From Frondihabitans sp. PAMC 28766 (GTDB taxonomy: Bacteria > Actinomycetota > Actinomycetes > Actinomycetales > Microbacteriaceae): a stretch of DNA of 64,000 nt. The position numbers were made by a program, and so were the translations under genes. The notes under the pieces are model-generated. The model was not told the DNA's origin. It searched no databases and was given only the letters and a program-made list of their open reading frames with translations. The DNA lies in contig NZ_CP014513.1 in assembly GCF_001577365.1 (NCBI RefSeq), positions 2,294,001 to 2,358,000 of the forward strand. Reading direction: 5' to 3'. Positions 1 through 64,000 of the stretch are shown piece after piece. Each line of letters opens with the position of its first letter. The first letter of the stretch is position 1.

Positions 1-792
1 CGACGACGCCGCCTCCCACTGCGAGAGCCCGACCGTCAGCGGGAACAGCGTCTGCGTGTTCAGCATGATCAGCGGCAGGAAGTAGTTGTTCCACGTCGCG
101 ACCAGGGCGAACAGCAGAACGGTGACGATGCCGGGGCCGAGCAGTCGCAGGGCGACTTGGAAGAAGATCCGGAACTCGCCCGCACCGTCGATCCTGGCAG
201 CCTCCATCAGGCTCGTGTCGACGGCGTCGGCCGCGTAGACGCTCATCAGAAAGACGCCGAAGGGGCTGACGAGCGACGGCAGGATCACCGCGAGCGGGGT
301 GTCGGTCAGGCCGGCCCGAGAGAAGAGCAGGAACGTCGGGATCGCCAGAGCGGTCGTCGGGATCATGATGGCGCCGAGCACGCTGTAGAAGAGCGCCCGT
401 GACCCGGGGAAGGCGTACTTCGCGAAGGCGTAACCGGCTGCCGTCGCGAAGAAGGCCGCCAGCACCGCGCTCACGATCGCGTAGAATAGTGTGTTGAGCA
501 TCCAGTGCCAGAAGATGCCGCCCTGGTAGGTCGACAGCGACTCGACGTTGGCGATCAGGTTGAAGTGGCCGAACCAGTACCCGAAGGTCGAGAACAGGTC
601 GCTGTTGTCTTTCGTCGCCGAGATGACGAGCCAGATCAGGGGGAGCAGGAAGTAGGCCGCGATCACCCAGAGGATGACGGTGAGGAGCTTGCTGCGCTGG
701 GATCCTGCCCGGCCCTTGCTGTGGCGGCGCAGCGACGGTCGCGCGGCCCTCGGGGTCGAGACGACAGGATGGTCGGTTGCGGTGGCGCTCAT
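1..792 (-). CDS. Carbohydrate ABC transporter permease, MalG-like (partial, 3' end outside window)
   Basis: This is the second inner-membrane permease of a sugar ABC importer. The reading frame opens at ATG 790-792 and runs off position 1, so the C-terminus is missing. After a short basic cytoplasmic leader, hydrophobic helices alternate with polar loops. The EAA-type loop that docks on the ATPase reads EAARIDGAGEFRIFFQVALR, a hallmark of MalG-like permeases. The start overlaps the stop of the upstream permease in an ATGA (789-792), so the two are probably translationally coupled. It would pair with the 789-1757 permease and take substrate from the lipoprotein at 1833-3191. No ATPase gene is in view; such systems often share one MsiK-type ATPase encoded elsewhere. 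Confidence 0.93.
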   Translation of the reverse strand, partial: MSATATDHPVVSTPRAARPSLRRHSKGRAGSQRSKLLTVILWVIAAYFLLPLIWLVISATKDNSDLFSTFGYWFGHFNLIANVESLSTYQGGIFWHWMLNTLFYAIVSAVLAAFFATAAGYAFAKYAFPGSRALFYSVLGAIMIPTTALAIPTFLLFSRAGLTDTPLAVILPSLVSPFGVFLMSVYAADAVDTSLMEAARIDGAGEFRIFFQVALRLLGPGIVTVLLFALVATWNNYFLPLIMLNTQTLFPLTVGLSQWEAASS

Positions 793-1757
793 TCGGAGGC
801 TCCTCGGCGCTGCTGGCGCTGCTGCGCGATCTGGACGATGAACGAGATGATCATGATGACGAATCCCAAGGCGAAGGCGATGGTGGCGGCGTAGTTCACG
901 TCGTGGTTGACGAACGCCAGCGTGTAGGCGTAGAGGTTCGGCGTGTAGGACGACGAGATCGCGTTGGGGGCGATCGACGAGAGCAACTGCGGCTCGTTGA
1001 ACAGCTGGAAGGTGCCGATGATCGAGAAGATCACGGTCAGCATGATCGCCGGACGGATGGACGGGATCTTGATGCTCCAGGCGATCCGGAACTGGCCGGC
1101 GCCGTCGATCTCGGCGGCCTCGTAGAGCTCGGTCGGGATCGACCGGAGGGCCGAGTACATGATGATCATGTTGTAGCCGACGAACTCCCACGTGACGATG
1201 TTCATCAGCGAGCCCAGCACGTTCGCGTTGCTCAACAGGTTGGGCGCATGGATGTGGAAGAACTGGAAGAGCTGCGTGATCGGCCCGAAGTCGGCGCCGT
1301 AGATGTAGCCCCAGAGGAGCGTCGCGACGACGCCCGGCACGGCGTACGGGATGAAGATCAGCAGGCGGGCACCCGTGGAGGCTCGAGCGCGACCCGAGTC
1401 GATGGCGAGGGCCACGAAGAGCGCGAGGCACACCATGACCGGCACCTGGATGACGAGGAAGAGCCCCATCCGCCCGAGACCGCCGAGGAACTGGCTGTCG
1501 GTGAAGGCGCGGACGTAGTTGGCGATGCCGACGAACGAGGTGCCGCCGACGAGCTTGGTCTGGAAGAGGCTGAGGTAGCCCGAATAGAACAGCGGCACGA
1601 CGAGCATCGCCGCGAAGACGACGAAGAAGGGGGCGATGAGCACGTAGGCGGCGATGTGCTGCCGACGCTTGTCGCTCGAGGGTCGGCGCGTGGGCCGGCC
1701 GAGGCGGGCCGACCGGGCCGGTCGAGAGGCTGCGACGGTGGTCGCTGGAGTCGTCAC
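789..1757 (-). CDS. Carbohydrate ABC transporter permease, MalF/UgpA-like
   Basis: This 322-residue inner-membrane protein is the first permease of the sugar importer. It starts with GTG at 1755-1757, preceded by GAAAGG. An N-terminal basic stretch leads to a first membrane segment at about residues 35-60, followed by five more. The EAA loop reads YEAAEIDGAGQFRIAWSIKI, which contacts the ATPase in this family. It ends in an ATGA overlap with the second permease. A strong stem-loop lies between it and the binding-protein gene upstream. Length and topology fit MalF/UgpA-type subunits without the large periplasmic insertion of enteric MalF. Confidence 0.95.
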   Translation of the reverse strand: MTTPATTVAASRPARSARLGRPTRRPSSDKRRQHIAAYVLIAPFFVVFAAMLVVPLFYSGYLSLFQTKLVGGTSFVGIANYVRAFTDSQFLGGLGRMGLFLVIQVPVMVCLALFVALAIDSGRARASTGARLLIFIPYAVPGVVATLLWGYIYGADFGPITQLFQFFHIHAPNLLSNANVLGSLMNIVTWEFVGYNMIIMYSALRSIPTELYEAAEIDGAGQFRIAWSIKIPSIRPAIMLTVIFSIIGTFQLFNEPQLLSSIAPNAISSSYTPNLYAYTLAFVNHDVNYAATIAFALGFVIMIISFIVQIAQQRQQRRGASE

Positions 1758-1794
1758 GATGGGGCCTTTCGTGAGGTGACGGAGAAGAAGGGGT

Positions 1795-1825
1795 GGGCAG
1801 GAGGCCGGCGCGCGGCCTCCTGCCC
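1795..1825 (-). promoter_or_regulatory. Intercistronic stem-loop between binding-protein and permease genes
   Basis: A perfect 12-bp inverted repeat (GGGCAGGAGGCC at 1795-1806, GGCCTCCTGCCC at 1814-1825) with a 7-base loop begins eight bases after the stop codon of the solute-binding protein. No T-run follows in the direction of transcription, so a full terminator is unlikely. Its place matches stem-loops that stabilise or attenuate mRNA after binding-protein genes, giving more binding protein than permease. The role is inferred. Confidence 0.6.
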
Positions 1826-1832
1826 GAGGTCG

Positions 1833-3191
1833 CTACTGCTTGACGGTGAAGCCCTGGCCCTTGGCGTACGACACGATCGACTTCTGCCAGGCCGAGAGCC
1901 CGGCGTTCAGGTCGGTCTTGTCGGCGATGGCCTTGCCGAGCGTGTTGTTGAAGCTCGAGTAGACGTAGGCCATGAAGGGCGGCCACTCGAAGTTCGGGTC
2001 GACGGTGTTCGTGATGTCGGCGAACAGGGCGTTGACCTTCTGGCCGCCGTAGAACGGGGCCGCCTGGGCCTTGAACGAGGCGCTGTTCAAGAGGCTCGTC
2101 TGCGGCGGGTAGAGCGACTGCTTGGTGTTGAGCGTCTCGATGCTCTGCTGATCGGTGTTGATGAACTTGGCCAGCTCGTAGGCGGCGATCGGGTTCTTCG
2201 TCGAGTTCAGCACCGCGTCGGTCGAGCCGCCGAGGTTGGCCGAGACGTTCGAGGTGGTGCTGTACTGCGGCAACGGCGCGGCCTTCCAGAGACCCGCGGT
2301 GTCCTTCGCCTCGCCCTGGAGGAAGACGGGGCCCCATGCGGCCGTGAGCCACGACGCGTAGGTGCCTTTGTCGAGGCCCTGGTACCACTGCGTGGTGAAG
2401 TTCGGGTCGACCGCGACGAGGTCCTTCTGCAGCAGGTCGTTCCAGTAGGTGCCGACCTTCTGGGCGGTGGCGGTGTCGAGGTTCACCGTGACGTTCTTGC
2501 CGCCGGAGTACTCGAACGGCTTGACGCCGGCCTGCCAGAGGAGGCCGATGTAGGCGCCGGCGTCGTTCGGCGGCAGGTCGGTGAGATAGCTGCCCGTCTT
2601 GGCCTTGACCGTCACGGCATCCTTCGCGAAGTCGTCCCAGGTGGCGGGCGGGGTCGTGATGCCGGCCTTCTTCAGGATGTCGGCGCGGTACAGGTCGCCC
2701 ATCGGGCCCGAGTCCTGCGGGATGCCGTAGACGGCCGAGCCCTGCGTGACCTGGTTCCAGGTCGACGGCGAGAACGACGACTTCAGCTTCGAGGCGCCGT
2801 AGGGCGACAGGTCGAGGAGGCTCTTCGTGAGCTCGAACTGCGGCAGGTACTGGTACTCGACCTGGGCGACGTCCGGCTGGCCCTTGCCGGCCGAGATCGC
2901 ATTGGTGAGCTTCGTGTACTGGGCGGCGCCCTGGCCGACGTTGTTCACGTTGACCTTGATCTTCGGGTACTTCTTCTCGAACATCGCCACTTCGGTGGTG
3001 ACGTTCGGCAGCCACGTCCAGAAGTTCAGGGTGGTGGGGGTGTTCATGGCCTTCGAGACGTCTGAAGCCGACACTGGCTTCGTGCTGGTCGTGCCGCCCG
3101 TCGACGACGACGAGCAGCCCGCGACGAGCAGCGACATGGCGGCGGCAGCAGCGCCGGCCGTCATGATGCGCCTTGCTGTGGTGGAACGCAT
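1833..3191 (-). CDS. Extracellular sugar-binding lipoprotein of ABC importer
   Basis: This 452-residue protein is the substrate receptor of the sugar importer. A signal peptide with a Twin-Arg-free basic start and a hydrophobic core ends in the lipobox LLVAGC at about residue 25, so it should be a membrane-anchored lipoprotein outside the cell. The mature part opens with a Ser-rich linker and then TTLNFWTWLPN, a typical start of family-1 solute-binding proteins (SBP_bac_1). The start ATG at 3189-3191 is preceded by GAAGGAAG. It lies 47 bp after the galactosidase gene on the same strand, and its substrate is therefore probably a galactoside or galacto-oligosaccharide; that link is contextual. 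Confidence 0.94.
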   Translation of the reverse strand: MRSTTARRIMTAGAAAAAMSLLVAGCSSSSTGGTTSTKPVSASDVSKAMNTPTTLNFWTWLPNVTTEVAMFEKKYPKIKVNVNNVGQGAAQYTKLTNAISAGKGQPDVAQVEYQYLPQFELTKSLLDLSPYGASKLKSSFSPSTWNQVTQGSAVYGIPQDSGPMGDLYRADILKKAGITTPPATWDDFAKDAVTVKAKTGSYLTDLPPNDAGAYIGLLWQAGVKPFEYSGGKNVTVNLDTATAQKVGTYWNDLLQKDLVAVDPNFTTQWYQGLDKGTYASWLTAAWGPVFLQGEAKDTAGLWKAAPLPQYSTTSNVSANLGGSTDAVLNSTKNPIAAYELAKFINTDQQSIETLNTKQSLYPPQTSLLNSASFKAQAAPFYGGQKVNALFADITNTVDPNFEWPPFMAYVYSSFNNTLGKAIADKTDLNAGLSAWQKSIVSYAKGQGFTVKQ

Positions 3192-3238
3192 TTCACTTCC
3201 TTCTGTTGGTGGTGGAGCGGAAAGGGCGGATCGCAGGA

Positions 3239-5350
3239 TCAGAGGGCCTCGGCGAAGACGCGCACGTCGCGTGCGCCGAGCGTCAGGGCGGTGCCGGCGG
3301 CGACGTCGTCGCCCGACTCGAGGTCGACCACATCGGTCGGGACAGTCAGTGACACCTCGTCGCGCGACCAGTTGAAGACGAACCGGATGCGGCCGCGGTC
3401 GGCGAGACCGGAGACCGTCGTGACACGGCCGGCCGGGTGCGTGACCCAGGTGGCCGACTTCGGGTCGGGGACGAGCCACTCGGCCAGGTCTCGGGCCAGG
3501 GTGGCGTTGGGCACGGTGCCCACGTACGTTACGCGTCCCGATCCTGAGGCCTTCGTCGTGATTGCCGGGAAACGGCCGATCTCGGGGTGGTCGTAGATGG
3601 CGAGCACCTCGGCGTCGTCGACGATCAGGCCGTCGGCCCACTCGGTCGCGTGGGCGTCGGGCGAGAGCGTGAAGCCTGCGGCGCCGCCGACGAGTGCCAG
3701 TGGGGTGCGGAGGTTCGTGTATTCCGCGTAGGAGACGCCGGCGAGGTCGGTGAACTGCGGCGGCGCGACCTCTTTGCGCGCGCGTGCCTTTTCGTCGGCG
3801 TAGGCCGAGCGGATGCCGAGCACGAGGTGGCCGCCCGATTCGACGTAGTCGCGCAGCCAATCGAGCGTCGCATCCTCCGAGACGTAGAGCGCCGGCACGA
3901 CGAGCACCGGGTGCAGCCGGGCGTAGTCGGCGGGGTCGAGCTCGCCGAGCTGGGTGTCGTTGACGATGACGGACTGGCGGTCGGACTCGACGACGCCGGA
4001 GTGGAAGGCGTCGAAGATGCGCTGGTACGACGCCGGGTCGCCGTGGCCGTCGGGCGACGCGAGAGGAGGGAAGTACTCGAGCGCCCACTTGCTGGCGTTC
4101 GAGAAGAGCAGCGCGACGTCGGCGTCGGGCACGTAGCCGGCAAGGCTCGGGCCCACCGCGGCGAGGGCGTGGCCGAGGCCGCTGAGCTCGTCGTAGACGC
4201 GGCCGGGCTTGCCGCTGTGGGGGAGCACCCCACCCCAGTACGTCTCGAAGCCGTGGTTGAGCGTCTGCCAGTGCCAGTACTCGACCATCTTCGCGCCGCG
4301 CGCGGCGAAGCCGAACCCTGCCTGCTTGAGCTGCCCCGGGTAGGGCGGCAGGTTGTAGGCGTGACCGCCGATCGACTGCGCGTCGGTCTCGGTGACGAGG
4401 AAGCGCTCGTGCTTGCCCGACCACATCCGGTCGGCCTGACGGAAGAAGCGGCCGACGCCGGAGACCGCGAAGCCGATCGGTGCCACCTCGGGGGCGAGCA
4501 GGTCGAGGCCGTCCTGCATGTCGTAGTACGGGTTGCCGGCGACGACGTCGAGCTCGCGGACGAGGCTGACGTCGTCCTGCGCGGGGCGCGGGTAGGCGAT
4601 GCAGGTGGTGACGAACTGGTCGGGGGTCGAGTATTCGCGGACGATCCCGGCCTGCCAGTGGATGAAGTCGTTCGTGAGGTCGGCCTGGTAGCGGCGCCAT
4701 TCGAGGTCGTACTGCGGGAAGGAATTGTTGTCGGGCCGCCAGAGGTCGTCGAACGAGGTGAGCCGGTGCGACCAGTAGGTCAGGCCCCACTCCTCGGTGA
4801 GCGCCTCGGGCGTGCCGAACTTCTCGCGCAGGCGATCTGTGAAGCCGTGGAAGACGTGGTCGTTGTGGAAGAGCACGAGACCCGGCTCGTTGTCGACCTG
4901 GTAGCCGACGACGGCAGGATGCGAGGCGTACGTCTCGACGACCTTGCGGATGACCCGCTCGGCGTAGTGCCGGAAGACGGGCGAGACGTAGTCGATCTCC
5001 TGCCGCGCGCCCCAGCCCATCGGCACACCGGTCGCCGTGTGGGCTGCCAGGTCGGGGTGCAGGGTCTGCAGCCACGGCGGAATGGCGTAGGTCGGGGTTC
5101 CGAGGATCACCGAGATGCCGCGCTCGTGTGCCGCGTCGAGGGTCGGGCGCAGCCACTCGAGGTCGAACTCGCCGTCTTTCGGCTCCCAGGTCGACCAGAC
5201 CGACTCGCCGACGCGGATCACGGTGAAGCCGGCCTGCTGCATCAGGTCGAGGTCGTCGGCCGGGTCCCGCTCGGTGCGGTACTCCGGGTAGTAGGCGGCT
5301 CCGAAGAGGAAGCGCTCGGGCGTCGTGCCGGGGTTTTCGGGGTGCGTCAT
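3239..5350 (-). CDS. GH42 beta-galactosidase
   Basis: This 703-residue glycoside hydrolase cleaves terminal beta-galactosides, probably from material brought in by the adjacent ABC importer. The TIM-barrel opens with FGAAYYPEY at about residue 16. The proton donor is expected to be Glu155 in VDNEPG, and Glu321 in VTETDAQ fits the nucleophile position of family GH42. The trimerisation and C-terminal beta domains follow. No signal peptide is visible, so it acts in the cytoplasm. ATG at 5348-5350 is chosen because GGAG lies 11 bases upstream; an in-frame start at 5395 would run through an operator. It is the first gene of the operon after lacI. Confidence 0.94.
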   Translation of the reverse strand: MTHPENPGTTPERFLFGAAYYPEYRTERDPADDLDLMQQAGFTVIRVGESVWSTWEPKDGEFDLEWLRPTLDAAHERGISVILGTPTYAIPPWLQTLHPDLAAHTATGVPMGWGARQEIDYVSPVFRHYAERVIRKVVETYASHPAVVGYQVDNEPGLVLFHNDHVFHGFTDRLREKFGTPEALTEEWGLTYWSHRLTSFDDLWRPDNNSFPQYDLEWRRYQADLTNDFIHWQAGIVREYSTPDQFVTTCIAYPRPAQDDVSLVRELDVVAGNPYYDMQDGLDLLAPEVAPIGFAVSGVGRFFRQADRMWSGKHERFLVTETDAQSIGGHAYNLPPYPGQLKQAGFGFAARGAKMVEYWHWQTLNHGFETYWGGVLPHSGKPGRVYDELSGLGHALAAVGPSLAGYVPDADVALLFSNASKWALEYFPPLASPDGHGDPASYQRIFDAFHSGVVESDRQSVIVNDTQLGELDPADYARLHPVLVVPALYVSEDATLDWLRDYVESGGHLVLGIRSAYADEKARARKEVAPPQFTDLAGVSYAEYTNLRTPLALVGGAAGFTLSPDAHATEWADGLIVDDAEVLAIYDHPEIGRFPAITTKASGSGRVTYVGTVPNATLARDLAEWLVPDPKSATWVTHPAGRVTTVSGLADRGRIRFVFNWSRDEVSLTVPTDVVDLESGDDVAAGTALTLGARDVRVFAEAL

Positions 5351-5381
5351 TGCAGCGGGACTCCATTGTCGAGTGGGATTC

Positions 5382-5424
5382 GTTAGCGGTAACAATCGGC
5401 GACAGATGTGCTGTTACCGGTAAC
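5382..5424. promoter_or_regulatory. Twin LacI-family operators upstream of the galactosidase operon
   Basis: A perfect 12-bp palindrome GTTACCGGTAAC (5413-5424) and a one-mismatch copy GTTAGCGGTAAC (5382-5393) lie 31 bp apart, close to three helical turns. They sit between the lacI stop and the galactosidase start. The central CG is the usual signature of LacI-family operators. They most likely bind the neighbouring regulator and control the operon from the galactosidase on. Confidence 0.75.
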
Positions 5425-5465
5425 TGCTGAGTGAAGATACACGGCTCGGAGGGGTGTTGCAAGCG

Positions 5466-6503
5466 CTATTCGGAAATCGGCGCCGGGCCGGTCGACGAGC
5501 GCACAAGGATCTCGGTGGGCACGGCGTGCTCGTTGCCGAGAGGGGTCTCGCCGTTGATCCGGGCGAGAAGACCGGCGAAGACGAGCCGCCCCTGCTCGGC
5601 GAAGTGCATCGGAACCGTCGTCAGCGGCGGCTGCTGGAAGGCCGCCTCGGCCTGGTCGTCGACGCCCGCCAGACTGACGTCGTCGGGCACCCGGAGACCT
5701 GCGCCGTGCAGAGCCGACAGGGCCCCGATCGCCATCAGGTCGTTCGCGGCGAACACGCCGGTGACGCCGGGAGTTGTGCGCAGGATCCGATTCATCGCCT
5801 CGAACCCGCTGGCGGGCCCCCAATCGCCCGCCACCGTCGTCGGCTGCGCGAGGCCTGCGGCCTCGACGGCGCGGATGAACCCGGCCGCCCTCAGTCGCGC
5901 TGCCGGCCAGTCGGACGGACCCGAGATGTGCGCGAACGACCGGTGGCCGAGTTCGATCAGGTGCTTCGCGGTGAGCGCCCCGGACTCGAAGTTGGCGTTG
6001 CCCGGGCCGACCGCCTCGGCGCCCTCGTTCTCGATGTAGACCGGTACGCGGAAGCGTGTGCGGTCGAGCGCGAGCCGGAGGTCGTCGTTCGGGGTGAAGG
6101 CGATGACGCCGGCGAGATCGCGCTGGTTCACGAGGTCGATCGCGGCTCGTGCCGACCGCGGATCGAGAGGGTCCATCGTCACGATGTCGAGCACGAAACC
6201 CGCCTCGCGGGCGGCGGCCGCAGCAGCGCTCAGGGTGGTCACGGGGCCGTACTGGGTCATTTCGTACGCGAGCGCGCCGATGCGCATGCTGCGCCGCGTC
6301 GCGAGCTCGCGGGCCGCCGAGTTCGGCTGGTAGTCGAGGTCGACGATGGCCTTCTCGACGAGTTCGCGACTGCGATCGGAGATGTGGTGACCCTTGATGT
6401 GACGCGACACCGTCTGGTGCGACACGCCCGCGACGCGGGCGACGTCGTAGATCGTCGGGGCACGGCCCGACTCGCCGCTCCGGGCGGAATGTGTTTCTGT
6501 CAC
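5466..6503 (-). CDS. LacI-family transcriptional regulator of the galactoside operon
   Basis: This 345-residue protein is a sugar-responsive repressor. The N-terminal helix-turn-helix reads TIYDVARVAGVSHQTVSRHI (about residues 15-34), and the hinge helix follows at about residue 62 (NSAARELATRR). The rest is a periplasmic-binding-protein-like ligand domain of normal length. A GTG at 6501-6503 fits best; it is preceded by a weak GAGGG, and longer in-frame extensions lie over the pyrG gene. It is the first of five collinear genes, and twin palindromic operators lie just after its stop. Galactose or a galactoside as inducer is inferred from neighbours. Confidence 0.92.
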   Translation of the reverse strand: MTETHSARSGESGRAPTIYDVARVAGVSHQTVSRHIKGHHISDRSRELVEKAIVDLDYQPNSAARELATRRSMRIGALAYEMTQYGPVTTLSAAAAAAREAGFVLDIVTMDPLDPRSARAAIDLVNQRDLAGVIAFTPNDDLRLALDRTRFRVPVYIENEGAEAVGPGNANFESGALTAKHLIELGHRSFAHISGPSDWPAARLRAAGFIRAVEAAGLAQPTTVAGDWGPASGFEAMNRILRTTPGVTGVFAANDLMAIGALSALHGAGLRVPDDVSLAGVDDQAEAAFQQPPLTTVPMHFAEQGRLVFAGLLARINGETPLGNEHAVPTEILVRSSTGPAPISE

Positions 6504-6618
6504 CGGCCCTCGATCCGACGGATGCCGGCCGCCGTCGACGGCCTGAGCCGAGAGTAGCGGTCGCTCGGCCGATACACGCTTGTAACGTGACACGCTCGGC
6601 GGTGAACGATGAGTGACG

Positions 6619-6632
6619 TAGGATGGAAGCCC
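6619..6632 (+). promoter_or_regulatory. -10 element (TAGGAT) for leaderless pyrG transcript
   Basis: TAGGAT at 6619-6624 matches the actinobacterial TANNNT box and lies eight bases before the tandem GTG codons at 6633 and 6636. With transcription starting about seven bases downstream, the mRNA would begin at or next to the start codon. No clear -35 hexamer is visible. Confidence 0.5.
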
Positions 6633-8325
<1,693 letters not shown>

Positions 8326-8336
<11 letters not shown>

Positions 8337-8928
8337 TGCCGTGGCCGCTGCGACCGGTGCCGCCGACGGCCTCTTGCAGGATGACCACTTCGACGTCACG
8401 ATCACGGCCACCGAGACGCCGTTCGTCGGCGCGGTCTGGAACATCCGCCGCGACGCCTTCGACTACAACGGGGCCACCATCAAGCGCGAGTACGTCGAGC
8501 ACACCGGCGCGGTCGCCGTCCTCGTGCAGGACGACGAGGGGCGCGTGCTGATCATCAAGCAGTACCGCCACCCCGTGCGCTCACGCGACTGGGAGCTGCC
8601 AGCCGGCCTCCTCGACATCCCCGGCGAAGAGCCGCTGGTGGCGGCGAAGCGCGAGCTGGCCGAGGAGGCCGACCTCCAAGCATCCTCGTGGCAGCCCCTC
8701 GTGACGTTCAACACGACACCCGGCGGCAGCGACGAGCGCCTGTTCGTCTTCCACGCGACCGGAGCCTCGGCGACCGACGCGGCGTTCGATCGCGAGGCCG
8801 AAGAGGCCGACATCGAGAAGCGCTGGGTCGAGCTCTCCGACATCGTCGACGGTGTGCTCGCGGGCCGTCTGCACAACTCGATCCTCTCGATCGCGGCGCT
8901 CGCGCTCCACGCGAAGCAGGGCCGCTAG
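8326..8928 (+). CDS. Nudix hydrolase, ADP-ribose pyrophosphatase type
   Basis: This 200-residue cytoplasmic enzyme probably hydrolyses ADP-ribose or a related nucleoside diphosphate sugar. The Nudix motif is visible as GLLDIPGEE followed by [12 protein letters not shown]; the usual Gly near its end is Asp here, and one extra residue lies before the first Glu, as in many actinobacterial ADP-ribose pyrophosphatases. GTG at 8326 is chosen because GAGGTGG lies six bases upstream. That start overlaps the pyrG stop by 11 bases, indicating translational coupling. xerD follows. Confidence 0.92.
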
Positions 8929-8961
8929 CCGCACGAGTACGCCCATCCCTCTGGGCACGCT

Positions 8962-8974
8962 TATCCTTCTCGGC
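8962..8974 (+). promoter_or_regulatory. -10 element (TATCCT) for leaderless xerD transcript
   Basis: TATCCT at 8962-8967 is followed by seven bases and then ATG 8975, with no Shine-Dalgarno sequence in between. The geometry is that of leaderless actinobacterial promoters. Confidence 0.4.
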
Positions 8975-9991
8975 ATGAGCCCCTTCGACGACGCCCGCAG
9001 CCGCTATCTGCGGCACGTGACCGTCGAGCGGGGCCTGTCGCCGAACACGGTGGCGGCGTATCGGCGCGACCTGGCGCTCTACCAGACTTTTCTCGACGAA
9101 CGGGGGGTGCAGGATCCTGCGCTCGTGTCGAGCACGGACGTCGCCGAGTTCCCTGCCGCCCTGGCCACTCGCGCCCTGCCGCTCGGAGCGTCGTCCATCG
9201 CCCGCGTGGTGTCGTCGGTGAAAGGCTTTCATCGGTTCATCGCCGCCGAGGGCATCGTCGCCGACGACGTCACCACGACGACGCGGCCGCCCAAGCTGCC
9301 GGCCCGCCTGCCGAAGGCGATCACGGTGGCGCAGATGGAGGCGCTGCTCGCGGCGACCGACGGCGACGAACCGACGCGGTTGCGCGACAAGGCGCTGCTC
9401 GAGCTGATGTACGCGACCGGCGCGCGCGTGTCGGAGGCGGTGTCGCTCAACGTCGACGACGTGATCTCGCTCGGGGGCTCGGGCGTGGACGCCGATGACG
9501 TCGAGGTCGCTGACGGCGACGTGGTGCGCCTCTTCGGCAAGGGCGGCAAGCAGCGGATCGTGCCGGTCGGGAGCTACGCGCGGCGGGCGCTCGACGCCTA
9601 CCTCGTGCGGGCGCGGCCGTTGTTCTCAGTGCGGGGGAGCGCGACGCCTGCACTCTTCCTCGGCGTGCGGGGCGCGCGGGTCTCGCGGCAGAACGCCTGG
9701 CTGATCATCAAGGCAGCGGCAGAGCGGGCGCAGCTCGGGGTGGAGGTCTCGCCGCACACGCTGCGGCACTCGTTCGCAACGCATCTGCTCGAGGGCGGGG
9801 CGGACGTGCGAGTCGTGCAGGAGCTGCTGGGGCACGCCTCGGTCGCGACCACGCAGATCTACACGCTCGTCACGGCCGACGCCCTGCGCGACGTCTACGG
9901 GCAGGCGCACCCGCGGGCGCGCTGGCGCCCGGGCGAGCGCGAGGCGCGCGAGCAGGATGCCAGGCAAGCCGAGACCGGTATCGGCGCCTGA
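8975..9991 (+). CDS. xerD: Tyrosine recombinase XerD
   Basis: XerD works with XerC at dif sites to resolve chromosome dimers. The N-terminal core-binding SAM-like domain spans about residues 1-100. The catalytic domain shows the Arg in TGARVSE, the His and Arg in [12 protein letters not shown], the third His in ELLGHAS and the Tyr in TTQIYT. At 338 residues it is longer than the usual 300, owing to a loop insertion after DDVISL and a charged C-terminal tail. Its place next to parA, scpA and scpB, all chromosome segregation genes, is conserved in actinobacteria. Confidence 0.95.
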
Positions 9992-10058
9992 CTCGGGGGT
10001 TGCCCGGTGCCTTCGGCCGAACACGGTGTCGGCGACGGGGCCCGCGGCGGCACGCCGG

Positions 10059-10071
10059 TAAGATCGGGGGC
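10059..10071 (+). promoter_or_regulatory. -10 element (TAAGAT) for parA
   Basis: TAAGAT at 10059-10064 lies seven bases before GTG 10072. GGGGG between them could also serve as a ribosome site, but the spacing suits a leaderless transcript. Confidence 0.4.
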
Positions 10072-11036
10072 GTGAGTACGACGCCGAACCCGAGCTCTGA
10101 CGACCGATCCGGTGTGATCGACGCCGCCGTGACCGCGTCGACCGGCACAGCGGCGTCAGCGAGTGCCCCGCGCGGAAGCGCCGTCCCCGCAGTCGGCGAG
10201 GGCATCGGCCCGACCGGGCGCCCGCGCACCGAGTTCGCTGTGCCCGCACCGTTGTCGAGCCACGGCCCGGCCCGCATCATCTCGCTCTGCAACCAGAAGG
10301 GCGGGGTCGGCAAGACGACGACCAGCATCAACCTGGGGGCCTCGCTCGCCGAATACGGTCGCCGCGTGCTGGCCGTCGACTTCGACCCGCAGGGCGCCTT
10401 GAGCGCCGGTCTCGGGGTGCAGACCCACGACGTGCCGACCATCTACGACCTGCTGATCGGCACCGTCAAAGACCCTCGCGAGGTGATCCAGTCGACCGGC
10501 GTGCCCGGCCTCGACGTGATCCCCGCGAACATCGACCTGTCGGCTGCCGAAGTGCACCTGGTCAACGAGGTGGCGCGCGAGCAGATCCTGTCGCGAGTGT
10601 TGCGGAAGGTGCAGGCCGACTACGACGTGATCCTGATCGACTGCCAGCCGTCGCTCGGCATCCTGACCGTCAACGCGCTGACCGCGGCGCACGGGGTGCT
10701 CATCCCGCTCGAATGCGAGTTCTTCGCGCTGCGCGGCGTCGCCCTGCTCGTCGAGACGATCGACAAGGTGCGCGACCGCCTCAACGAAGACATCGAGCTC
10801 GACGGCATCCTCGCCACGATGTACGACTCCGCACCCTGCACAGCCGCGAAGTGCTCGAGCGTGTCGTCGACGCCTTCGGCGACAGCGTGCTCGAGACCGT
10901 CATCTCGCGCACCGTGAAGTTCCCCGACGCGTCGGTGGCGGCCTCGCCGATCAACCAGTTCGCGCCGTCGCACCCGGCCGCCGAGGCGTACCGCCAGTTG
11001 GCGAGAGAGTTGATCGCCCGTGGCGCAGCCGCCTGA
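10072..11036 (+). pseudogene. parA: ParA-family chromosome partitioning ATPase, interrupted by a 1-base frameshift
   Basis: The protein is a ParA/Soj-type ATPase for chromosome segregation. A disordered leader of about 70 residues precedes the deviant Walker A box CNQKGGVGKTTTSINLG, then AVDFDPQG and ILIDCQPSLG. At 10830 the frame breaks: DGILATMYDS is followed by ACTCCGCACC, and adding one C there gives the family sequence RTLHSREVLERVVDAFGD, which continues in another frame to TGA 11034-11036. As written the product ends early at 10917 and loses about the last 70 residues. This is a sequence error or a recent lesion. The end overlaps scpA by 17 bases. Confidence 0.9.
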
Positions 11037-11877
11037 GATCGCCGTCTCCACCGATTTTTCGGGCGACGTCTCGGCCGACGTCGAGGCGTCGACGGACACC
11101 TCGTTCGCGGTCAGCCTGTCCAACTTCTCGGGCCCCTTCGACCTGCTGCTCTCGCTGATCACGAAGCGCGAGATGGACATCACCGAGATCGCTCTCAGTG
11201 CCGTCACCGACGAGTTCCTGTCGTATCTCAAGGGGCTCGATTCCGATGAAGAGCTCGACAAGGCGAGCGAGTTCCTCGTCGTCGCCGCCACTCTGCTCGA
11301 CCTCAAGGTCGCCGGCCTGCTGCCGCAGGGCGAGCTCGTCGATGCCGAAGACGTCGCCCTGTTAGAAGCCCGCGACCTGCTGTTCGCGCGACTGCTGCAA
11401 TACCGCGCCTTCAAGCAGGCCGCCGAGTGGTTCGCGACCCGCGGCGAGACCGAGGGGTCGCGCCACGCGCGCAGCGTGCGACTCGAGCAGAAGTTCAGGG
11501 TCTCGACTCCCGAGCTCGTCTGGACGCTCTCGGCCGACGACTTCGCAGCGCTCGCCGCAATGGCGCTGATGCCTCGCGAGGTCCCGACCGTGGGGCTCGA
11601 CCACCTGCATGCGCCCCTCGTGAGCATTCGCGAGCAGGCCGCGATCGTCGTGTCGATGCTCCGTCGCGGTGCTGTGATGAGCTTTCGTGAACTGATCGAC
11701 GGCATCGATGTGAAGGGCGTCGTGATCGCCCGTTTTCTCGCGATCCTCGAGCTGTATCGCAACGCGTCGCTGACCTTCGAGCAGGTCGAACCGCTGGGTG
11801 AGCTCACCATCCGCTGGACGGCCGAGCACTGGACCGAAGAGAACCTCGCCAACCTGGGGGCCGACTATGACGGATGA
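11020..11877 (+). CDS. scpA: Segregation and condensation protein A
   Basis: ScpA is the kleisin subunit that bridges SMC heads in the condensin complex. The N-terminal helical region reads FSGPFDLLLSLITKREMDI (about residues 38-56), which is the conserved ScpA signature. The C-terminal winged helix ends around LTIRWT. The 285-residue length is typical. GTG 11020 overlaps the parA end, and the stop overlaps scpB by 11 bases, so the three genes are a tightly coupled unit. Confidence 0.95.
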   Translation: MAQPPEIAVSTDFSGDVSADVEASTDTSFAVSLSNFSGPFDLLLSLITKREMDITEIALSAVTDEFLSYLKGLDSDEELDKASEFLVVAATLLDLKVAGLLPQGELVDAEDVALLEARDLLFARLLQYRAFKQAAEWFATRGETEGSRHARSVRLEQKFRVSTPELVWTLSADDFAALAAMALMPREVPTVGLDHLHAPLVSIREQAAIVVSMLRRGAVMSFRELIDGIDVKGVVIARFLAILELYRNASLTFEQVEPLGELTIRWTAEHWTEENLANLGADYDG

Positions 11878-12490
11878 GACCACCCCCTCTTCGGATGCCG
11901 CCGACGTCGCGATGCCAGCCCCCGGTGTCCCGATTGCGCGCACGCTCGAAGCGATCCTGATGGTGGCCGACGAGCCGCAGAGCCTCGTCGCGCTGGCCAC
12001 CGCTGTTGGTGCGCCGGTCCCCGCTGTGCGGCAGGCCATCGAGACCCTCGTCGCCGATTTCGACGGGGTCGCAGGCCCCGACGGTGCCCCGACCCAGCGC
12101 CGCGGCTTCGAGCTGCGCGAGGTGGGTGGCGGCTGGCGCTTCTACGTGCGCGAAGAATTCGACCCGATCGTGCGCGACTTCGTGCTCACCCAGAACCCGA
12201 CCCGCCTCTCGCAGGCCGCTCTCGAGACGCTCGCCGTGATCGCCTACAAGCAGCCGATCACCCGCGGCGCGATCGCGCAGATCCGGGCCGTCAACGTCGA
12301 CTCCGTCGTGCGCACGCTGCTCGGCCGCGGGCTCATCACCGAGTCGTTCACCGACGCCGAGACCGGCGCGATCAACTACGAGACGACGGAGCTGCTGTTG
12401 ACCCACCTGGGCATCAACTCGATCGACGATCTGCCCCTCATCTCCCCTCTGCTCGCAGACGGCCAGGGAGGGTTCGACGATGGCGTCTGA
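11867..12490 (+). CDS. scpB: Segregation and condensation protein B
   Basis: ScpB dimers bind the ScpA kleisin in the SMC condensin complex. The 207-residue protein has two winged-helix domains; the signature LSQAALETLAVIAYKQPITR lies at about residues 108-127, followed by GRGLI. The start ATG 11867 is inside the scpA end, and it ends 11 bases inside rluB. The first 25 residues are low-complexity and probably disordered. Confidence 0.95.
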   Translation: MTDETTPSSDAADVAMPAPGVPIARTLEAILMVADEPQSLVALATAVGAPVPAVRQAIETLVADFDGVAGPDGAPTQRRGFELREVGGGWRFYVREEFDPIVRDFVLTQNPTRLSQAALETLAVIAYKQPITRGAIAQIRAVNVDSVVRTLLGRGLITESFTDAETGAINYETTELLLTHLGINSIDDLPLISPLLADGQGGFDDGV

Positions 12491-13796
12491 CAGCCAGGGC
12501 GAGCGCCTGCAGAAGGTCATGGCCGCCGCAGGCATCGCCAGCCGTCGGGTCTCCGAAGACCTCATCGCCGCGGGGCGCGTCACCGTCAACGGAGTGGTCG
12601 TCACCGAGCCCGGGCGCCGAGTCGACGCCGCCGTCGACAAGGTCGTCGTCGACGGGCAGGCCGTGCAGCTCGACGCCTCGCGGCGCTATCTCATGCTGAA
12701 CAAGCCGGTCGGAGTCGTGTCGTCGCTGCGTGACGAGCGGGGCCGCCCCGACCTCACACACTTCACGAAGCACTACCCTGAGCGCCTCTTCAACGTCGGC
12801 CGGCTCGACGCCGAGACCAGCGGCCTCCTCATCCTGACGAACGACGGCGAGCTCGCGCACATCCTGGCGCACCCGTCGTTCGGCGTGCTGAAGACCTACA
12901 TCGCGAAGGTGCAGGGGTCGATCACCCCAGCGACCGCGAAGAAGCTCATCGCCGGCATCGATCTGGAGGACGGCCCGATCGCCGCCGACTCGGCGCGAAT
13001 CGTCGATCGCGGCACCGGCCAGGCGGGCGGCACGAGCATCGTCGAGATCACGCTGCACTCGGGTCGCAACCGCATCGTGCGGCGGATGCTCGACGCCGTC
13101 GGCCATCCGGTCGTCGACCTCGTGCGACGGCAATTCGGGCCGTTGCACCTCGGTGGCCTGCGGGTCGGCGAGGTGCGCGACCTCACCCGCGACGAGCTCG
13201 GCGAGATCTTGACGATCGCGCGCGACTCGGGTGTCGCTCCCGCGTCGGTCGATGCCGCCTCCTCTGACTCTGTCTCTGTCTCATCTGCGAGCGCCGTGGC
13301 GGCCGAGGCGCTGGCCGAGGCCGACGACGCCTCCGGGGTGCACCTCGTCGCCGACGTCGAGGACGACGCCGCGGAGTCGGAGAAGGAGTACTACGACGAA
13401 GACGACGACGAGTACGAGCCCGAGACGGATGCGCGCGACGCGAGCCGTCGTCGCGGTGCCGGTGCCGGGGTCGGGGTTGCGGGCTCGGCAGGTGCCGGCG
13501 CCGAGCGGAGAGTGCCCAAGAAGCAGTACGACAGCGACGGCAACCGCCGACGAGCGGTGAACGGTGACGTCACCGGTGGTCGTGCCCCCGCCGGGGCGGT
13601 GCGTCTCACGGCGGTGCGCCCAGCCGGCGCGCGGAAGTCCGCCGCGAGCAGGACCGCCGCCGCAGGGGTGGCGGGAGCGTGCGATGACCGAGCCTCGCCG
13701 GCTCGAGGGCACGGTGCGCGTCGTCGGCAGCGGCCTGCTGGGCGCCAGCATCGGCCTCGGCCTGACTCAGCAGGGCGTCGACGTTGTGCTCGATGA
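12480..13796 (+). CDS. rluB: Ribosomal large subunit pseudouridine synthase, RluB family
   Basis: This enzyme isomerises a uridine in 23S rRNA. An S4 RNA-binding domain (RLQKVMAAAGIASRR, from about residue 9) precedes the catalytic domain with the Asp of GRLDAETSGLLILTNDG (about residue 123). After about residue 250 comes an acidic stretch rich in Glu, Asp and Tyr and then a long basic Arg/Gly/Ala tail. As read, the frame runs 113 bases into tyrA, which is odd. In the frame that one extra base in the tail would give, it would end GGGSVR at TGA 13685-13687, overlapping the tyrA start as ATGA. The catalytic part is intact either way. Confidence 0.88.
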   Translation: MASDSQGERLQKVMAAAGIASRRVSEDLIAAGRVTVNGVVVTEPGRRVDAAVDKVVVDGQAVQLDASRRYLMLNKPVGVVSSLRDERGRPDLTHFTKHYPERLFNVGRLDAETSGLLILTNDGELAHILAHPSFGVLKTYIAKVQGSITPATAKKLIAGIDLEDGPIAADSARIVDRGTGQAGGTSIVEITLHSGRNRIVRRMLDAVGHPVVDLVRRQFGPLHLGGLRVGEVRDLTRDELGEILTIARDSGVAPASVDAASSDSVSVSSASAVAAEALAEADDASGVHLVADVEDDAAESEKEYYDEDDDEYEPETDARDASRRRGAGAGVGVAGSAGAGAERRVPKKQYDSDGNRRRAVNGDVTGGRAPAGAVRLTAVRPAGARKSAASRTAAAGVAGACDDRASPARGHGARRRQRPAGRQHRPRPDSAGRRRCAR

Positions 13797-14772
13797 CGCG
13801 TCGCCTGCCGCTCGCAACCTCGCCATCGACTACGGCGCCGGGCGTGCAGCTCGCGACGGTGACGCACCCGTGCTGATCGTCGTCTGCGTGCCGCCCGACG
13901 TCACCGCCGAGATCGTCGCTCGCGAACTCGTCGCGTACCCGGAGGCGCTTGTCACCGACGTCGCGAGCGTGAAGGTCGCCCCGCTGCGCGACCTGGTGGC
14001 GGGCGGCGCCGACGTCTCGAGGTACATCGGTTCGCATCCGATGGCCGGCCGCGAGCGCGGCGGCCCGATCTCGGCTCGCGCCGACCTCTTCGTCGGGCGA
14101 CCCTGGGTCGTCGCCGGACACGACGGCATCACGTATCGGGCGGCAGCGCCACTCGAAGACCTTATCCTCGACCTTGGTGCGACTCCGATCGAGATGACCC
14201 CGGAGGAGCACGACGCCGGGGTCGCCGTCGTCTCGCACGCCCCGCAGGTGGTCTCGTCGCTGATGGCCGCGCGTCTGCGCGACGCGTCGGACGCGTCGCT
14301 CGGCCTGGCGGGCCAGGGAGTCCGCGACGTCACCAGGATCGCCGCCTCCGACCCCGCCCTGTGGGTGCAGATCCTGGGGGCGAACTCGCAGCGAGTCGAA
14401 GAGGTGCTGCGCGAGCTGCGCGACGACCTCGACGACGTGATCGACGCGCTGGCGGCCCCGTCGGATCCTGGTGCGCTGAAGACCATCGCCGAGACCATCG
14501 GCTCTGGCAACGCCGGTGTCGCCCGTCTGCCGGGAAAGCACGGGCAGTCGACCGTCTTCACCCAGGTCGTCGTGATGGTCGACGACAAGCCCGGCGAGCT
14601 CGGCCGACTCTTCACCGAGATGGGCGAGATCGACGTCAACCTCGAAGACCTGCGCCTCGAGCACTCGCCCGGCGCTCAGTTCGGCCTCGCCGAGGTGAGC
14701 GTGGTGCCCGAGCACGAAGAACGCCTGATCGACGACTTGGCCAAGCGTGGCTGGACCGTCGCCGGGCGCTGA
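13684..14772 (+). CDS. tyrA: Prephenate dehydrogenase
   Basis: TyrA oxidatively decarboxylates prephenate for tyrosine synthesis, using NAD(P). The Rossmann motif VVGSGLLGASIG lies at about residues 13-24, and SHPMAGRERGG is the conserved active-site stretch at about residue 118. A C-terminal ACT domain (VMVDDKPGELGRLF, from about residue 298) suggests feedback control by an amino acid, probably tyrosine. ATG 13684 is chosen because the protein family begins here; a longer frame lies in the rluB tail. It is followed by cmk after 27 bases. Confidence 0.95.
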   Translation: MTEPRRLEGTVRVVGSGLLGASIGLGLTQQGVDVVLDDASPAARNLAIDYGAGRAARDGDAPVLIVVCVPPDVTAEIVARELVAYPEALVTDVASVKVAPLRDLVAGGADVSRYIGSHPMAGRERGGPISARADLFVGRPWVVAGHDGITYRAAAPLEDLILDLGATPIEMTPEEHDAGVAVVSHAPQVVSSLMAARLRDASDASLGLAGQGVRDVTRIAASDPALWVQILGANSQRVEEVLRELRDDLDDVIDALAAPSDPGALKTIAETIGSGNAGVARLPGKHGQSTVFTQVVVMVDDKPGELGRLFTEMGEIDVNLEDLRLEHSPGAQFGLAEVSVVPEHEERLIDDLAKRGWTVAGR

Positions 14773-14799
14773 ACCACCACCGAGAGAAAGCTTTACCGC

Positions 14800-15591
14800 A
14801 TGAGCCCCACCGACCCGAGCCTGCCCGACGCCCCGAACACCTCGGAGGGTCTCGGCGAGTGGAAGGGCGACCTGTACGACCGCTTCCGGTCGTCGTCGCT
14901 CTACGGCTCGACCGAATTTCGACCCGTCGTCGTCGCCGTCGACGGACCGGCGGGCAGCGGGAAGTCGAGTGTGAGCAGGGCCGCCGCGCGGGCGCTCGGT
15001 TTCGACTATCAGGACACCGGGGCCGCGTACCGGGCGTTCGCACTTCACGCCGTCGAGTCGGGCGTCGATCTGACCGACGCCACCGCTGTGATCGGGTCGA
15101 TCGACTCGTTCGAATACGAGATCGGTACCGACCCCGACGACTACTTCGTGAGAGTCGGTGACCGTGACGTGACCGACGCGATCCGGACGCCCCGCGTCAC
15201 CGCGTCGGTGGCGAACGTCTCGAAGATCCCCGAGGTGCGGGCGTTCTTGGTCGAGCTGTTCCGTCGCGTGATCCAGGCGACCGCGAAGCCCGGCATCGTC
15301 ACGGAGGGGAGGGACATCACGACGGTGGTGGCGCCTGATGCGCCGGTGCGGATCCTGCTGACGGCCAGCGAAGAGGCTAGAATGGCGAGGCGTTCCGCAG
15401 AGGTCACGGGGCAGAGTGCCGAAGAGACAGCCAGGCAGCTCGCCACGCGCGACCGGCAGGACAGCAAGGTAGTCGACTTCATGACAGCCGCCGACGGCGT
15501 CACGACCCTCGACTCCACCGATCTCGACTTCGACCAGACCGTCTCGGCTGTGGTCGAGCTCGTACGGGCCGGGGCCAGCCAGCAGGGCTGA
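14800..15591 (+). CDS. cmk: Cytidylate kinase
   Basis: Cmk phosphorylates CMP and dCMP. The P-loop [16 protein letters not shown] lies at about residues 48-63, followed by [10 protein letters not shown] for substrate binding and [14 protein letters not shown] 38-residue leader precedes the core, longer than in enteric Cmk, but the ATG at 14800 after GAGAGAAAG is the only well-placed start. It sits between tyrA and der, as in many actinobacteria. Confidence 0.96.
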
Positions 15592-15630
15592 ACCGGGCCC
15601 GTCCGGCACCAATACTTCAAGGAGCCCTCG

Positions 15631-17151
15631 ATGGCAGACACTGATTTCACCTCCGACGAGGGGCCCGAGCTCGACGACTCGATGGTCGAGCGTCTGCAGA
15701 CCATCGACGAGGCCGATGCCGAGCAACGAGCCTCCGCTCTCCGACAGGGGCTGTCCGACTACGAGCTCGACGAAGAAGACCTCGATGTGCTCGAGGCCGG
15801 CGACTGGGACCCGAACGCGATCACCTACGCCCCGGCGCTGCCGGTCCTGGCCATAGTCGGCCGGCCGAACGTCGGCAAGTCGCAACTCGTCAACCGCATC
15901 CTCGGCCGTCGTGAGGCCGTCGTCGAAGACAAGCCGGGCGTGACCCGCGACCGCGTCTCGTACAAGGCCGAATGGGCCGGCCGCCGCTTCACCCTCGTCG
16001 ACACCGGCGGGTGGGAGCCCGACGCGCTCGGCATCGACGCGTCGGTAGCCATGCAGGCCGAGGTCGCCGTCGACCTCGCCGACGCCGTGCTCTTCGTGGT
16101 CGACGTCAACGTCGGTGCGACCTCGACCGACGAGCACGTGGTGAAGATGCTTCGCGCGACTCACAAGCCGGTCATTCTTGTCGCGAACAAGACGGACGAC
16201 GACCGCAAGGCGATCGAGGCCTCGGAGCTGTGGAGCCTCGGCCTCGGCGAGCCCTTCCCGGTCTCGGCGCTGCACGGCCGCGGCGTCGCCGACCTTCTCG
16301 ACAAGGCGATGAACACCCTGCCGGCTGTCTCGAACGTGGCCAAGGAGGAGATCGGCGGGCCCCGCCGCGTCGCCATTCTCGGTCGTCCGAACGTCGGCAA
16401 GTCGTCGCTGCTCAACCGGGCAGCGGGCGAAGAGCGTGTCGTCGTCAACGAGCTCGCCGGCACGACTCGTGACCCCGTCGACGAGCAGGTCGAGATCGGC
16501 GGCCGCATCTGGACGTTCGTCGACACCGCGGGGATCCGCAAGCGCGTGCACCTCCAGCAGGGTGCCGACTTCTACGCGTCTCTCCGCACCTCGGCCGCGC
16601 TCGAGAAGGCCGAGGTCGCGGTCGTCGTGCTCGACGTCACCGAGCCGATCTCGACGCAGGACCTGCGCATCATCGACCTCGTGCTCGAGTCGGGCCGCGC
16701 GCTCGTGCTCGCGTTCAACAAGTGGGATCTCCTCGACGACGACCGTCGACGTTATCTCGAGCGCGAGATCGAGCAGGATCTCGACCACGTCTCGTGGGCC
16801 CCGCGCGTCAACATCTCGGCGAAGACCGGTCGGCACCTCGAACGCCTCGTGCCGGCCCTCGAGCTCGCGCTCGAATCGTGGGACACCCGCATCCCCACGG
16901 GCAAGTTCAACGCGCTGCTTGCCGAGCTCACGCAGGAGCACCCGCACCCGGTGCGCGGTGGCAAGCAGCCCCGCATCCTCTTCGGCACCCAGGCGGCCAA
17001 CCGCCCGCCGACGTTCGTGCTCTTCACCACAGGCTTTTTGGACCCGCAGTACCGCCGATTCATCACGCGGCGTCTGCGCGAGATCTTCGGCTTCGAGGGC
17101 ACCCCGATCAATGTCAACATGCGAGTGCGGGAGAAGCGCAAGCGCTCGTAA
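15631..17151 (+). CDS. der: Ribosome biogenesis GTPase Der (EngA)
   Basis: Der is a tandem GTPase needed for 50S subunit assembly. Two GTP-binding domains are visible: [13 protein letters not shown] with DTGGWE and NKTD in the first, and [13 protein letters not shown] with DTAGIRKR and NKWD in the second. A C-terminal KH-like domain ends in [13 protein letters not shown]. The acidic 65-residue leader is normal for actinobacterial Der. AAGGAG lies nine bases before ATG 15631. At 506 residues it is full length and closes the conserved cluster. Confidence 0.97.
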
Positions 17152-17178
17152 CGCACTTCCGGTTTCGATCGGCACCCT

Positions 17179-17667
17179 CTACACCTCGTCGTGGAAGCGC
17201 CGGAGCGTCGCCATCAGGCGTTCGTCGGCGACGTGCCGCTCGGCAGCCAGGGTCGCGAGATCCCTCGATGCCGCATCGGACGCCCGGAGCAGTTCACGGT
17301 ACGGCCGGGCACCGTCGGAGCCTTCTGCGTGGCCGGAGAGCTGTGCCGTGGCCTCGAGGAAGAGCGTCTGGGGCCGACGTGCTCGTTCGGCAATGCTCTC
17401 GACGGCTGTGACGTAGTCGCCGAGAGCCCGGAACTCGCAGGCTGCCCAGGTGTGCAGCGAACTCCACGAAGCGGCCGCTGCGTCGGTGTCGCCACGCCAC
17501 GCGTCAGCGTCGTCGCCCGTCCAGACGTCTGGCACCTGCATGGTGGTGTGGCGGACCGTCAGATAAATGGCCTCTGCGTGGTCGCGCACACCGGCGAGTG
17601 TGGCCATGCGGTCGAGCAGGCCGTCGAGGTCGCCCGCGCCCGGATCGGCAGGCGTCCAGCCGGTCAC
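17179..17667 (-). CDS. WXG-domain protein without hydrolase domain (paralogue of the 46.7 and 58.5 kb genes)
   Basis: This 162-residue helical protein aligns along its length with the N-terminal domains of the two DUF1023 hydrolases in this window. Shared points are DPGAGDLDGL near the start, DHAEAIY, the WTG (WXG) turn at about residue 45, LHTWAACEFRALGDYV and ESIAERARR. It stops where the hydrolase genes continue into a linker and catalytic domain. GTG 17665-17667 overlaps the preceding WXG100-like gene as GTGA. No lipoprotein genes follow; der ends 28 bases away. It may be a stand-alone secreted partner or the remnant of a longer gene. No ESX secretion gene is nearby. Confidence 0.75.
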   Translation of the reverse strand: MTGWTPADPGAGDLDGLLDRMATLAGVRDHAEAIYLTVRHTTMQVPDVWTGDDADAWRGDTDAAAASWSSLHTWAACEFRALGDYVTAVESIAERARRPQTLFLEATAQLSGHAEGSDGARPYRELLRASDAASRDLATLAAERHVADERLMATLRRFHDEV

Positions 17668-17924
17668 CGGTCGGCTGCCCGAGCGGCAGCTGCGCCGAGG
17701 GCTTCCAGAGCGAACTCGGCGTGCGCCCACCGCGAGGAGAAGGCCGTCGAGTCGGCGCTGAGAGCCTCTGCCACGCGGGGGTGCCCGCACCCGTCGACAT
17801 GGCGGAGGCGGCCAGGCGGGCCCGAGTGGGCGAGCCCGCCCAGAGCGAAAGCGAGAGCGAGAATGGCTTCCGAATCGAATCGGTCGTTGATCGCGCGTGT
17901 ATCGGCCGCGCGAAAGTCGGACAT
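17664..17924 (-). CDS. WXG100-like small protein, first gene of the orphan pair
   Basis: This 86-residue protein shares a pattern with the small proteins at 46372-46653 and 58536-58856: a Cys-Gly pair (VDGCGHP), then about 17 residues later a Phe, three residues, and Trp (AFSSRWAHA), then an Ala-rich helix. The order small gene then larger WXG gene, with overlap, is the same in all three loci. ATG 17922-17924 has no clear ribosome site, so the true start may differ. It is probably an ESAT-6/WXG100-like helical hairpin, although no WXG triplet is present. Function unknown. Confidence 0.65.
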   Translation of the reverse strand: MSDFRAADTRAINDRFDSEAILALAFALGGLAHSGPPGRLRHVDGCGHPRVAEALSADSTAFSSRWAHAEFALEALGAAAARAADR

Positions 17925-18163
17925 GTCGGGTCAGGCGCGGAGGGCGCCGGGGATGGTGGCCTGCTGACCATCGGATGAGAGGTGGAACGGTGCCATGGGA
18001 AACCCCTTGCTGTGCAATGAACGAACCCGTCTGCGGATCCTGCGGCCACCGTATCGGCATGAGGAATGTCACACAACCCGATCTCCCAGGCTGTGGAGAA
18101 CTTTTTTCCCGACACGATGAGGCACGATGGTGTCAGCACTTTTCTGATGGAGGACGACCGATC

Positions 18164-18715
18164 ATGGCCACCCCGTCGCCGACCGGCGGCTTTGCGCTGG
18201 CGCACCGCATCGAGGCGCGCGCCGACGGCCTGTGGCGCACCCTCCGGATCGACCGCCTGGCTGGTGGTCGGCAGCGCGCCTACATCGTGAGAGAAGACAT
18301 GCGTCGACACCCGATGACGGTTCGCGCCTTCAAGACGCTCCGCTGGCTGCTGCTGCTCGAGACGCTCGTCGGCGTCACGGCGATCGTCATCGCCGTCAGC
18401 CTCACCGCACACGGCGTCACCGTCGGCTGGGCCGTCTGGTTTCGAGCGACGGTCGTGCTGATGATCACGTTGTCGATCTACGTCTTCGCGTGGCGGGCCC
18501 AACTCGGCTACTACTGGGCGTATTCGCGGATGAAGCTGTTCAGCCGCATCTTCCCGGTCGTGACCGTGGTGATCGCGCTCATCCCGGGGCTCTACCCCGA
18601 GTGGATGGTAGTCGAGCAGCTGATCTTCTCCGGCCTCATGGTCGTGATCGCCGTGCTGCTGTCGACCGCTCACCTGCGCGCGGTCTTCCCTCGGCCGCCA
18701 CGTCGCTCGGTTTAG
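18164..18715 (+). CDS. Small integral membrane protein, function unknown
   Basis: The product has 183 residues: about 55 soluble residues, then four predicted membrane segments (about residues 58-80, 88-108, 125-145 and 150-172) and a short basic end. ATG 18164 is supported by GGAGGA ten bases upstream. No family is recognised. It converges on the hxlR-type gene, with a 4-base overlap of the two stop codons. Nothing in the sequence suggests a substrate. Confidence 0.75.
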   Translation: MATPSPTGGFALAHRIEARADGLWRTLRIDRLAGGRQRAYIVREDMRRHPMTVRAFKTLRWLLLLETLVGVTAIVIAVSLTAHGVTVGWAVWFRATVVLMITLSIYVFAWRAQLGYYWAYSRMKLFSRIFPVVTVVIALIPGLYPEWMVVEQLIFSGLMVVIAVLLSTAHLRAVFPRPPRRSV

Positions 18716-19161
18716 CGGGGAGAGCGGCTCATCGACACGTCTGGCGTGTCGACGACGCGCCCGTCGCCGGTGACGAAGGCGATACTCAGCCGCTCACCAC
18801 TTGAGGCTTCGGTGTATCGCCCGCCGAGCACCTGCGCGGCCGGCCGATGATCTGCACCCCAGCGGCCGAGGGCCGCCAGCACGGGCATCAGATCGCGGCC
18901 GGCTTCGGTGAGGAGGTACTCTTCCCGCTCGCGCGAACCGGCTTCGCGATACGTGTGGCGCGCGAGCACCCCTGCCTCGACGAGCGTGGTCAGGCGCGCC
19001 GTCAGGATGTCGGGGGAGACCCCGAGCGATGAGCGGAATTCGGAGAAGCGAGTGACGCCGTAGAACGCATCGCGCACGATCAACAGCGCCCAGCGCTCGC
19101 CGAGGACCTCGAGACTGCGGGCGATGCCGCAGGTGGGGTCGGGCAATGTACGAGGTGGCAT
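18712..19161 (-). CDS. HxlR-family transcriptional regulator
   Basis: This 149-residue winged-helix regulator starts at ATG 19159-19161, seven bases after TGGAGG. The HxlR core is clear: CGIARSLEVLGERWALLIVRDAF (about residues 11-33) with the Cys often used as redox or electrophile sensor, then TRFSEFRSSLGVSPDILTARL. A C-terminal extension of about 40 residues follows. It is divergently transcribed from an MFS exporter across only 53 bases, which suggests that it represses both itself and the transporter. Confidence 0.92.
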   Translation of the reverse strand: MPPRTLPDPTCGIARSLEVLGERWALLIVRDAFYGVTRFSEFRSSLGVSPDILTARLTTLVEAGVLARHTYREAGSREREEYLLTEAGRDLMPVLAALGRWGADHRPAAQVLGGRYTEASSGERLSIAFVTGDGRVVDTPDVSMSRSPR

Positions 19162-19179
19162 GCCTCCAGTGTACCTCGA

Positions 19180-19208
19180 TTGGCTTTTCGTATCCAGCCT
19201 GCTATGGT
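19180..19208 (+). promoter_or_regulatory. Promoter of the MFS transporter gene, leaderless
   Basis: TTGGCT (19180-19185), a 17-base spacer and TATGGT (19203-19208) form a good sigma-70-type promoter. Only six bases separate the -10 box from ATG 19215, so the mRNA is probably leaderless. The whole region lies in the divergent gap with the HxlR gene, so its operator should overlap. Confidence 0.65.
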
Positions 19209-19214
19209 CGCCGC

Positions 19215-20426
19215 ATGCCTTCCTCGAACCGCCTCTCGTTCTGGACGTGTGCCGCCGTCCTGGCCCTCGCGCTGTGGACAAGCGGTGCGGCGACGCCGAT
19301 CTACCCGCTCTACGAAGCCGACTGGCACCTCACGCCCATTCTCACCACGAGCATCTTCGCCATCTACCCGCTAGTCCTCGTGGTGGTGCTGCTGGTCTTC
19401 GGTGACCTGAGCGACACGATCGGGCGCCGCGCCAGCATCCTGCTCGGTGTCGTGTCGTCGATGGTCGGCGTGCTGCTGTTCGCCGTGGCTCCCGACGTCG
19501 GCTGGCTGCTCGTCGGCCGCGTGTTCATGGGCATCGGCGTCGGCCTTTCGCTCAGCCCTGCGACAGCGAAGATGATCGACGTCGCCGGCTCGGCGAACTC
19601 GGCTCGGACGGGAGCGATCAGCACGGCATCCACCGCCGTCGGCCTGGTCTTCGCGAGCCTGCTGGGCGGCGCGCTCGTCCAGTACGCACCGTTCCCGCTG
19701 CATCTCACCTACTGGGTGCTCCTCGCCGTCGAGGTCATCGTGTTCGGCCTGGTCTGGCGGCTCGACCGCGACCGTGATGCGAGTTCCGGCCGGTGGCGCC
19801 CGCGCGGCATCCACGTGCCCCGATCGCTCTGGGGTGCGGTGGCCGCGGCAGCCGTGTGCCTCAGTGCGTCGTATGCCGTGGGCGCGGTCATCCTCTCGCT
19901 CGGCGCGTCGATCGGCAAGCAACTGGTCCACACCGACAACGCCTTCCTGATCGGCGCCATCATCGCCGTGTCAATGGTCGTCATCGGGGCGGTCGCCCTC
20001 GCGTCTCGCCGCATTCCGCTCGTCGTCGCGACGCCGATCGCCCTGGTCGCGACGGCCCTCGGCTTCGCCGCGCTCATAGCGGCCTCGGCCACGCAGTCGC
20101 TGGGGCTCTTCCTCGCGTTCTGCGTGCTCGGCGGCGTCGGCTACAGCCTGCTGTTCGCCGCGGGGCTGCAGATCATCGGCAAGTTCGCGCCGGCTCACCA
20201 CCGGGCCGGCACGCTGTCGGCCGGCTACCTGGTCGCGTATCTCGTGCAGGGCTCGGTCGCACTGTGGCTCGGCGAAGAGGCGACGACCGGCGGGCTCGTG
20301 CACGCGGTCGACCTGGGGGCGCCGGTGATAGTCGGGCTGGCCCTCCTGGCGCTGATCTTCGTCGTACTGCTGGCTCGGCCGCGACGGGCCGCGACGAGTC
20401 TCGTGGCGGAGGGCGCCGGATCCTGA
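19215..20426 (+). CDS. MFS transporter
   Basis: This 403-residue protein of the major facilitator superfamily has about 12 membrane segments. The loop 2-3 signature FGDLSDTIGRRASILLG (about residues 63-79) identifies the family, and RVFMGIGVG lies in helix 4. It lies divergent to an HxlR regulator, an arrangement typical of drug or toxic-compound exporters. The substrate cannot be read from sequence. ATG 19215 is chosen because the promoter -10 box lies just before it. Confidence 0.93.
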   Translation: MPSSNRLSFWTCAAVLALALWTSGAATPIYPLYEADWHLTPILTTSIFAIYPLVLVVVLLVFGDLSDTIGRRASILLGVVSSMVGVLLFAVAPDVGWLLVGRVFMGIGVGLSLSPATAKMIDVAGSANSARTGAISTASTAVGLVFASLLGGALVQYAPFPLHLTYWVLLAVEVIVFGLVWRLDRDRDASSGRWRPRGIHVPRSLWGAVAAAAVCLSASYAVGAVILSLGASIGKQLVHTDNAFLIGAIIAVSMVVIGAVALASRRIPLVVATPIALVATALGFAALIAASATQSLGLFLAFCVLGGVGYSLLFAAGLQIIGKFAPAHHRAGTLSAGYLVAYLVQGSVALWLGEEATTGGLVHAVDLGAPVIVGLALLALIFVVLLARPRRAATSLVAEGAGS

Positions 20427-20463
20427 CGCCCGTCGCGTTGCACCCGGCGGCCCGACGCTTTCG

Positions 20464-21213
20464 TCAGGCTGCGGCGTGCTCGCCCAGGAAGCGCAACGCC
20501 GACGACCACGCCTGAGCGGCATAGGCGGCGTTGTAGGAGTGCGGGTTGCGGTCGTTGAAGAATGCGTGGCCGGTGCCCTGGAAGACCGTGGCCGAGAAGT
20601 CGACACCCGCGTCGGCCATGTTCTTCGTCACCTCGGGCAGGCCGGTGATGAGGCGCTCGTCCTCATCGCCGTAGAAGGCCAGGATGGGCGCCTCGATCGC
20701 GACGAGCTGGGTGGCCTCCGGCGGAGCGCCGTAGAAGGGTACGGCGGCCCGGACGCGCGAGTCGGCAGCGGCCAGCGCGAAGCTGTACGTGCCGCCGAAG
20801 CAGAAGCCGGTGACGGCGAGGTGGCCCGTGCATCCGGGCTGCTCGTCCAGCCAGTCGAGCACCTTCGTCAGTGAGGCGACGGCCCAGCCGGCGTACTCGG
20901 GAGAGTTGCGCGGGGCGGAGGCCTCACGCATGCGGGTCTGCGCGGCGTTCTTCGCCTCCTCGTCGTCGCCCGCACGGATCGCCAGCAGCTCTTCGCCGAG
21001 CGCGGGCGTGATTCCGCCGCGGCTCAGGATGTCGGGTGCGGCCACGACCCAGCCCTCGGCGGCGAAACGGTCGGCGACGTCGCGGATGTGTGCGACGAGC
21101 CCCCAGATCTCGTGGATCACGATGAGGCCTCCCTTGATCGGTGTGCCGTCGGGAGGGGTCGCGGTGTAGACGTCGAAGGGGCCGTCGTTCTCGAGCTGGA
21201 TCGTAGGTGACAT
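20464..21213 (-). CDS. Dienelactone hydrolase family protein
   Basis: This 249-residue cytoplasmic alpha/beta hydrolase has the dienelactone hydrolase Cys-Asp-His triad: Cys in TGFCFGGTYS (about residue 118), Asp in YGDEDE and His in GTGHAFFN. The oxyanion loop IHEIWGL is also present. Substrates may be dienelactones or other small lactones or esters. It is convergent with the MFS gene and divergent from the amine oxidase. ATG 21211-21213 gives the usual family length. Confidence 0.93.
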   Translation of the reverse strand: MSPTIQLENDGPFDVYTATPPDGTPIKGGLIVIHEIWGLVAHIRDVADRFAAEGWVVAAPDILSRGGITPALGEELLAIRAGDDEEAKNAAQTRMREASAPRNSPEYAGWAVASLTKVLDWLDEQPGCTGHLAVTGFCFGGTYSFALAAADSRVRAAVPFYGAPPEATQLVAIEAPILAFYGDEDERLITGLPEVTKNMADAGVDFSATVFQGTGHAFFNDRNPHSYNAAYAAQAWSSALRFLGEHAAA

Positions 21214-21300
21214 AAAGGCAGTCAAGCACGCCGTTGTGGCACTACGCGGATGTCGGCGGCAGTCGGTACGGTCGGGTGACAGCCCCGCTAGGAGAGCCAC

Positions 21301-23298
21301 ATGTCACCGCACCCCCTCGAGCCCCTGTCCGCCGCCGAGATCGCTCAGTTCTCGTCGATCCTGGCCCGCGACAAGGCGCTCGCGCCCACCGCGCGCTTCG
21401 TGTTCGTCGAGCTGCTCGAGCCGCCGAAGAGTGTGGTGACAGCGTGGCAGCCGGGCGAGCCCTTCGAGAGGCACGGCTCTGTCGTGATCCGCGAGGTCGC
21501 CGAGCACGCGACCTACGAGGGCGTCGTGTCGTTGACCGACGACCGCGTCGTGTCGTACGAGGTCGTACCCGACGTGCAACCGCCGATCTCGGTCGAGGAG
21601 TTCGACAAGTCGGAGGAGCTCGTGCGGGCCGACCCTCGCTGGCAGGAGGCGATGCGGAAGCGCGGCGTCGAGGACTTCGACGACGCCATGGTCGACAAGT
21701 GGTCGTCGGGCTACACCGGCCCCGGCGACGTCGCCACGCGGCGACTGGCGCGGCTGCTGACGTTCGTGAAGCGCGGCTCGGGCGAGTTGGCCGCCTACGA
21801 CAACGCCTACGCGCACCCGGTCGAGGGCCTCATCGTCACGATCGACATGGACACGTGGGAGGTGCTCGAGGTCACAGACCACGGGGTCGTCCCGCTGCCG
21901 CCGACGAACGGCAACTACGAGTTCCCGCTCAACTCCACACTCGACGCCTACCCCTTCGTCGAGAAGCAGCGCGAGCCGATGAAGCCGATCGAGATCTCGC
22001 AGCCCAAGGGCTCCAGCGTCGAGCTCGACGGGCACTCGCTCACCTGGGGTCCGTGGCATCTCCAGGTGGGCTATACGCCGCGTGAGGGCGTGGTGCTGCA
22101 GGATGTCCGATACCTCGACCGCGGGCGGCTCCGCCCGATCCTCTACCGCGGCTCCGTCGCCGAGATGTACGTGCCGTACGGCGACCCGGCTGCAACTCAC
22201 TGGAACAAGAACGTCTTCGACGAGGGCGAGTACGGCCTCGGCGTGCTGGCCAACTCGCTCGAGCTCGGGTGCGACTGCGTGGGTGAGATCCTGTATCTCG
22301 ACGCGGTCGTCAACGACCAGGACGGCCATGCGGTCACCATCCCGAACGGTATCTGCATCCACGAAGAAGACGCGGGCATCGGTTGGAAGCACACCGAGTA
22401 CCGCGACGGCCGCGGCGAGGTGCGGCGCAACCGCCGCCTCGTGATCTCGTTCTTCGTGACCGTCGGCAACTACGACTACGGCTTCTACTGGCACCTGCAC
22501 CTCGACGGCTCGATCGAGCTCGAGGTGAAGCTGACAGGCATCATCTCGACCGGCGCTCTGATGCCCGGTGCGATCGCCCCCGGCGACGAGCCCGGCTTCG
22601 GCACGCTCGTCGCGCCGCAGCTCTACGGCCCGCACCACCAGCACTTCTTCTCGGTACGACTCGACATGCAGGTCGACGGGCAGCGCAACAACGTCGACGA
22701 ACTCAACTCGGCTGCGGTGCCGGCGGGGCCCGACAACCCGTGGGGGAGCGCGTGGCAGGTGCAGCGCACGCGACTGACCTCGGAGGCCGAGGGTGCCCGC
22801 GAGGCGTCACCGCAGACCGCGCGCTCGTGGCTCGTCACCTCGAGCGACACCGTCAACGGCGTCGGCGGGCGCCCCGGCTATCTCATCGACCCGGGGGCAG
22901 CGGCACCGTTCTTCGCCATGCCCGGGTCGCAGCAGCGCGAGCGAGGGGCCTTCGCGACGAAGCAGCTCTGGGTGACCAAGTTCGCACCGCGCGAGCGCTA
23001 CGCCGCCGGCGACTACATCGCCCAGCAGCCCGTCGACCAGGGGCTCTCGCAGTACGTGAAGGCCGATCGGCCGCTCGTCGACGAAGACGTCGTCTGCTGG
23101 TACACCGTCGGCGTGCACCACATCGTGCGGCCCGAAGACTGGCCGGTGATGCCGGTCGCACGGGCGGGCTTCCACCTGAAGCCGGTCGGCTTCTTCGACG
23201 GCAACCCCATGCTCGATCTGCCGCCCGAGCCGATGGGCGATCACTGTTCCCACCACGGGGAGGATGCAGCCGGCGCGCACGAGGCACATTCGCACTGA
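21301..23298 (+). CDS. Copper-containing primary-amine oxidase
   Basis: This enzyme oxidises primary amines to aldehydes with release of ammonia and hydrogen peroxide. The 665-residue length is normal. The Tyr that becomes topaquinone lies in TVGNYDYGF at about residue 395, matching the T-x-x-N-Y-D/E consensus. Copper ligands are expected to be the HxH of HHQHFFSVRLD (about residue 445) and the His in GVHHIVRPEDWP near residue 605. The catalytic base region is YLDAVVNDQDG. There is no signal peptide, so it is cytoplasmic as in Arthrobacter enzymes. The C-terminus is His-rich. GGAG precedes ATG 21301. Confidence 0.96.
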   Translation: MSPHPLEPLSAAEIAQFSSILARDKALAPTARFVFVELLEPPKSVVTAWQPGEPFERHGSVVIREVAEHATYEGVVSLTDDRVVSYEVVPDVQPPISVEEFDKSEELVRADPRWQEAMRKRGVEDFDDAMVDKWSSGYTGPGDVATRRLARLLTFVKRGSGELAAYDNAYAHPVEGLIVTIDMDTWEVLEVTDHGVVPLPPTNGNYEFPLNSTLDAYPFVEKQREPMKPIEISQPKGSSVELDGHSLTWGPWHLQVGYTPREGVVLQDVRYLDRGRLRPILYRGSVAEMYVPYGDPAATHWNKNVFDEGEYGLGVLANSLELGCDCVGEILYLDAVVNDQDGHAVTIPNGICIHEEDAGIGWKHTEYRDGRGEVRRNRRLVISFFVTVGNYDYGFYWHLHLDGSIELEVKLTGIISTGALMPGAIAPGDEPGFGTLVAPQLYGPHHQHFFSVRLDMQVDGQRNNVDELNSAAVPAGPDNPWGSAWQVQRTRLTSEAEGAREASPQTARSWLVTSSDTVNGVGGRPGYLIDPGAAAPFFAMPGSQQRERGAFATKQLWVTKFAPRERYAAGDYIAQQPVDQGLSQYVKADRPLVDEDVVCWYTVGVHHIVRPEDWPVMPVARAGFHLKPVGFFDGNPMLDLPPEPMGDHCSHHGEDAAGAHEAHSH

Positions 23299-23427
23299 CC
23301 GCTCGAGAGCTCGACCTGGAGGCGTGAGATGCAGGGCGGAGAAGCCGCCCTCTAGCGGACTATGGCCGGCGACGACAACGCCGGACGTCGCGCCTCCAGG
23401 GCGCCCCCAGGCGCGCTCAGTGCGCGC

Positions 23428-23823
23428 TCAGTGCGAGCCGGGCTCGCGCGTCAGGGTCGTGAAGTGCTTGCCGTGGTAGCTCAGCGAGATGACGGTGTCC
23501 TTCTTCGAGAACGACGCGACGTAGTTGCGCCAATACGACGCCTGATGCACCTGGAAGACGTACTTGCCACCCGGTGAGGTGCGGATGATGTGGCACATCC
23601 CCGGGTCGTCGGTACCGTACATCTGGCCGTCGGCGCCCTTCGAGTAGAGCAGGTTCGTACAGTTGCCGTCGTCGCTGATCGTCTTGGTCGGGGTGCCGTC
23701 GGAGGTTTTCCAGACACCGGCGATGTTCGGGAACTGCGCCGAGCAGCCACTGAGCGCAAAGGTCGCGGCGAGGGCGACACCGGCTGCGGCGGCAGAGCGG
23801 ACGAGGGTGAGGCGTGTGGTCAC
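23428..23823 (-). CDS. Small secreted lipoprotein, function unknown
   Basis: A 131-residue product with a signal peptide and a lipobox FALSGC at about residue 28, so it is likely anchored outside the membrane. The mature domain has about 100 residues, with a short motif SDDGNCTNLLY and another Cys (PGMCHIIR) that could form a disulfide. GTG 23821-23823 is chosen because GAGAAGAAAG lies upstream; a TTG at 23847 would only lengthen the leader. No family recognised. Confidence 0.75.
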   Translation of the reverse strand: MTTRLTLVRSAAAAGVALAATFALSGCSAQFPNIAGVWKTSDGTPTKTISDDGNCTNLLYSKGADGQMYGTDDPGMCHIIRTSPGGKYVFQVHQASYWRNYVASFSKKDTVISLSYHGKHFTTLTREPGSH

Positions 23824-23849
23824 AGGGCGGCTTTCTTCTCGGGGCAAGC

Positions 23850-24926
23850 CTAGCTCCGCGTCGCAGTCTCACCGTCCGGGGCTGTCGCCGGAGCGCTCGA
23901 CGTGGCCGTCGGATCCTGCCGCCGTCTCGGGATGCTCGCCAGCGCGACGAACATGAGGAACGCTGTGCCGAACGCCAATACGCCCCACGCCCACGAGCGC
24001 CAGCCGGCAAGCTGCGTCGTGCTGAAGAAGCGCACGGCGTAGTTCGTGGTCGATGCGACGGGGAAGGTGAAGATCCAGAACGAGAAGCCGGGTCGCAGCT
24101 TCGCGTACGTCGGCAGCAGCGCGAACTGCACCAGCAGCATCAGAACCAGGATGCCGGTCAGCCCGGACTGCACGTCGCCGATCGGCCCCGGGTGCGAGAT
24201 GATCCACGCCAGGCTCGACGTCGCCGAGGCCGCGAGGAAGGCGGACAGAGCCGGTTTGAGGGGCTCGGGCAGCGGCCTGCGGTTGCCGTCAGGGCCGTTG
24301 GACGTCAGCCGGATGATCGCCGCAGTGCCGATCACCAGCCAGAAGAAGAGCCCGACGGCGAACGCGCCCATCGCCGGGTCGTGCTGGCCGATCTGCGAGA
24401 GGCCGATGCTCGCGACGTTGGCGCCGGCGACCACGGGCACGAAATAGCCGAGGTGGATGTCGGAGATCGCCACCCCGCCGGTGAGCCAGTGCGCCACCAG
24501 CTGGCTCGCGACTATGCCCAGCGCGAGGACGGCGGCGGCGGTGACCCAGCGCGAGGCGTCGGCTCCTGCGGTGTTGTTCGCGGTCGCAAAGTCCATCGAG
24601 TAGTGGCCGGCCAGCAGGATCGCGATCAACGGGATGTACGCCGAGAACGGCCCGGTCACGGGATGCTCGCGGTCACCGCGGAACGCGCGCCTCTCGCCCC
24701 GCAGGCCGGTCACCACGTACGCCACGCTGAGCACCACCCAGATGGCGGTCGCGATGCCATACAGCACCTCGGCCGGCCACTGCGGAGCCTGGAGGTCTGC
24801 CTGCGCCGCCGCCCAGCCACCGGCGAGACCCGTGATTCCGAGGGGCACGCCGAACCAGCTGAGCGGCACTCGGCGGCGCGGAGCCGCGTGGTGGTGGTGC
24901 TCGCCGGTCTGCTGAGCTGCCGTCAT
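23850..24926 (-). CDS. TDT-family (TehA-like) transporter or channel
   Basis: This 358-residue membrane protein has about ten hydrophobic helices after a His-rich leader (HHHH at about residue 10). FGVPLGITGLAGGW in helix 1 and WIFTFPVASTTNYAVRF in helix 9 match the tellurite-resistance/dicarboxylate transporter family, including SLAC1-like anion channels. The substrate cannot be assigned. The start ATG 24924-24926 follows a TAGACT -10 box (24934-24939, - strand) by seven bases, so it is likely leaderless. Confidence 0.88.
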   Translation of the reverse strand: MTAAQQTGEHHHHAAPRRRVPLSWFGVPLGITGLAGGWAAAQADLQAPQWPAEVLYGIATAIWVVLSVAYVVTGLRGERRAFRGDREHPVTGPFSAYIPLIAILLAGHYSMDFATANNTAGADASRWVTAAAVLALGIVASQLVAHWLTGGVAISDIHLGYFVPVVAGANVASIGLSQIGQHDPAMGAFAVGLFFWLVIGTAAIIRLTSNGPDGNRRPLPEPLKPALSAFLAASATSSLAWIISHPGPIGDVQSGLTGILVLMLLVQFALLPTYAKLRPGFSFWIFTFPVASTTNYAVRFFSTTQLAGWRSWAWGVLAFGTAFLMFVALASIPRRRQDPTATSSAPATAPDGETATRS

Positions 24927-24977
24927 ACTGGGGAGTCTAACTTGCGCGTTGCAACTAAGGGCGCCGCTCTCTCGGAT

Positions 24978-25037
24978 GGTGAGTGGCAAATCCGCGCGGC
25001 AATCAGGCCGGATTTCCGCGCAGATTTGCCACTCACC
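24978..25037. repeat. Palindromic intergenic repeat, copy 1 (GAGTGGCAA family)
   Basis: Perfect 15-bp outer arms (GGTGAGTGGCAAATC at 24978-24992, its complement at 25023-25037) enclose an inner inverted repeat around CGCGG and CCGCG. The element can fold into one long nested hairpin. A second element with the same outer GAGTGGCAA/TTGCCACTC arms is at 43935-43992, which makes this a dispersed REP- or MITE-like family. Confidence 0.8.
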
Positions 25038-25136
25038 GGGTGAGGAGTGGTTCGGGGAAGGGGTCGGCTTCGGGTATGCTGTTCAGGTTGCCTCGGTCGG
25101 GGCAACGACCTCAGCGCGAAGCCTGGCTAGCGCTGA

Positions 25137-25213
<77 letters not shown>

Positions 25214-25451
25214 GAAGACCGGCTCATCACGTCGAATGATCGACCGGCGCGGGCTCACTCCCGGACTCAAGCCGAAGGTCACGGTCACGATTCGTCGCTG
25301 TCACTGGGCGCTGGGCTGATACGCGCCTCAGGTCAGACCACCCAAGGCTGGATCAGGACTCGGGGAGGCCCGGACTCCGCCGCCGCCCGTTCGGGCATTC
25401 GGGTTGCCTGGCCTGTCGGCGGCGTGGTCGCGGTTGCGAGTCCCTGCGCCG

Positions 25452-25775
25452 TCACTCCAGCTCGCGCAACCGGTTCAGCTTCTCGCGGGCCCGAGCGATC
25501 CTCGCCTCGATGGGCTCGTCCCACCAGTAGGCCCCTCGTTCGCCGAGACCGTGCTTGGCCAGGTCGACGCGCTGGCGGGCAGCTCCTTCGGCATCGGTGT
25601 CGCCCTGGCGCTTGGCTCGGCCGACCTCCGAGCGCGCTCGACCCAGAGAGCGTTGCAACTTTGCGACGACGTCCGGGGGTAGCGACGGGTCGGTCTTCCG
25701 CCACCGGCGGCCACTGATCACGAGCCAGTGGTCGTCCTCGCGCTTCACCGGCGACGACGCTTTCTCGGCATCCAC
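25452..25775 (-). CDS. Small conserved actinobacterial protein (often annotated biopolymer transporter Tol)
   Basis: This 107-residue basic protein has the conserved block HWLVISGRRWRKTDPSLP at about residues 16-33 and LGERGAYWWDEP at about residues 75-86. From memory these match a small family widespread in actinobacteria that is often labelled Tol biopolymer transporter without evidence. The sequence has no membrane segment or signal peptide. It follows the DUF3140 gene by three bases, so both are probably one transcript. Confidence 0.82.
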   Translation of the reverse strand: MDAEKASSPVKREDDHWLVISGRRWRKTDPSLPPDVVAKLQRSLGRARSEVGRAKRQGDTDAEGAARQRVDLAKHGLGERGAYWWDEPIEARIARAREKLNRLRELE

Positions 25776-25778
25776 GGG

Positions 25779-26117
25779 CTAGCCGTTCATCCCAGGGTCG
25801 TGGCCCCAGTTCATCAGCGACCAGCGCCAGGGCGTGTCGGTGATGTCACCGGAGGGGCGCTGCTTCGAGGGCCGCGCCACGTATCCGACGACCTTTCGCC
25901 TGTGAACGTAGTCGGCGTCGGTGACGTCGGCCGGCTTCTTCTGCAGGATGCGGACGATGTGGCGCCCGCTCCGGTGGCCGACCGACTCGCGGCCGTCGGT
26001 CTTCTGAGCGACTTCTTTCGACTCGCCGGTGTCGAGCCACTTCTCGATCTCCGACGCCGTCATGTTCACGGCGTCGTCGCATTCGTGGCGGGCATCGGAG
26101 CGGTCGTCCTTCGGCAT
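25779..26117 (-). CDS. DUF3140 domain protein
   Basis: This 112-residue protein has the whole DUF3140 pattern: DDAVNMTASEIEKWLDTGES near the start, then GHRSGRHIVRILQKK, DYVHRRKVVGYV and the ending WRWSLMNWGHDP. Members are small cytoplasmic proteins of unknown role, sometimes called DNA-binding. ATG 26115-26117 matches the family start. It is first in a two-gene unit with the 25452-25775 gene. Confidence 0.9.
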   Translation of the reverse strand: MPKDDRSDARHECDDAVNMTASEIEKWLDTGESKEVAQKTDGRESVGHRSGRHIVRILQKKPADVTDADYVHRRKVVGYVARPSKQRPSGDITDTPWRWSLMNWGHDPGMNG

Positions 26118-26181
26118 GGACCGGACCGTACGCCTCGCAAAGCGGCTGCGCTCCGAACGGTCGTAGCCGTTCGACAGGGGG

Positions 26182-26211
26182 TTGACGATCCTCCGCGACG
26201 AGGCGTATACC
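26182..26211 (+). promoter_or_regulatory. Putative promoter reading toward the recQ relic
   Basis: TTGACG (26182-26187), an 18-base spacer and TATACC (26206-26211) make a plausible promoter about 120 bases before the decayed helicase gene. Confidence 0.45.
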
Positions 26212-26331
26212 CCGGATTCATGCCGATCGGGGGACATCCGTGCCTCTACTCTGCGGGCCGAGGCGGCGACGTGCGCGTGTCGCGTCAGGCGTGATTGAAC
26301 AGCAGATCGACCCGTCCGAACGAAGGACATC

Positions 26332-26988
26332 GTGACCAGCCCCACAACCCGGATCCGCCAGACCGCAGCCGACGCGCTCGGCTGGAGCGACCTGCATCCT
26401 GCCCAGCTCGAAGCCATCGAGGCCCCCGTTTCGGGCCGCGACGTGCTGGCGATCATGCCCATCGGCTTCGGCAAGTCGGCGATCTACCAGCCGGCCGGCG
26501 CAGTGCGCGCCGGCATCACCGTCGTGGTGTCGCCGCTGATCGATCTGCAGGCCGACCCGGTGACAGGCTTGGTGGGTCGACCCGAGGCGCCGGCGGCCGT
26601 CGCTGTTCGTCGTCGAGAGGCTCGGTCGGCCTCCGGTGCTGGCGCTGACGGCGACAGGATCCGGCCCCATCCGCGACGAGATCGTCGAGCGCCTGCGTCT
26701 CGACCAGCCGCTCCTCCTGAGCCACGGGTTCGATCGGCCGGGGCTGCGGCTCGAGGTCGTGCGGCACGAGGAGGCCGCTGAGAAGCAACGCGTCGTCGTC
26801 GTCACGAGCGCCTTCGGCATGGGCATCGACAAGCCCGCATGGTCATGAGCACGGAGCACGGGCGGGTGACCATCTTCTTCGAGAGCGAGGGGTACCAGGT
26901 GCTCGACGTCGACGACGTCGTGTCGCGAGGGCTCCTCCGGCTGCGCTCGGCGGCGGTGCTCCGGGAGAATTCAGGTGCGCTGACCTAG
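26332..26988 (+). pseudogene. Decayed RecQ-family DNA helicase (internal deletions and frame changes)
   Basis: Short blocks of a RecQ helicase appear in order but with most of the gene missing. GTG 26332, after AAGGACATC, opens a frame with the Walker A box MPIGFGKSAIYQ and motif Ia VVVSPLIDLQAD. The frame then changes near 26600 to give LGRPPVLALTATGSGPIRDE (motif III). A jump to VVVVTSAFGMGIDKP (motif V) follows, and finally a C-terminal block from ATG 26845 to TAG 26988 (RVTIFFESEGYQVLDVD). The DEAH box, motif IV and the zinc domain are absent. It is distinct from the intact RecQ at 31859-34009. Confidence 0.85.
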
Positions 26989-27036
26989 TCTGTGCAGGTG
27001 GCCGCAACGACGCCGCCGCAGAACCAAGAAGGCACC

Positions 27037-27270
27037 ATGCTCACCACCCTCTGGACGAGGTCTGTCCTCGCCGCCCGTCTCGCCGCCGACACCCAGCTCG
27101 GCCGAGCCACTCACCTTCCCGCCGCCGAGCGGGCTCGCCTGCACCTCGAGCTGTTGAACGCCTCAAGCGACGTCGACGCCGGGCGGCTCGACGAGCCCGA
27201 GGCGCTTGCCGCGTTCGATTCACTGCGCGATCGGCTCGTCGAGCAGAACGAGGCGGTTACCGCCGGCTGA
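27037..27270 (+). CDS. Small hypothetical protein
   Basis: A 77-residue acidic helical protein without membrane segment or known motif. ATG 27037 is preceded by AGAAGG. A GTG at 26998 behind a TAGTCT box would give a longer leaderless form. It sits between the recQ relic and the RNA helicase gene. Codon use is like its neighbours, so it is probably real, but no family is recognised. Confidence 0.5.
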   Translation: MLTTLWTRSVLAARLAADTQLGRATHLPAAERARLHLELLNASSDVDAGRLDEPEALAAFDSLRDRLVEQNEAVTAG

Positions 27271-27344
27271 GCCGCGGCGCACACGAGCAGGCAAGCGGCC
27301 GTCGAGGTGGTCTGCAGACCAGCTCGACGACCGACGAGCGACTT

Positions 27345-29159
27345 CTAGTGCGAGCGCGGCTTGCGTGGCGGGCGGTCGTCGGCCGAGCGGTCGCGGTCGC
27401 CGCGCGGAGCACGCGTGGGCGCTCCGCCGCTGCGACGATCCGGGCGGATCTCGATCAGCTTGCCGCTGATGCGCGTGTCGGCGAGCTTGTCGAGCACATC
27501 GTCGCCGACGGCGGCCGAGAGCTCGACGATCGAGAAGTCGGGGCGGATCTGGATCGCCCCGAAGTCTTCGCGGCTGAGACCGCCCTCGTTCGCCAGGGCC
27601 CCGACGATCTGACGAGGCTCGACGCGCTGTCGGCGCCCCACCTCGATCCTGTAGGCCGTCATCGGGCCCGTCGCACGGGGGCGGCGCTCGGGGCGCTCGC
27701 CGCGGTCGTCGCGCGAGAAGCGGTCGCTGCGGTCGCCGTCGCGCATCTCGCGCACCGAACGCTCTTCGCGGACGGGGCGTCGCGCGCGCTCGGCGGCGGG
27801 GTCGAGCAGCAGCGGGTCGTCGCCCTGGGCGACGACGGCGAGAGCCGCAGCCACATCGGCCTCGGGGACATCGTGATGCTCGACGTAGTGGCCCACGATG
27901 TCGCGGAACGCGGCGATCCGATCCTGCTGGTCGAGGGCCGCCGTGATGGCGTCGTCGAAGCGGGTGAGGCGGGTGCTGTTGACGTCTTCGACGCTGGGCA
28001 GCTGCATCTCGGTGAGCGGCTGGCGGGTGGCCTTCTCGATGGCGCCGAGGAGGCGGCGCTCGCGCGGCGTGACGAAGCTGATGGCGGCACCCGAGCGGCC
28101 GGCGCGGCCGGTGCGCCCGATGCGGTGGACATACGACTCGGTGTCGATCGGGATGTCGTAGTTGACGACGTGCGAGATCCTGTCGACGTCGAGGCCGCGG
28201 GCGGCGACGTCGGTGGCGACCAGGATGTCGAGCTTGCCCGACTTCAGCTGGTTGACGGTGCGCTCGCGCTGGGCCTGAGCGACGTCGCCCGAGATGGCCG
28301 CGGCCGAGTATCCGCGGGCGCGCAGCTTCTCGGCGAGCGTCTCGGTCTCGCTCTTGGTGCGGACGAAGACGATCATGCCCTCGAAGTTCTCGACCTCGAG
28401 GATGCGGGTGAGAGCGTCGACCTTCTGCGGGTACGACACCATCAGATAGCGCTGCGTCGTGTTGACCGACGTGGTGGTCTTCTGCTTGACCGTGATCTCT
28501 TCGGCGTCGTTGAGGTACTGCTTGGAGATGCGACGGATCTGCGACGGCATCGTCGCCGAGAAGAGCGCGACCTGCTTGTCGTCGGGAGTGTCGGCGAGGA
28601 TCGTCTCGACGTCTTCGGCGAAGCCCATCTTGAGCATCTCGTCGGCCTCGTCGAGCACCAGGTATTTGAGCTGCGACAGGTCGAGAGTGCCCTTGGCGAG
28701 GTGGTCCATGATGCGGCCCGGCGTGCCGACGACGACGTGCACACCGCGGCGGAGCGCGCTCAGCTGCACGCCGTACGCCTGGCCGCCGTAGACCGGCAGC
28801 ACGTGCACGCCGCGCATGCCCGAGGCGAACTGCTCGAACGCCTCGCACACCTGCAGCGCGAGCTCGCGCGTGGGGGAGAGCACGAGGGCCTGCGGGGTCT
28901 TCGCGCTGACGTCGAGGCGGCTCAGGATCGGGAGCGCGAAGGCCGCCGTCTTGCCGGTGCCCGTCTGCGCGAGCCCGACGACGTCGCGCCCGGCGAGCAG
29001 GGTCGGGATCGTCGCCGCCTGAATGGCCGAAGGCGTCTCGTAGCCGATGTCTCGGACCGCCTTCAGGACGGCGTCGCTCAAGCCGAGATCGGCGAACGTG
29101 ATAGCGGGAGCGTCGTCAGCAGTGTCTGCCTCGATCGGGGCGGTCGTGTCGGCAGTCAT
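27345..29159 (-). CDS. deaD: DEAD-box ATP-dependent RNA helicase, DeaD/CsdA type
   Basis: This 604-residue helicase unwinds RNA, probably in ribosome assembly and cold response. Motifs run in order: Q motif ITFADLGLSDAVLKAV, GLAQTGTGKTAAFALP (I), PTRELALQV (Ia), VLDEADEMLKMGF (II), FSATMP (III), VATDVAARGLDVDRI (V) and HRIGRTGRAG (VI). A charged linker rich in Arg, Glu and Asp leads to a C-terminal DbpA-like RNA-binding domain (YRIEVGRRQRVEPRQIVGAL) and a basic tail. ATG 29157-29159 lies seven bases after TAGCCT, again a leaderless layout. Confidence 0.95.
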   Translation of the reverse strand: MTADTTAPIEADTADDAPAITFADLGLSDAVLKAVRDIGYETPSAIQAATIPTLLAGRDVVGLAQTGTGKTAAFALPILSRLDVSAKTPQALVLSPTRELALQVCEAFEQFASGMRGVHVLPVYGGQAYGVQLSALRRGVHVVVGTPGRIMDHLAKGTLDLSQLKYLVLDEADEMLKMGFAEDVETILADTPDDKQVALFSATMPSQIRRISKQYLNDAEEITVKQKTTTSVNTTQRYLMVSYPQKVDALTRILEVENFEGMIVFVRTKSETETLAEKLRARGYSAAAISGDVAQAQRERTVNQLKSGKLDILVATDVAARGLDVDRISHVVNYDIPIDTESYVHRIGRTGRAGRSGAAISFVTPRERRLLGAIEKATRQPLTEMQLPSVEDVNSTRLTRFDDAITAALDQQDRIAAFRDIVGHYVEHHDVPEADVAAALAVVAQGDDPLLLDPAAERARRPVREERSVREMRDGDRSDRFSRDDRGERPERRPRATGPMTAYRIEVGRRQRVEPRQIVGALANEGGLSREDFGAIQIRPDFSIVELSAAVGDDVLDKLADTRISGKLIEIRPDRRSGGAPTRAPRGDRDRSADDRPPRKPRSH

Positions 29160-29235
29160 GCAGAGAAGGCTAGTCGCTCTGGGGGTCACCCACGGACCGA
29201 TACAGGATGTCAGGGGTTCCCGGCAGGATCGTCGC

Positions 29236-29652
29236 ATGACAGACGCCTACCTGCTCGTCCCCACAGCGCCTCCTCTCGTCGACTATTTGCGTCTGCGCCG
29301 CGCCGCCGGGCTGTCGGTCAGGTCGCCCGAGCAGGCGGGGCCCGCACTCGAGAACAGCTGGGCGTTCTGCCACGTGGTGTCGACCTCCGGCGAGGTCGCG
29401 GCCATGGGCAGGATCATCGGCGACGGCGGCTGGTACTTCCACGTCGCCGACATGGCGACGCTGCCCGATCATCAGAGGCGCGGTCTCGGCCGACGCGTGC
29501 TGGAGTGGCTGCTGGCGCAGGTCGACGAGCGGGCGCCGGCGGGGGCGCTGGTCAACCTCATTGCCGACCCGCCCGGGCAGCCACTGTACGAGAAGCTCGG
29601 CTTCCGCTGGGTGGGGCCGGACGCGGTGGGCATGACACTGAACCGACCGTGA
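29236..29652 (+). CDS. GNAT-family N-acetyltransferase
   Basis: This 138-residue protein has the acetyl-CoA-binding motif DMATLPDHQRRGLGRRVLEWLL (Q/RxxGxG/A as QRRGLG) at about residues 75-95 and the terminal LYEKLGFRWVG. The acceptor substrate is unknown. It is divergent from the RNA helicase gene and lies 73 bases before the BCCT transporter on the same strand. Confidence 0.93.
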   Translation: MTDAYLLVPTAPPLVDYLRLRRAAGLSVRSPEQAGPALENSWAFCHVVSTSGEVAAMGRIIGDGGWYFHVADMATLPDHQRRGLGRRVLEWLLAQVDERAPAGALVNLIADPPGQPLYEKLGFRWVGPDAVGMTLNRP

Positions 29653-29725
29653 CGACGGCGAGATCACCGGGCTCGTCGTATACTCCATTTCGGCGACACG
29701 ACCAGTCGCGGGTGGGCGGGATCAG

Positions 29726-31399
29726 ATGAGCGAATCGACAAAGCCGGGGGTGGCTCGAGGCATCGTGGCGCCGTGGGTGTTCTGGCCGGCGGCGGTGATC
29801 GTTGTCGCGTTCGTCGTGCTGGCGCTCGTGGCTCCGTCTGCGACTGAGCACGCGTTCGCCGCCCTGCAGAGCGGCATCGTGCGCGACTTCAGCTGGTATT
29901 ACGTGCTCGTCGCCGCCGCGTTCGTCGGCTTCGCGATCTTCATCGGGTTCAGTGGGTTCGGCGACATCGTGCTGGGCAAGGACGCCGACAAGCCGGAGTT
30001 CTCGACCGTCTCGTGGTTCGCCCTGCTGTTCGCCGCCGGGATGGGCATCGGCCTCGTCTTCTACGGCGTCTCCGAGCCGCTCAGCCACTTCGCCTCGCCG
30101 CGCCCCGGGGTGACCGGCGGCCCCGCCGTGCTGGCGCAGCAGGCGCTGACGCAGACCTTCCTGCACTGGGGGCTGCACGCGTGGGGCATCTACGTGGTCG
30201 TCGGCCTCGCCCTCGCCTACGCCATCCACCGCCGCGGCCGCCCCGTCTCGATCCGGTGGGCGTTGGAGCCGCTGCTCGGCCGGCGCGTGCGCGGGGGCTG
30301 GGGCAACCTCATCGACGTGATCGCGCTGGTCGGAACCCTCTTCGGGGTCGCGACCTCGCTGGGCCTCGGCGTCCTGCAGATCAGCTCGGGTCTTGACGCG
30401 ATCGGGCTGCTGCAGAGCTCGCGCCTCGTCGAAATCGTGCTGATCGTGATCGTGACCGGCATCGCGATCGTGTCGCTCGTGACCGGGGTCGGCAAGGGGA
30501 TGAAGATCCTGTCGAACTTCAACCTCCTGCTCGCCGCCCTTCTGCTTCTGTTCGTCCTGTGCGTGGGGCCGACCCAGTTCTTGCTGCGGGAGTTCGTGCA
30601 GACGATCGGCGACTACCTTCAGAACTTCGTCGGGCTCTCGCTCAACGTCAGCGCGTTCAGCGGCACGGCCGGTGAGAAGTGGCAGGGCGCCTGGACGACG
30701 TTCTACTGGGGCTGGTGGATGTCGTGGGCGCCGTTCGTCGGCATCTTCATCGCGCGCATCTCGAAGGGGCGCACGGTGCGGCAGTTCGTCTTCGGCGTGA
30801 TGCTCGTGCCGACGCTCCTGACCTTCCTGTGGTTCGCCGTGCTCGGCGGCGCGGCCCTCTACGAGCAGCTCTATCGGGGTGGCACCCTCGTCGGCCCGGG
30901 CGGCCACGTCGACGTCGAGGGCGCGCTCTTCCAGCTGCTCGGCTCTCTGCCCGCGGGAACGGTGCTCATCGCCGGGGCGATCCTGCTGATCGCGGTGTTC
31001 TTCGTGACCTCGGCCGACTCGGGTGCGCTGGTGATGGCGATGATCGCCACCGGCGGGCAGCTCGAGCCGCGCAAGCTGATCCGGATCTTCTTCGCCGTGA
31101 TCACCGCCCTGGTCGCGATCGCACTGCTGCTGTCGGGCGGCCTCACCGCGCTCAAGACCGCCGCGATCACGACGGCTCTGCCGTTCAGTGTGGTGATCAT
31201 CCTGATGTGCTGGTCGACGGTCATCGCGTTGACCCGCGAGAAACGGGCGTACCGCGCGGCCGAGCGCGCCGTGTTGCTCGACGAGCTCGCGGCGCACTAC
31301 GAGGCCGAGGTCGAGGTGCCGGCTGCGCGCGACCCGCGCACCGGGCCGATCGCGCAGCTGCGACGGCGGGCGCGGCGCGGCGGTGGGAGCGTGCGCTAG
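29726..31399 (+). CDS. BCCT-family betaine/carnitine/choline transporter
   Basis: This 557-residue secondary transporter imports a quaternary ammonium osmolyte, probably betaine or choline. It has about 12 membrane helices. The family glycine stretch FAAGMGIGLVFYGVSEP is at about residues 103-119, and the aromatic box helix reads YWGWWMSWAPFVGIFIARISKGRT at about residues 325-348. A short charged C-terminal tail, often the osmosensor, ends in RGGGSVR. The following 460 bases hold no gene. Confidence 0.95.
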   Translation: MSESTKPGVARGIVAPWVFWPAAVIVVAFVVLALVAPSATEHAFAALQSGIVRDFSWYYVLVAAAFVGFAIFIGFSGFGDIVLGKDADKPEFSTVSWFALLFAAGMGIGLVFYGVSEPLSHFASPRPGVTGGPAVLAQQALTQTFLHWGLHAWGIYVVVGLALAYAIHRRGRPVSIRWALEPLLGRRVRGGWGNLIDVIALVGTLFGVATSLGLGVLQISSGLDAIGLLQSSRLVEIVLIVIVTGIAIVSLVTGVGKGMKILSNFNLLLAALLLLFVLCVGPTQFLLREFVQTIGDYLQNFVGLSLNVSAFSGTAGEKWQGAWTTFYWGWWMSWAPFVGIFIARISKGRTVRQFVFGVMLVPTLLTFLWFAVLGGAALYEQLYRGGTLVGPGGHVDVEGALFQLLGSLPAGTVLIAGAILLIAVFFVTSADSGALVMAMIATGGQLEPRKLIRIFFAVITALVAIALLLSGGLTALKTAAITTALPFSVVIILMCWSTVIALTREKRAYRAAERAVLLDELAAHYEAEVEVPAARDPRTGPIAQLRRRARRGGGSVR

Positions 31400-31858
31400 C
31401 TGCTCAGCCGGGCGCGGCGCTGCCGGGGTGGGGCGGCGCGGGGCTGCTGCGGGAACTGCGGTGGCGGGGCCAGCTGTTCACTGGGGCGCCGTGGGATCGC
31501 CTCGTTCGCGAGGATGTTCTCAGCGCTGGGTGCGGGCGGGTCGCGGGGCAGGGAGGACTGGCGGCCGGCGTCGCGCCGCCGGGAGGAAGTGGCGGTCGCG
31601 GCAGGCTGCGGCTCGGGAGGATGTGATGCCAGGGAGGATGTCTTGCGCTCCGGGGAGGGAAAGCCTGCTACTGGGCTTGTCCCGGAGGGAAAACGGTCTC
31701 TCCTCGCGCCCCAGGGAGGATCGCCCCTCGGGAATTCCTCCTGGAATACAGCTCTCTCCCCAGGCATCGGGCGACCGCAGCCCCCGGGGAGGGCAAAGCT
31801 CTGGTCAGCCACGCCGCGGGAGGAACCGCCAAGCCGCACGCCCGCGCCGCGAGGCGCC
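31400..31858. other. Gene-free G-rich intergenic region with repeated GGGAGG blocks
   Basis: No convincing gene is present between the BCCT and recQ genes, which converge here. The + strand carries at least eight GGGAGG-type blocks at irregular spacing (for example near 31580, 31617, 31632, 31656, 31682, 31711 and 31786), mixed with inverted TCCTCC or CTCTCC parts. It could fold into several hairpins and serve as a bidirectional terminator region, or be a decayed repeat. Confidence 0.5.
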
Positions 31859-34009
31859 TTACGCGACGACGGCGAGGGCGAACGGCAGCACGGCGGCAGC
31901 ACCGGCACGGCGGAGTTCGCGCGCGGCGACGGTCATCGACCAGCGGCTGTCGACAAAGTCGTCGACGAGCAGAACGGGTCCCTGGTGCGCAGCGAGTACC
32001 GCCGCGAGCTCGGGCCCCACGGTCAGGGCCCCGTGCAGCTCGGCCAGCCGATAGACGCTGTTGCCCGAGCGCTCGACGGGGCCGCCGCCCGGCCCGGAGA
32101 GCGAGCCCAGCACCGGCAGCCGCCCCACGTCGCTCAGCGCGGCGGCCAACGAACCGACGAGGGCGGGGTGCGAGCGCGACGGCATGGCGACGATCGCCGT
32201 CGGGCGCGCCGCCCACGGCCAGTCGGCGAGCACCCGCACGCATCCGTCGAGCAGCGCCTTCGTCAGCGGGGCGTCGGGGGTGCCTGCGGCGAAGACGGAG
32301 CGCAGGATGCCGCCCCACCCGAGGTCGGTCAGCCTCGCGAGGGCGCGCCCTGGCTCTGCACGCTCGTCCGGGCTGATCTTGCCTTTGAGGTTGACTCCCA
32401 CCCGATCGGCGCCGGTGGGCCACTGCGCCCGAGGCTCGATCTCGACGCCGACGCGGTCGAGCGCGGCCGCCGACGACTCGGTGGCCGAAGAGGGCACGGA
32501 GGTGGGGAACCACACGCCGGCGCAGACGTCACAGCGCCCGCAGGGCTCGGCGGAGGGGTCGTCGAGGTCGTTCTGCAGCAGCTGCATCCGACAGGTGGTG
32601 GCCTGCTCGTAGCGGATCATCGACTGCTGCTCGTGTTGGCGGGCGGCCGCGATGCGGTCATAGCGTTCGCCGTCGTATGTCCACGGGAGGCCGGTCGTCA
32701 CCCACCCGCCCTGCACGCGTTGGACGGCGCCGTCGACGTCGAGCACCTTCAGCATGAGCTCGAGCGGGGAGCGTTTCACGTCGACGCGGGCCTCGAGGGC
32801 GGGCGTCGACAGCGGCGTGGTCGAGAGCTCGGCGAGAACTGCGGAAGCTCGCGACTGGGACGGCATCGAGGCGGTGGCGAAGTACTGCCAGATGTCGGCG
32901 TCTTCGGTGCCGGGCAAGAGCAGCACGTCGGCGTTGTCGGTGGCGCGCCCGGCGCGACCGATCTGCTGGTAGTAGGCCACCGGCGACGAGGGGGCGCCGA
33001 GGTGCACGACGAAGCCGAGGTCGGGTTTGTCGAAGCCCATGCCTAGAGCACTCGTCGCGACGAGGGCCTTGAGGTCGTTCGTCTTGAGGCGCTGCTCGAG
33101 GCGCTCGCGCTCGTCGGGGTCGGTGCGGCCCGAGTAAGACTGCACGTCGAAGCCGGCGTCGCGCAAGAGACGCGCGGTGTCGTCGGCGGCCGAGATCGTG
33201 AGCGTGTAGATGATGCCCGAGCCGGGCAGCTCGGCCAGATGCGCGACGAGCCAGGCGAGCCGGTCGCGGCTCGACGGCAGCTGGAGGACACCGAGACGCA
33301 GCGACGCGCGGGCCAGCGAGCCGCGGATCGTGAGCACGTCGGTGCCGGAGGCGAGCTGCTCTTCGACATCGCGCACGACGCGGGCGTTGGCGGTCGCCGT
33401 CGTCGCCAGCACGGGCACGCCCGGAGGGAGTGTGCGGATCAGCTCGGCGAGGCGGCGATAGTCGGGGCGGAAGTCGTGGCCCCAGTCGGAGATGCAGTGC
33501 GCCTCGTCAACCACGAGGAGGCCGAGCCGGTCGAGCAGCAGTGGCAGCTGCTCATCGCGGAAGCGCGGGTTGTTGAGGCGCTCGGGGCTGACGAGCAGCA
33601 CGTCGATCTCGTCGCGGGCGAGGGCCTCCCGCACGTCGCCCCACTCGTGGGCGTTGGCCGAGTTGACCGCGACGGCGCGGACCCCGGCTCGGGCGGCGGC
33701 CGCGACCTGGTCGCGCATGAGGGCGAGCAGCGGGGAGACGAGCAACGTGGGGCCGGAGCCGCGGCGGCGCAGCAGAAGGGTCGCGATGAAGTAGACGGCG
33801 GACTTTCCCCAGCCCGTGCGCTGCACGACCAGCGCGCGGCGGTCATCGCTGACGAGGGCTCGGATGGCCTCGAGCTGGCCGTCGTGAAACACGGCGTCAG
33901 GGCGGCCGGTGAGCGCGCGCAGCAGCTCGGTCGCCTCGAGGTCGAGGTCGAGGTCGAGGGCAGGAGGGGCGGCGTCGCCGTGAGCGAGGGAGGCGGGGGT
34001 GTCTGACAT
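31859..34009 (-). CDS. RecQ-family ATP-dependent DNA helicase with phosphoribosyltransferase-like tail
   Basis: This 716-residue helicase acts in DNA repair or recombination. Motifs are VVQRTGWGKSAVYF (I), LVSPLLALMRDQV (Ia), LLVVDEAHCISDWGHDFRPDY (II and aromatic loop), ATTATAN (III), VATSALGMGFDKPDL (V) and QQIGRAGR (VI). A zinc-binding region with CGRCDVCAG follows. The C-terminal 160 residues end with PVLLVDDFVDSRWSMT, a PRPP-loop-like motif of phosphoribosyltransferases, a known actinobacterial fusion. ATG 34007-34009 is chosen; a frame extension to 34192 lacks helicase similarity. Confidence 0.93.
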   Translation of the reverse strand: MSDTPASLAHGDAAPPALDLDLDLEATELLRALTGRPDAVFHDGQLEAIRALVSDDRRALVVQRTGWGKSAVYFIATLLLRRRGSGPTLLVSPLLALMRDQVAAAARAGVRAVAVNSANAHEWGDVREALARDEIDVLLVSPERLNNPRFRDEQLPLLLDRLGLLVVDEAHCISDWGHDFRPDYRRLAELIRTLPPGVPVLATTATANARVVRDVEEQLASGTDVLTIRGSLARASLRLGVLQLPSSRDRLAWLVAHLAELPGSGIIYTLTISAADDTARLLRDAGFDVQSYSGRTDPDERERLEQRLKTNDLKALVATSALGMGFDKPDLGFVVHLGAPSSPVAYYQQIGRAGRATDNADVLLLPGTEDADIWQYFATASMPSQSRASAVLAELSTTPLSTPALEARVDVKRSPLELMLKVLDVDGAVQRVQGGWVTTGLPWTYDGERYDRIAAARQHEQQSMIRYEQATTCRMQLLQNDLDDPSAEPCGRCDVCAGVWFPTSVPSSATESSAAALDRVGVEIEPRAQWPTGADRVGVNLKGKISPDERAEPGRALARLTDLGWGGILRSVFAAGTPDAPLTKALLDGCVRVLADWPWAARPTAIVAMPSRSHPALVGSLAAALSDVGRLPVLGSLSGPGGGPVERSGNSVYRLAELHGALTVGPELAAVLAAHQGPVLLVDDFVDSRWSMTVAARELRRAGAAAVLPFALAVVA

Positions 34010-34215
34010 CCCCGCAATGATCGCAGGAGCCGCCGACCTTCCGGCCGTCCGACCCCCGATCTGTGGATAACTCGGGCCCCTCCACAGGCGGCGTGTTTGA
34101 CGCCGCCCGGCCCCGAGGGCTAGACAGGATTCGCAGACCCGGACCCCGTCGGCGGAGGCCTGGACGACGCTCGACACCGCGATCGCCGCCACGCCCCCCC
34201 ACCGTCAGGGGCCCC

Positions 34216-35618
34216 GTGTTCGATGTCGTCTCGCCAATCGTCCGGCCCGTCATGCGCGCCATGTTCCGCCACAGCGCGCGGGCCTCGTCGAACGTGCCCG
34301 TCCCGACCGACGCGCCGACGTGTCACGCTCCGGGCGCCGACACCGATCGCATCCTGGTTTTCGGCACCTCGGCGACGATCGCCGCAGGGGTGTTGAGCTT
34401 CGATCTCGGTCTGCCCGGGCAACTCGCCCGTGAGCTGTCGCGGCACACCGGCCGCGGGGTCGACGTCGACGTTCATGCCACCTCGGCGCTCACCGTCGAG
34501 ACCGCCGTCCCGGCGGCGGTCGGGCTCTCGCTGTGGCGCTATGACGCGATCGTCGTCGTGCTCGGCGGCGCCGACGCGCTGCTGTACACGGCCGTCGCGG
34601 TCTGGCGACGCGAACTCGCCATGCTGCTCGAGGTGCTGCGGCTCGAGAGCTCGTCGGCCACCTCGCTCGTCGTCGCGGGCATCCCCCGCTGGCCGGCGTC
34701 GCGGGGTTCGGCCGAGTGGTCGGCCGCCTGGGCGACCGGCAGGCGATGCGCCTCGACGCCTCGAGCGAGGAGGCCTGCGCGAGGGGTGAGGCGACGTTCG
34801 TGGCGCTGCCCGCCCAGCGTCCCGGTTCTCACCGCTACCGGACGGCCGACGACTACCTCGCGTGGGCCGGCCTCCTCGCTGCACCGCTGGCGCGCGACAT
34901 GGCCCGCGCCGACCCGCTCCTCGACAAGACGGTGGGTGCGGACGGCCCGCGCGGCACCGCCCCCGTCGACCGGGCGGACGACCTCGTCGACATGACCGTG
35001 ATGTCGCGCCTGGCCCCCGAGACCGCCCGCGTGCGCCGCGAAGGGCCGCAGCAGGAGGACGAGAGGCAGGCCGCGCTCGACGCCCTCCGCCTCCTCGACA
35101 CGACCCCTGAGACAAGCCTCGACGACATCGTGGGCGCCGCGCGCGCGGCTTTCGGCACGCGATTCGCGGCCTTCACCCTGATCGACCACGACCGGCAGTG
35201 GATCAAGAGCCGCGTCGGCTTCGACGGCACCGAGGGCCATCGGGTCGACGACCTGTGCGTGCTGACCGTGCAGCAGGGCAGCGTGCTCGTCATCGCCGAC
35301 GTCGCGAGCGACGCGCGCTTTGGCGCTCAGCCGGGAGACGGTCAGGATCCCGGGGTCGGATTCTTCGCGGGCCAGGCGGTGGAGAGCCCGTCGGGGCACC
35401 GCATCGGGGTGCTGTGCGTGTTCGATCCGTCGGCGCGGGACGTCGGGTCGCTCGAACCGACTCAGCTGGCAGGGTTCGCGCACGCGATCGCGGGGGAAGT
35501 CTGGCGTCGTGGGACGGGGGCCGAGACCGCGGGGCCGGGTGACGAGGGTGTCGCCGGAGCAGAGCGCTCGATGCGGCAGACCTGCGTGGCAACGACTATG
35601 GCGCGAGCAGACCCCTGA
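34216..35618 (+). pseudogene. SGNH/GDSL-type hydrolase fused to GAF domain, interrupted by a 1-base frameshift
   Basis: The first frame from GTG 34216 (after AGGGG) begins FDVVSPIVRPVMRAMF and then has ILVFGTSATIAAGVLSFDL, where the usual GDS-like block would sit, and IVVVLGGADALL. At the C run 34683-34687 the frame breaks: one more C restores GIPPLAGVAGFGRVVGRLGD, which joins the second frame. That frame holds the rest of the hydrolase and a GAF domain with DHDRQWIKSRVGFDG and ESPSGHRIGVLCVFD, ending at TGA 35618. The family is from memory found in Microbacteriaceae. The last 23 bases overlap the convergent SNF2 gene. Confidence 0.85.
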
Positions 35619-38600
35619 TGTCGTCGGCGGTGAGTGCCGCACCGAACGCCGCGTCGTTGTCGTGCATGACGGCGTCGAACAGCTTGGCCTTCTGTTCTTT
35701 GAGCGCCATCACCTTCTCTTCGATGGTGCCGTTGGCGATGAGCCGGTAGACCATGACGTTGTTGGTCTGGCCGATGCGGTGGGTGCGGTCGACGGCCTGC
35801 GCCTCGGAGGCGGGATTCCACCACGGGTCGAGGAGGAAGACGTAGTCGGCCTCGGTGAGGTTGAGCCCGAACCCACCCGCTTTGAGGCTGATGAGGAAGA
35901 CGGGGGCGGTGCCCTCGCGGAAGCGCGCCACCACATCGGAGCGCTTGGTCGTCGCCCCGTCGAGGTATTCGAAGTCGATCTGCTCTTTGCCGAGCCGGCG
36001 CGCGACGACCGACAGGTACGAGGTGAACTGGCTGAACACCAGCGCTCGGTGGCCGCCCGCGATGACGTCGCGCAGCTCGTCGAGCAGCACGTCGAGCTTC
36101 GACGACGGCATGTCTGCGTAGGCGTCAGGATCGACGAGGCTGGCATCGAGCGCGAGCATCCGCAGCAGCGTGAGCGACCGGAAGACGATGAAGCGGTTCT
36201 TGTCGAGGTCGTCGACGAGCCCGAGCAGCTTCTGGCGCTCGCGCTGGAGGAACAGCTCGTAGAGCTTGCGGTGGGCGGGGGCGAGGTCGACTCGCAGCAG
36301 CTGCTCTTGCTTTTCGGGCAGGTCGGGGGCGACGAGCTCTTTGGTGCGCCTGAGCATCAGGGGCTTGATGCGCCGCCGCAGCCTCGCAAGCAGGTCGGGG
36401 CCGTCGCCGAGGGAGACGGGCTTGAGGTACTCCTCGGTGAAGCGAAGCCCCGTCATCAGCAAGCCCGGGGCGGTGACGTGGAAGAGCGACCAGATGTCCA
36501 TCAGGTCGTTCTCCATCGGAGTGCCCGTGATCGCCAGCTTGAACGGGGCGTTCAGCTCGACCGCGGCCCGGTGGCCCTTCGAGGTGCGGTTCTTGATCAT
36601 CTGCGCTTCGTCGAGGATGAGCCCTGCCCACTGCACCTTCTGATAGTGAGCGAAGTCGAGGCGGAAGAGGGCATACGAGGTGACGACGATGTCGACGCCG
36701 TCTCTTTCGCCGACGAGAGCGGCGAGGTCGAGGCGGCTCTTCTGGGCGGTCGCCGTGATCTCTTTCACGCGCAGGGACGGCGTGAACTTCGCGGCTTCGG
36801 CGACCCAGTTGCCCACGACCGAGGTCGGGGCGACGACGAGGAAGGGCCGTGGCGAGGTCGAACTGGACCGCGTGTGCGCGACGAGGGCCAACGTCTGCAG
36901 CGTCTTGCCGAGCCCCATGTCGTCGGCGAGCACCCCGCCGAGCTCGTGCTCGTAGAGGAAGGCCAGCCACGAGAACCCCTCGGCCTGGTAGGGCCGCAGC
37001 GTCGCCTCGACCGCGGCGGGCACGGGGGTCGATGGCACCCCGTCGAGCGCCATGAGGCCGCCCACGGTCTCCTTCCAGCGGGCGTCCTGCTCGGTGTGGT
37101 CGGCGAGCTCTTCGAGCTCGGCCCAGAGCGACATCTGCAGCCGGTTGATGTGCAGCTCGCCGGGGCCGGTCGTGTCCCACTCGTCGAGCTCTTCGGCCTC
37201 CGAGATCAGCCGCCGCAGCTCGTCGAACACCGGCTGCTTGAGTGAGAGGTAGGTCTTGTCGAGCAGCAGCATCTTGTCTTGCCGCTTGCTCAGGGCTGTG
37301 AACAGCGGCGCGAACGGGATTGCGCGCCCCTCGACGGTGACCATCACGCCGAGGTCGAACCAGTCGCGCTTCTCGGTCTCGACCGTGGTGACGGTCAGCT
37401 GCGGCGCCTCTTTCAGCTCGCGGTAGTCGGGCCGGGCGCCGACGATCACCACGCGCAGGTCGTCGCGTTCTTCGAGCAGTGGCAGCACCTCGGCCGCGAA
37501 CTGCGCAGCCCCCAGGCCCTTCAGCGTTGCGTTGACCACCTGGACGTCGTCGGGGGCGGGGTAGGCGTCGAGCGGCAGCCAGTGCCCGTTGTCGTCCCAC
37601 GACCAGACCAGCTTCAGCTCGTCGCCGTTCTCTTCGTCGAACGTCGCGGTCAGGCGCAGCACGGGCGGCAGGATCGCGGGCAGCACGAGCTTCTCATCAC
37701 GGCTCACCACCTCGACGGCGCCGGCCAGTCGCGGGTAGAAGTCGCTCAAGAACTCGTCGGCCTCGTCGCCCGGCACCTCGATGACAGGCGTCTCGGTGAG
37801 GAGGCGCCGCTCGTCGTCGCTCAGGCGCGCCGGCCCCAGGGTGACCTGCAGCGCGGGCGCGAACTCCCACGCGTACAGCCCGTGGTCGGCGATCACTCCG
37901 GTGTGGAACGCAGGATGCGAGGTCTCGCCGACAACGCCGGTCACGTCGAGTCGCAGCCCCGCGTCGTCGCGGGTGGCGCCCACCTCGAGCCGAGCGGTCG
38001 CCTCGACCTGGATGCCGTGCTCGACCTTGCCGGTGACGAACGCGATGCCGAGCCGTCGCCCCTCGTCGAGCAGAGGCCAGAGCAGAGGGCTCGCGAAGTC
38101 GTCGAGGAAGAGCCAGTCGGCTTCGCCCGGCACGTAGACATCACGAGCGGAGCGGTGGAGGGCCGCGAACTGGCCGAACCAGCGGTGCTGCTCGGGGCTG
38201 ACCGCGAGGCGGTTCAGCGAGTAGGGGAGCGACGTCCAGGTCAGGCTGCCGCGCACCCAGTTGCCCGTGGAGCTCTGCGTGACGGGGCGGACGGCGAGGC
38301 GGAACGGGGGAGTCGTCGAGCCGGTGCCTGTGCCAGTGCCGGAGCTGGCGCCGACGTTGCCGCCGCCGTTGTTGCTGCCGCCGACGTTGCTGCCGCCAGC
38401 GTTGCTGCCGCCGGCGTTGCTGCCGCTGCGCTGGGCGGCGGCCTCAGCGCGGGCGGCCGTGCTCGCGGTGGCCGTGCGGCTCTTCGGGGCGCCCCAGCGG
38501 CCGCTCTGCGCGCGGGTGCGCTCACGCAGCTCGAAGTGCAGCCCCATCGGGGTGAGCTGCGGCGGCGCTGCGACCGGCGGTGCTGCAAAGCCGGAGAGCG

Positions 38601-39201
38601 CGGCCTTCCACGCCGGGAGGGCCGCGGCGGCGCTCGCCGACGGCCCTGCCGTGCTCCGGCCGCGGCTCGCAGCGCCGCGGCCCGCAGCGCCGCGGCCCGC
38701 AGCGCCGCGGCTCGCAGCGCCGCGGCCCGTCGGGGCAGCCGCGCTTTCGTCGTCTCCCGGCTCGGAACCATCGGCCCATCCGTCGTCGTCGCTGCCGAAA
38801 GCCATCGTGCCGCCGGCATCGTCCGACCCGCCCGAGCCGGCCTGGCCTGCCGCACCGAGCGGCCCGGCGAGGCCCGCCTGCACGAGCTGCTCGCGGGCGC
38901 TCGCAGCATTGGCCGCGAGCAGCATCGCGGCCACGTGCTTGCAGTCGGTCGCGACCGGGCAGGTGCACGTCGAGAGCCCCGGGCGGGAGTACTGCCCGTG
39001 CGACTGCGTCAGACGAGCCGTCGACTCGTAGGGCACCGTGTCGCTGCCGAGCACGTGGCCCAGCATCATGTGCCGGTCGGCGTCCCACTCCGTGTCGACG
39101 ACGCGGAGGCGCCGCACGTATTCTTTGGCGCGCTCGAACGCCGCCGGGCCGACGAGCCGCAGGATGTCGGTGGCGTCGACCAGGGGAACCGCCTCAGGCA
39201 T
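35596..39201 (-). CDS. SNF2-family helicase with SWIM zinc finger
   Basis: This 1201-residue DNA translocase has an N-terminal SWIM zinc finger (CTCPVATDCKHVAAML at about residues 79-94), a long region, and a C-terminal SNF2 motor. The motor shows ADDMGLGKTLQTLALVAHT (I), LDEAQMIKN (II), ITGTPMEN (III), SQFTSY (IV) and RTHRIGQTNNVMVYR (VI). Two low-complexity stretches stand out: repeats of RGAA with SR or GR near residue 165, and GSNAGG/GSNVGG repeats near residue 265. They look like recent slippage and probably form flexible linkers. Such proteins act on DNA or RNA-polymerase complexes, but the target is unknown. Confidence 0.94.
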   Translation of the reverse strand: MPEAVPLVDATDILRLVGPAAFERAKEYVRRLRVVDTEWDADRHMMLGHVLGSDTVPYESTARLTQSHGQYSRPGLSTCTCPVATDCKHVAAMLLAANAASAREQLVQAGLAGPLGAAGQAGSGGSDDAGGTMAFGSDDDGWADGSEPGDDESAAAPTGRGAASRGAAGRGAAGRGAASRGRSTAGPSASAAAALPAWKAALSGFAAPPVAAPPQLTPMGLHFELRERTRAQSGRWGAPKSRTATASTAARAEAAAQRSGSNAGGSNAGGSNVGGSNNGGGNVGASSGTGTGTGSTTPPFRLAVRPVTQSSTGNWVRGSLTWTSLPYSLNRLAVSPEQHRWFGQFAALHRSARDVYVPGEADWLFLDDFASPLLWPLLDEGRRLGIAFVTGKVEHGIQVEATARLEVGATRDDAGLRLDVTGVVGETSHPAFHTGVIADHGLYAWEFAPALQVTLGPARLSDDERRLLTETPVIEVPGDEADEFLSDFYPRLAGAVEVVSRDEKLVLPAILPPVLRLTATFDEENGDELKLVWSWDDNGHWLPLDAYPAPDDVQVVNATLKGLGAAQFAAEVLPLLEERDDLRVVIVGARPDYRELKEAPQLTVTTVETEKRDWFDLGVMVTVEGRAIPFAPLFTALSKRQDKMLLLDKTYLSLKQPVFDELRRLISEAEELDEWDTTGPGELHINRLQMSLWAELEELADHTEQDARWKETVGGLMALDGVPSTPVPAAVEATLRPYQAEGFSWLAFLYEHELGGVLADDMGLGKTLQTLALVAHTRSSSTSPRPFLVVAPTSVVGNWVAEAAKFTPSLRVKEITATAQKSRLDLAALVGERDGVDIVVTSYALFRLDFAHYQKVQWAGLILDEAQMIKNRTSKGHRAAVELNAPFKLAITGTPMENDLMDIWSLFHVTAPGLLMTGLRFTEEYLKPVSLGDGPDLLARLRRRIKPLMLRRTKELVAPDLPEKQEQLLRVDLAPAHRKLYELFLQRERQKLLGLVDDLDKNRFIVFRSLTLLRMLALDASLVDPDAYADMPSSKLDVLLDELRDVIAGGHRALVFSQFTSYLSVVARRLGKEQIDFEYLDGATTKRSDVVARFREGTAPVFLISLKAGGFGLNLTEADYVFLLDPWWNPASEAQAVDRTHRIGQTNNVMVYRLIANGTIEEKVMALKEQKAKLFDAVMHDNDAAFGAALTADDIRGLLAP

Positions 39202-39269
39202 GCGTCCAGCCTCTCACGCGCCTCCGACACTCGTTGCCCGGGGCCCGTCGGCTTTGTGTGGCCTGCCGC

Positions 39270-39515
39270 GTGCCCGGCAGCTCACGGGAGGGCCGCGCGA
39301 TCACGCGGGCATCGTGCGAGCTCCCGGTCGGCGGCGGGGCAGGGGCGGCGCGTGCCCGGCAGCTCGCGGGAGGGCCGCGCGATCACGCGGGCATCGTGCG
39401 AGCTCCCGGTCGGCGGCGGGGCAGGGGCGGCGCGTGCCCGGCAGCTCGCGGGAGGGCCGCGCGATCACGCGGCCATCGTGCGAACTCGCGGTCAGGGGCG
39501 GCGGCGGGCGCGGAG
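39270..39515. repeat. 82-bp tandem repeat, three copies
   Basis: A unit starting GTGCCCGGCAGCTC recurs at 39270, 39352 and 39434, an exact 82-base period. Copies 1 and 2 are almost identical; copy 3 diverges in its second half, where it includes the stop codon of the methyltransferase gene. Each unit contains a small palindrome (CGCGCGATCACGCG) and a GC-rich block GGCGGCGGGGCAGGGG. The array lies between the methyltransferase stop and the SNF2 start. Confidence 0.9.
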
Positions 39516-40187
39516 CACCGCGTCGCGGCCCTCGCGCGCAGGGTGCGGGCGGAACTCTCGGACGAGGATTTCCCACTCCGCAGGCGCCAACAGCCCCGCG
39601 AGCTCGTCCGGCGTGTAGAAGAACTCCGGGCCGAAGGGCTCGGCCTTCGGCTGAGCGGCCTCAGCGCCCTCGGTGTGAGCATGCTCGGCGTGCGAGGAGT
39701 CGTCGGCGTGCCGGTGGCCGTGGTCCTCGTGCCCGACCACGAGCAGCGTGCCACCGGGCGCGACCGCCGCGGCCAGCCGCCCCACGAGCTCGTGCATCAC
39801 GGCGGTGGGGAAGTGCGAGTACTGCGACGACACCAGGTCGAAGGCACCGGCCAGCGGCGACCACTGAAGGATGTCGCGGTGCTGCCACGAGACCCGGCTC
39901 GGTGTCTCGGATCCTGTGCCCGTGGCATCCTGCGCCGTGAGCCCCTGCTGCCAGTGAGCATCGGCCCGCGCGAGAGCGACCTCCGAGAGGTCGACCGCGG
40001 TCACCTGCCACCCGTGCGACGCGAGCCAGACTGCGTCGCCGCCCTCGCCGCTGCCGATGTCGAGGGCGGTGCCCGGCGTCAGCGCCGACGCCTCCGTGAC
40101 CAGGTGCGGGTTGGGGCGCCCCGACCAGATGCGGTCGGAGGCGGAATAGAGGTCGTCCCAGAAGGGCTGGTCGAACGTGGGGGTCAT
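39492..40187 (-). CDS. Class I SAM-dependent methyltransferase
   Basis: This 231-residue cytoplasmic enzyme has the SAM-binding motif LDIGSGEGGDAVWLA at about residues 40-54, VTAVDLSEVALARA (motif II) and GGTLLVVGHEDHG after the catalytic core. The N-terminus WDDLYSASDRIWSGRPNPHLV is typical of small-molecule or tellurite-type methyltransferases. A His/Asp/Ala-rich insertion (HGHRHADDSSHAEHAHTEG) lies between two core strands and could bind metal. The substrate is unknown. The stop lies in the third copy of the 82-bp repeat. ATG 40185-40187 is chosen by fit. Confidence 0.9.
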   Translation of the reverse strand: MTPTFDQPFWDDLYSASDRIWSGRPNPHLVTEASALTPGTALDIGSGEGGDAVWLASHGWQVTAVDLSEVALARADAHWQQGLTAQDATGTGSETPSRVSWQHRDILQWSPLAGAFDLVSSQYSHFPTAVMHELVGRLAAAVAPGGTLLVVGHEDHGHRHADDSSHAEHAHTEGAEAAQPKAEPFGPEFFYTPDELAGLLAPAEWEILVREFRPHPAREGRDAVLRARRRP

Positions 40188-40250
40188 GCGACCATCGTGC
40201 CCTGCCTGCCGACGCGCAGCGCTCTCCAGCAGATCCGAGGCCTGAAGGCA

Positions 40251-40263
40251 TAGCGTTCGCACC
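40251..40263 (+). promoter_or_regulatory. -10 element (TAGCGT) for leaderless molybdoenzyme transcript
   Basis: TAGCGT at 40251-40256 precedes ATG 40264 by seven bases, the same geometry as other genes in this window. Confidence 0.4.
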
Positions 40264-41925
40264 ATGGCCGTCCGCGAAGCTCCGCCCCGCGGCGACGACA
40301 CGCGCACTCGCCCGGCCGGCACGACCCCGGGCCGTCGCAGCCTCGGCTGGTCGGCGCTGTCGGGCGTCATCGCGCTCGCCGCCTTCCTCGCCAGCGCGGA
40401 GGCCGTGGCCGTCGTGATCGGCGCTCAGTCGAGCCCGCTCGTCGGAGTGGGTTCTGCGGTCATCGATCTCGCCCCGCCGGGGGCGAAGCAGATCATGGTC
40501 GGGTTGTTCGGCACCGGAGACAAAGCCGCGTTGCTCGCCCTGATGGCGATCCTGCTCGTGATCATCACCGCTCTCGCCGGCATCGCCGAACGGGCCGGCA
40601 TGGCACGGCGCCCCAGGATCCCATGGGGCCGAGTGATCTTCGCCGTCGGCGGCATCCTCGCCGTCATCGCCGTTCGGACGAGAGCCGATGCCAGCGACTT
40701 CGACGTCGTCCCGGCCGCGGTCGGCACGATTGTCGCTCTCCTCGTGCTGGCACGGCTGTCGACCGGGCGGTTCCGCTGGGAGGCGGCCTCGGCCTACGAC
40801 TCCGGCGCCCTGGAGTCGAAGCCGCAGCTCTCACCCGGACTTCGCACGGCACCCATCGAGCGCCGCGCATTCCTGCGGTTCGCTGCCGTCACGGCTGCCG
40901 CGAGCATCGTGGTCGGCGCGGGCGCCCGGGTGATCAACGCCGGGGCCGTGAATGCCGCGGCCCTCCGCGCCAAGGTGCATCTGCCGCGCGCTGCCGTGAA
41001 GGCCCCGCCGATCCCGGCCGGCTCCGACCTGAAGGTCACCGGCCTCACCCCGTACGTCACGTCGAACGCCGACTTCTACCGCATCGACACGGCTTTGAGC
41101 GTGCCGCAGGTCGATCCGACCACCTGGAAGCTGGAGATCACCGGTCTCGTCGACCACCCCGTCACGCTGTCGTGGCAGCAGCTGCTCGACAAGCCCCTCG
41201 TCGAACACCTCGCCACCCTCAGCTGCGTCTCGAACGACGTCGGCGGCAACCTCATCGGCACGGCCCTCTGGCTCGGCTACCCGCTGCGCGACCTCCTCGC
41301 GCAGGCCGCCCCGCACGCCGACGCCGACATGGTTCTCTCGCGCAGCATCGACGGCTTCACGGCCGGCACACCGCTGTCGGTGCTGCAGGATCCCGGCACC
41401 CAGGCGCTTCTCGCCATCGGCATGAACGGTCAGCCCCTGCCACTCGAGCACGGCTTCCCGGTCAGGATGGTGGTGCCCGGCCTCTACGGGTACGTCTCGG
41501 CCACGAAGTGGGTCACGTCGCTGCACGTGACGCGCTTCGCCGACGAGAAGGCCTACTGGACCACCCGCGGCTACTCCGCCCGCGGCCCCGTCAAAGTGGA
41601 GTCGCGGATCGACGCTCCCTCGAACTCGTCGTCGGTCTCCGTCGGCACCGTGCCTGTCGCCGGAGTGGCGTGGGAGCCGCACACCGGCATCTCCGCGGTG
41701 CACGTCCGCATCGACGGCGGGCCCTGGCTCGAGGCGACACTGGCCGACTCCGTCTCGGACGACACCTGGCGCCAATGGGTCTACCGCTGGGACGCCCCCG
41801 CCGGCACCCACAAGATCGAGGTGCGGGCCACCGACAAGAAGGGCAAGACGCAGCCCTCCACCTACGTCGCACCCGCCCCGAACGGCGCCGAGGGCTGGGA
41901 CTCGGTCAGCGTCACCGTGCGCTGA
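40264..41925 (+). CDS. Membrane-anchored molybdopterin-dependent oxidoreductase, sulfite oxidase/YedY fold
   Basis: The 553-residue protein has an N-terminal membrane part with four or five helices (about residues 28-52, 72-100, 122-138 and 145-165) and a further hydrophobic stretch at about residue 205 preceded by ERRAFLRF. The catalytic domain follows outside the membrane, with YRIDTALSVPQVDPTTWKL and the molybdenum-ligand Cys in TLSCVSNDVGG at about residue 320. A C-terminal dimerisation (Mo-co) domain ends VSVTV. The fold is that of sulfite oxidase and MsrP; a heme partner subunit is not seen nearby. The natural substrate is not known. Confidence 0.92.
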   Translation: MAVREAPPRGDDTRTRPAGTTPGRRSLGWSALSGVIALAAFLASAEAVAVVIGAQSSPLVGVGSAVIDLAPPGAKQIMVGLFGTGDKAALLALMAILLVIITALAGIAERAGMARRPRIPWGRVIFAVGGILAVIAVRTRADASDFDVVPAAVGTIVALLVLARLSTGRFRWEAASAYDSGALESKPQLSPGLRTAPIERRAFLRFAAVTAAASIVVGAGARVINAGAVNAAALRAKVHLPRAAVKAPPIPAGSDLKVTGLTPYVTSNADFYRIDTALSVPQVDPTTWKLEITGLVDHPVTLSWQQLLDKPLVEHLATLSCVSNDVGGNLIGTALWLGYPLRDLLAQAAPHADADMVLSRSIDGFTAGTPLSVLQDPGTQALLAIGMNGQPLPLEHGFPVRMVVPGLYGYVSATKWVTSLHVTRFADEKAYWTTRGYSARGPVKVESRIDAPSNSSSVSVGTVPVAGVAWEPHTGISAVHVRIDGGPWLEATLADSVSDDTWRQWVYRWDAPAGTHKIEVRATDKKGKTQPSTYVAPAPNGAEGWDSVSVTVR

Positions 41926-42072
41926 CCTGCGCCTTCTCTCCGCGCTTTCCCAGGGCCTCGCCCCGCCGCCCTGCCGCCCCGCCATGCCGCCGCCCTGCCC
42001 CGCCCCGCCACGCCACGCCGGCGTCGGGGCAGAATGTCGCACCGCCACTACTCCCGCCCAGCACTCCCGGGC

Positions 42073-42085
42073 TACCGTGGCACGC
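42073..42085 (+). promoter_or_regulatory. -10 element (TACCGT) for leaderless alpha/beta hydrolase transcript
   Basis: TACCGT at 42073-42078 is followed by seven bases and ATG 42086, with no ribosome site. Confidence 0.4.
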
Positions 42086-42916
42086 ATGACCCGCGCCGAG
42101 CTCCCCGTCCGCCATGCCGACGTGCGTGGGGCCACCCTCGCCTGGACGGAGGAGGGCCCGACCGGCCCGGCCGCGGCCGCCGCCGGGCAGCCGCCGACCG
42201 CCATCTGGGCGCACGGCCTCAGCAGCACCCGCGACGCCCAGGAGGAGAGCGGCATGTTCGACTGGGCTCCGATCGCCGAGAGGCACCGCCTCATCCGCTA
42301 CGACGCTCGCGGCCACGGCGACTCGAACGCCACTCCCGAGCCTGGCGACTACGCGTGGGCGAACCTGGGGCAGGATCTGCTCGCGCTGCTCGACCAGGTG
42401 GCGCCCGGTGAGCCCGTGGTCGGAATCGGCTCGTCGATGGGGACGGCCACGCTGTTATATGCCGCCGCGCTGGATCCTGCGCGCTTCTCGAAGCTCGTGC
42501 TGACCAGCCCGCCCACCGCCTGGCAGACCAGGGCCGCCCAGTCGGCGATGTACGAGCAGATCGCCGGGCTCGTCGAACAACAGGGCGTGGTGGCGTTCCA
42601 GGCGATGATGGTCGATGCGCCCGCGCAGCCTCCCGTGTTCGCCGAGTTGAGCGACGAGATGACGATCGGGCTGACCGACGAGTCGATGCCCATCGTCTTC
42701 CGCGGGGCAGCGAAGTCCGATCTGCCGTCGCCGGACGCCCTGCGCTCGATCGAGGTGCCGACGCTGATCCTCGCCTGGGCCGGCGACCCCGGGCACCCCG
42801 TCAGCACGGCGGCGCTTCTGGCCGAATATCTGCAGGACGCCGAGATGCGCGTCGCCGAGACACCGGCTCAGCTGCGGGAGTGGGGCGCGCTGGCGTCGGA
42901 GTTCATCGCGCGCTGA
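42086..42916 (+). CDS. Alpha/beta hydrolase
   Basis: This 276-residue cytoplasmic hydrolase has the oxyanion region WAHGLSSTRD at about residue 41, YDARGHGDS (a typical strand-4 turn), and the nucleophile elbow GIGSSMGTA with the Ser at about residue 117. The acid Asp is probably in LAWAGDPGHP, which may also supply the His. Substrate unknown; it resembles esterases and haloperoxidase-like enzymes. The preceding 160 bases are C-rich and gene-free. Confidence 0.92.
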   Translation: MTRAELPVRHADVRGATLAWTEEGPTGPAAAAAGQPPTAIWAHGLSSTRDAQEESGMFDWAPIAERHRLIRYDARGHGDSNATPEPGDYAWANLGQDLLALLDQVAPGEPVVGIGSSMGTATLLYAAALDPARFSKLVLTSPPTAWQTRAAQSAMYEQIAGLVEQQGVVAFQAMMVDAPAQPPVFAELSDEMTIGLTDESMPIVFRGAAKSDLPSPDALRSIEVPTLILAWAGDPGHPVSTAALLAEYLQDAEMRVAETPAQLREWGALASEFIAR

Positions 42917-42921
42917 CGCCT

Positions 42922-42955
42922 CAGTGCAACGTCACCATCAGTGCAACGTCACCAT
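42922..42955. repeat. 17-bp tandem duplication at a stop codon
   Basis: CAGTGCAACGTCACCAT occurs twice in direct succession, covering the end of the small membrane protein gene. Each copy supplies the same MVTLH-stop ending, so the duplication left the protein unchanged. Confidence 0.85.
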
Positions 42956-43156
42956 CAGCGCGGCGAAGGCCAGCATGCCAGCGCCGCCGACGCCGACGAG
43001 CGTCGTCGACACAGCGGTGGTGAGTCGCTGACGACGGCGCTCGGTGGCGATCGCGAGACGACGGCTGCGCTGCAGGCCGGCCTCGAACGACTCGGGCAGG
43101 TCGATGGGCGCCGCGACGGTGGTGAAGCCGGGTGTGGCTGCGGTTGCGGTGCTCAT
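42938..43156 (-). CDS. Small single-span membrane protein
   Basis: A 72-residue product: about 45 soluble residues (PGFTTVAAPIDLPESFEAGL, then an Arg-rich RRQR stretch) and one C-terminal hydrophobic span (VSTTLVGVGGAGMLAFAALMV). The topology suggests a tail-anchored protein. ATG 43154-43156 is preceded by a weak AGG (GAGGCACCCC). No family recognised. Its end lies in a 17-bp tandem duplication. Confidence 0.6.
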   Translation of the reverse strand: MSTATAATPGFTTVAAPIDLPESFEAGLQRSRRLAIATERRRQRLTTAVSTTLVGVGGAGMLAFAALMVTLH

Positions 43157-43284
43157 GGGGTGCCTCGGTCTCTCGGTCCTGAACCTGGTGTCGCCGTAGT
43201 TTCACAGGTGATTCGGAGCTTCTGTCCGATCGGATTGCCCGGCGCGCCATCTTTCTTGACGGACCGCAGGATGCCACGGCGACT

Positions 43285-43295
43285 TAGAGTGGATC
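43285..43295 (+). promoter_or_regulatory. -10 element (TAGAGT) next to ATG 43296
   Basis: TAGAGT at 43285-43290 lies five bases before ATG 43296, compatible with a leaderless transcript. Confidence 0.35.
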
Positions 43296-43826
43296 ATGGC
43301 CGCATCGAACGCAACCATCGTCGCTGTCGTGGGTTATGGCGCAACCGAAGTCATCGAGGGCTTGTCGCTCCTCCGAGGTGTCGACGCCCTGCAGATCGGC
43401 GAGCCCGATGCCGACAGCACCCGCCGCATCAGCGCGTCGCAGGCTCCCTACGTGGTGCACGACGCCGACCCGCTCGGCCACGTGGCGCACGCCTGGGTGG
43501 AGTTCTTCGACGATCGCTCGACCGGCGGCACCCTCGACCTCGAGGTGTCGACCGCGCTCGCGGCCTTCGCTGCCGGCGAGCGTGTAATGCCCGACTACTA
43601 CGTCGTGCTCGAGCCGGAGTCGCTCGACCCGACTTGGCGGCACTGGTGGTTCGGGGCCGTCGCGTCACGCGCCCCGCGTCGCGTGCTGCCTCAGCCCGCC
43701 GCCGCCGGCTCGGTGCGCAAGCTCCTACGCCAGCTGCCGACCGGCCCCGGCTGGGCTGCCCCCGCCGAGTGGCTGCCCGGCCTCGCTTTCACCGTGCCCG
43801 ATGGGCGGGGTCTGCTCGGGGCGTAG
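43296..43826 (+). CDS. Hypothetical protein
   Basis: The 176-residue product has no signal peptide or membrane segment. It starts with a Rossmann-like strand (ATIVAVVGYGATEVIEGLSLL) but lacks a clear nucleotide-binding motif. The middle has paired acid and aromatic residues (HAWVEFFDDRS, MPDYYVVLEPESLDPTWRHWWF). Not recognised as a family. It is followed by a C-rich tract and a palindromic repeat. Confidence 0.65.
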   Translation: MAASNATIVAVVGYGATEVIEGLSLLRGVDALQIGEPDADSTRRISASQAPYVVHDADPLGHVAHAWVEFFDDRSTGGTLDLEVSTALAAFAAGERVMPDYYVVLEPESLDPTWRHWWFGAVASRAPRRVLPQPAAAGSVRKLLRQLPTGPGWAAPAEWLPGLAFTVPDGRGLLGA

Positions 43827-43932
43827 CTCGCCCCGCCCCGCCCGCCCCGCCTGCCCTGCCCTGCCCCGCCCGCCTGCCCCGCCCCGCCCCGCCTGCCCTG
43901 CCCCGCCCCGCCCCGCCCTGCCCCGCCCCGGT
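43827..43932. repeat. C-rich low-complexity tract (G-rich on the - strand)
   Basis: About 100 bases of CCCCGCC and CCTGCCCTG repeats with hardly any A or T. On the - strand this gives many GGGG and GGGCGGGG runs able to form G-quadruplexes. It lies between two + strand genes, next to a palindromic repeat. Confidence 0.8.
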
Positions 43933-43934
43933 CG

Positions 43935-43992
43935 CTGAGTGGCAACTTCGTGCGGAAAAACAGCCCTTTTTCCGCAGAAAGTTGCCACTCAG
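43935..43992. repeat. Palindromic intergenic repeat, copy 2 (GAGTGGCAA family)
   Basis: Outer 14-bp arms (CTGAGTGGCAACTT and AAGTTGCCACTCAG) enclose perfect inner 10-bp arms (TGCGGAAAAA at 43951-43960 and TTTTTCCGCA at 43967-43976). Outer arms share GAGTGGCAA and TTGCCACTC with the element at 24978-25037. Confidence 0.8.
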
Positions 43993-44019
43993 TCGTGTGA
44001 CGGGAGGGAAAATGAGCGT

Positions 44020-45240
44020 GTGGAGTCTGTCAGCGAACTGCGGGCGCAGGTATTGCCGCTGTTCCGCACCCGGCGCGAACTGTTGGACTGGCGGACAGTG
44101 ACTCAGTTCAGTCGCGACGCCGCGCACGGCGTCGATCTGCTGCGGGCAGCTTCCTCTCGTCTCGGGGCGGCGCCCGTGGTCCCGGTCGTGCAGCGTGCGT
44201 CCGACACGCTCTTTCGCACGTTGATGAAGGCCGACGACTCCAATGGCGAGATCCAGGGTGTCGTCGATGAGCTGCTCGACCTGCACCCAGAACTCTGCGC
44301 GGCTGATCCGCCGCCGGCGAAGTCTCTCGTCGACTGGCTGCTCGCCTGGCAGTTCGGCGAGAGCGGCGGCTATTTCGCGCTCGACATCGTCCAGTATGCG
44401 ACGGCGCTCGGTGGCGCCGGGCTGCGCCGGTATCGCGAGCAACTCGCGGAGAGTGCGGAGACGGAGCCCCTCGACTTCCTCGGCGAACGTCCGATTCTCG
44501 TGCGCAACCAGCAGCGCCTGGCGGTGATCGATCGCGACGCTCAGGCTGTCATTCGCACGCACGTGGGTTCGAGCGAGCGGTCGTACCGCTTCGAGATGGC
44601 AGCGAAGGCGCTGGCGGAGATCGACGAACTCGGCCTCGCGATCGAGTACGCGCATCGTGGTGCCCTGGTCGAAAAGGGTCACCAAGCGGAGTCGTCGGGC
44701 CGTCTCTGGCGTGACCTCATTGCACGATTCCGGCCCTCCGAAGCCACAGCGGTTGCTCGCGAGGTGTTCGAGGCCTGGCCGACGGCGAAAAACGCGACAG
44801 TGCTCCACGGTGTGGCCGGTGACGGCTGGAGCCAACTGGAGAGGGAAGTGCTCGGCCGTCTGCGGGAGTCTCCCCGTGAAATCCTTCCGTTCGTTCTCGA
44901 CACCCTCGGAGACTCGACCCGAGCGTGGTCCGAGGCACAGGATCTCGAGGCCCGCGGCGTCCAAGTCTCCGAGCGTCTCTGGGCGCGGCTGGTGCGTGCG
45001 CATCGAACGGCGCGGCCTATGGACGTGCTGCCCGTGGTTCGGCGGCTCATCGAGTCGGAGCTTCGGGTCGCCGACAGCGCGCGCTATCGCGGGGCAGTCG
45101 CCATGCTCACTGACTACTGCACGCTTTGCGCCTCAATCGGTGTCAGCGAGGTTGGCCTTGCTTTCGTGGCCGAGCTCTGTGAGCGGTACGCCCGGCGACC
45201 GCGGCTGCTCGAAGAGGTCCGGCGCGCGCGACTCGGCTAG
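44020..45240 (+). CDS. Alpha-helical repeat protein, function unknown
   Basis: This 406-residue protein lacks a signal peptide or membrane helix and is almost all helical. Its C-terminal half resembles TPR- or HEAT-like repeats, ending with RYRGAVAMLTDYCTLCASIG and ERYARRPRLLEEV, similar in feel to the helical tails of SWIM-type proteins, though no SWIM finger is present. GTG 44020 is preferred, since GGGAGG lies ten bases before it; an ATG upstream lies in the palindromic repeat. It opens the accessory region and has lower GC than the housekeeping genes. Confidence 0.6.
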   Translation: MESVSELRAQVLPLFRTRRELLDWRTVTQFSRDAAHGVDLLRAASSRLGAAPVVPVVQRASDTLFRTLMKADDSNGEIQGVVDELLDLHPELCAADPPPAKSLVDWLLAWQFGESGGYFALDIVQYATALGGAGLRRYREQLAESAETEPLDFLGERPILVRNQQRLAVIDRDAQAVIRTHVGSSERSYRFEMAAKALAEIDELGLAIEYAHRGALVEKGHQAESSGRLWRDLIARFRPSEATAVAREVFEAWPTAKNATVLHGVAGDGWSQLEREVLGRLRESPREILPFVLDTLGDSTRAWSEAQDLEARGVQVSERLWARLVRAHRTARPMDVLPVVRRLIESELRVADSARYRGAVAMLTDYCTLCASIGVSEVGLAFVAELCERYARRPRLLEEVRRARLG

Positions 45241-45320
45241 GCCGAGGGGCTACATCGGCTCCGCCTGACGACTTCACATCTCTCGACCGGTATCGCTTCG
45301 CACGTAGCTGCTCGTCGGTG

Positions 45321-45770
45321 TCACATAACAAACGATGCCGCCGTCAGCAGCCCGGCGACGAGCCCGAATATGCGCCCGTAAAAGCCTCGCAAAGACGCGA
45401 TAACAGCTCCGGCAAGGGTGACCGGCACCAGAAAGGGATAGGCGAAGAGAGTGACGATGTGCCCCCCAGTGGCCACGGGCGTGGGCTCGGAGTCAGTCAG
45501 GCTCAGCGCAGGCAGGTCGACGAGCACCCCGACCAGGACCGTCGCGATGCCGAGCCCGACGGCCACAGCACCCGATCCGGCTCCCGAGCCGAGGAGCGAA
45601 TCGAGCTGGCGGACGGGCCTGTTCTGGCGTGGGCTAGGAATCAGGTTCGTCAGTCGGCGGGTATTGCGTGACCGAAGTCGAACTCGACCGCACGCGATGG
45701 TGAGGAGCGACACGGCTGCGGCTCCGAGTGCTGCGGGAACAAAGAGAATGACAGTGGCCATCAGGGTCAT
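45321..45770 (-). CDS. Small multi-span membrane protein (array-adjacent, second gene)
   Basis: A 149-residue protein with four hydrophobic stretches: VILFVPAALGAAAVSLLTIA at the start, VAVGLGIATVLVGVLVDL in the middle, and two near the end (FAYPFLVPVTLAGAVIASL, GRIFGLVAGLL). Two short Arg-rich loops lie between. ATG 45768-45770 is one of two close ATGs. It is 41 bases after another membrane protein gene on the same strand. No family recognised; the pair is divergent from a WXG100-like gene. Confidence 0.6.
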   Translation of the reverse strand: MTLMATVILFVPAALGAAAVSLLTIACGRVRLRSRNTRRLTNLIPSPRQNRPVRQLDSLLGSGAGSGAVAVGLGIATVLVGVLVDLPALSLTDSEPTPVATGGHIVTLFAYPFLVPVTLAGAVIASLRGFYGRIFGLVAGLLTAASFVM

Positions 45771-45811
45771 GTCGCGGGCAGCTCGCTCTCGATCAAGTGG
45801 TCGGAAGGGGA

Positions 45812-46279
45812 TCAGAAGGCCAGTGAGAAGCGGCTCGCACCGACCCCGCTCAGCGTGAGTATCAGAGGCAACAGCAGGAGGAGCCCGCCGAAGGCGCCGA
45901 ACAGCCATCCACCTGGCCCGCGTGTGCCCGCGAGGATGTTGAGGGCGATGGCCGGAGGCACCCATGCGACGGTCATGGCGAGCATGACGAGCAACCAGGA
46001 GTCGGCGTCAGCCGCCGGGCCGGGGCGCGGCGTCTCGACGACGGACAAGAGCCACACGAAGAAGTAGGCAGCGCTCACCGTCATGGCTACGACCCCGAGG
46101 GTCGTGCCCGGGCCGTAGCGCAGGTCGAGGGGCAATCGGTTAGGGGGGCGCAGCGCCCTCTTTCGCAGCACGAGGCCCACTACTGTGCGCCTCGGTTGCG
46201 GAGAGGTCAGATGCTGAGCCACCCACAGCACGATGACGATGCTCAGCACCGGGGCTACGAGGGCTTGAAGCAAGGTCAC
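45812..46279 (-). CDS. Small multi-span membrane protein (array-adjacent, first gene)
   Basis: A 155-residue protein with four membrane helices: LVAPVLSIVIVLWVA, GVVAMTVSAAYFFVWLLSV, WLLVMLAMTVAWVPPAIALNI and FGAFGGLLLLLPLILTL. GTG 46277-46279 follows AGAGGAAT at good distance. It is divergent from the WXG100-like gene 46372 with about 90 bases between, so both could share control. Function unknown; a role in export or protection for the neighbouring hydrolase system is only a guess from position. Confidence 0.6.
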   Translation of the reverse strand: MTLLQALVAPVLSIVIVLWVAQHLTSPQPRRTVVGLVLRKRALRPPNRLPLDLRYGPGTTLGVVAMTVSAAYFFVWLLSVVETPRPGPAADADSWLLVMLAMTVAWVPPAIALNILAGTRGPGGWLFGAFGGLLLLLPLILTLSGVGASRFSLAF

Positions 46280-46371
46280 GGTCGTCTGATTCCTCTCGTT
46301 CGCTGTCGACTTGGCAACACACGAAAACGTCTGTACCTTACTTGACATGTCACGTTCGAGTCGAATCGATC

Positions 46372-46653
46372 ATGCCCAAGTACGCCGTTGACCCCGAAGG
46401 CGTCGAACACGTCGCGAAGAACCTTCGCCTGAGTTCCGACTACGCGCCCGACGGCCACCTCGCATCCGCGCACGCCTGCGGCAGCCTCGACGTCGAGACC
46501 GCTGTCGACGCAGCCAACGCTGAATTCGAACGCAATTGGAGCTCAGCTTTCGAAGGCCTCGACAGCCGAGTCGCGGGCGCCGTCGAGGCCGCTATGGGTT
46601 ACCAGGAGAGCGAGAACCGCGTCTACCAGGGCGCGATGCGACAGAGGCGGTGA
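46372..46653 (+). CDS. WXG100-like small protein, locus 1
   Basis: This 93-residue helical protein starts the first hydrolase locus. It shares with the two other small proteins the Cys-Gly pair (HACGSLD), and 17 residues on the pattern FxxxW (EFERNWSSA), then an Ala-rich helix and a Tyr (VYQG). The layout fits a helical hairpin like ESAT-6, which pairs with a partner for export. TTGACA at 46342 may be part of the promoter, though no convincing -10 box fits. The hydrolase gene begins five bases after its stop. Confidence 0.7.
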   Translation: MPKYAVDPEGVEHVAKNLRLSSDYAPDGHLASAHACGSLDVETAVDAANAEFERNWSSAFEGLDSRVAGAVEAAMGYQESENRVYQGAMRQRR

Positions 46654-46657
46654 GGGC

Positions 46658-48453
46658 GTGCAGTGGACAGGCGATGATCCCGGGCTCGGCGAAGTCGACG
46701 GCCTCGAGCACCTCGGGCGACAAATGCGCGAGCGAGAGGAGCACGCGGCCGAGATGGTCGCGATGCTCAGTCGCTCCGGCATGGGGATGGCCGAGTACTG
46801 GTCCGGTGACGCGGCCGATGAGTGGGCCGACCGCATCCGCGACGACCTCCGCGCCTACTCTCAGCTCAACGAGGTCGCCGAATCCACGTGCTCAGCGGTG
46901 CTCGTCTACGTCGACACGCTCCAGGGCATCAAACGCCGGGTCGCTTCGGCGCGCAGCCGTCTCGTCGAGGCGCAGGATGCCACGGCCAAGCTGACGAGAC
47001 AGCAAGACGAGCCATCGCCCCAACTGCAGCCCCAACTCGACGCCGCCGCCGACGATGCCAGCGCGGCCCAGCGCGCTCTCGCCTGCCTCGCCGACGAGCG
47101 GCGCGACGCCGATCACGTTCTCTGCAGTCGTCTCCGCTCGGCTTCAGACGCCGTTCGGCGATCTGCACCGGTCTCAGCGTTCAATGGCTCCGCACTGAAG
47201 TCGCTGGCGCCCGAAGCCTTGCTGAAACAGTTCTCTCGTCTGAACGAGGCGCAGCTCGAGGCTGTCCTGAACGAGCATCCCGACCTCGTGACTCGTCTGG
47301 AGGGGGCGCAACCCGCAGCAGTCGCATCCTGGTGGGAAAGCCTGTCGCCCACCAAGCAGGAAGACCTGATCGAGGCGGCACCGGCGTTGATCGGCAACAT
47401 CGACGGCGTCGCCTTCGCCGCTCGCGACCAGGCCAATCGCTTGTCGCTGGCTTCCGAGCTGGTGCGAACCAAGGCGGATCTGACGGCGGCGGAGGAGCAC
47501 AACGAGCACGTGGCCCCGACCTACCGGTGGGATACCGACGTGCTGCGTGAGCAGGTGCGGGCGCTCCAGGCCGTCGGCAGGGCGGCGCGGCCCGGCCCCG
47601 ACAACCAGAATCGCTTCGTCGTCACGCTCGATCTGACCGGTCGGCCGAAGGCTGCGGTCGCCGTCGGGAATCCGGACACGGCCTCGCAAGTCACGGTCAC
47701 CGTGCCGGGAATGGGGACGACGGTGGGCGGCTCGATGGAGTCGTGGACGACCGCGGCGGCCAACCTGCAGCGGTCGCAGAAGAAGGCAAATCTTCTCTTC
47801 AATGGCGGAAGAGAATCTGGCCTTGCTGCAGTCGCCTGGATAGGTTACGACGCTCCCAACATGCCGCCGAGCGCACAAGTCTTGGGCAACCAGAAGGCCC
47901 GTGAGGGTGGCATGCGGCTGTCGCGATTTCTCGACGGCGTCTCGGCCGCGCGAGGCTGGAAGGACGGCGAGAACCTCTCGGTGGTGGCGCATTCCTACGG
48001 AACCACGACGGCAGCTTCGGCTCTCGAGAGCACAAGAGTCGAGAGCTTCACGATGCTGGCGTCAGCCGGGCTCGAGGCGACCTCGGTGAAAGATCTCAAA
48101 GTCGATTCCGCGAACGTCTGGGCGACTCAAGCGTGGGGTGATCAAGTCGCCAACGTCGGTCGGGGGCAGCCCACCTGGGGGCATGTTCCATTCTTCCGGT
48201 TGCCTTCAATGCACAAGATAGATCCTGAGACCCTGGCTTCGGCGCAAACACCTTTAGCTCTGAAGAAGCCACGATCGCAGGGCAGACCCTCTTTCGGTCC
48301 GACGGCCACTCAGCGACGCCTCAGGTCGATGCAGCACTGAGCGGCAAGACAACATCCGAACACGGCTACCTCGATGCAGGCACGACGCCCCTTTTCAATA
48401 CGAGCCTGACCAGTCTTGGGCTCGGCCACAGCGGTCATGTGGTCAGGCAATGA
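46658..48453 (+). CDS. WXG-domain/DUF1023 alpha/beta hydrolase, locus 1 (frameshift near 48232)
   Basis: The N-terminal helical domain (about residues 1-190) has DPGLGEVDGLEHL, EEHAAEM and YWSGDAADEW (WXG turn). A middle block WWESLSPTKQEDLIEAAPAL, then IGNIDGV, is typical before DUF1023. The hydrolase has TVPGMGTTV, WIGYDAPNMP and the Ser elbow VVAHSYGTTTAA. As read it stops at 48340. One extra C at 48231-48233 restores FGANTFSSEEATIAGQTLF, a GYLDAGT ending, and a stop at 48451-48453. That stop overlaps the first lipoprotein start as ATGA, just as in locus 2. The lost part holds probable catalytic residues. Export through a type VII-like route is inferred. Confidence 0.85.
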
Positions 48454-48968
48454 CAGCCGTTGTTGCCCGTGGCCGCCGTCGGGCGTTCGTCCTCATGGCG
48501 AGCTTGCTGCTGTGCCTATCCGCCTGCTCTACGCCTGAGAAAGATCCAACAGTGCCTTCTGGAAAACCGCTGATGAAGACCGCTCCGCTCTTGGAGGCCG
48601 CCCAAAACATCATTGGGGGTGACTGGCGCACTGAGGACACGGGACTTCAGGAGTGCTTCATGGACGACGGTCGGGTCGGAGATTCATGGGCTGCTCTTCG
48701 TTTGGGCCCGGGCCTGCCGAAGGAAGGGCAGACGACGGCCCTGGAGAAGATCAGGGCCGCCTGGAGCGAGGCTGGCTATGAACCGGGCATCGGCACCCTT
48801 CCGGTGATCAACGGAGTCGAGGTGACCCAGCTCCGATACCCAGCGGCTGGCCGAGGGCCGGACGGGCTTTATCTTGAGGTGCAGGTGGCGACGACGGGCT
48901 CAACCCTCGAATCCGTTGCCAGCTGTATAGCGCGAGCCAAGCAGCCTGACGGCGAAGAGGGTCCGTGA
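48450..48968 (+). CDS. Lipoprotein 1 of locus-1 array
   Basis: A 172-residue lipoprotein: signal peptide and lipobox CLSAC at about residue 26. The mature part has GGDWRTEDTG, a Cys (QECFMD), RLGPGLP, AAWSEAGYEP, the block PVINGVEVTQLRYP and a late Cys (VASCIAR). The same positions recur in the next two genes. ATG 48450 overlaps the restored hydrolase stop (ATGA). Membrane anchoring outside the cell and tight coupling to the hydrolase suggest an immunity or accessory protein. Two Cys residues may form a disulfide. Confidence 0.8.
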   Translation: MTAVVARGRRRAFVLMASLLLCLSACSTPEKDPTVPSGKPLMKTAPLLEAAQNIIGGDWRTEDTGLQECFMDDGRVGDSWAALRLGPGLPKEGQTTALEKIRAAWSEAGYEPGIGTLPVINGVEVTQLRYPAAGRGPDGLYLEVQVATTGSTLESVASCIARAKQPDGEEGP

Positions 48969-49534
48969 TTCGGTCGCGACATGGGCGCTCAGTCGGCGTC
49001 CGCGCCGCGTTCGGCGTGGTTAGTGCCGTCATGCTTCTCCTCCCTGGTTGCAGTCGCGCGATTGTCCCCGATGATCCGCGAATCTCTCAGGACGAAGCGT
49101 TGATCGAAACACTGCCGCGACTCGAATTCGCTCAACGCACCGTTGGCGGCAAATGGCAGAACCTCGATCTCGGTTCTCAATCTTGCACGCTCCCCTCCGG
49201 CGCTGTCGGCTCCATGCAGGCAGCGACGCGTCTCGGGCCGGGCGTTCCGAAAGCCGACCAGGAAGCCATTCTTGAGTCGATCGCGAAAGATTGGACGCGA
49301 GCCGGCCGCCCACCCATCCGCTCGAAGTTGCCCGTCATCCGAGGCGTCGAAGTGACTCGGCTGCGATACCCCGGCGGCGCTCAGGAAGATGACGATGTCT
49401 ATCTCGAGTTTCAGATCGCCGACACGGCCACGTCGGTCGACTCGCGAACGCGTTGTGTTGTCGATACCGCTGACGACGATGCTGCTGAGGATGAACGAAA
49501 CGAGCCAGCACCTGAGCCACCGATTAGGGGCTGA
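48965..49534 (+). CDS. Lipoprotein 2 of locus-1 array
   Basis: A 189-residue paralogue of its neighbours, with lipobox LLPGC at about residue 29. Shared points are VGGKWQNLDLGSQSC, GSMQAATRLGPGVP, KDWTRAG, PVIRGVEVTRLRYPG and the late Cys in SRTRCVVD. The GTG start overlaps the previous stop (GTGA 48965-48968). The C-terminus is a longer acidic tail (DDDAAEDE). It is the middle gene of a tandem array that probably arose by duplication. Confidence 0.8.
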   Translation: MIRSRHGRSVGVRAAFGVVSAVMLLLPGCSRAIVPDDPRISQDEALIETLPRLEFAQRTVGGKWQNLDLGSQSCTLPSGAVGSMQAATRLGPGVPKADQEAILESIAKDWTRAGRPPIRSKLPVIRGVEVTRLRYPGGAQEDDDVYLEFQIADTATSVDSRTRCVVDTADDDAAEDERNEPAPEPPIRG

Positions 49535-49542
49535 TCTACTTC

Positions 49543-50076
49543 ATGTCGTTATGCACTCGTCATTTCCGCATCCCACCGGGCCATGGGCTTCTAGCCGTCG
49601 TCCTCGCCTTGAGTTGTCTCGTGGCAGGTTGCTCTCATCCCCGAACCACGAGAGATCCGAGAATGTCTAAAGAACAGGCCCTATCCGAAACGCTCCCCCT
49701 GATCGAATTCGCGGAGCACGCCATTGGAGGTGACTGGGAGAAGATCGATCTCGGCGCACAGGGCTGCGCGCTGCCCTCCGGCAAAACCGGAACCATGCAA
49801 GCAGCAGGGCGTCTCGGGCCAGGTGTACCAGCAGCAGACCAATCCGCACTCCTCGACAGGGTCGCGGAAGAATGGGGTCGACACGGCCACCGGCCTGTGC
49901 GGACCGTCCTTCCCGTTATCAGGGGTGTCCAGGTAACGAGGCTTCACTACTCAAACGTGGGTCGTGATCACGACGAGATCTACCTCGAACTCATGGTCGC
50001 GACGACGGGAAGCACCGTGGACAGTCGGACGCGCTGCGCCGTCGACGAGGCCCGTTATGGCACAGGCGAAGAGTGA
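49543..50076 (+). CDS. Lipoprotein 3 of locus-1 array
   Basis: A 177-residue paralogue with lipobox LVAGC at about residue 30. It has IGGDWEKIDLGAQGC, GTMQAAGRLGPGVP, EEWGRHG, PVIRGVQVTRLHY and SRTRCAVD. It resembles lipoprotein 2 more than lipoprotein 1, suggesting stepwise duplication. ATG 49543 lies eight bases after the previous stop. The relic of a fourth copy overlaps its end. Confidence 0.8.
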   Translation: MSLCTRHFRIPPGHGLLAVVLALSCLVAGCSHPRTTRDPRMSKEQALSETLPLIEFAEHAIGGDWEKIDLGAQGCALPSGKTGTMQAAGRLGPGVPAADQSALLDRVAEEWGRHGHRPVRTVLPVIRGVQVTRLHYSNVGRDHDEIYLELMVATTGSTVDSRTRCAVDEARYGTGEE

Positions 50077-50255
50077 TGCCGGGTCGACTCCGGCTCGGTC
50101 TGCCAATCGTTGCTCTGCCCGCTGTGGTTGCAATAGTGGGCGCCTGCTCCAGCCCCGAGAAACTCGGGCCTTCAGAAGTGCCTCGTGGGCAACGGCCGGG
50201 TCGGAGACGCCTGGGATTCACCTCGTTGAGGTTCAGACTTGTCCGTTGGTCGTGA
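50076..50255 (+). pseudogene. Relic of a fourth lipoprotein in the locus-1 array
   Basis: ATG 50076 opens a signal peptide with lipobox AIVGAC followed by SSPEK, as in lipoprotein 1. An internal deletion and frame change then bring in GLQKCLVGNGRVGDAWDS, read in a second frame, clearly akin to GLQECFMDDGRVGDSWAA of lipoprotein 1. After a further loss, VEVQ in the third frame corresponds to LEVQ near the lipoprotein-1 end. The open frame as written ends at 50255 and cannot make the domain. Confidence 0.85.
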
Positions 50256-50295
50256 CGTCAACTTTCGGCCATGGCCACCGCTGCGTTCGGCGCAG

Positions 50296-50955
50296 TTAAG
50301 GCGCGCCCTCGCCGCTCACAACCGCCGCAAACCCCTCCGCATCGAGCCCGGCCACGGGCAGCGCCCGACGCCCCTCAGCCCGCAACCCGTCGAGCACCAC
50401 CGCGAGGTACCGCCGCCACAGCTCCGACCGCCCGGCTCCGAGCCGATACAGCGGCTCGAGCATCATGAAGATCGGGCCGACGTCGGTGGCGGTCACCCCA
50501 TCGCGCAGCACGCCGGCGCCGCGGGCGCGGTCGAACAGCGGGGTCAGCTCGGCGAGGAGGGCGGTGGCGGCCTCGGGGTGGATGCCGGCCGGGCCTCCGA
50601 GGTCGTTCTGGCCGAGGAGCGTCTCGCACAACCCTCGATCCTGCGCCTGATGCGTCGCCGCGATCTCGAAGAACGTCACGAGCGCGAGCCACGGGTCGTC
50701 GATCTGCAGGGCCGGCCGTACCTCTGCCATCACGTCGCGCAGAGTGTCGTCGTAGAGGCGCGCGACGATCTCGCGTTTGCTGGCGAAGTTGCGGTAGACC
50801 GTGCCCACGCCGACTCCGGCGTGCTGGGCGATGTCCTCCAGCGTCGCCGACAGGCCGCGCTGCGCGAACACCTCGCGAGCCGCTTGCACGAGGCGGTCGG
50901 CATTGGCAGCGGCGTCGCGGCGCTTGGGCCGCGCGGGGCCGGCGGCCGGGCTCAC
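50296..50955 (-). CDS. TetR-family transcriptional regulator
   Basis: This 219-residue repressor has the TetR helix-turn-helix: AAREVFAQRGLSATLEDIAQHAGVGVGTVYRNFASKREIV, near residues 25-65. The C-terminal ligand domain is helical, of normal length and no evident specificity. The GTG start 50953-50955 overlaps the preceding reductase stop as GTGA, so it is the second gene of an operon. Twin inverted repeats before the first gene are likely its operators, giving autoregulation. Confidence 0.92.
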   Translation of the reverse strand: MSPAAGPARPKRRDAAANADRLVQAAREVFAQRGLSATLEDIAQHAGVGVGTVYRNFASKREIVARLYDDTLRDVMAEVRPALQIDDPWLALVTFFEIAATHQAQDRGLCETLLGQNDLGGPAGIHPEAATALLAELTPLFDRARGAGVLRDGVTATDVGPIFMMLEPLYRLGAGRSELWRRYLAVVLDGLRAEGRRALPVAGLDAEGFAAVVSGEGAP

Positions 50956-51824
50956 GACCGTGCCCGTTCGGCCTGCAACTGCGCGTCCAAGAACTCGAGC
51001 TCGCCCTGCACCGCGGGGGAGTCCGTCCGCAGCGGCCCCGCCGCATCACTCCGAAGGAACAACCGCAACACCGTCACCAGGATCGGGATCGGCACGATCC
51101 GCAACGCACCGAACGCCCGCGGCACCGGCTTGCCCGGCAGAGCGCCGAGATTCGCGCGCATCCGCACCAGCATCTCGCGGATCGCACCCGGGTTGGACGC
51201 CAGAGAAGTGGGCCCACCCGCCGCGTGCACCGCGAGCCCGAGCGGTACCTCGAACGCGGCATGCGTGGCCAGCCAGGCGAGCATGTGGGCCTCTGGCTTC
51301 GCGGTGACGCCTGCCGAGCGGAACACCTGCACGGTGCGCCGCACCCGCCCCGTGACCGTGCCGTCGACTTCCCCGATCGGCATCGTGACGAGCCGCGTCA
51401 GCGCCGACTCGGAGCGGTAGCGGACCACGTCGCCGTCCATGACACCTCCGATGGTCGGGAAGCCGAGCAGCACCCGCTCGCGGCCGATGGCGGTGCCGGG
51501 CGCCTCGGATCCTGCCGCCCAATTCAGGAGGAACAGCACCTCGCCCTCGGCCTCGAGTCGCGCGATCGATTCGAGCACGGAGTCGACCTGGTGCGTTCGC
51601 ACCGCGACGACGATCAGGTCGAAGTGGCCCGCGGGGTGCTCGACCACCGGCACGGCCACGCTGCGGACGGCCCCGTTGTCGCCCTCGGCGAGCATGATGC
51701 CGTGCTGCTGCAGCGCGGCCAGCCGCCCACCCCGCGCGACGAGCGTCACGTCGTGCCTGGCCTCATGCAGGCGGGCGGCGAGGACGGTGCCGATGACGCC
51801 GGCTCCGTAGACGATGATTTTCAA
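50952..51824 (-). CDS. Ketopantoate reductase-family oxidoreductase
   Basis: This 290-residue protein has the Rossmann motif IIVYGAGVIGTVLAARL at the start and HFDLIVVAVRTHQ at about residue 70, as in 2-dehydropantoate 2-reductases. Coupling to a TetR regulator, and the weak match of the C-terminal region, suggest a paralogue with another substrate and not the pantothenate enzyme. The start is TTG 51822-51824, supported by AGGAG seven bases upstream. No ATG is suitable. Two palindromic operators lie 54-111 bases upstream. Confidence 0.85.
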   Translation of the reverse strand: MKIIVYGAGVIGTVLAARLHEARHDVTLVARGGRLAALQQHGIMLAEGDNGAVRSVAVPVVEHPAGHFDLIVVAVRTHQVDSVLESIARLEAEGEVLFLLNWAAGSEAPGTAIGRERVLLGFPTIGGVMDGDVVRYRSESALTRLVTMPIGEVDGTVTGRVRRTVQVFRSAGVTAKPEAHMLAWLATHAAFEVPLGLAVHAAGGPTSLASNPGAIREMLVRMRANLGALPGKPVPRAFGALRIVPIPILVTVLRLFLRSDAAGPLRTDSPAVQGELEFLDAQLQAERARS

Positions 51825-51877
51825 GCGTGTCTCCTGCGGGGAGGGGCGGGGTGGGCGGTGCGGGGCGGGGCTTGCGA

Positions 51878-51935
51878 AGCGGAATGGGTGATTCCGCTCA
51901 GCATAGCCGAAACGGAAGGATCACTTCCGTTTCGG
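51878..51935. promoter_or_regulatory. Twin palindromic operators for the TetR regulator
   Basis: AGCGGAAT (51878-51885) and ATTCCGCT (51891-51898) form one inverted repeat; CCGAAACGGAAG (51907-51918) and CTTCCGTTTCGG (51924-51935) form another. Both have a 5-base centre and share the core CGGAA-N-G-G-(3)-A-(1-2)-TTCCG. They lie 33 bp apart between their centres. Symmetry and place upstream of a tetR operon point to TetR binding. Confidence 0.7.
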
Positions 51936-51959
51936 GGGAGACCGCCAGGGGCAGCGCCA

Positions 51960-52133
51960 ATGGACGTCGCCGTCAAACTTCAGCTCGCGCCCGACCAGCT
52001 CGGCACCGACTCCACCCGCGATTCGCTGGCGGCCCTCCTCGCCCAGCGCTCTGCCCGGCCGGTGCGGCAGGTGGACCGTGACGCGGAGCGGCCGGTGTTG
52101 CGGTTTCACAGGCCGCCACTGAGCGGGCAATAA
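51960..52133 (+). CDS. Possible small ORF, divergent from the reductase-tetR operon
   Basis: A 57-codon frame from ATG 51960, with AGGGG about ten bases upstream. The product would be soluble and basic at the end (VDRDAERPVLRFHRPPLSG). No family is recognised. Its support is the ribosome site and its place beyond the twin operators, which would make a divergent TetR-controlled pair. It may instead be non-coding. Confidence 0.3.
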   Translation: MDVAVKLQLAPDQLGTDSTRDSLAALLAQRSARPVRQVDRDAERPVLRFHRPPLSGQ

Positions 52134-52173
52134 AACCGACGAGTGAGACCGGCCGGCCGCACATGGTGCGGAA

Positions 52174-54105
52174 CTACCGCACCTCGCAGGCGATCCCGTC
52201 TTTGTCGGCGTCACGCTTAGGGTTCGCGTTGTACAGCGGCGTGTTGAAGTAGGTGCCGGAAGCGACTGTCTCGTGGCGCCCCGAGACGAGGTCGTACTTG
52301 GTGCCGTCGCGAGCAACACCGTGGGGGTAGACGGCGTTCAACGCTTTGCAGTTCTGATAGACCACGACGGGCACCGACTTGATCGCCGAGCTGTGGCCGG
52401 CGGGCGTATATCCGGCTTTGCGGCCAGTCGCGACAACGGTGATGCCCGCGCCGACGTCCGTGGTGCGAACCACATACGTAGGCCCCGTTTTGCCGGAAAT
52501 GGCGACACCGTTGCGGCGCCACTGCACGCTGACGACGGTGCCCGAGGTCCACGAGCCGACGTTCACGGTCAGGGTGGCCCCAGCCTTGGCGGTACCGCGG
52601 ATCGACGGGGTGCCGACCTTGGGCAGCGTGCCGGGGCGAGGGATGACCGATGAGCTGGCTTTCGCAGCCGTGGCGTAACCCGACTTCGACCCGATGACGT
52701 GCACCGAGACGCTTTTGCCCACGTCAGACGCCGAGACGGTGTAGGTCGAGTGGCTCGCGCCGCCGATGGCGCTGCTGCCGCGGTACCACTGGTAGGCGAG
52801 CGTGATGCCCGCCGGCTTCCAAGTGCCGGCGGTCGCCGTGAGCCTGCCGCCGAGCTGGGCCGAGCCGGAGATCTTCGGAGTGGGTGCCGTCGTGATCGAC
52901 GCCAGGTGCACAGTTTCGGCTGAGGAGGTTCGCGTCGCCGTCGCGTACGCGCTCAGACGGCCGGTCACGGTCACACTGATCGACTTGCCGGCGTCCGCCG
53001 CAGTGAGGGTGTAGCTCGATGCCGTGGCCTTGGAGATCGCCGACCCGTTGCGCAGCCACTGGTATCCGAAGGTGACGCCCGCGGGGAGCCAGTTGCCGGG
53101 TGCAGCCCTGAGGGTCTGAAAGACGGTCGGGGTGCCCGACACGGTGGGGGCCGCGGAGGTCAGATCGCCGGGAGCGATCACGAGAGCAGGGCTCGCCACG
53201 GTGGCGGAAAGGTAACCGGTCTCAGATCCGGTGGTCTTCACGGTGAGCGGGCTACCGAAGTCGTGCGCCGTCGGCGTGTAGGTGGCAAGCGTTGCGCCGG
53301 CGATGGCTGCATTTCCGCTGTACCACTGGTAGCTCAGCTCGACGCCGTCGCCCCAGGCCCCGGGGAGTGCGGACACCGGCACGCCGACCTGTGCTCTGTC
53401 GGCGCTGTAGGTCGCCGCCGGAGCCGGGCTGATAGTGCCTAGCGCGGCGGTGACAGCGTCGACAACGGTGAAGCCGCTGGTCTGGGGGTCTCCCCAATCG
53501 GCCGTGCCCGACACGGCGGTGGCCGTCACGGTTGCGCCGTCGCCGCTCGGCGTGAGGTTCGTGAGGGACGAGGGGGCGATCGTGGCCCCGTCGAGTCCGG
53601 TGACGACAGGCAGGGCGAACGGCACGCCGACGACCTGCCCAGTCTGAGAGACCTTCTCGCCGACCGCAGAGATCGTCGCCGTGAGGCCGCCGAGGGGTGA
53701 GAGGTCGGTGATGCGGTTGTTGTCGACGCTGACCGACGAGAGGCTGGTGAGGCTGCTCAGCGGGTTGATCTCGCCGATCTGGCCACCGTCGAGGTTCAGG
53801 GTCGTGAGCCCTGTGAACGACCCCAGCGACGAGATGTCGCCGACGTCGGGGCACGTCAGTGAGCTGATCGAAGCGAGTTGGTCGGCGGTGAAAGTCTGCG
53901 TAGCGGCGAGCCCGAGCGCTTGGTCGGTGCAAGCGGCGAGCGCAGGATCCGAGATGGTCACCGGGTCGGTGTCGGCCCGGGCGCTCGCGGCGTCGACGGC
54001 GACGAGCGAGGCGGTGGCCAAGGCGAGGGATACGACCAGGGCGACGGTGCGCCTGGAGGAGAGAGGCTTTGCGGCGCGCGCGGGCGACGACATGGTGCGA
54101 GACAT
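52174..54105 (-). CDS. Surface protein with leucine-rich repeats, Ig-like repeats and Excalibur domain
   Basis: The 643-residue exported protein has a signal peptide ending near residue 45 (ASARAD). Leucine-rich repeats follow at about residues 90-150 (LSSLGSFTGLTTLNLDGGQI, then NPLSSLTSLSSVSVDNNRI). Five or so tandem beta-sandwich repeats of about 85 residues come next, each with a PAGVTFGYQWLRNGSAISKA-like centre and ending in a T-G-x-x-x-x-Y-x-x-A pattern. The end is an Excalibur calcium-binding motif DADKDGIACE. No sortase signal is present. It lies between the two hydrolase loci but has no evident link with them. It probably binds cell wall or ligands. Confidence 0.9.
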   Translation of the reverse strand: MSRTMSSPARAAKPLSSRRTVALVVSLALATASLVAVDAASARADTDPVTISDPALAACTDQALGLAATQTFTADQLASISSLTCPDVGDISSLGSFTGLTTLNLDGGQIGEINPLSSLTSLSSVSVDNNRITDLSPLGGLTATISAVGEKVSQTGQVVGVPFALPVVTGLDGATIAPSSLTNLTPSGDGATVTATAVSGTADWGDPQTSGFTVVDAVTAALGTISPAPAATYSADRAQVGVPVSALPGAWGDGVELSYQWYSGNAAIAGATLATYTPTAHDFGSPLTVKTTGSETGYLSATVASPALVIAPGDLTSAAPTVSGTPTVFQTLRAAPGNWLPAGVTFGYQWLRNGSAISKATASSYTLTAADAGKSISVTVTGRLSAYATATRTSSAETVHLASITTAPTPKISGSAQLGGRLTATAGTWKPAGITLAYQWYRGSSAIGGASHSTYTVSASDVGKSVSVHVIGSKSGYATAAKASSSVIPRPGTLPKVGTPSIRGTAKAGATLTVNVGSWTSGTVVSVQWRRNGVAISGKTGPTYVVRTTDVGAGITVVATGRKAGYTPAGHSSAIKSVPVVVYQNCKALNAVYPHGVARDGTKYDLVSGRHETVASGTYFNTPLYNANPKRDADKDGIACEVR

Positions 54106-54231
54106 GCGGTTCCTTTTCGGGAAGGAATGGGTGTGATCAGCCCGCCCGGCTGGCGGGTGATTGAAGTGTAGGGGGTCGTGGGATTCTGGTCGGTGTCGTG
54201 TCGGTCACCCTTTCGACCGGCCGGGGTGTTG

Positions 54232-54672
54232 TCAGGCGGAGAAAAGACGCTCCTCCAGGGCTCGAACAGTCGTGTCGACATCGATGAGGCGTCCAGAGGA
54301 TGCCGTGCTGATCTTCGCCGCGAGTCGCTTCGGCCAGCACACCCGCCCCCTCCGCACCTCGAACCAGCCTCCGAACAGCGGAAGGTCCGCTTTGATGAAG
54401 CAGAGCACCCCGCGCACCTCGACCTCTGGCACGACCTGCTGCACGATGTCGATCTGCCGCAGCATCCCGTCGACGAGCTTCGTCTGCTCACGCCGCCCGA
54501 CTATCAGTTTCTCGACACGCGGCCGAATGAAGCCGCCCTCGACGACGAGCGACGGCCGCTGGTCTTTGTAGCGCTTGGCGTCGATCACCCATACCCCGGC
54601 GCCGGTCACGGCGAGATGGTCGATGTTGGCGCGGCTGCCGGGGATGCGACGATCGTGCAGGGTTCGGAGGCC
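54232..54672 (-). pseudogene. NERD-domain protein, N-terminally truncated
   Basis: The open frame begins after a stop at 54673-54675 with LHDRRIPGSRANIDHLAV, the middle of a NERD (nuclease-related) domain, then VWVIDAKRYKDQRPSLVVEGG, the catalytic-like IDAK motif, and RGVLCFIKADLPLFGGWFEVR. The first 100 or more residues of such proteins are missing, and no start codon lies before the core; GTG 54609 would lose another block. The break is directly next to the locus-2 lipoprotein array, so the truncation probably arose when that array arrived or rearranged. Confidence 0.75.
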
Positions 54673-54701
54673 CTATGAGGCGATGTCGCTCGGCTGCATT
54701 G

Positions 54702-55250
54702 TCACTGCTCATGATCGGGTGCTGGGAAGCACGAACTATCTGCGGTGATCGACCGAATAGTTCGCGAAGCCGAGTACGTCAGAACAGTCCCCAGCTCTGT
54801 CGTCGCCGCGACCTCGGTGAAGTCATCATTCGATTGATCACTCGGTACGACGACCTGAGTTGAATAGCCCGCTGAATGCCACTCCTTGAGCACGGCCGCA
54901 ATCGAGTCACCAACGCGGTCGACACCGGATGCGTAGAGCACTTCTGAGAATTGGACTCGATCGGCCGACCCTGTACAGATGACTGGATCCTGACGTCGGG
55001 CGACATCTGCGGACCACGGAGTCGCCCTGTCGCCGAACATCCACGCCCCGGGATCAGCCTCAACGAGCCGGTCGACCTCCGTCACGACTTCGCTCTTCTG
55101 CTGGTTTGGAGAGTTCGAGACTGAATGATCTGACCGGGTCATTCTCAGGGCTCCTTTGGTTATGACGACGGCCACGATTGCTGCGCAGACGACGACTGCG
55201 AGGAGCGGCAACGGCTTACCGCGGCGGAGGCTCGATCGCTTCAGCACCAT
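54702..55250 (-). CDS. Membrane-anchored protein 3 of locus-2 array
   Basis: A 182-residue paralogue of the next two genes. It has a basic N-terminus and an N-terminal membrane helix (LLAVVVCAAIVAVVI) but no lipobox. The outer domain keeps AWMFGDRATPWSADVARRQ, a Cys (PVICTG), LKEWHSAGYS, and a late Cys (SSCFP). ATG 55248-55250 after GGAAAGG is chosen; a GTG precedes it. It is the last gene of the array, and the truncated NERD gene follows. Confidence 0.75.
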   Translation of the reverse strand: MVLKRSSLRRGKPLPLLAVVVCAAIVAVVITKGALRMTRSDHSVSNSPNQQKSEVVTEVDRLVEADPGAWMFGDRATPWSADVARRQDPVICTGSADRVQFSEVLYASGVDRVGDSIAAVLKEWHSAGYSTQVVVPSDQSNDDFTEVAATTELGTVLTYSASRTIRSITADSSCFPAPDHEQ

Positions 55251-55397
55251 CACGTACCTTTCCTTAAGCCGACGTGTCGACTGACTTCAGGGCCGCTCGC
55301 GACTGCTGGCCGACCCCGCCGGGCTGCTCGTTTAGAAGGGGTTTCGGGCGACAGTTTCGCCCTGGTCGTTTGCCGGGCGCGGGGTTCGCGCCGAGCC

Positions 55398-55973
55398 TCA
55401 CTCGTCGCTGGCTATGAAGCACTGTGTGCGACCCGAGAGGCTGGTCCCGCTGGAGTTAGCGCTGTAGGCCAGAGTGATTCCTTCGGGGGTCTGCGCGACG
55501 ATCTCGGGGTAGCCGCTGCTTAGCGGAATGGCGTCACGAACCTCATAGCCGCGCTCTCGCCAAGCATCTCGCACGGCGTCGATTGCCGACTCGAGGCTGC
55601 CGACCGTCGGCCCGAGGAGAGCGACTTCGTAACGTTCGGAGCCCTCCGAGGTGAAGGAGACACCGTCGACGCAAAGCTCCGCACTTTGCCGCTCAGCGAC
55701 CTCGACAGCCCATGGCGTCGCGTCTCCGGAAAACTTCCAAGATCCGTCCGTCATATCCAGGGTTGCGCTGATATCGCGAAGAAGCTGGACGCGCTGGAGT
55801 TGCGGCGAGACGGGGGAAGTGCGTTGGGATGCGCTCAGGGCCACTCCAGTGATGATCATGATGACGACGATGACGAGAAGGACGTGCGGGAGGAATCGCC
55901 AGCGCGTTCGTCCCCTAGCGAGACGGATGCCGACTGAGTGCCCGGACTCGTTCGGGTTCACGGGCGGAGCCAC
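55398..55973 (-). CDS. Membrane-anchored protein 2 of locus-2 array
   Basis: A 191-residue paralogue with an N-terminal membrane helix (HVLLVIVVIMIITGVAL) and no lipobox. The domain has SWKFSGDATPWAVEVAERQ, a Cys (AELCVD), LLGPTVG, DAWRERGYEV, PEGITLAYSANSSGTSLSGR and a Cys (TQCFI). GTG 55971-55973 is the listed start; a ribosome site is not clear, and a later start is possible. The gaps of 147 and 210 bases on either side are gene-free. Confidence 0.75.
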   Translation of the reverse strand: MAPPVNPNESGHSVGIRLARGRTRWRFLPHVLLVIVVIMIITGVALSASQRTSPVSPQLQRVQLLRDISATLDMTDGSWKFSGDATPWAVEVAERQSAELCVDGVSFTSEGSERYEVALLGPTVGSLESAIDAVRDAWRERGYEVRDAIPLSSGYPEIVAQTPEGITLAYSANSSGTSLSGRTQCFIASDE

Positions 55974-56183
55974 ATGACGGAAGGCGGAGGTCTGTTCACA
56001 AGATTGAGATCGATCGGGTCTCGTACTAGCTCTCCACTAAGGCCGGGAGCATCGTGCTCTTTCGTAGTTGATCGGTCGAACGCCCCGTCGAGGTCACCTA
56101 CCGAGGTCGGAAGTGCCGTCGCGACCGACATCACGACCTCTCACTACGGTCTGCCGGTACCAGTGGGTGAATCCTGAACGGCA

Positions 56184-56729
56184 TCACGCGGTCGCAGGAT
56201 CGGCGCATCCGGTCTTGGCGGAGAGACTTGAGCCGCTCGCATTCGCAGTGAACGCCAACGAAATTCCGTCCGGCGTGTTGGTCGTGATTTCGGGGTGGCC
56301 GCTCTCAATGGGAATGACGACTTTTACCGTGAAACCCCGGGCATGCCAGTTGCCGCCCACGTTTTCCACTGCCGAATCGAGGTCCGCGAACGGGGGCCCG
56401 AAAAGCGAGATGTCGACTCGTTCTTGGCCGCCTCGGCTGAGAGTGGTGACGTCGTCGCACGGGGTAGTGGGGTAGCGCTGCGCAATGTCGCTCGACCAGG
56501 GCGTCGTTCCGTCTTCGAAGGTCCACGCGCCCTGTAGGCCCGCCAGAGTCGTTTCGAGCTCGTGAATCAACTGCTGCCGCTGCTTTTCGAGGGGCTCCGC
56601 AGGTGTGTGTGTGCACGACGTCAAGAAGAGTCCAATCAGGAAGAGAACGAGGTATGAGAGGCGTCGGGCAGAGACGTGTGAGGGAGGCGGTGACCCGACC
56701 GGCGAGAATTGTTCTCCGTGGGATTTCAT
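56184..56729 (-). CDS. Lipoprotein 1 of locus-2 array
   Basis: A 181-residue lipoprotein with lipobox LTSC at about residue 39. The domain has AWTFEDGTTPWSSDIAQRY, a Cys (TPCDD), LFGPPF, GNWHARGF, PDGISLAFTANASGSSLSA and a Cys (TGCAD). ATG 56727-56729 overlaps the hydrolase stop as ATGA, exactly as in locus 1. It is the first of three related genes and the only one of them with a lipobox. Confidence 0.8.
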   Translation of the reverse strand: MKSHGEQFSPVGSPPPSHVSARRLSYLVLFLIGLFLTSCTHTPAEPLEKQRQQLIHELETTLAGLQGAWTFEDGTTPWSSDIAQRYPTTPCDDVTTLSRGGQERVDISLFGPPFADLDSAVENVGGNWHARGFTVKVVIPIESGHPEITTNTPDGISLAFTANASGSSLSAKTGCADPATA

Positions 56730-58543
56730 CCGATGGGCCAGACGAACGGTCGAACTGGTGAAGCAATGAGCGGCCTCGTGCCCGTGCTCGTTGCGGCGAT
56801 GTTGTGGAGGGATTGAGTGCCCGAATCGAAATACCCCTGGCCGGTAGGAGCGGACACGATCGGCAGCCCACCGGATCCAAAAGCGTCGTGACCCGCCGTA
56901 GCGATGGAGCTCTCGCTTCCCTCAGGCCCGCCTTCGACGCTGAACGGAAGGGCTCCGAAATGATTATCGGGTGCGATGCGGTGGTTGGGAGCGACCGTGG
57001 GCTGTTTCTTGGACAGGTAGCTGACGACATCGTCGATGACGTCGGGTCGAACCGTCCGGCCGATCGTTGCGATGAAATCTCGCTTGGCCTGCGTCGAGAA
57101 GACTTGCGGCTGACCGTGTTCGACATCGACATGCAGCGCGCGCGCATTCGGCACAGCCGAGGCATCGATTCCCGCCGATGCCACCAGCGTCACCGTTTTG
57201 ACGTCGAAGCGTGTTCTCGTCAGTGCATATGCGGCCGTCGTGGTGCCGTACGAATGCGCCACGACACTTACATCGGGCGGCGAAGCTCTACGCGTGAACC
57301 GGATACCATCCAGTTCGCTGGCAAGTCGTTCGGCACCGTTGATCGCGCGAGTGTTCATCAGAACGCTGCTGGATGAGGTCGGGTGCTGCTCGGAGGCAGT
57401 TAGATCGGGCGTTGCGTATCCGATCCAGGCAACAACGGCGTGCGTCGACGGGTCAATCTTAATCTGCTCGTTGTAAAGGGCCGCGCAGGGCCCTAGCCAG
57501 CCGCTCAGGCTGCTTGCCCACGTATTCATCCCGGGTACCGCCCACGTGACCTTCTGGGCGGTGTCCATGTTGCCGATGGCGACCGCTGCCAACGGCGGCG
57601 CATTTTCGAGGTTGAGGTCTAGAAGCCCTCGCCCTGCGGGCCCGTCGGCACTGGCGACGGCGCGCATCGCCTCATCGACAGTCGCGCGCTGCTCCTTCGT
57701 CAAGTCGTCCCGCAGACCAGCCACATCCAGCTGCTGCCGGTTCGCATCGATCCGAGTGGAGAAAGGAACGCCACCGAGGTTGCCGATGATCGCCGGGGCG
57801 CCCGTGATGAGTTCGGCCTGCTGCTGCTCGCTCAGCGACGCCCACCATGCGGCGACATCGTCAGCCGGAGGCGGGTCGTTCCAGAAGTCCTGCGTGAGGC
57901 TGGGGTCAGCTGAGACGAGTTCGTCCAGTTCGGTGGCCGACAGCGATCCCATCACGCCGAGCAGCGAGGCCGTGTCGAGCGACGCGAGCTTGGCGAGCGA
58001 CATGCCGGCGGGCAGGATCGCGTGACCGGATCGGTCGAGCTCGAGGTGGACGGAGTGCAGGCTTCGGGCGAGGTCGTCCTCGGCCTGCTGTCGTTCGAGG
58101 GCCAGGGCATTCAATGCAGCGGTCGTTGAGGCCGTTGTGGCAAGCAGGTCGTCGTCGAGATCCTGCCGTCGCCTTGTCAGCGTTTCAGGGTCGAGGAAGT
58201 CGAGGGGCTGCGAGGCGGCCTCGTGCGCGGCGGTCATCAGCATCTGCTGACGCCGAGCACGTTCTTTGATCGACTGGATGGCATCGACGTATCGCCGGAG
58301 GGCGTCGCGCTCGTTGTCGGCCCACGTGTGGAGACGGGCCCAGGCGACGACGACTTCGGCCGCATTGCGAGACCAGGCGGTGTGGGCCGTCCCTGACCAG
58401 GATTCGGCCACCTGATCCGCACGATGTGCGACGAGCTGTTGCATGTCGGCGGCGTGCTCTTGGAGCTCGAGCATCGTGATCAGACGATGCTCGAGTTCGT
58501 CGGTCTCTCCGGCTCCCGGATCGGCGTGAGACCAGTCAGCCAT
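56726..58543 (-). CDS. WXG-domain/DUF1023 alpha/beta hydrolase, locus 2
   Basis: A 605-residue intact version. The N-terminal helical domain has DPGAGETDELEHR, EHAADM, ESWSGTAHTAW (WXG turn near residue 55) and QSIKERARR. The linker reads WWASLSEQQQAELITGAPAI, then IGNLGGVPFSTRIDANR, the usual block before DUF1023. The catalytic domain has WAVPGMNTWAS, WIGYATPDL, the Ser elbow VVAHSYGTTTAAY and the probable acid Asp in KRDFIATIG. The His that usually comes just before the Y-F-D-x-G motif is not there (GQGYFDSGT), so activity may be altered. Its first 8 bases overlap the small WXG100-like gene. Confidence 0.88.
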   Translation of the reverse strand: MADWSHADPGAGETDELEHRLITMLELQEHAADMQQLVAHRADQVAESWSGTAHTAWSRNAAEVVVAWARLHTWADNERDALRRYVDAIQSIKERARRQQMLMTAAHEAASQPLDFLDPETLTRRRQDLDDDLLATTASTTAALNALALERQQAEDDLARSLHSVHLELDRSGHAILPAGMSLAKLASLDTASLLGVMGSLSATELDELVSADPSLTQDFWNDPPPADDVAAWWASLSEQQQAELITGAPAIIGNLGGVPFSTRIDANRQQLDVAGLRDDLTKEQRATVDEAMRAVASADGPAGRGLLDLNLENAPPLAAVAIGNMDTAQKVTWAVPGMNTWASSLSGWLGPCAALYNEQIKIDPSTHAVVAWIGYATPDLTASEQHPTSSSSVLMNTRAINGAERLASELDGIRFTRRASPPDVSVVAHSYGTTTAAYALTRTRFDVKTVTLVASAGIDASAVPNARALHVDVEHGQPQVFSTQAKRDFIATIGRTVRPDVIDDVVSYLSKKQPTVAPNHRIAPDNHFGALPFSVEGGPEGSESSIATAGHDAFGSGGLPIVSAPTGQGYFDSGTQSLHNIAATSTGTRPLIASPVRPFVWPIG

Positions 58544-58856
58544 GGCTCGGGATGCTCTCGGCGATGACTTCGGCTGTGGCGGCTGCCGACTGAGCTGCTG
58601 CCGAGACGGCCGCTTCGGTCGCCCTGTACGTGTCAGCCGCCGTGATGGCGTCGGTGGCGAGTTGCTGGGTGCCGTCGCAGGCCGCGTGCCATGCCCGCTT
58701 GAAGGTGTGCCCGTCGTCGCTCAAGAGCGATTCCGCCGCCCTGCTACCGCAGCTCGAGACTGTCGGCACCTCACTCGCCGGGCCGGAATCCGCTGCCGAA
58801 CTGAGCTGGTTCGCCGCACCCGCGACCTCGTCGTAGTCCATGCGGTAAGTGCTCAT
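58536..58856 (-). CDS. WXG100-like small protein, locus 2
   Basis: This 106-residue helical protein opens the second locus. Like its paralogues it has a Cys-Gly pair (SSCGSRA) and FxxxW (TFKRAWHAA) some 17 residues later, then Thr- and Ala-rich helices. It begins with STYRMDYDEVAGAANQL, a first-helix pattern common in WXG100 proteins. Its stop lies 8 bases inside the hydrolase gene. ATG 58854-58856 follows AAAGGAT. Probably a heterodimer partner for the hydrolase N-terminus. Confidence 0.75.
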   Translation of the reverse strand: MSTYRMDYDEVAGAANQLSSAADSGPASEVPTVSSCGSRAAESLLSDDGHTFKRAWHAACDGTQQLATDAITAADTYRATEAAVSAAAQSAAATAEVIAESIPSHG

Positions 58857-58976
58857 CCAGAATCCTTTCTCTGAAATTCTGGGTTAAACATAGACCTTTC
58901 GGTCCGGCCTCACCAACTGAGAAAGCGTCAGCCCGCACAATGCGAGATAGCGAGAAATTCCATCGATAAAAACAAC

Positions 58977-59007
58977 GGCCGCCGCATCCATGTCGGATGC
59001 GGCGGCC
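58977..59007 (-). terminator. Rho-independent terminator of the TM2 gene
   Basis: A perfect 13-bp stem (GGCCGCCGCATCC at 58977-58989, GGATGCGGCGGCC at 58995-59007) with a 5-base loop is followed on the - strand by GTTGTTTTTA. It lies 38 bases after the stop of the TM2-domain gene. Confidence 0.85.
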
Positions 59008-59044
59008 GCCGCGAAGCGACGCAACGCAGGCTGCGCTGGGACTG

Positions 59045-60112
59045 CTACTTCGTCAGCATCGTCCAGGTGCCGTCAGCGCCGATGACGATCACGGCGGGGC
59101 CCGCGGTCAGCGGGACTGTGCCGCTGTAGGTGCCGATCGTGTCGATGAGCAGCGGGTCGGAGAAGGCCGCGTTGGTGTTCTCCTCGACTGTGAAGTTGCT
59201 CGTGCCGGCGTGGGTCGCGGTCAGCGTGCCCGAGCCGCCGGAGTAGAGAAAGACCCCGTCGCCTGCTCCGGATGTCGTGAGCTTCGGCGCCGACGACACC
59301 GGGGTGAGAGTGACCGACCAGGCTGCGTCGGCGCTGACCTGGATCGTGGTGTCCTTGCCGAGCGTCGAGAAGCCCCAGCCGGTCACGCCGCTGTAGCTGC
59401 CGATGGTATCGACGAGCAGCTCGCCGGTCGACTGGTTCGAAGCGTCGAGCACCGACATCGAGAAGTTGCCGGTGCCGGTGTACTTCGCCGTGACCAGCCC
59501 GGCCTTGATGCCGGCAGGCAGCGTGATCACGTCGTCTCCGGTGCCGCTCTTGGTGATCGGGGAGAACGTTCCGTAGGTCTTCGCGGCCCACGTGCCGCCG
59601 GTGTTGACCGGAGCGGTCGACTTCTTCGGTGCGGCCGGTGCGGCAGCTTTCTTGGCGGGAGCAGCGACCTTGGCCGGTGCGGCGGCGCTCTGATTCTGCG
59701 CACTGTTGACGCCTTCGTTGAACGACTGCGACACGGACTGTGAACTCGTGTTGGCTCCGTCCACGGCGCCCAGCACGATCGACAGTGCCAGCAGCACGCC
59801 GGTGACGATCCAGGCCACCTTCTTGGTCTGCTCGCGTCCGGCCAGTGGGCGGCCCTGCTTGTCGCGGGTGACGCCGGTGAGCACGAGGATCAAGTCGATC
59901 AGGGCCCAGACGCCGAACCCACCGAGCGTGATGAGCTTCAGGATGCCGGTGCCCACCTTCCCGAGATAGAATCGGTCGACCCCGATGCCGCCGAGGAACA
60001 ACGCGAGCAACCAGGTCGCCGTGAACGACTTGTTCGAGACGCCGACCGGCGGCGCGTACGGGGGAAGGGGAGGGTACGGCGCCTGGGGTGCTTGGTAGGC
60101 GGTGTCGGCCAT
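59045..60112 (-). CDS. TM2-domain membrane protein with extracytoplasmic beta-rich region
   Basis: The 355-residue protein has a Pro/Tyr-rich leader and then a TM2 domain (SFTATWLLALFLGGIGVDRFYLGK, then ITLGGFGVWALIDLILVLTGV). One further helix (AWIVTGVLLALSIVLGAV) leads to an Ala/Pro/Lys-rich linker and two similar beta-rich domains of about 75 residues, each with GTGNFSMSVLD or GTSNFTVEENT and LL(V/I)DTIGSYSG or TIGTYSG. The function is unknown; it probably senses or binds in the cell wall. ATG 60110-60112 follows GAGAAA. Confidence 0.9.
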   Translation of the reverse strand: MADTAYQAPQAPYPPLPPYAPPVGVSNKSFTATWLLALFLGGIGVDRFYLGKVGTGILKLITLGGFGVWALIDLILVLTGVTRDKQGRPLAGREQTKKVAWIVTGVLLALSIVLGAVDGANTSSQSVSQSFNEGVNSAQNQSAAAPAKVAAPAKKAAAPAAPKKSTAPVNTGGTWAAKTYGTFSPITKSGTGDDVITLPAGIKAGLVTAKYTGTGNFSMSVLDASNQSTGELLVDTIGSYSGVTGWGFSTLGKDTTIQVSADAAWSVTLTPVSSAPKLTTSGAGDGVFLYSGGSGTLTATHAGTSNFTVEENTNAAFSDPLLIDTIGTYSGTVPLTAGPAVIVIGADGTWTMLTK

Positions 60113-60332
60113 GTGATTTCTCGATTCGGGTTCGGATTCGTGAATGCGAGAGCGCGCAAGAAGTCGGCTCGCCTTCGCGCTCGTCAGCGGCGCCCCCGGG
60201 GCACTGACAGCACGTTTGATCAAGGTGAGCAGGTATCAGTTAGTACAACAGGGTGGCTCGAGATCCGAAACCGCTAGTTCGGGGGTCACCGCCACTTCAC
60301 GCTTCCTCAGCTCGCGGGAGCAAGATCGCTAC

Positions 60333-61064
60333 ATGGCCCTCCCGAACCTCCACGACTCCGTCGTCATCGTCACCGGCGCCTCCTCCGGCATGGGCGAGGC
60401 GACGGCCCGCGCCCTCCACGCCGCCGGAGCCCACCCCGTCCTCGCCGCCCGCCGCGCCGACCGCCTCGAGGCCCTCTCGGCCGAGCTCGGCGACGCCCTC
60501 TCTTTCGCGATGGACGTGACGCATCCCGGCCATGTCTCGCGCCTGGTCGACGGCACGCTGGCTCATTACGGCAGGATCGACGGGCTGGTCAACAACGCAG
60601 GAGCCTCCCTCTCGGGCACCGTGGCCGACGTCGACCTCGACGAGTTCCGCGGGGTGCTCGAGCTCAACGTCGTGGCACCCGTCGCCCTCACGCAGGCTGT
60701 CGTGCCGAGCATGCGCGCTGCCGGTCACGGCACCATCGTCAACGTGAGCTCGGGCACAACTCGCCGCGTCGCCGTGGGCCTCTCGCCCTACGCGTCGACG
60801 AAGTCCGCGCTCAACATGCTCACCCTCGCCTCCCGCGCCGAGCTCGCCGACGACGGCATCGACGTGTCACTGCTCGTGCCGTTCATCACGGCGACGGAGT
60901 TCGGCGGCGGCATGTTCCAGGGCCCGGACGTGCAGGTGGCGGGCGGGAAGCCGCACAGCGCTTCGTACGTCGCCGCGGTCATCCTGCGGATGCTGCAGAC
61001 GGGGGAGGAGCGGATCGATCTGTTGCCGGGGCCGGAGGATGGGCCACTCACGTCGTTGCCATAA
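60333..61064 (+). CDS. Short-chain dehydrogenase/reductase
   Basis: A classical SDR of 243 residues: cofactor motif VTGASSGMGEATA (about residues 12-24), AARRADRLEAL (Arg favouring NADP), NNAGAS, the Ser in VNVSSGT and the active-site YASTKSAL. The substrate is unknown. ATG 60333 follows GGGAG at rather long distance. Transcription is divergent from the TM2 gene, with 220 gene-free bases between. Confidence 0.93.
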   Translation: MALPNLHDSVVIVTGASSGMGEATARALHAAGAHPVLAARRADRLEALSAELGDALSFAMDVTHPGHVSRLVDGTLAHYGRIDGLVNNAGASLSGTVADVDLDEFRGVLELNVVAPVALTQAVVPSMRAAGHGTIVNVSSGTTRRVAVGLSPYASTKSALNMLTLASRAELADDGIDVSLLVPFITATEFGGGMFQGPDVQVAGGKPHSASYVAAVILRMLQTGEERIDLLPGPEDGPLTSLP

Positions 61065-61289
61065 CGGTTCCGTCCGACGTAGGCGGAGCAGCGCGGAGAC
61101 GACTTTCTGCGCCGATTTGTTCTTTAGCGATTAAGCAACGGTTGGGACGTCTCGTTTGTGGCGTGGCCCGAACGGGGGCTGACGGCGCTGTCATATTTTG
61201 AGTGAGGCTAGGTCTGCGCGAGCCTAGGGTGCTCGTGACGTATGCCCCTCCTGAACCCAAAACCCAGGGGAGGGCTGGGAGCGGCGCGT

Positions 61290-62222
61290 ATGACGGCCCG
61301 ATTTTGGTGGGTGAATCAGGGTGATAGCTACCGCCGTGCGGCGGATCAGAGGACGCTCTGGGCGCCCTACAGCTCTGATAAAACAGGTCGTGATCAGGAG
61401 CACTGGCGTCGAATGGATGACGTGCGGCCCGGCGATGTCGTGATGCACTACTCGGTCAACAAGATTCGGGCAGTTAGCGTAGTCAGATCCCCAGCACGGC
61501 CAGCAACTGTGTCAATTCAGCGGGGTGCTCAGAATGCCTGGTCGGATATGGGCCGTGAAGTCGCTCTCGATATCCACGAACTGGACCCTCCCATTCTGCT
61601 GAGTTCGATTCCACTGCTATTGAGACAGCGGTGGTCTCTCCAGTACTCAACCTCCCCATTTGATCGCCGGGGCCAGGTTAAGCAGGGGTACCTCTTTGAA
61701 CTCGAATCAGTAGTCCACCGCGATATCGTGTCTCGTCTCGGGCTTGCGGCTGCGCTGGATGACGACGATGTAGAGATTGGCAACAGCGGCGAGCCGGGAA
61801 GTGAATTCGCAATCGCCTACAAACAAGATGGGGAGGCGGTCGTTGTTACTCGCGGCGAACATGCTCAGCTTCATCGGATTGTGTTTGAGGGGCGCAAAGA
61901 ACACCGATGCGATCTCTGCGGCCGACAATTGCCCATCTCCCTTCTGGTTCTGGCGCACATTAAAAGAAGATCGCACGCCAGTGACGATGAAAAATTAGAT
62001 CGCAGCATCGCCATGAGGGCCTGCGCTCTCGGCTGCGATGACCTATACGAGCGAGGCTTCCTGACTGTAAATCATGTCGGTAGAATTGAGCCGGGTAAGG
62101 CAGCTTCCGGAGCCGGACCCGACCTCGCCGCCGCAGTGAGGGAACGAACAGGCCTCCTGTGTACGGCTTTCTCCGAGGCTTCCGCGCCCTTCTTCGCTTG
62201 GCACCGCGAACGGAACAGATAA
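61290..62222 (+). CDS. EVE-like/HNH endonuclease, probable modification-dependent restriction enzyme
   Basis: The 310-residue protein starts with FWWVNQGDSYRRAADQRTLWAP and then VRPGDVVMHYSVNKIRAVSVV, an EVE/PUA-like module that reads modified bases in known restriction enzymes. The C-terminal part is an HNH nuclease: HRCDLCGRQL, then VLAHIKRRSHASDDEKLD and CALGCDDLYERGFL. Such fusions cut modified phage DNA. ATG 61290 after GGGAG fits the domain start; ATG 61242 would add 16 residues. Base use is more AT-rich than the neighbouring SDR, and an IS256-type element follows, so it was probably gained by transfer. Confidence 0.82.
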   Translation: MTARFWWVNQGDSYRRAADQRTLWAPYSSDKTGRDQEHWRRMDDVRPGDVVMHYSVNKIRAVSVVRSPARPATVSIQRGAQNAWSDMGREVALDIHELDPPILLSSIPLLLRQRWSLQYSTSPFDRRGQVKQGYLFELESVVHRDIVSRLGLAAALDDDDVEIGNSGEPGSEFAIAYKQDGEAVVVTRGEHAQLHRIVFEGRKEHRCDLCGRQLPISLLVLAHIKRRSHASDDEKLDRSIAMRACALGCDDLYERGFLTVNHVGRIEPGKAASGAGPDLAAAVRERTGLLCTAFSEASAPFFAWHRERNR

Positions 62223-62286
62223 TCGGCGATTGAGGAGGCCACTCGAAGCGCCGCGTTGGGTAGCGAATCTCAGATGACCTGCCCGC

Positions 62287-62781
62287 ATGGATTCTTCTCA
62301 GCTTGCGATGCTCGCAGCGGGCATTCCGGCTTTTGCCGCTGCCGCGACGTTCATCGCGGGGCAAGTAATCCGCGCGGCGAGCATGGCGTCCGAGCGTCGC
62401 AGCCCTGCAGTAACGCGTCTCATGGGCAGTTTGGACCGAATCATGTCGGACGAGTTAAAGCCACACATAGGTCGAGTTCGCGGTCAAACACAGCTTGACG
62501 TGGCAACTCAGGCCAACCGCCTGATTCTGGTCTGTCGAGCTCGTGACCGAGTTATTTGGGATCGCGTGAGAAGCACCGTCAATGAGATAGCAGAGACTCG
62601 CGATCTAGAGAAAGTTCAACTCGTAAGCGGACTGCAGGGGCTACTTAGCGTGTGGCTCGTGAGTCGCCGGAAAGCGCGCCGCTTTTCCCAGCAGGGCTCG
62701 CTCCGAGGATTTTTGCAGTCAGGTGAGCAAGCTGAAAACGCACGTTTTTATTCGGTGCCGAAGTCGGACCGACCCTTGTAG
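62287..62781 (+). CDS. Hypothetical membrane-anchored protein next to the HNH gene
   Basis: A 164-residue product with one N-terminal hydrophobic span (MLAAGIPAFAAAATFIAGQVI) and a basic helical remainder with VTRLMGSLDRIMSDELKPHIGRV. No family is recognised. It follows the HNH gene by 64 bases on the same strand and shares its lower GC. A role in the same defence unit is possible. A hairpin (AGGTGGT at 62863-62869, ACCACCT at 62874-62880) lies downstream. Confidence 0.6.
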   Translation: MDSSQLAMLAAGIPAFAAAATFIAGQVIRAASMASERRSPAVTRLMGSLDRIMSDELKPHIGRVRGQTQLDVATQANRLILVCRARDRVIWDRVRSTVNEIAETRDLEKVQLVSGLQGLLSVWLVSRRKARRFSQQGSLRGFLQSGEQAENARFYSVPKSDRPL

Positions 62782-62880
62782 CAACCCAATCTGGCCCGGA
62801 GGCATAACGGAACGAATAATGATGTCTTGCGCCCGAAGACGCCTCATCCTGGACGGAAGTTGAGGTGGTCATCACCACCT

Positions 62881-64000
62881 GAGGGTGCAACGCTCGGCCC
62901 CTGGACGCTTAGCCGGTCACGTCCCGTGGGGTGGTGGGATTTTGAGGCGTGGTGAGCGTTGCTGCCGCGACGTGGGAAGCCACCGTGTGATGGTCGGTGA
63001 GAACCGTTCAAAATTCACACAGAAGGACATCACACGATGGCTCTTGACCAGTCTGCCCTGCTCGAACTCCTCGCCCAATTGAAACTCACCGACGTGTCCG
63101 ACAGGATCCGATCCGCGACGGAACAGCTGTATCAGCAGCTCATCGATGCGGAGGCGGCCGCGTTCATCGGCGCCGCCCCGTTCGAACGCGTCGACACCCG
63201 CACCACCCACCGCAACGGGACCCGCCCGAGAGTGCTCACGACAACGGCTGGGGATCTGCAGTTGGAGATCCCGAAGCTGCGGCAGGGATCGTTCTTCCCC
63301 GCCCTGCTCGAGCGCCGCCGCCGCGTCGATCAGGCCCTGTATGCGGTCGTGATGGAGGCCTACCTCCATGGGGTATCAACGAGGAAGGTCGACGATCTCG
63401 TGAAGAGCCTCGGCGCCGACAGCGGCATCTCGAAATCGGAGGTGTCCCGGATCTGCGCGGACCTCGACCAGGAAGTCGGTGCGTTCCGGGACCGATCCTT
63501 GGCCGATCTCGAATACCCCTACGTCTTCCTTGACGCGACCTACTGCAAAGCCCGGGTCGGGCACCGAGTGGTGTCCCAGGCTGTCGTCGTCGCGTTTGGC
63601 GTCGCGGCCGACGGGCGCCGGGAAGTGCTCGGGTTCGACGTCGGAGACAGCGAGAACGAGGTCTTCTGGACCGGGTTCCTCCGTGGCCTGAAGGCGCGGG
63701 GCCTTGCCGGGGTGAAGCTCGTCATCTCCGACGCCCACTCGGGGTTGAAGAAAGCGATCGGGACCGTGTTCCAGGGTGCGTCGTGGCAGCGCTGCCGGGT
63801 CCATTTCATGCGCAATGTCCTCGCGATTGTCCCGAAGGCCTCCGGTGAAGTCGTCGCGTCGATCATCCGCACGATCTTTGCCCAGCCCGACCGGGAGCAT
63901 GTGAACACCCAGTTCGACGAGGTCACCCGAACGCTGCAGCAGTCCCATCCGAAAGTCGCCGTCATGCTCGACGACGCCCGAGTCGACATCCTCGCCTTCG
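62881..64000 (+). mobile_element. IS256-family insertion sequence, left part (right part outside window)
   Basis: The transposase at 63039 identifies the element. Base use and content change after the hairpin ending at 62880, and the next 150 bases have no gene. The left terminal repeat lies somewhere in 62881-63030, but its exact end cannot be set because the right end is not in the window. Confidence 0.55.
63039..64000 (+). CDS. IS256-family transposase (partial, C-terminus outside window)
   Basis: The DDE transposase starts at ATG 63039 after AGAAGGAC, and at least 320 residues are present. The N-terminal region reads EAAAFIGAAPFERVDTRTTHRNG, typical of the family, followed by LQLEIPKLRQGSFFP. 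The first catalytic Asp is in VFLDATYCKARVG, the second in VISDAHSGLKKAI, and CRVHFMRN is the conserved C-x2-H block after it. The Glu lies past the window end. No break is seen, so it may be active. Confidence 0.95.

What the first reader, a model, noticed from the sequence alone, without database searches (positions are those of the whole stretch)
46372..58856. WXG100-like/DUF1023 hydrolase/lipoprotein-array system in two facing copies
Two loci have the same order: small helical protein, WXG-domain protein fused to a DUF1023-type alpha/beta hydrolase, then three tandem secreted lipoproteins or membrane-anchored proteins whose first member overlaps the hydrolase stop in an ATGA. Direct reading shows the layout and the motifs. 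Known: WXG100/LXG-type N-termini guide polymorphic toxins through type VII systems. Inference: the hydrolase is an exported effector and the array holds surface immunity or cofactor proteins, multiplied under selection. No ESX machinery gene is in this window. I know of no described system with this exact make-up.
Basis: partly seen in the sequence, partly recalled or inferred. Interest (0 to 1): 0.88.

Follow-up and report, generated by a model that had tools for sequence, protein, structure and literature searches.

The report
Exported hydrolase toxins with lipoprotein antidotes
An actinobacterium carries several copies of a gene set that looks like a secreted enzyme used against neighbouring bacteria, followed by rows of surface proteins that probably protect the producer; similar sets, some with extra enzyme tails, occur in related bacteria.

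Summary
The two facing modules are real and not isolated. Each has a small helical protein, a DUF1023 (PF06259) alpha/beta hydrolase with a WXG100-like N-terminus, and tandem lipoproteins or membrane-anchored proteins of one family. A third intact module and one decayed module lie elsewhere in the same Frondihabitans-like genome. In 299 Microbacteriaceae genomes, 102 of 122 hits of the lipoprotein family lie downstream of a DUF1023 hit, up to six per hydrolase; the family also follows such hydrolases in Nocardiopsis, Streptomonospora and Glycomyces. Seven displaced hydrolase tails lie inside arrays, each followed by a lipoprotein gene: the tail-plus-immunity layout of polymorphic toxin systems. 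The hydrolase profile matches EsxA-type structures, most small partners tested carry a YxxxD/E-type motif, and an EccC ATPase gene is in the genome. Best reading: a type VII-exported antibacterial esterase or lipase with surface immunity proteins, comparable to TslA/TilA but with other families. Toxicity, secretion, substrate and binding are untested. Against a pure immunity role: 15 short-frame DUF1023 hydrolases also have such a lipoprotein. In copy A the hydrolase frame is broken near its 3' end.

The parts
46372..46653 (+). copy A small helical partner (93 aa), YQESE near its C-terminus
   Evidence: alignment A9; motif
46658..48340 (+). copy A WXG-like/DUF1023 hydrolase as sequenced (560 aa); HSYG nucleophile motif present; 3' end out of frame from about 48229
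   Evidence: PF06259 E 6.6e-32; tail split over two frames 48080-48238 and 48229-48429
48229..48453 (+). rest of the hydrolase tail of copy A in another frame, with the candidate catalytic His; its TGA overlaps the ATG at 48450
   Evidence: tail profile E 1e-13; frames
48450..48968 (+). array member A1, lipoprotein
   Evidence: family profile 2e-19
48965..49534 (+). array member A2, lipoprotein (4-base overlap with A1)
   Evidence: family profile 3e-19
49543..50076 (+). array member A3, lipoprotein
   Evidence: family profile 1e-20
50077..50300 (+). decayed fourth array member (approximate limits)
   Evidence: 50162-50227 matches 48637-48702, 77% identity, E 9e-9; frames
54702..55253 (-). array member B3, N-terminal membrane anchor, no lipobox Cys
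   Evidence: family profile 8e-19
55398..55973 (-). array member B2, N-terminal membrane anchor, no lipobox Cys
   Evidence: family profile 4e-23
56184..56729 (-). array member B1, lipoprotein; ATGA overlap with the hydrolase stop
   Evidence: family profile 8e-25; structure model mean pLDDT 84
56726..58543 (-). copy B WXG-like/DUF1023 hydrolase, intact (605 aa); candidate triad Ser431, Asp489, His552
   Evidence: PF06259 E 2.6e-18; conservation; model mean pLDDT 92
58536..58856 (-). copy B small helical partner (106 aa), YRATE near its C-terminus
17170..17661 (-). decayed module: leader domain only; remains of a small partner just upstream by eye
   Evidence: profile match to positions 3-176, E 2e-24, one TAG inside; frames

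Best explanation
Each module is a polymorphic toxin locus of a type VII secretion system. The small partner and the WXG-like N-terminus form the export signal read by the EccC-type ATPase. The exported DUF1023 domain, a serine alpha/beta hydrolase, attacks an ester at the surface of competing cells, perhaps a membrane lipid. The array proteins sit outside the membrane of the producer and block the enzyme of kin cells. Arrays grow by tandem duplication and by recombination that brings in a hydrolase tail together with its lipoprotein gene, leaving older tails and lipoproteins downstream. Shown here: gene order, families, leader homology, copy number, displaced tails, genomic linkage. Inferred: export, enzyme target, toxicity, inhibition by the array proteins, direction of the recombination.
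For: Association: 102 of 122 listed lipoprotein-family hits lie downstream, same strand, within 6 kb of a DUF1023 hit; of 43 hydrolases with frames of 590 aa or more among the 78 rows entered, 41 have at least one; the 40 counted as long have 1-6 (14, 12, 11, 1, 1, 1). In 47 sequences read in detail, 89 of 90 domain matches lie downstream of a hydrolase body on its strand. Displaced tails: of 54 tail matches, 46 follow a body, 1 is the second half of copy A, 7 have no full body; all 7 are preceded by a lipoprotein domain and followed by one 147-183 nt on; three more by eye in Nocardiopsis L006 and L007. Leader: profile positions 10-93 hit EsxA at 1.5e-5; of 120 listed relatives 8 carry PF21725 and 2 PF06013 with PF06259. 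Partner: Pfam WXG100 in 2 of 6 scanned; [YF]xxx[DE] in 7 of 10, same column in all 7; shuffles average 2.3 of 10. Machinery: EccC-type ORF; EccC beside the module in G278. Alleles: hydrolase B is 47% identical to that of G003, C 52% to that of G001, other pairs 32-35%. Array members are closer within a module (26-60%) than between modules (16-29%). GC3 0.63-0.80 in ten module genes against 0.86-0.93 in four other genes.
Against: No toxicity, secretion or binding data. 15 short-frame hydrolases also have a family lipoprotein, 14 of them just one, so the lipoprotein may be a general partner. Lipoprotein distances correlate with hydrolase body (r 0.83) as well as tail (0.80) and N-terminus (0.76), so that test does not single out the tail. 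20 of 122 lipoprotein hits were not assigned to an entered hydrolase; two long-frame hydrolases have no family member nearby. Seven of 47 sequences have no lipoprotein match. EccC is common in the family anyway: 31 of 32, 5 of 8 and 32 of 40 genomes in three groups. EccB and EccD searches found nothing, but rang in no control genome either. One of the five structures hit by the leader profile is the coiled-coil protein EzrA (3.5e-4), so part of the signal may be general helix. The fold search points to alpha/beta hydrolases of many activities, not to lipases in particular. Two array members of B lack a lipobox. Copy A as sequenced cannot make a complete enzyme.
Confidence: 0.72

Rival explanations
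1. The lipoproteins are partners of the hydrolase (anchor, lipase chaperone or activator) and the module modifies the producer's own envelope or scavenges lipids; arrays are plain tandem duplications.
For: 15 short-frame hydrolases have a lipoprotein too. A stand-alone DUF1023 gene with a hydrophobic N-terminus lies beside genes that I read as ligA and/or gatC in L002, L076, L144 and L146 (gene names by eye), which suggests an ordinary envelope role for the domain.
Against: Displaced tails each followed by a lipoprotein (7 of 7), copy numbers from 1 to 6, decayed copies and divergent alleles in close relatives fit conflict better than housekeeping.
Confidence: 0.18
2. The modules are degenerating selfish or relic loci with no present function in this strain.
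For: Copy A has a split frame, one module is reduced to its leader, arrays A and C contain decayed members.
Against: Hydrolases B and C have open frames, and B keeps Ser, Asp and His positions conserved in 75 rows; many other genomes carry long-frame hydrolases with array proteins.
Confidence: 0.06
3. The effector acts on eukaryotic hosts or predators and the lipoproteins protect the producer only incidentally.
For: T7-exported proteins of other actinobacteria can act on hosts (recalled).
Against: Arrays of protectors and tail exchange are described for conflict between bacteria (PMC3482391, section 41).
Confidence: 0.04

Closest known systems
TslA/TlaA1/TlaA2/TilA of Staphylococcus aureus (PMC10730906; abstract, section 9 and Discussion read)
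   Same: T7-exported lipase, small helical partners, lipoprotein immunity in several non-identical copies beside the toxin domain
   [quoted passage not shown] TilA is DUF576; here the leader is N-terminal, the candidates for immunity are 3' and have an LppA/DUF4853-like fold, and no array protein matches a Pfam family
Polymorphic toxin systems, including Tox-ABhydrolase-3 with T7SS/WXG (Zhang et al. 2012, PMC3482391; passages and section 41 read)
   Same: constant 5' delivery part, 3' toxin, immunity gene after it, strings of immunity genes, standalone toxin cassettes
   Different: the paper was not among those found with DUF1023; the immunity families listed there for ABhydrolase-3 are Imm66 and Imm69; here the displaced pieces are only the last part of the hydrolase domain. 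Whether DUF1023 is ABhydrolase-3 was not tested
EsaG, TipC and TsaI immunity arrays of firmicute T7SS (PMC9484751; passages read)
   Same: tandem non-identical immunity genes; the tsaI locus also holds a small piece of the TspA toxin region; TipC has a predicted lipoprotein signal
   Different: other phylum, other toxin and immunity families
LppA of Mycobacterium tuberculosis (2v7s) and DUF4853 protein ACTODO_00621 (4mjg)
   Different: no sequence match found; their function is not known to me
Mycobacterial DUF2563 - PF22905/PF06259 hydrolase - lipoprotein set (L026, M. montefiorense)
   Same: same order: small protein, helical N-terminus plus PF06259, lipoprotein gene
   Different: its N-terminal domain is a Pfam family of its own; the lipoprotein gives only an inconclusive profile match

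Membership tests
Polymorphic toxin system | N-terminal delivery domain joined to a C-terminal enzyme domain | tested here: met
   WXG100-like leader plus PF06259; model with long helices 15-171, then an alpha/beta hydrolase
Polymorphic toxin system | candidate immunity gene directly 3' of the toxin gene | tested here: met
   first lipoprotein hit 42-367 nt after the hydrolase hit in 40 long-frame loci
Polymorphic toxin system | displaced toxin tails paired with immunity genes | tested here: met
   7 displaced tails in 4 of 47 sequences, all followed by a lipoprotein; Nocardiopsis L006 and L007 by eye
Polymorphic toxin system | toxin domain shown toxic and neutralised by the immunity protein | not testable with these tools
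   needs expression and competition tests
Polymorphic toxin system | exchange of unrelated toxin domains behind a constant N-terminus | tested here: inconclusive
   loci were selected by the hydrolase, so other domains behind this leader would be missed
Type VII secretion substrate (WXG100 type) | WXG100-type helical hairpin | tested here: met
   profile A7 against EsxA 2vrz/2vs0 E 1.5e-5, 4lws 2.9e-4, 3gvm 8.8e-4 (the fifth hit is EzrA, 3.5e-4); single sequences score 11-12 bits against a TIGR03930 cut-off of 44.85
Type VII secretion substrate (WXG100 type) | small helical partner with [YF]xxx[DE] near its C-terminus | tested here: met
   7 of 10 partners, all three of the own genome; 3 of 10 lack it, two of them the Pfam WXG100 ones
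Type VII secretion substrate (WXG100 type) | EccC/EssC ATPase in the genome | tested here: met
   FtsK_SpoIIIE twice in one ORF; FHA match just under its cut-off
Type VII secretion substrate (WXG100 type) | secretion depends on the T7 machinery | not testable with these tools
   needs deletion of the EccC gene and secretome
Abhydrolase_8 / DUF1023 (PF06259) | Pfam gathering score | tested here: met
   A 111 bits, B 66.8 bits, cut-off 20.5
Abhydrolase_8 / DUF1023 (PF06259) | Ser-Asp-His positions kept | tested here: met
   over 75 rows Ser431 and Asp489 invariant, His552 at 90% or more; copy A has its His out of frame; that these three form the triad is my reading
TslA/TilA | reverse domain order and DUF576 immunity lipoprotein | tested here: not met
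   leader is N-terminal; no Pfam family over its cut-off in the array proteins of the window
LppA-like lipoprotein fold | same fold as 2v7s | tested here: inconclusive

The most novel reading that the evidence does not exclude
LppA/DUF4853-fold lipoproteins are a widespread but unrecognised immunity family of actinobacteria against T7-exported DUF1023 hydrolases, from Microbacteriaceae and Nocardiopsis to mycobacteria. These toxins diversify by exchanging only the last part of one enzyme domain, so that mostly the catalytic Ser stays with the constant part while Asp and His arrive with the new tail and its lipoprotein gene.
Probability: 0.35. Interest if true: 0.85.

Novelty: new variant of a known kind. 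Interest (0 to 1): 0.66.

Why it matters
As far as I know (recalled), antibacterial T7 toxins have been shown in Bacillota, and whether T7 systems of actinobacteria serve competition between bacteria is open. This module gives a compact test in environmental bacteria. It would also give a function to DUF1023, to a lipoprotein family without a Pfam entry in the scans made here, and perhaps to LppA-type lipoproteins of mycobacteria.

Tried and rejected
Pfam and NCBIfam gave no family over its cut-off for the array or small proteins of the window; of 36 array proteins scanned, single members gave only scattered weak matches, the best 0.0041. Sequence search of two array proteins against 5.8 billion proteins found only the window's own proteins. 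The distance test did not single out the tail over the body. My first EccC query was flawed because the ORF runs into a signal peptidase; its count of 290 of 299 genomes is not used, and one search replaces it. EccB and EccD searches are uninformative; a mycosin-like protease is present below the family cut-off. Profile comparison of array proteins with lipoproteins beside DUF1023 genes in L026, L005 and L075 was inconclusive. PDB sequence search with the lipoprotein profile gave nothing below E 0.28. I recall that lppA and other lipoprotein genes of M. tuberculosis lie beside DUF1023-type genes; paper searches gave no paper on such a pair (listings only), I fetched no such sequence, and it stays a lead. 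An earlier wording of mine, that the catalytic Ser always stays behind, did not hold: one of seven displaced tails (L117) has an HSYG motif just upstream, and one in L006 includes it.

Counting notes: I entered the lipoprotein rows (122) but only 78 hydrolase rows, whose own listing was cut. At least two listed rows with long frames but matches of the stand-alone type (G169, G219) were not entered, and short-frame rows were entered mainly for genomes with a lipoprotein hit; G076 (591 aa) was counted with the short ones. In one search I tested 40 of the 49 lipoprotein-positive genomes; not all of the 32 in the first group were shown to carry a long hydrolase. The 40 fetched loci were chosen from the rows for length and score. 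Copy A and near-identical bodies were dropped to reach the 38 loci. The ten small partners were picked by hand.
Full report
What is there. Both hydrolases belong to PF06259, Abhydrolase_8/DUF1023. The array proteins reach no Pfam or NCBIfam cut-off. Three corrections apply. The ATGA overlap is real only in copy B. In copy A the hydrolase tail is split over two frames near 48.23 kb, and only the second frame reaches the TGA that overlaps the first array gene. Two of the three array proteins of B are membrane-anchored without a lipobox, by eye.

More copies. A profile of the hydrolases found a third intact module in the same genome, about 150 kb away (L030: small 6995-7315, hydrolase to 9303, array members at 9300, 9998 and 11673 plus decayed ones). 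It also found a decayed module in the window at 17170-17661, reduced to its leader domain. The fourth PF06259 gene over the cut-off is a stand-alone version whose neighbours I read as ligA and gatC (gene names by eye). Names of close database relatives, and the contig length of G001 (4036723), which is that of a Frondihabitans australicus record, place the genome in or near Frondihabitans. Of 7 genomes of the genus, 3 have a full-length hydrolase match.

One family of array proteins. The nine intact array proteins of the three modules align with invariant Cys, Trp, Gly, Pro and Cys. Two Cys and a Gly stay invariant in 36 members, mostly from other genera, and Cys, Trp, Gly, Pro and Cys in the window's six with 14 from Nocardiopsis-type loci. 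Members are closer within a module (26-60% identity) than between modules (16-29%). An iterated profile run over 47 sequences gave 90 domain matches at E 0.01 or less in 40 of them; all but one (L107) lie downstream of a hydrolase body on its strand. Genome-wide, 49 of 299 Microbacteriaceae genomes have a hit at 1e-5. Of 122 hits, 102 lie within 6 kb downstream of a DUF1023 hit, and 41 of 43 long-frame hydrolases entered have at least one. In one relative (L073) six domains follow the hydrolase, two pairs of them fused in single genes. In loci of Nocardiopsis, Streptomonospora and Glycomyces the same family follows the hydrolase, with up to three copies.

Displaced tails. Scanning the same 47 sequences with body and tail profiles gave 54 tail matches. 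Of these, 46 follow a body and one is the second half of copy A. Seven stand without a full body, in L030 (1), L110 (1), L111 (3) and L117 (2). Each of the seven lies between array proteins and is followed by one after 147-183 nt. In L111 the order is hydrolase, lipoprotein, tail, lipoprotein, tail, lipoprotein, tail, lipoprotein, lipoprotein. No full body without a tail was seen except L074 and L075, a divergent subfamily; L117 has 37 residues of body joined to one tail. Nocardiopsis loci L006 and L007 show the same pattern by eye. This is the layout that Zhang et al. 2012 explain by recombination that replaces the toxin tip and brings its immunity gene along, leaving older immunity genes downstream (PMC3482391, section 41).

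Export. The hydrolase profile matches EsxA-type WXG100 structures with positions 10-93; one of the five structures hit is the coiled-coil protein EzrA. Of 120 listed relatives, 8 carry Pfam's PF21725 (a T7SS signal domain, name recalled) and 2 carry WXG100 PF06013 besides PF06259. In 2 of 6 small partners scanned, the partner itself is a Pfam WXG100 protein. Seven of ten small partners, including all three of this genome, carry [YF]xxx[DE] near the C-terminus at one alignment column; shuffles give 2.3 of 10 and reach 7 in 0.1% of trials. A similar motif is named as a requirement for LXG and T7SSa substrates in PMC10730906, though it is not clear in TlaA1 and TlaA2 (Discussion). The genome has an EccC-type ORF, 16 WXG100 matches and a mycosin-like protease below the family cut-off. 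In genome G278 an EccC gene and a WXG100 gene lie directly upstream of the hydrolase.

How it most likely works. I read the module as a T7-exported toxin with surface immunity. The nearest worked-out case is TslA/TilA of S. aureus, a T7-exported phospholipase A neutralised by a lipoprotein encoded in several copies (PMC10730906, abstract, section 9 and Discussion). The likeness is in mode of action, not membership.

What speaks against it. Fifteen short-frame hydrolases also have a downstream family member, 14 of them one, so the lipoprotein may first have been a general partner of the enzyme. Lipoprotein divergence follows the hydrolase body as closely as the tail. EccC is common in the family in any case. 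Nothing here shows toxicity, export or inhibition.

Literature. No paper in the library holds both DUF1023 and 'type VII secretion'. DUF1023 occurs in four papers; I saw a passage in two, one a table line and one a reference. Papers holding PF06259 or Abhydrolase_8 were seen as a listing only. A search for T7SS, Microbacteriaceae, immunity and toxin together found none. The library lacks most subscription papers, so a published description cannot be excluded.

Noticed in passing
L047:8650-13848 (G000:C1 about 2.89 Mb): The EccC-type ORF runs without a stop into a signal peptidase I domain (PF10502); the matching stretch of G001 contains a TGA. Real fusion or sequence error was not decided.
   Followed up: partly
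window 52174-54600 and L072:3391-5445, 14614-16932: LRR/Excalibur-type and, by eye, NERD-like genes beside copy B resemble genes that flank the module of G001, which carries a different module allele: possibly one site with exchanged modules.
   Followed up: no
L048-L051 (other loci of the own genome): Several scattered WXG100 pairs, some next to larger ORFs that may be further T7 substrates (L052-L054 were fetched but not read).
   Followed up: no
L011, L013-L016, L018, L019, L022, L024: Very long mycobacterial and nocardial frames with seven DUF1023 body matches each.
   Followed up: no
L074:7981-10094 and L075:6421-9115: A divergent hydrolase subfamily at what looks like one syntenic site in two relatives, with a small helical protein seen in one and a single lipoprotein in the other.
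   Followed up: partly
L111:4423-4779 and 8467-8823: First and last lipoprotein of the tail-lipoprotein array are 95% identical while the other pairs are 78-86% identical, hinting at recent copying within the array.
   Followed up: no
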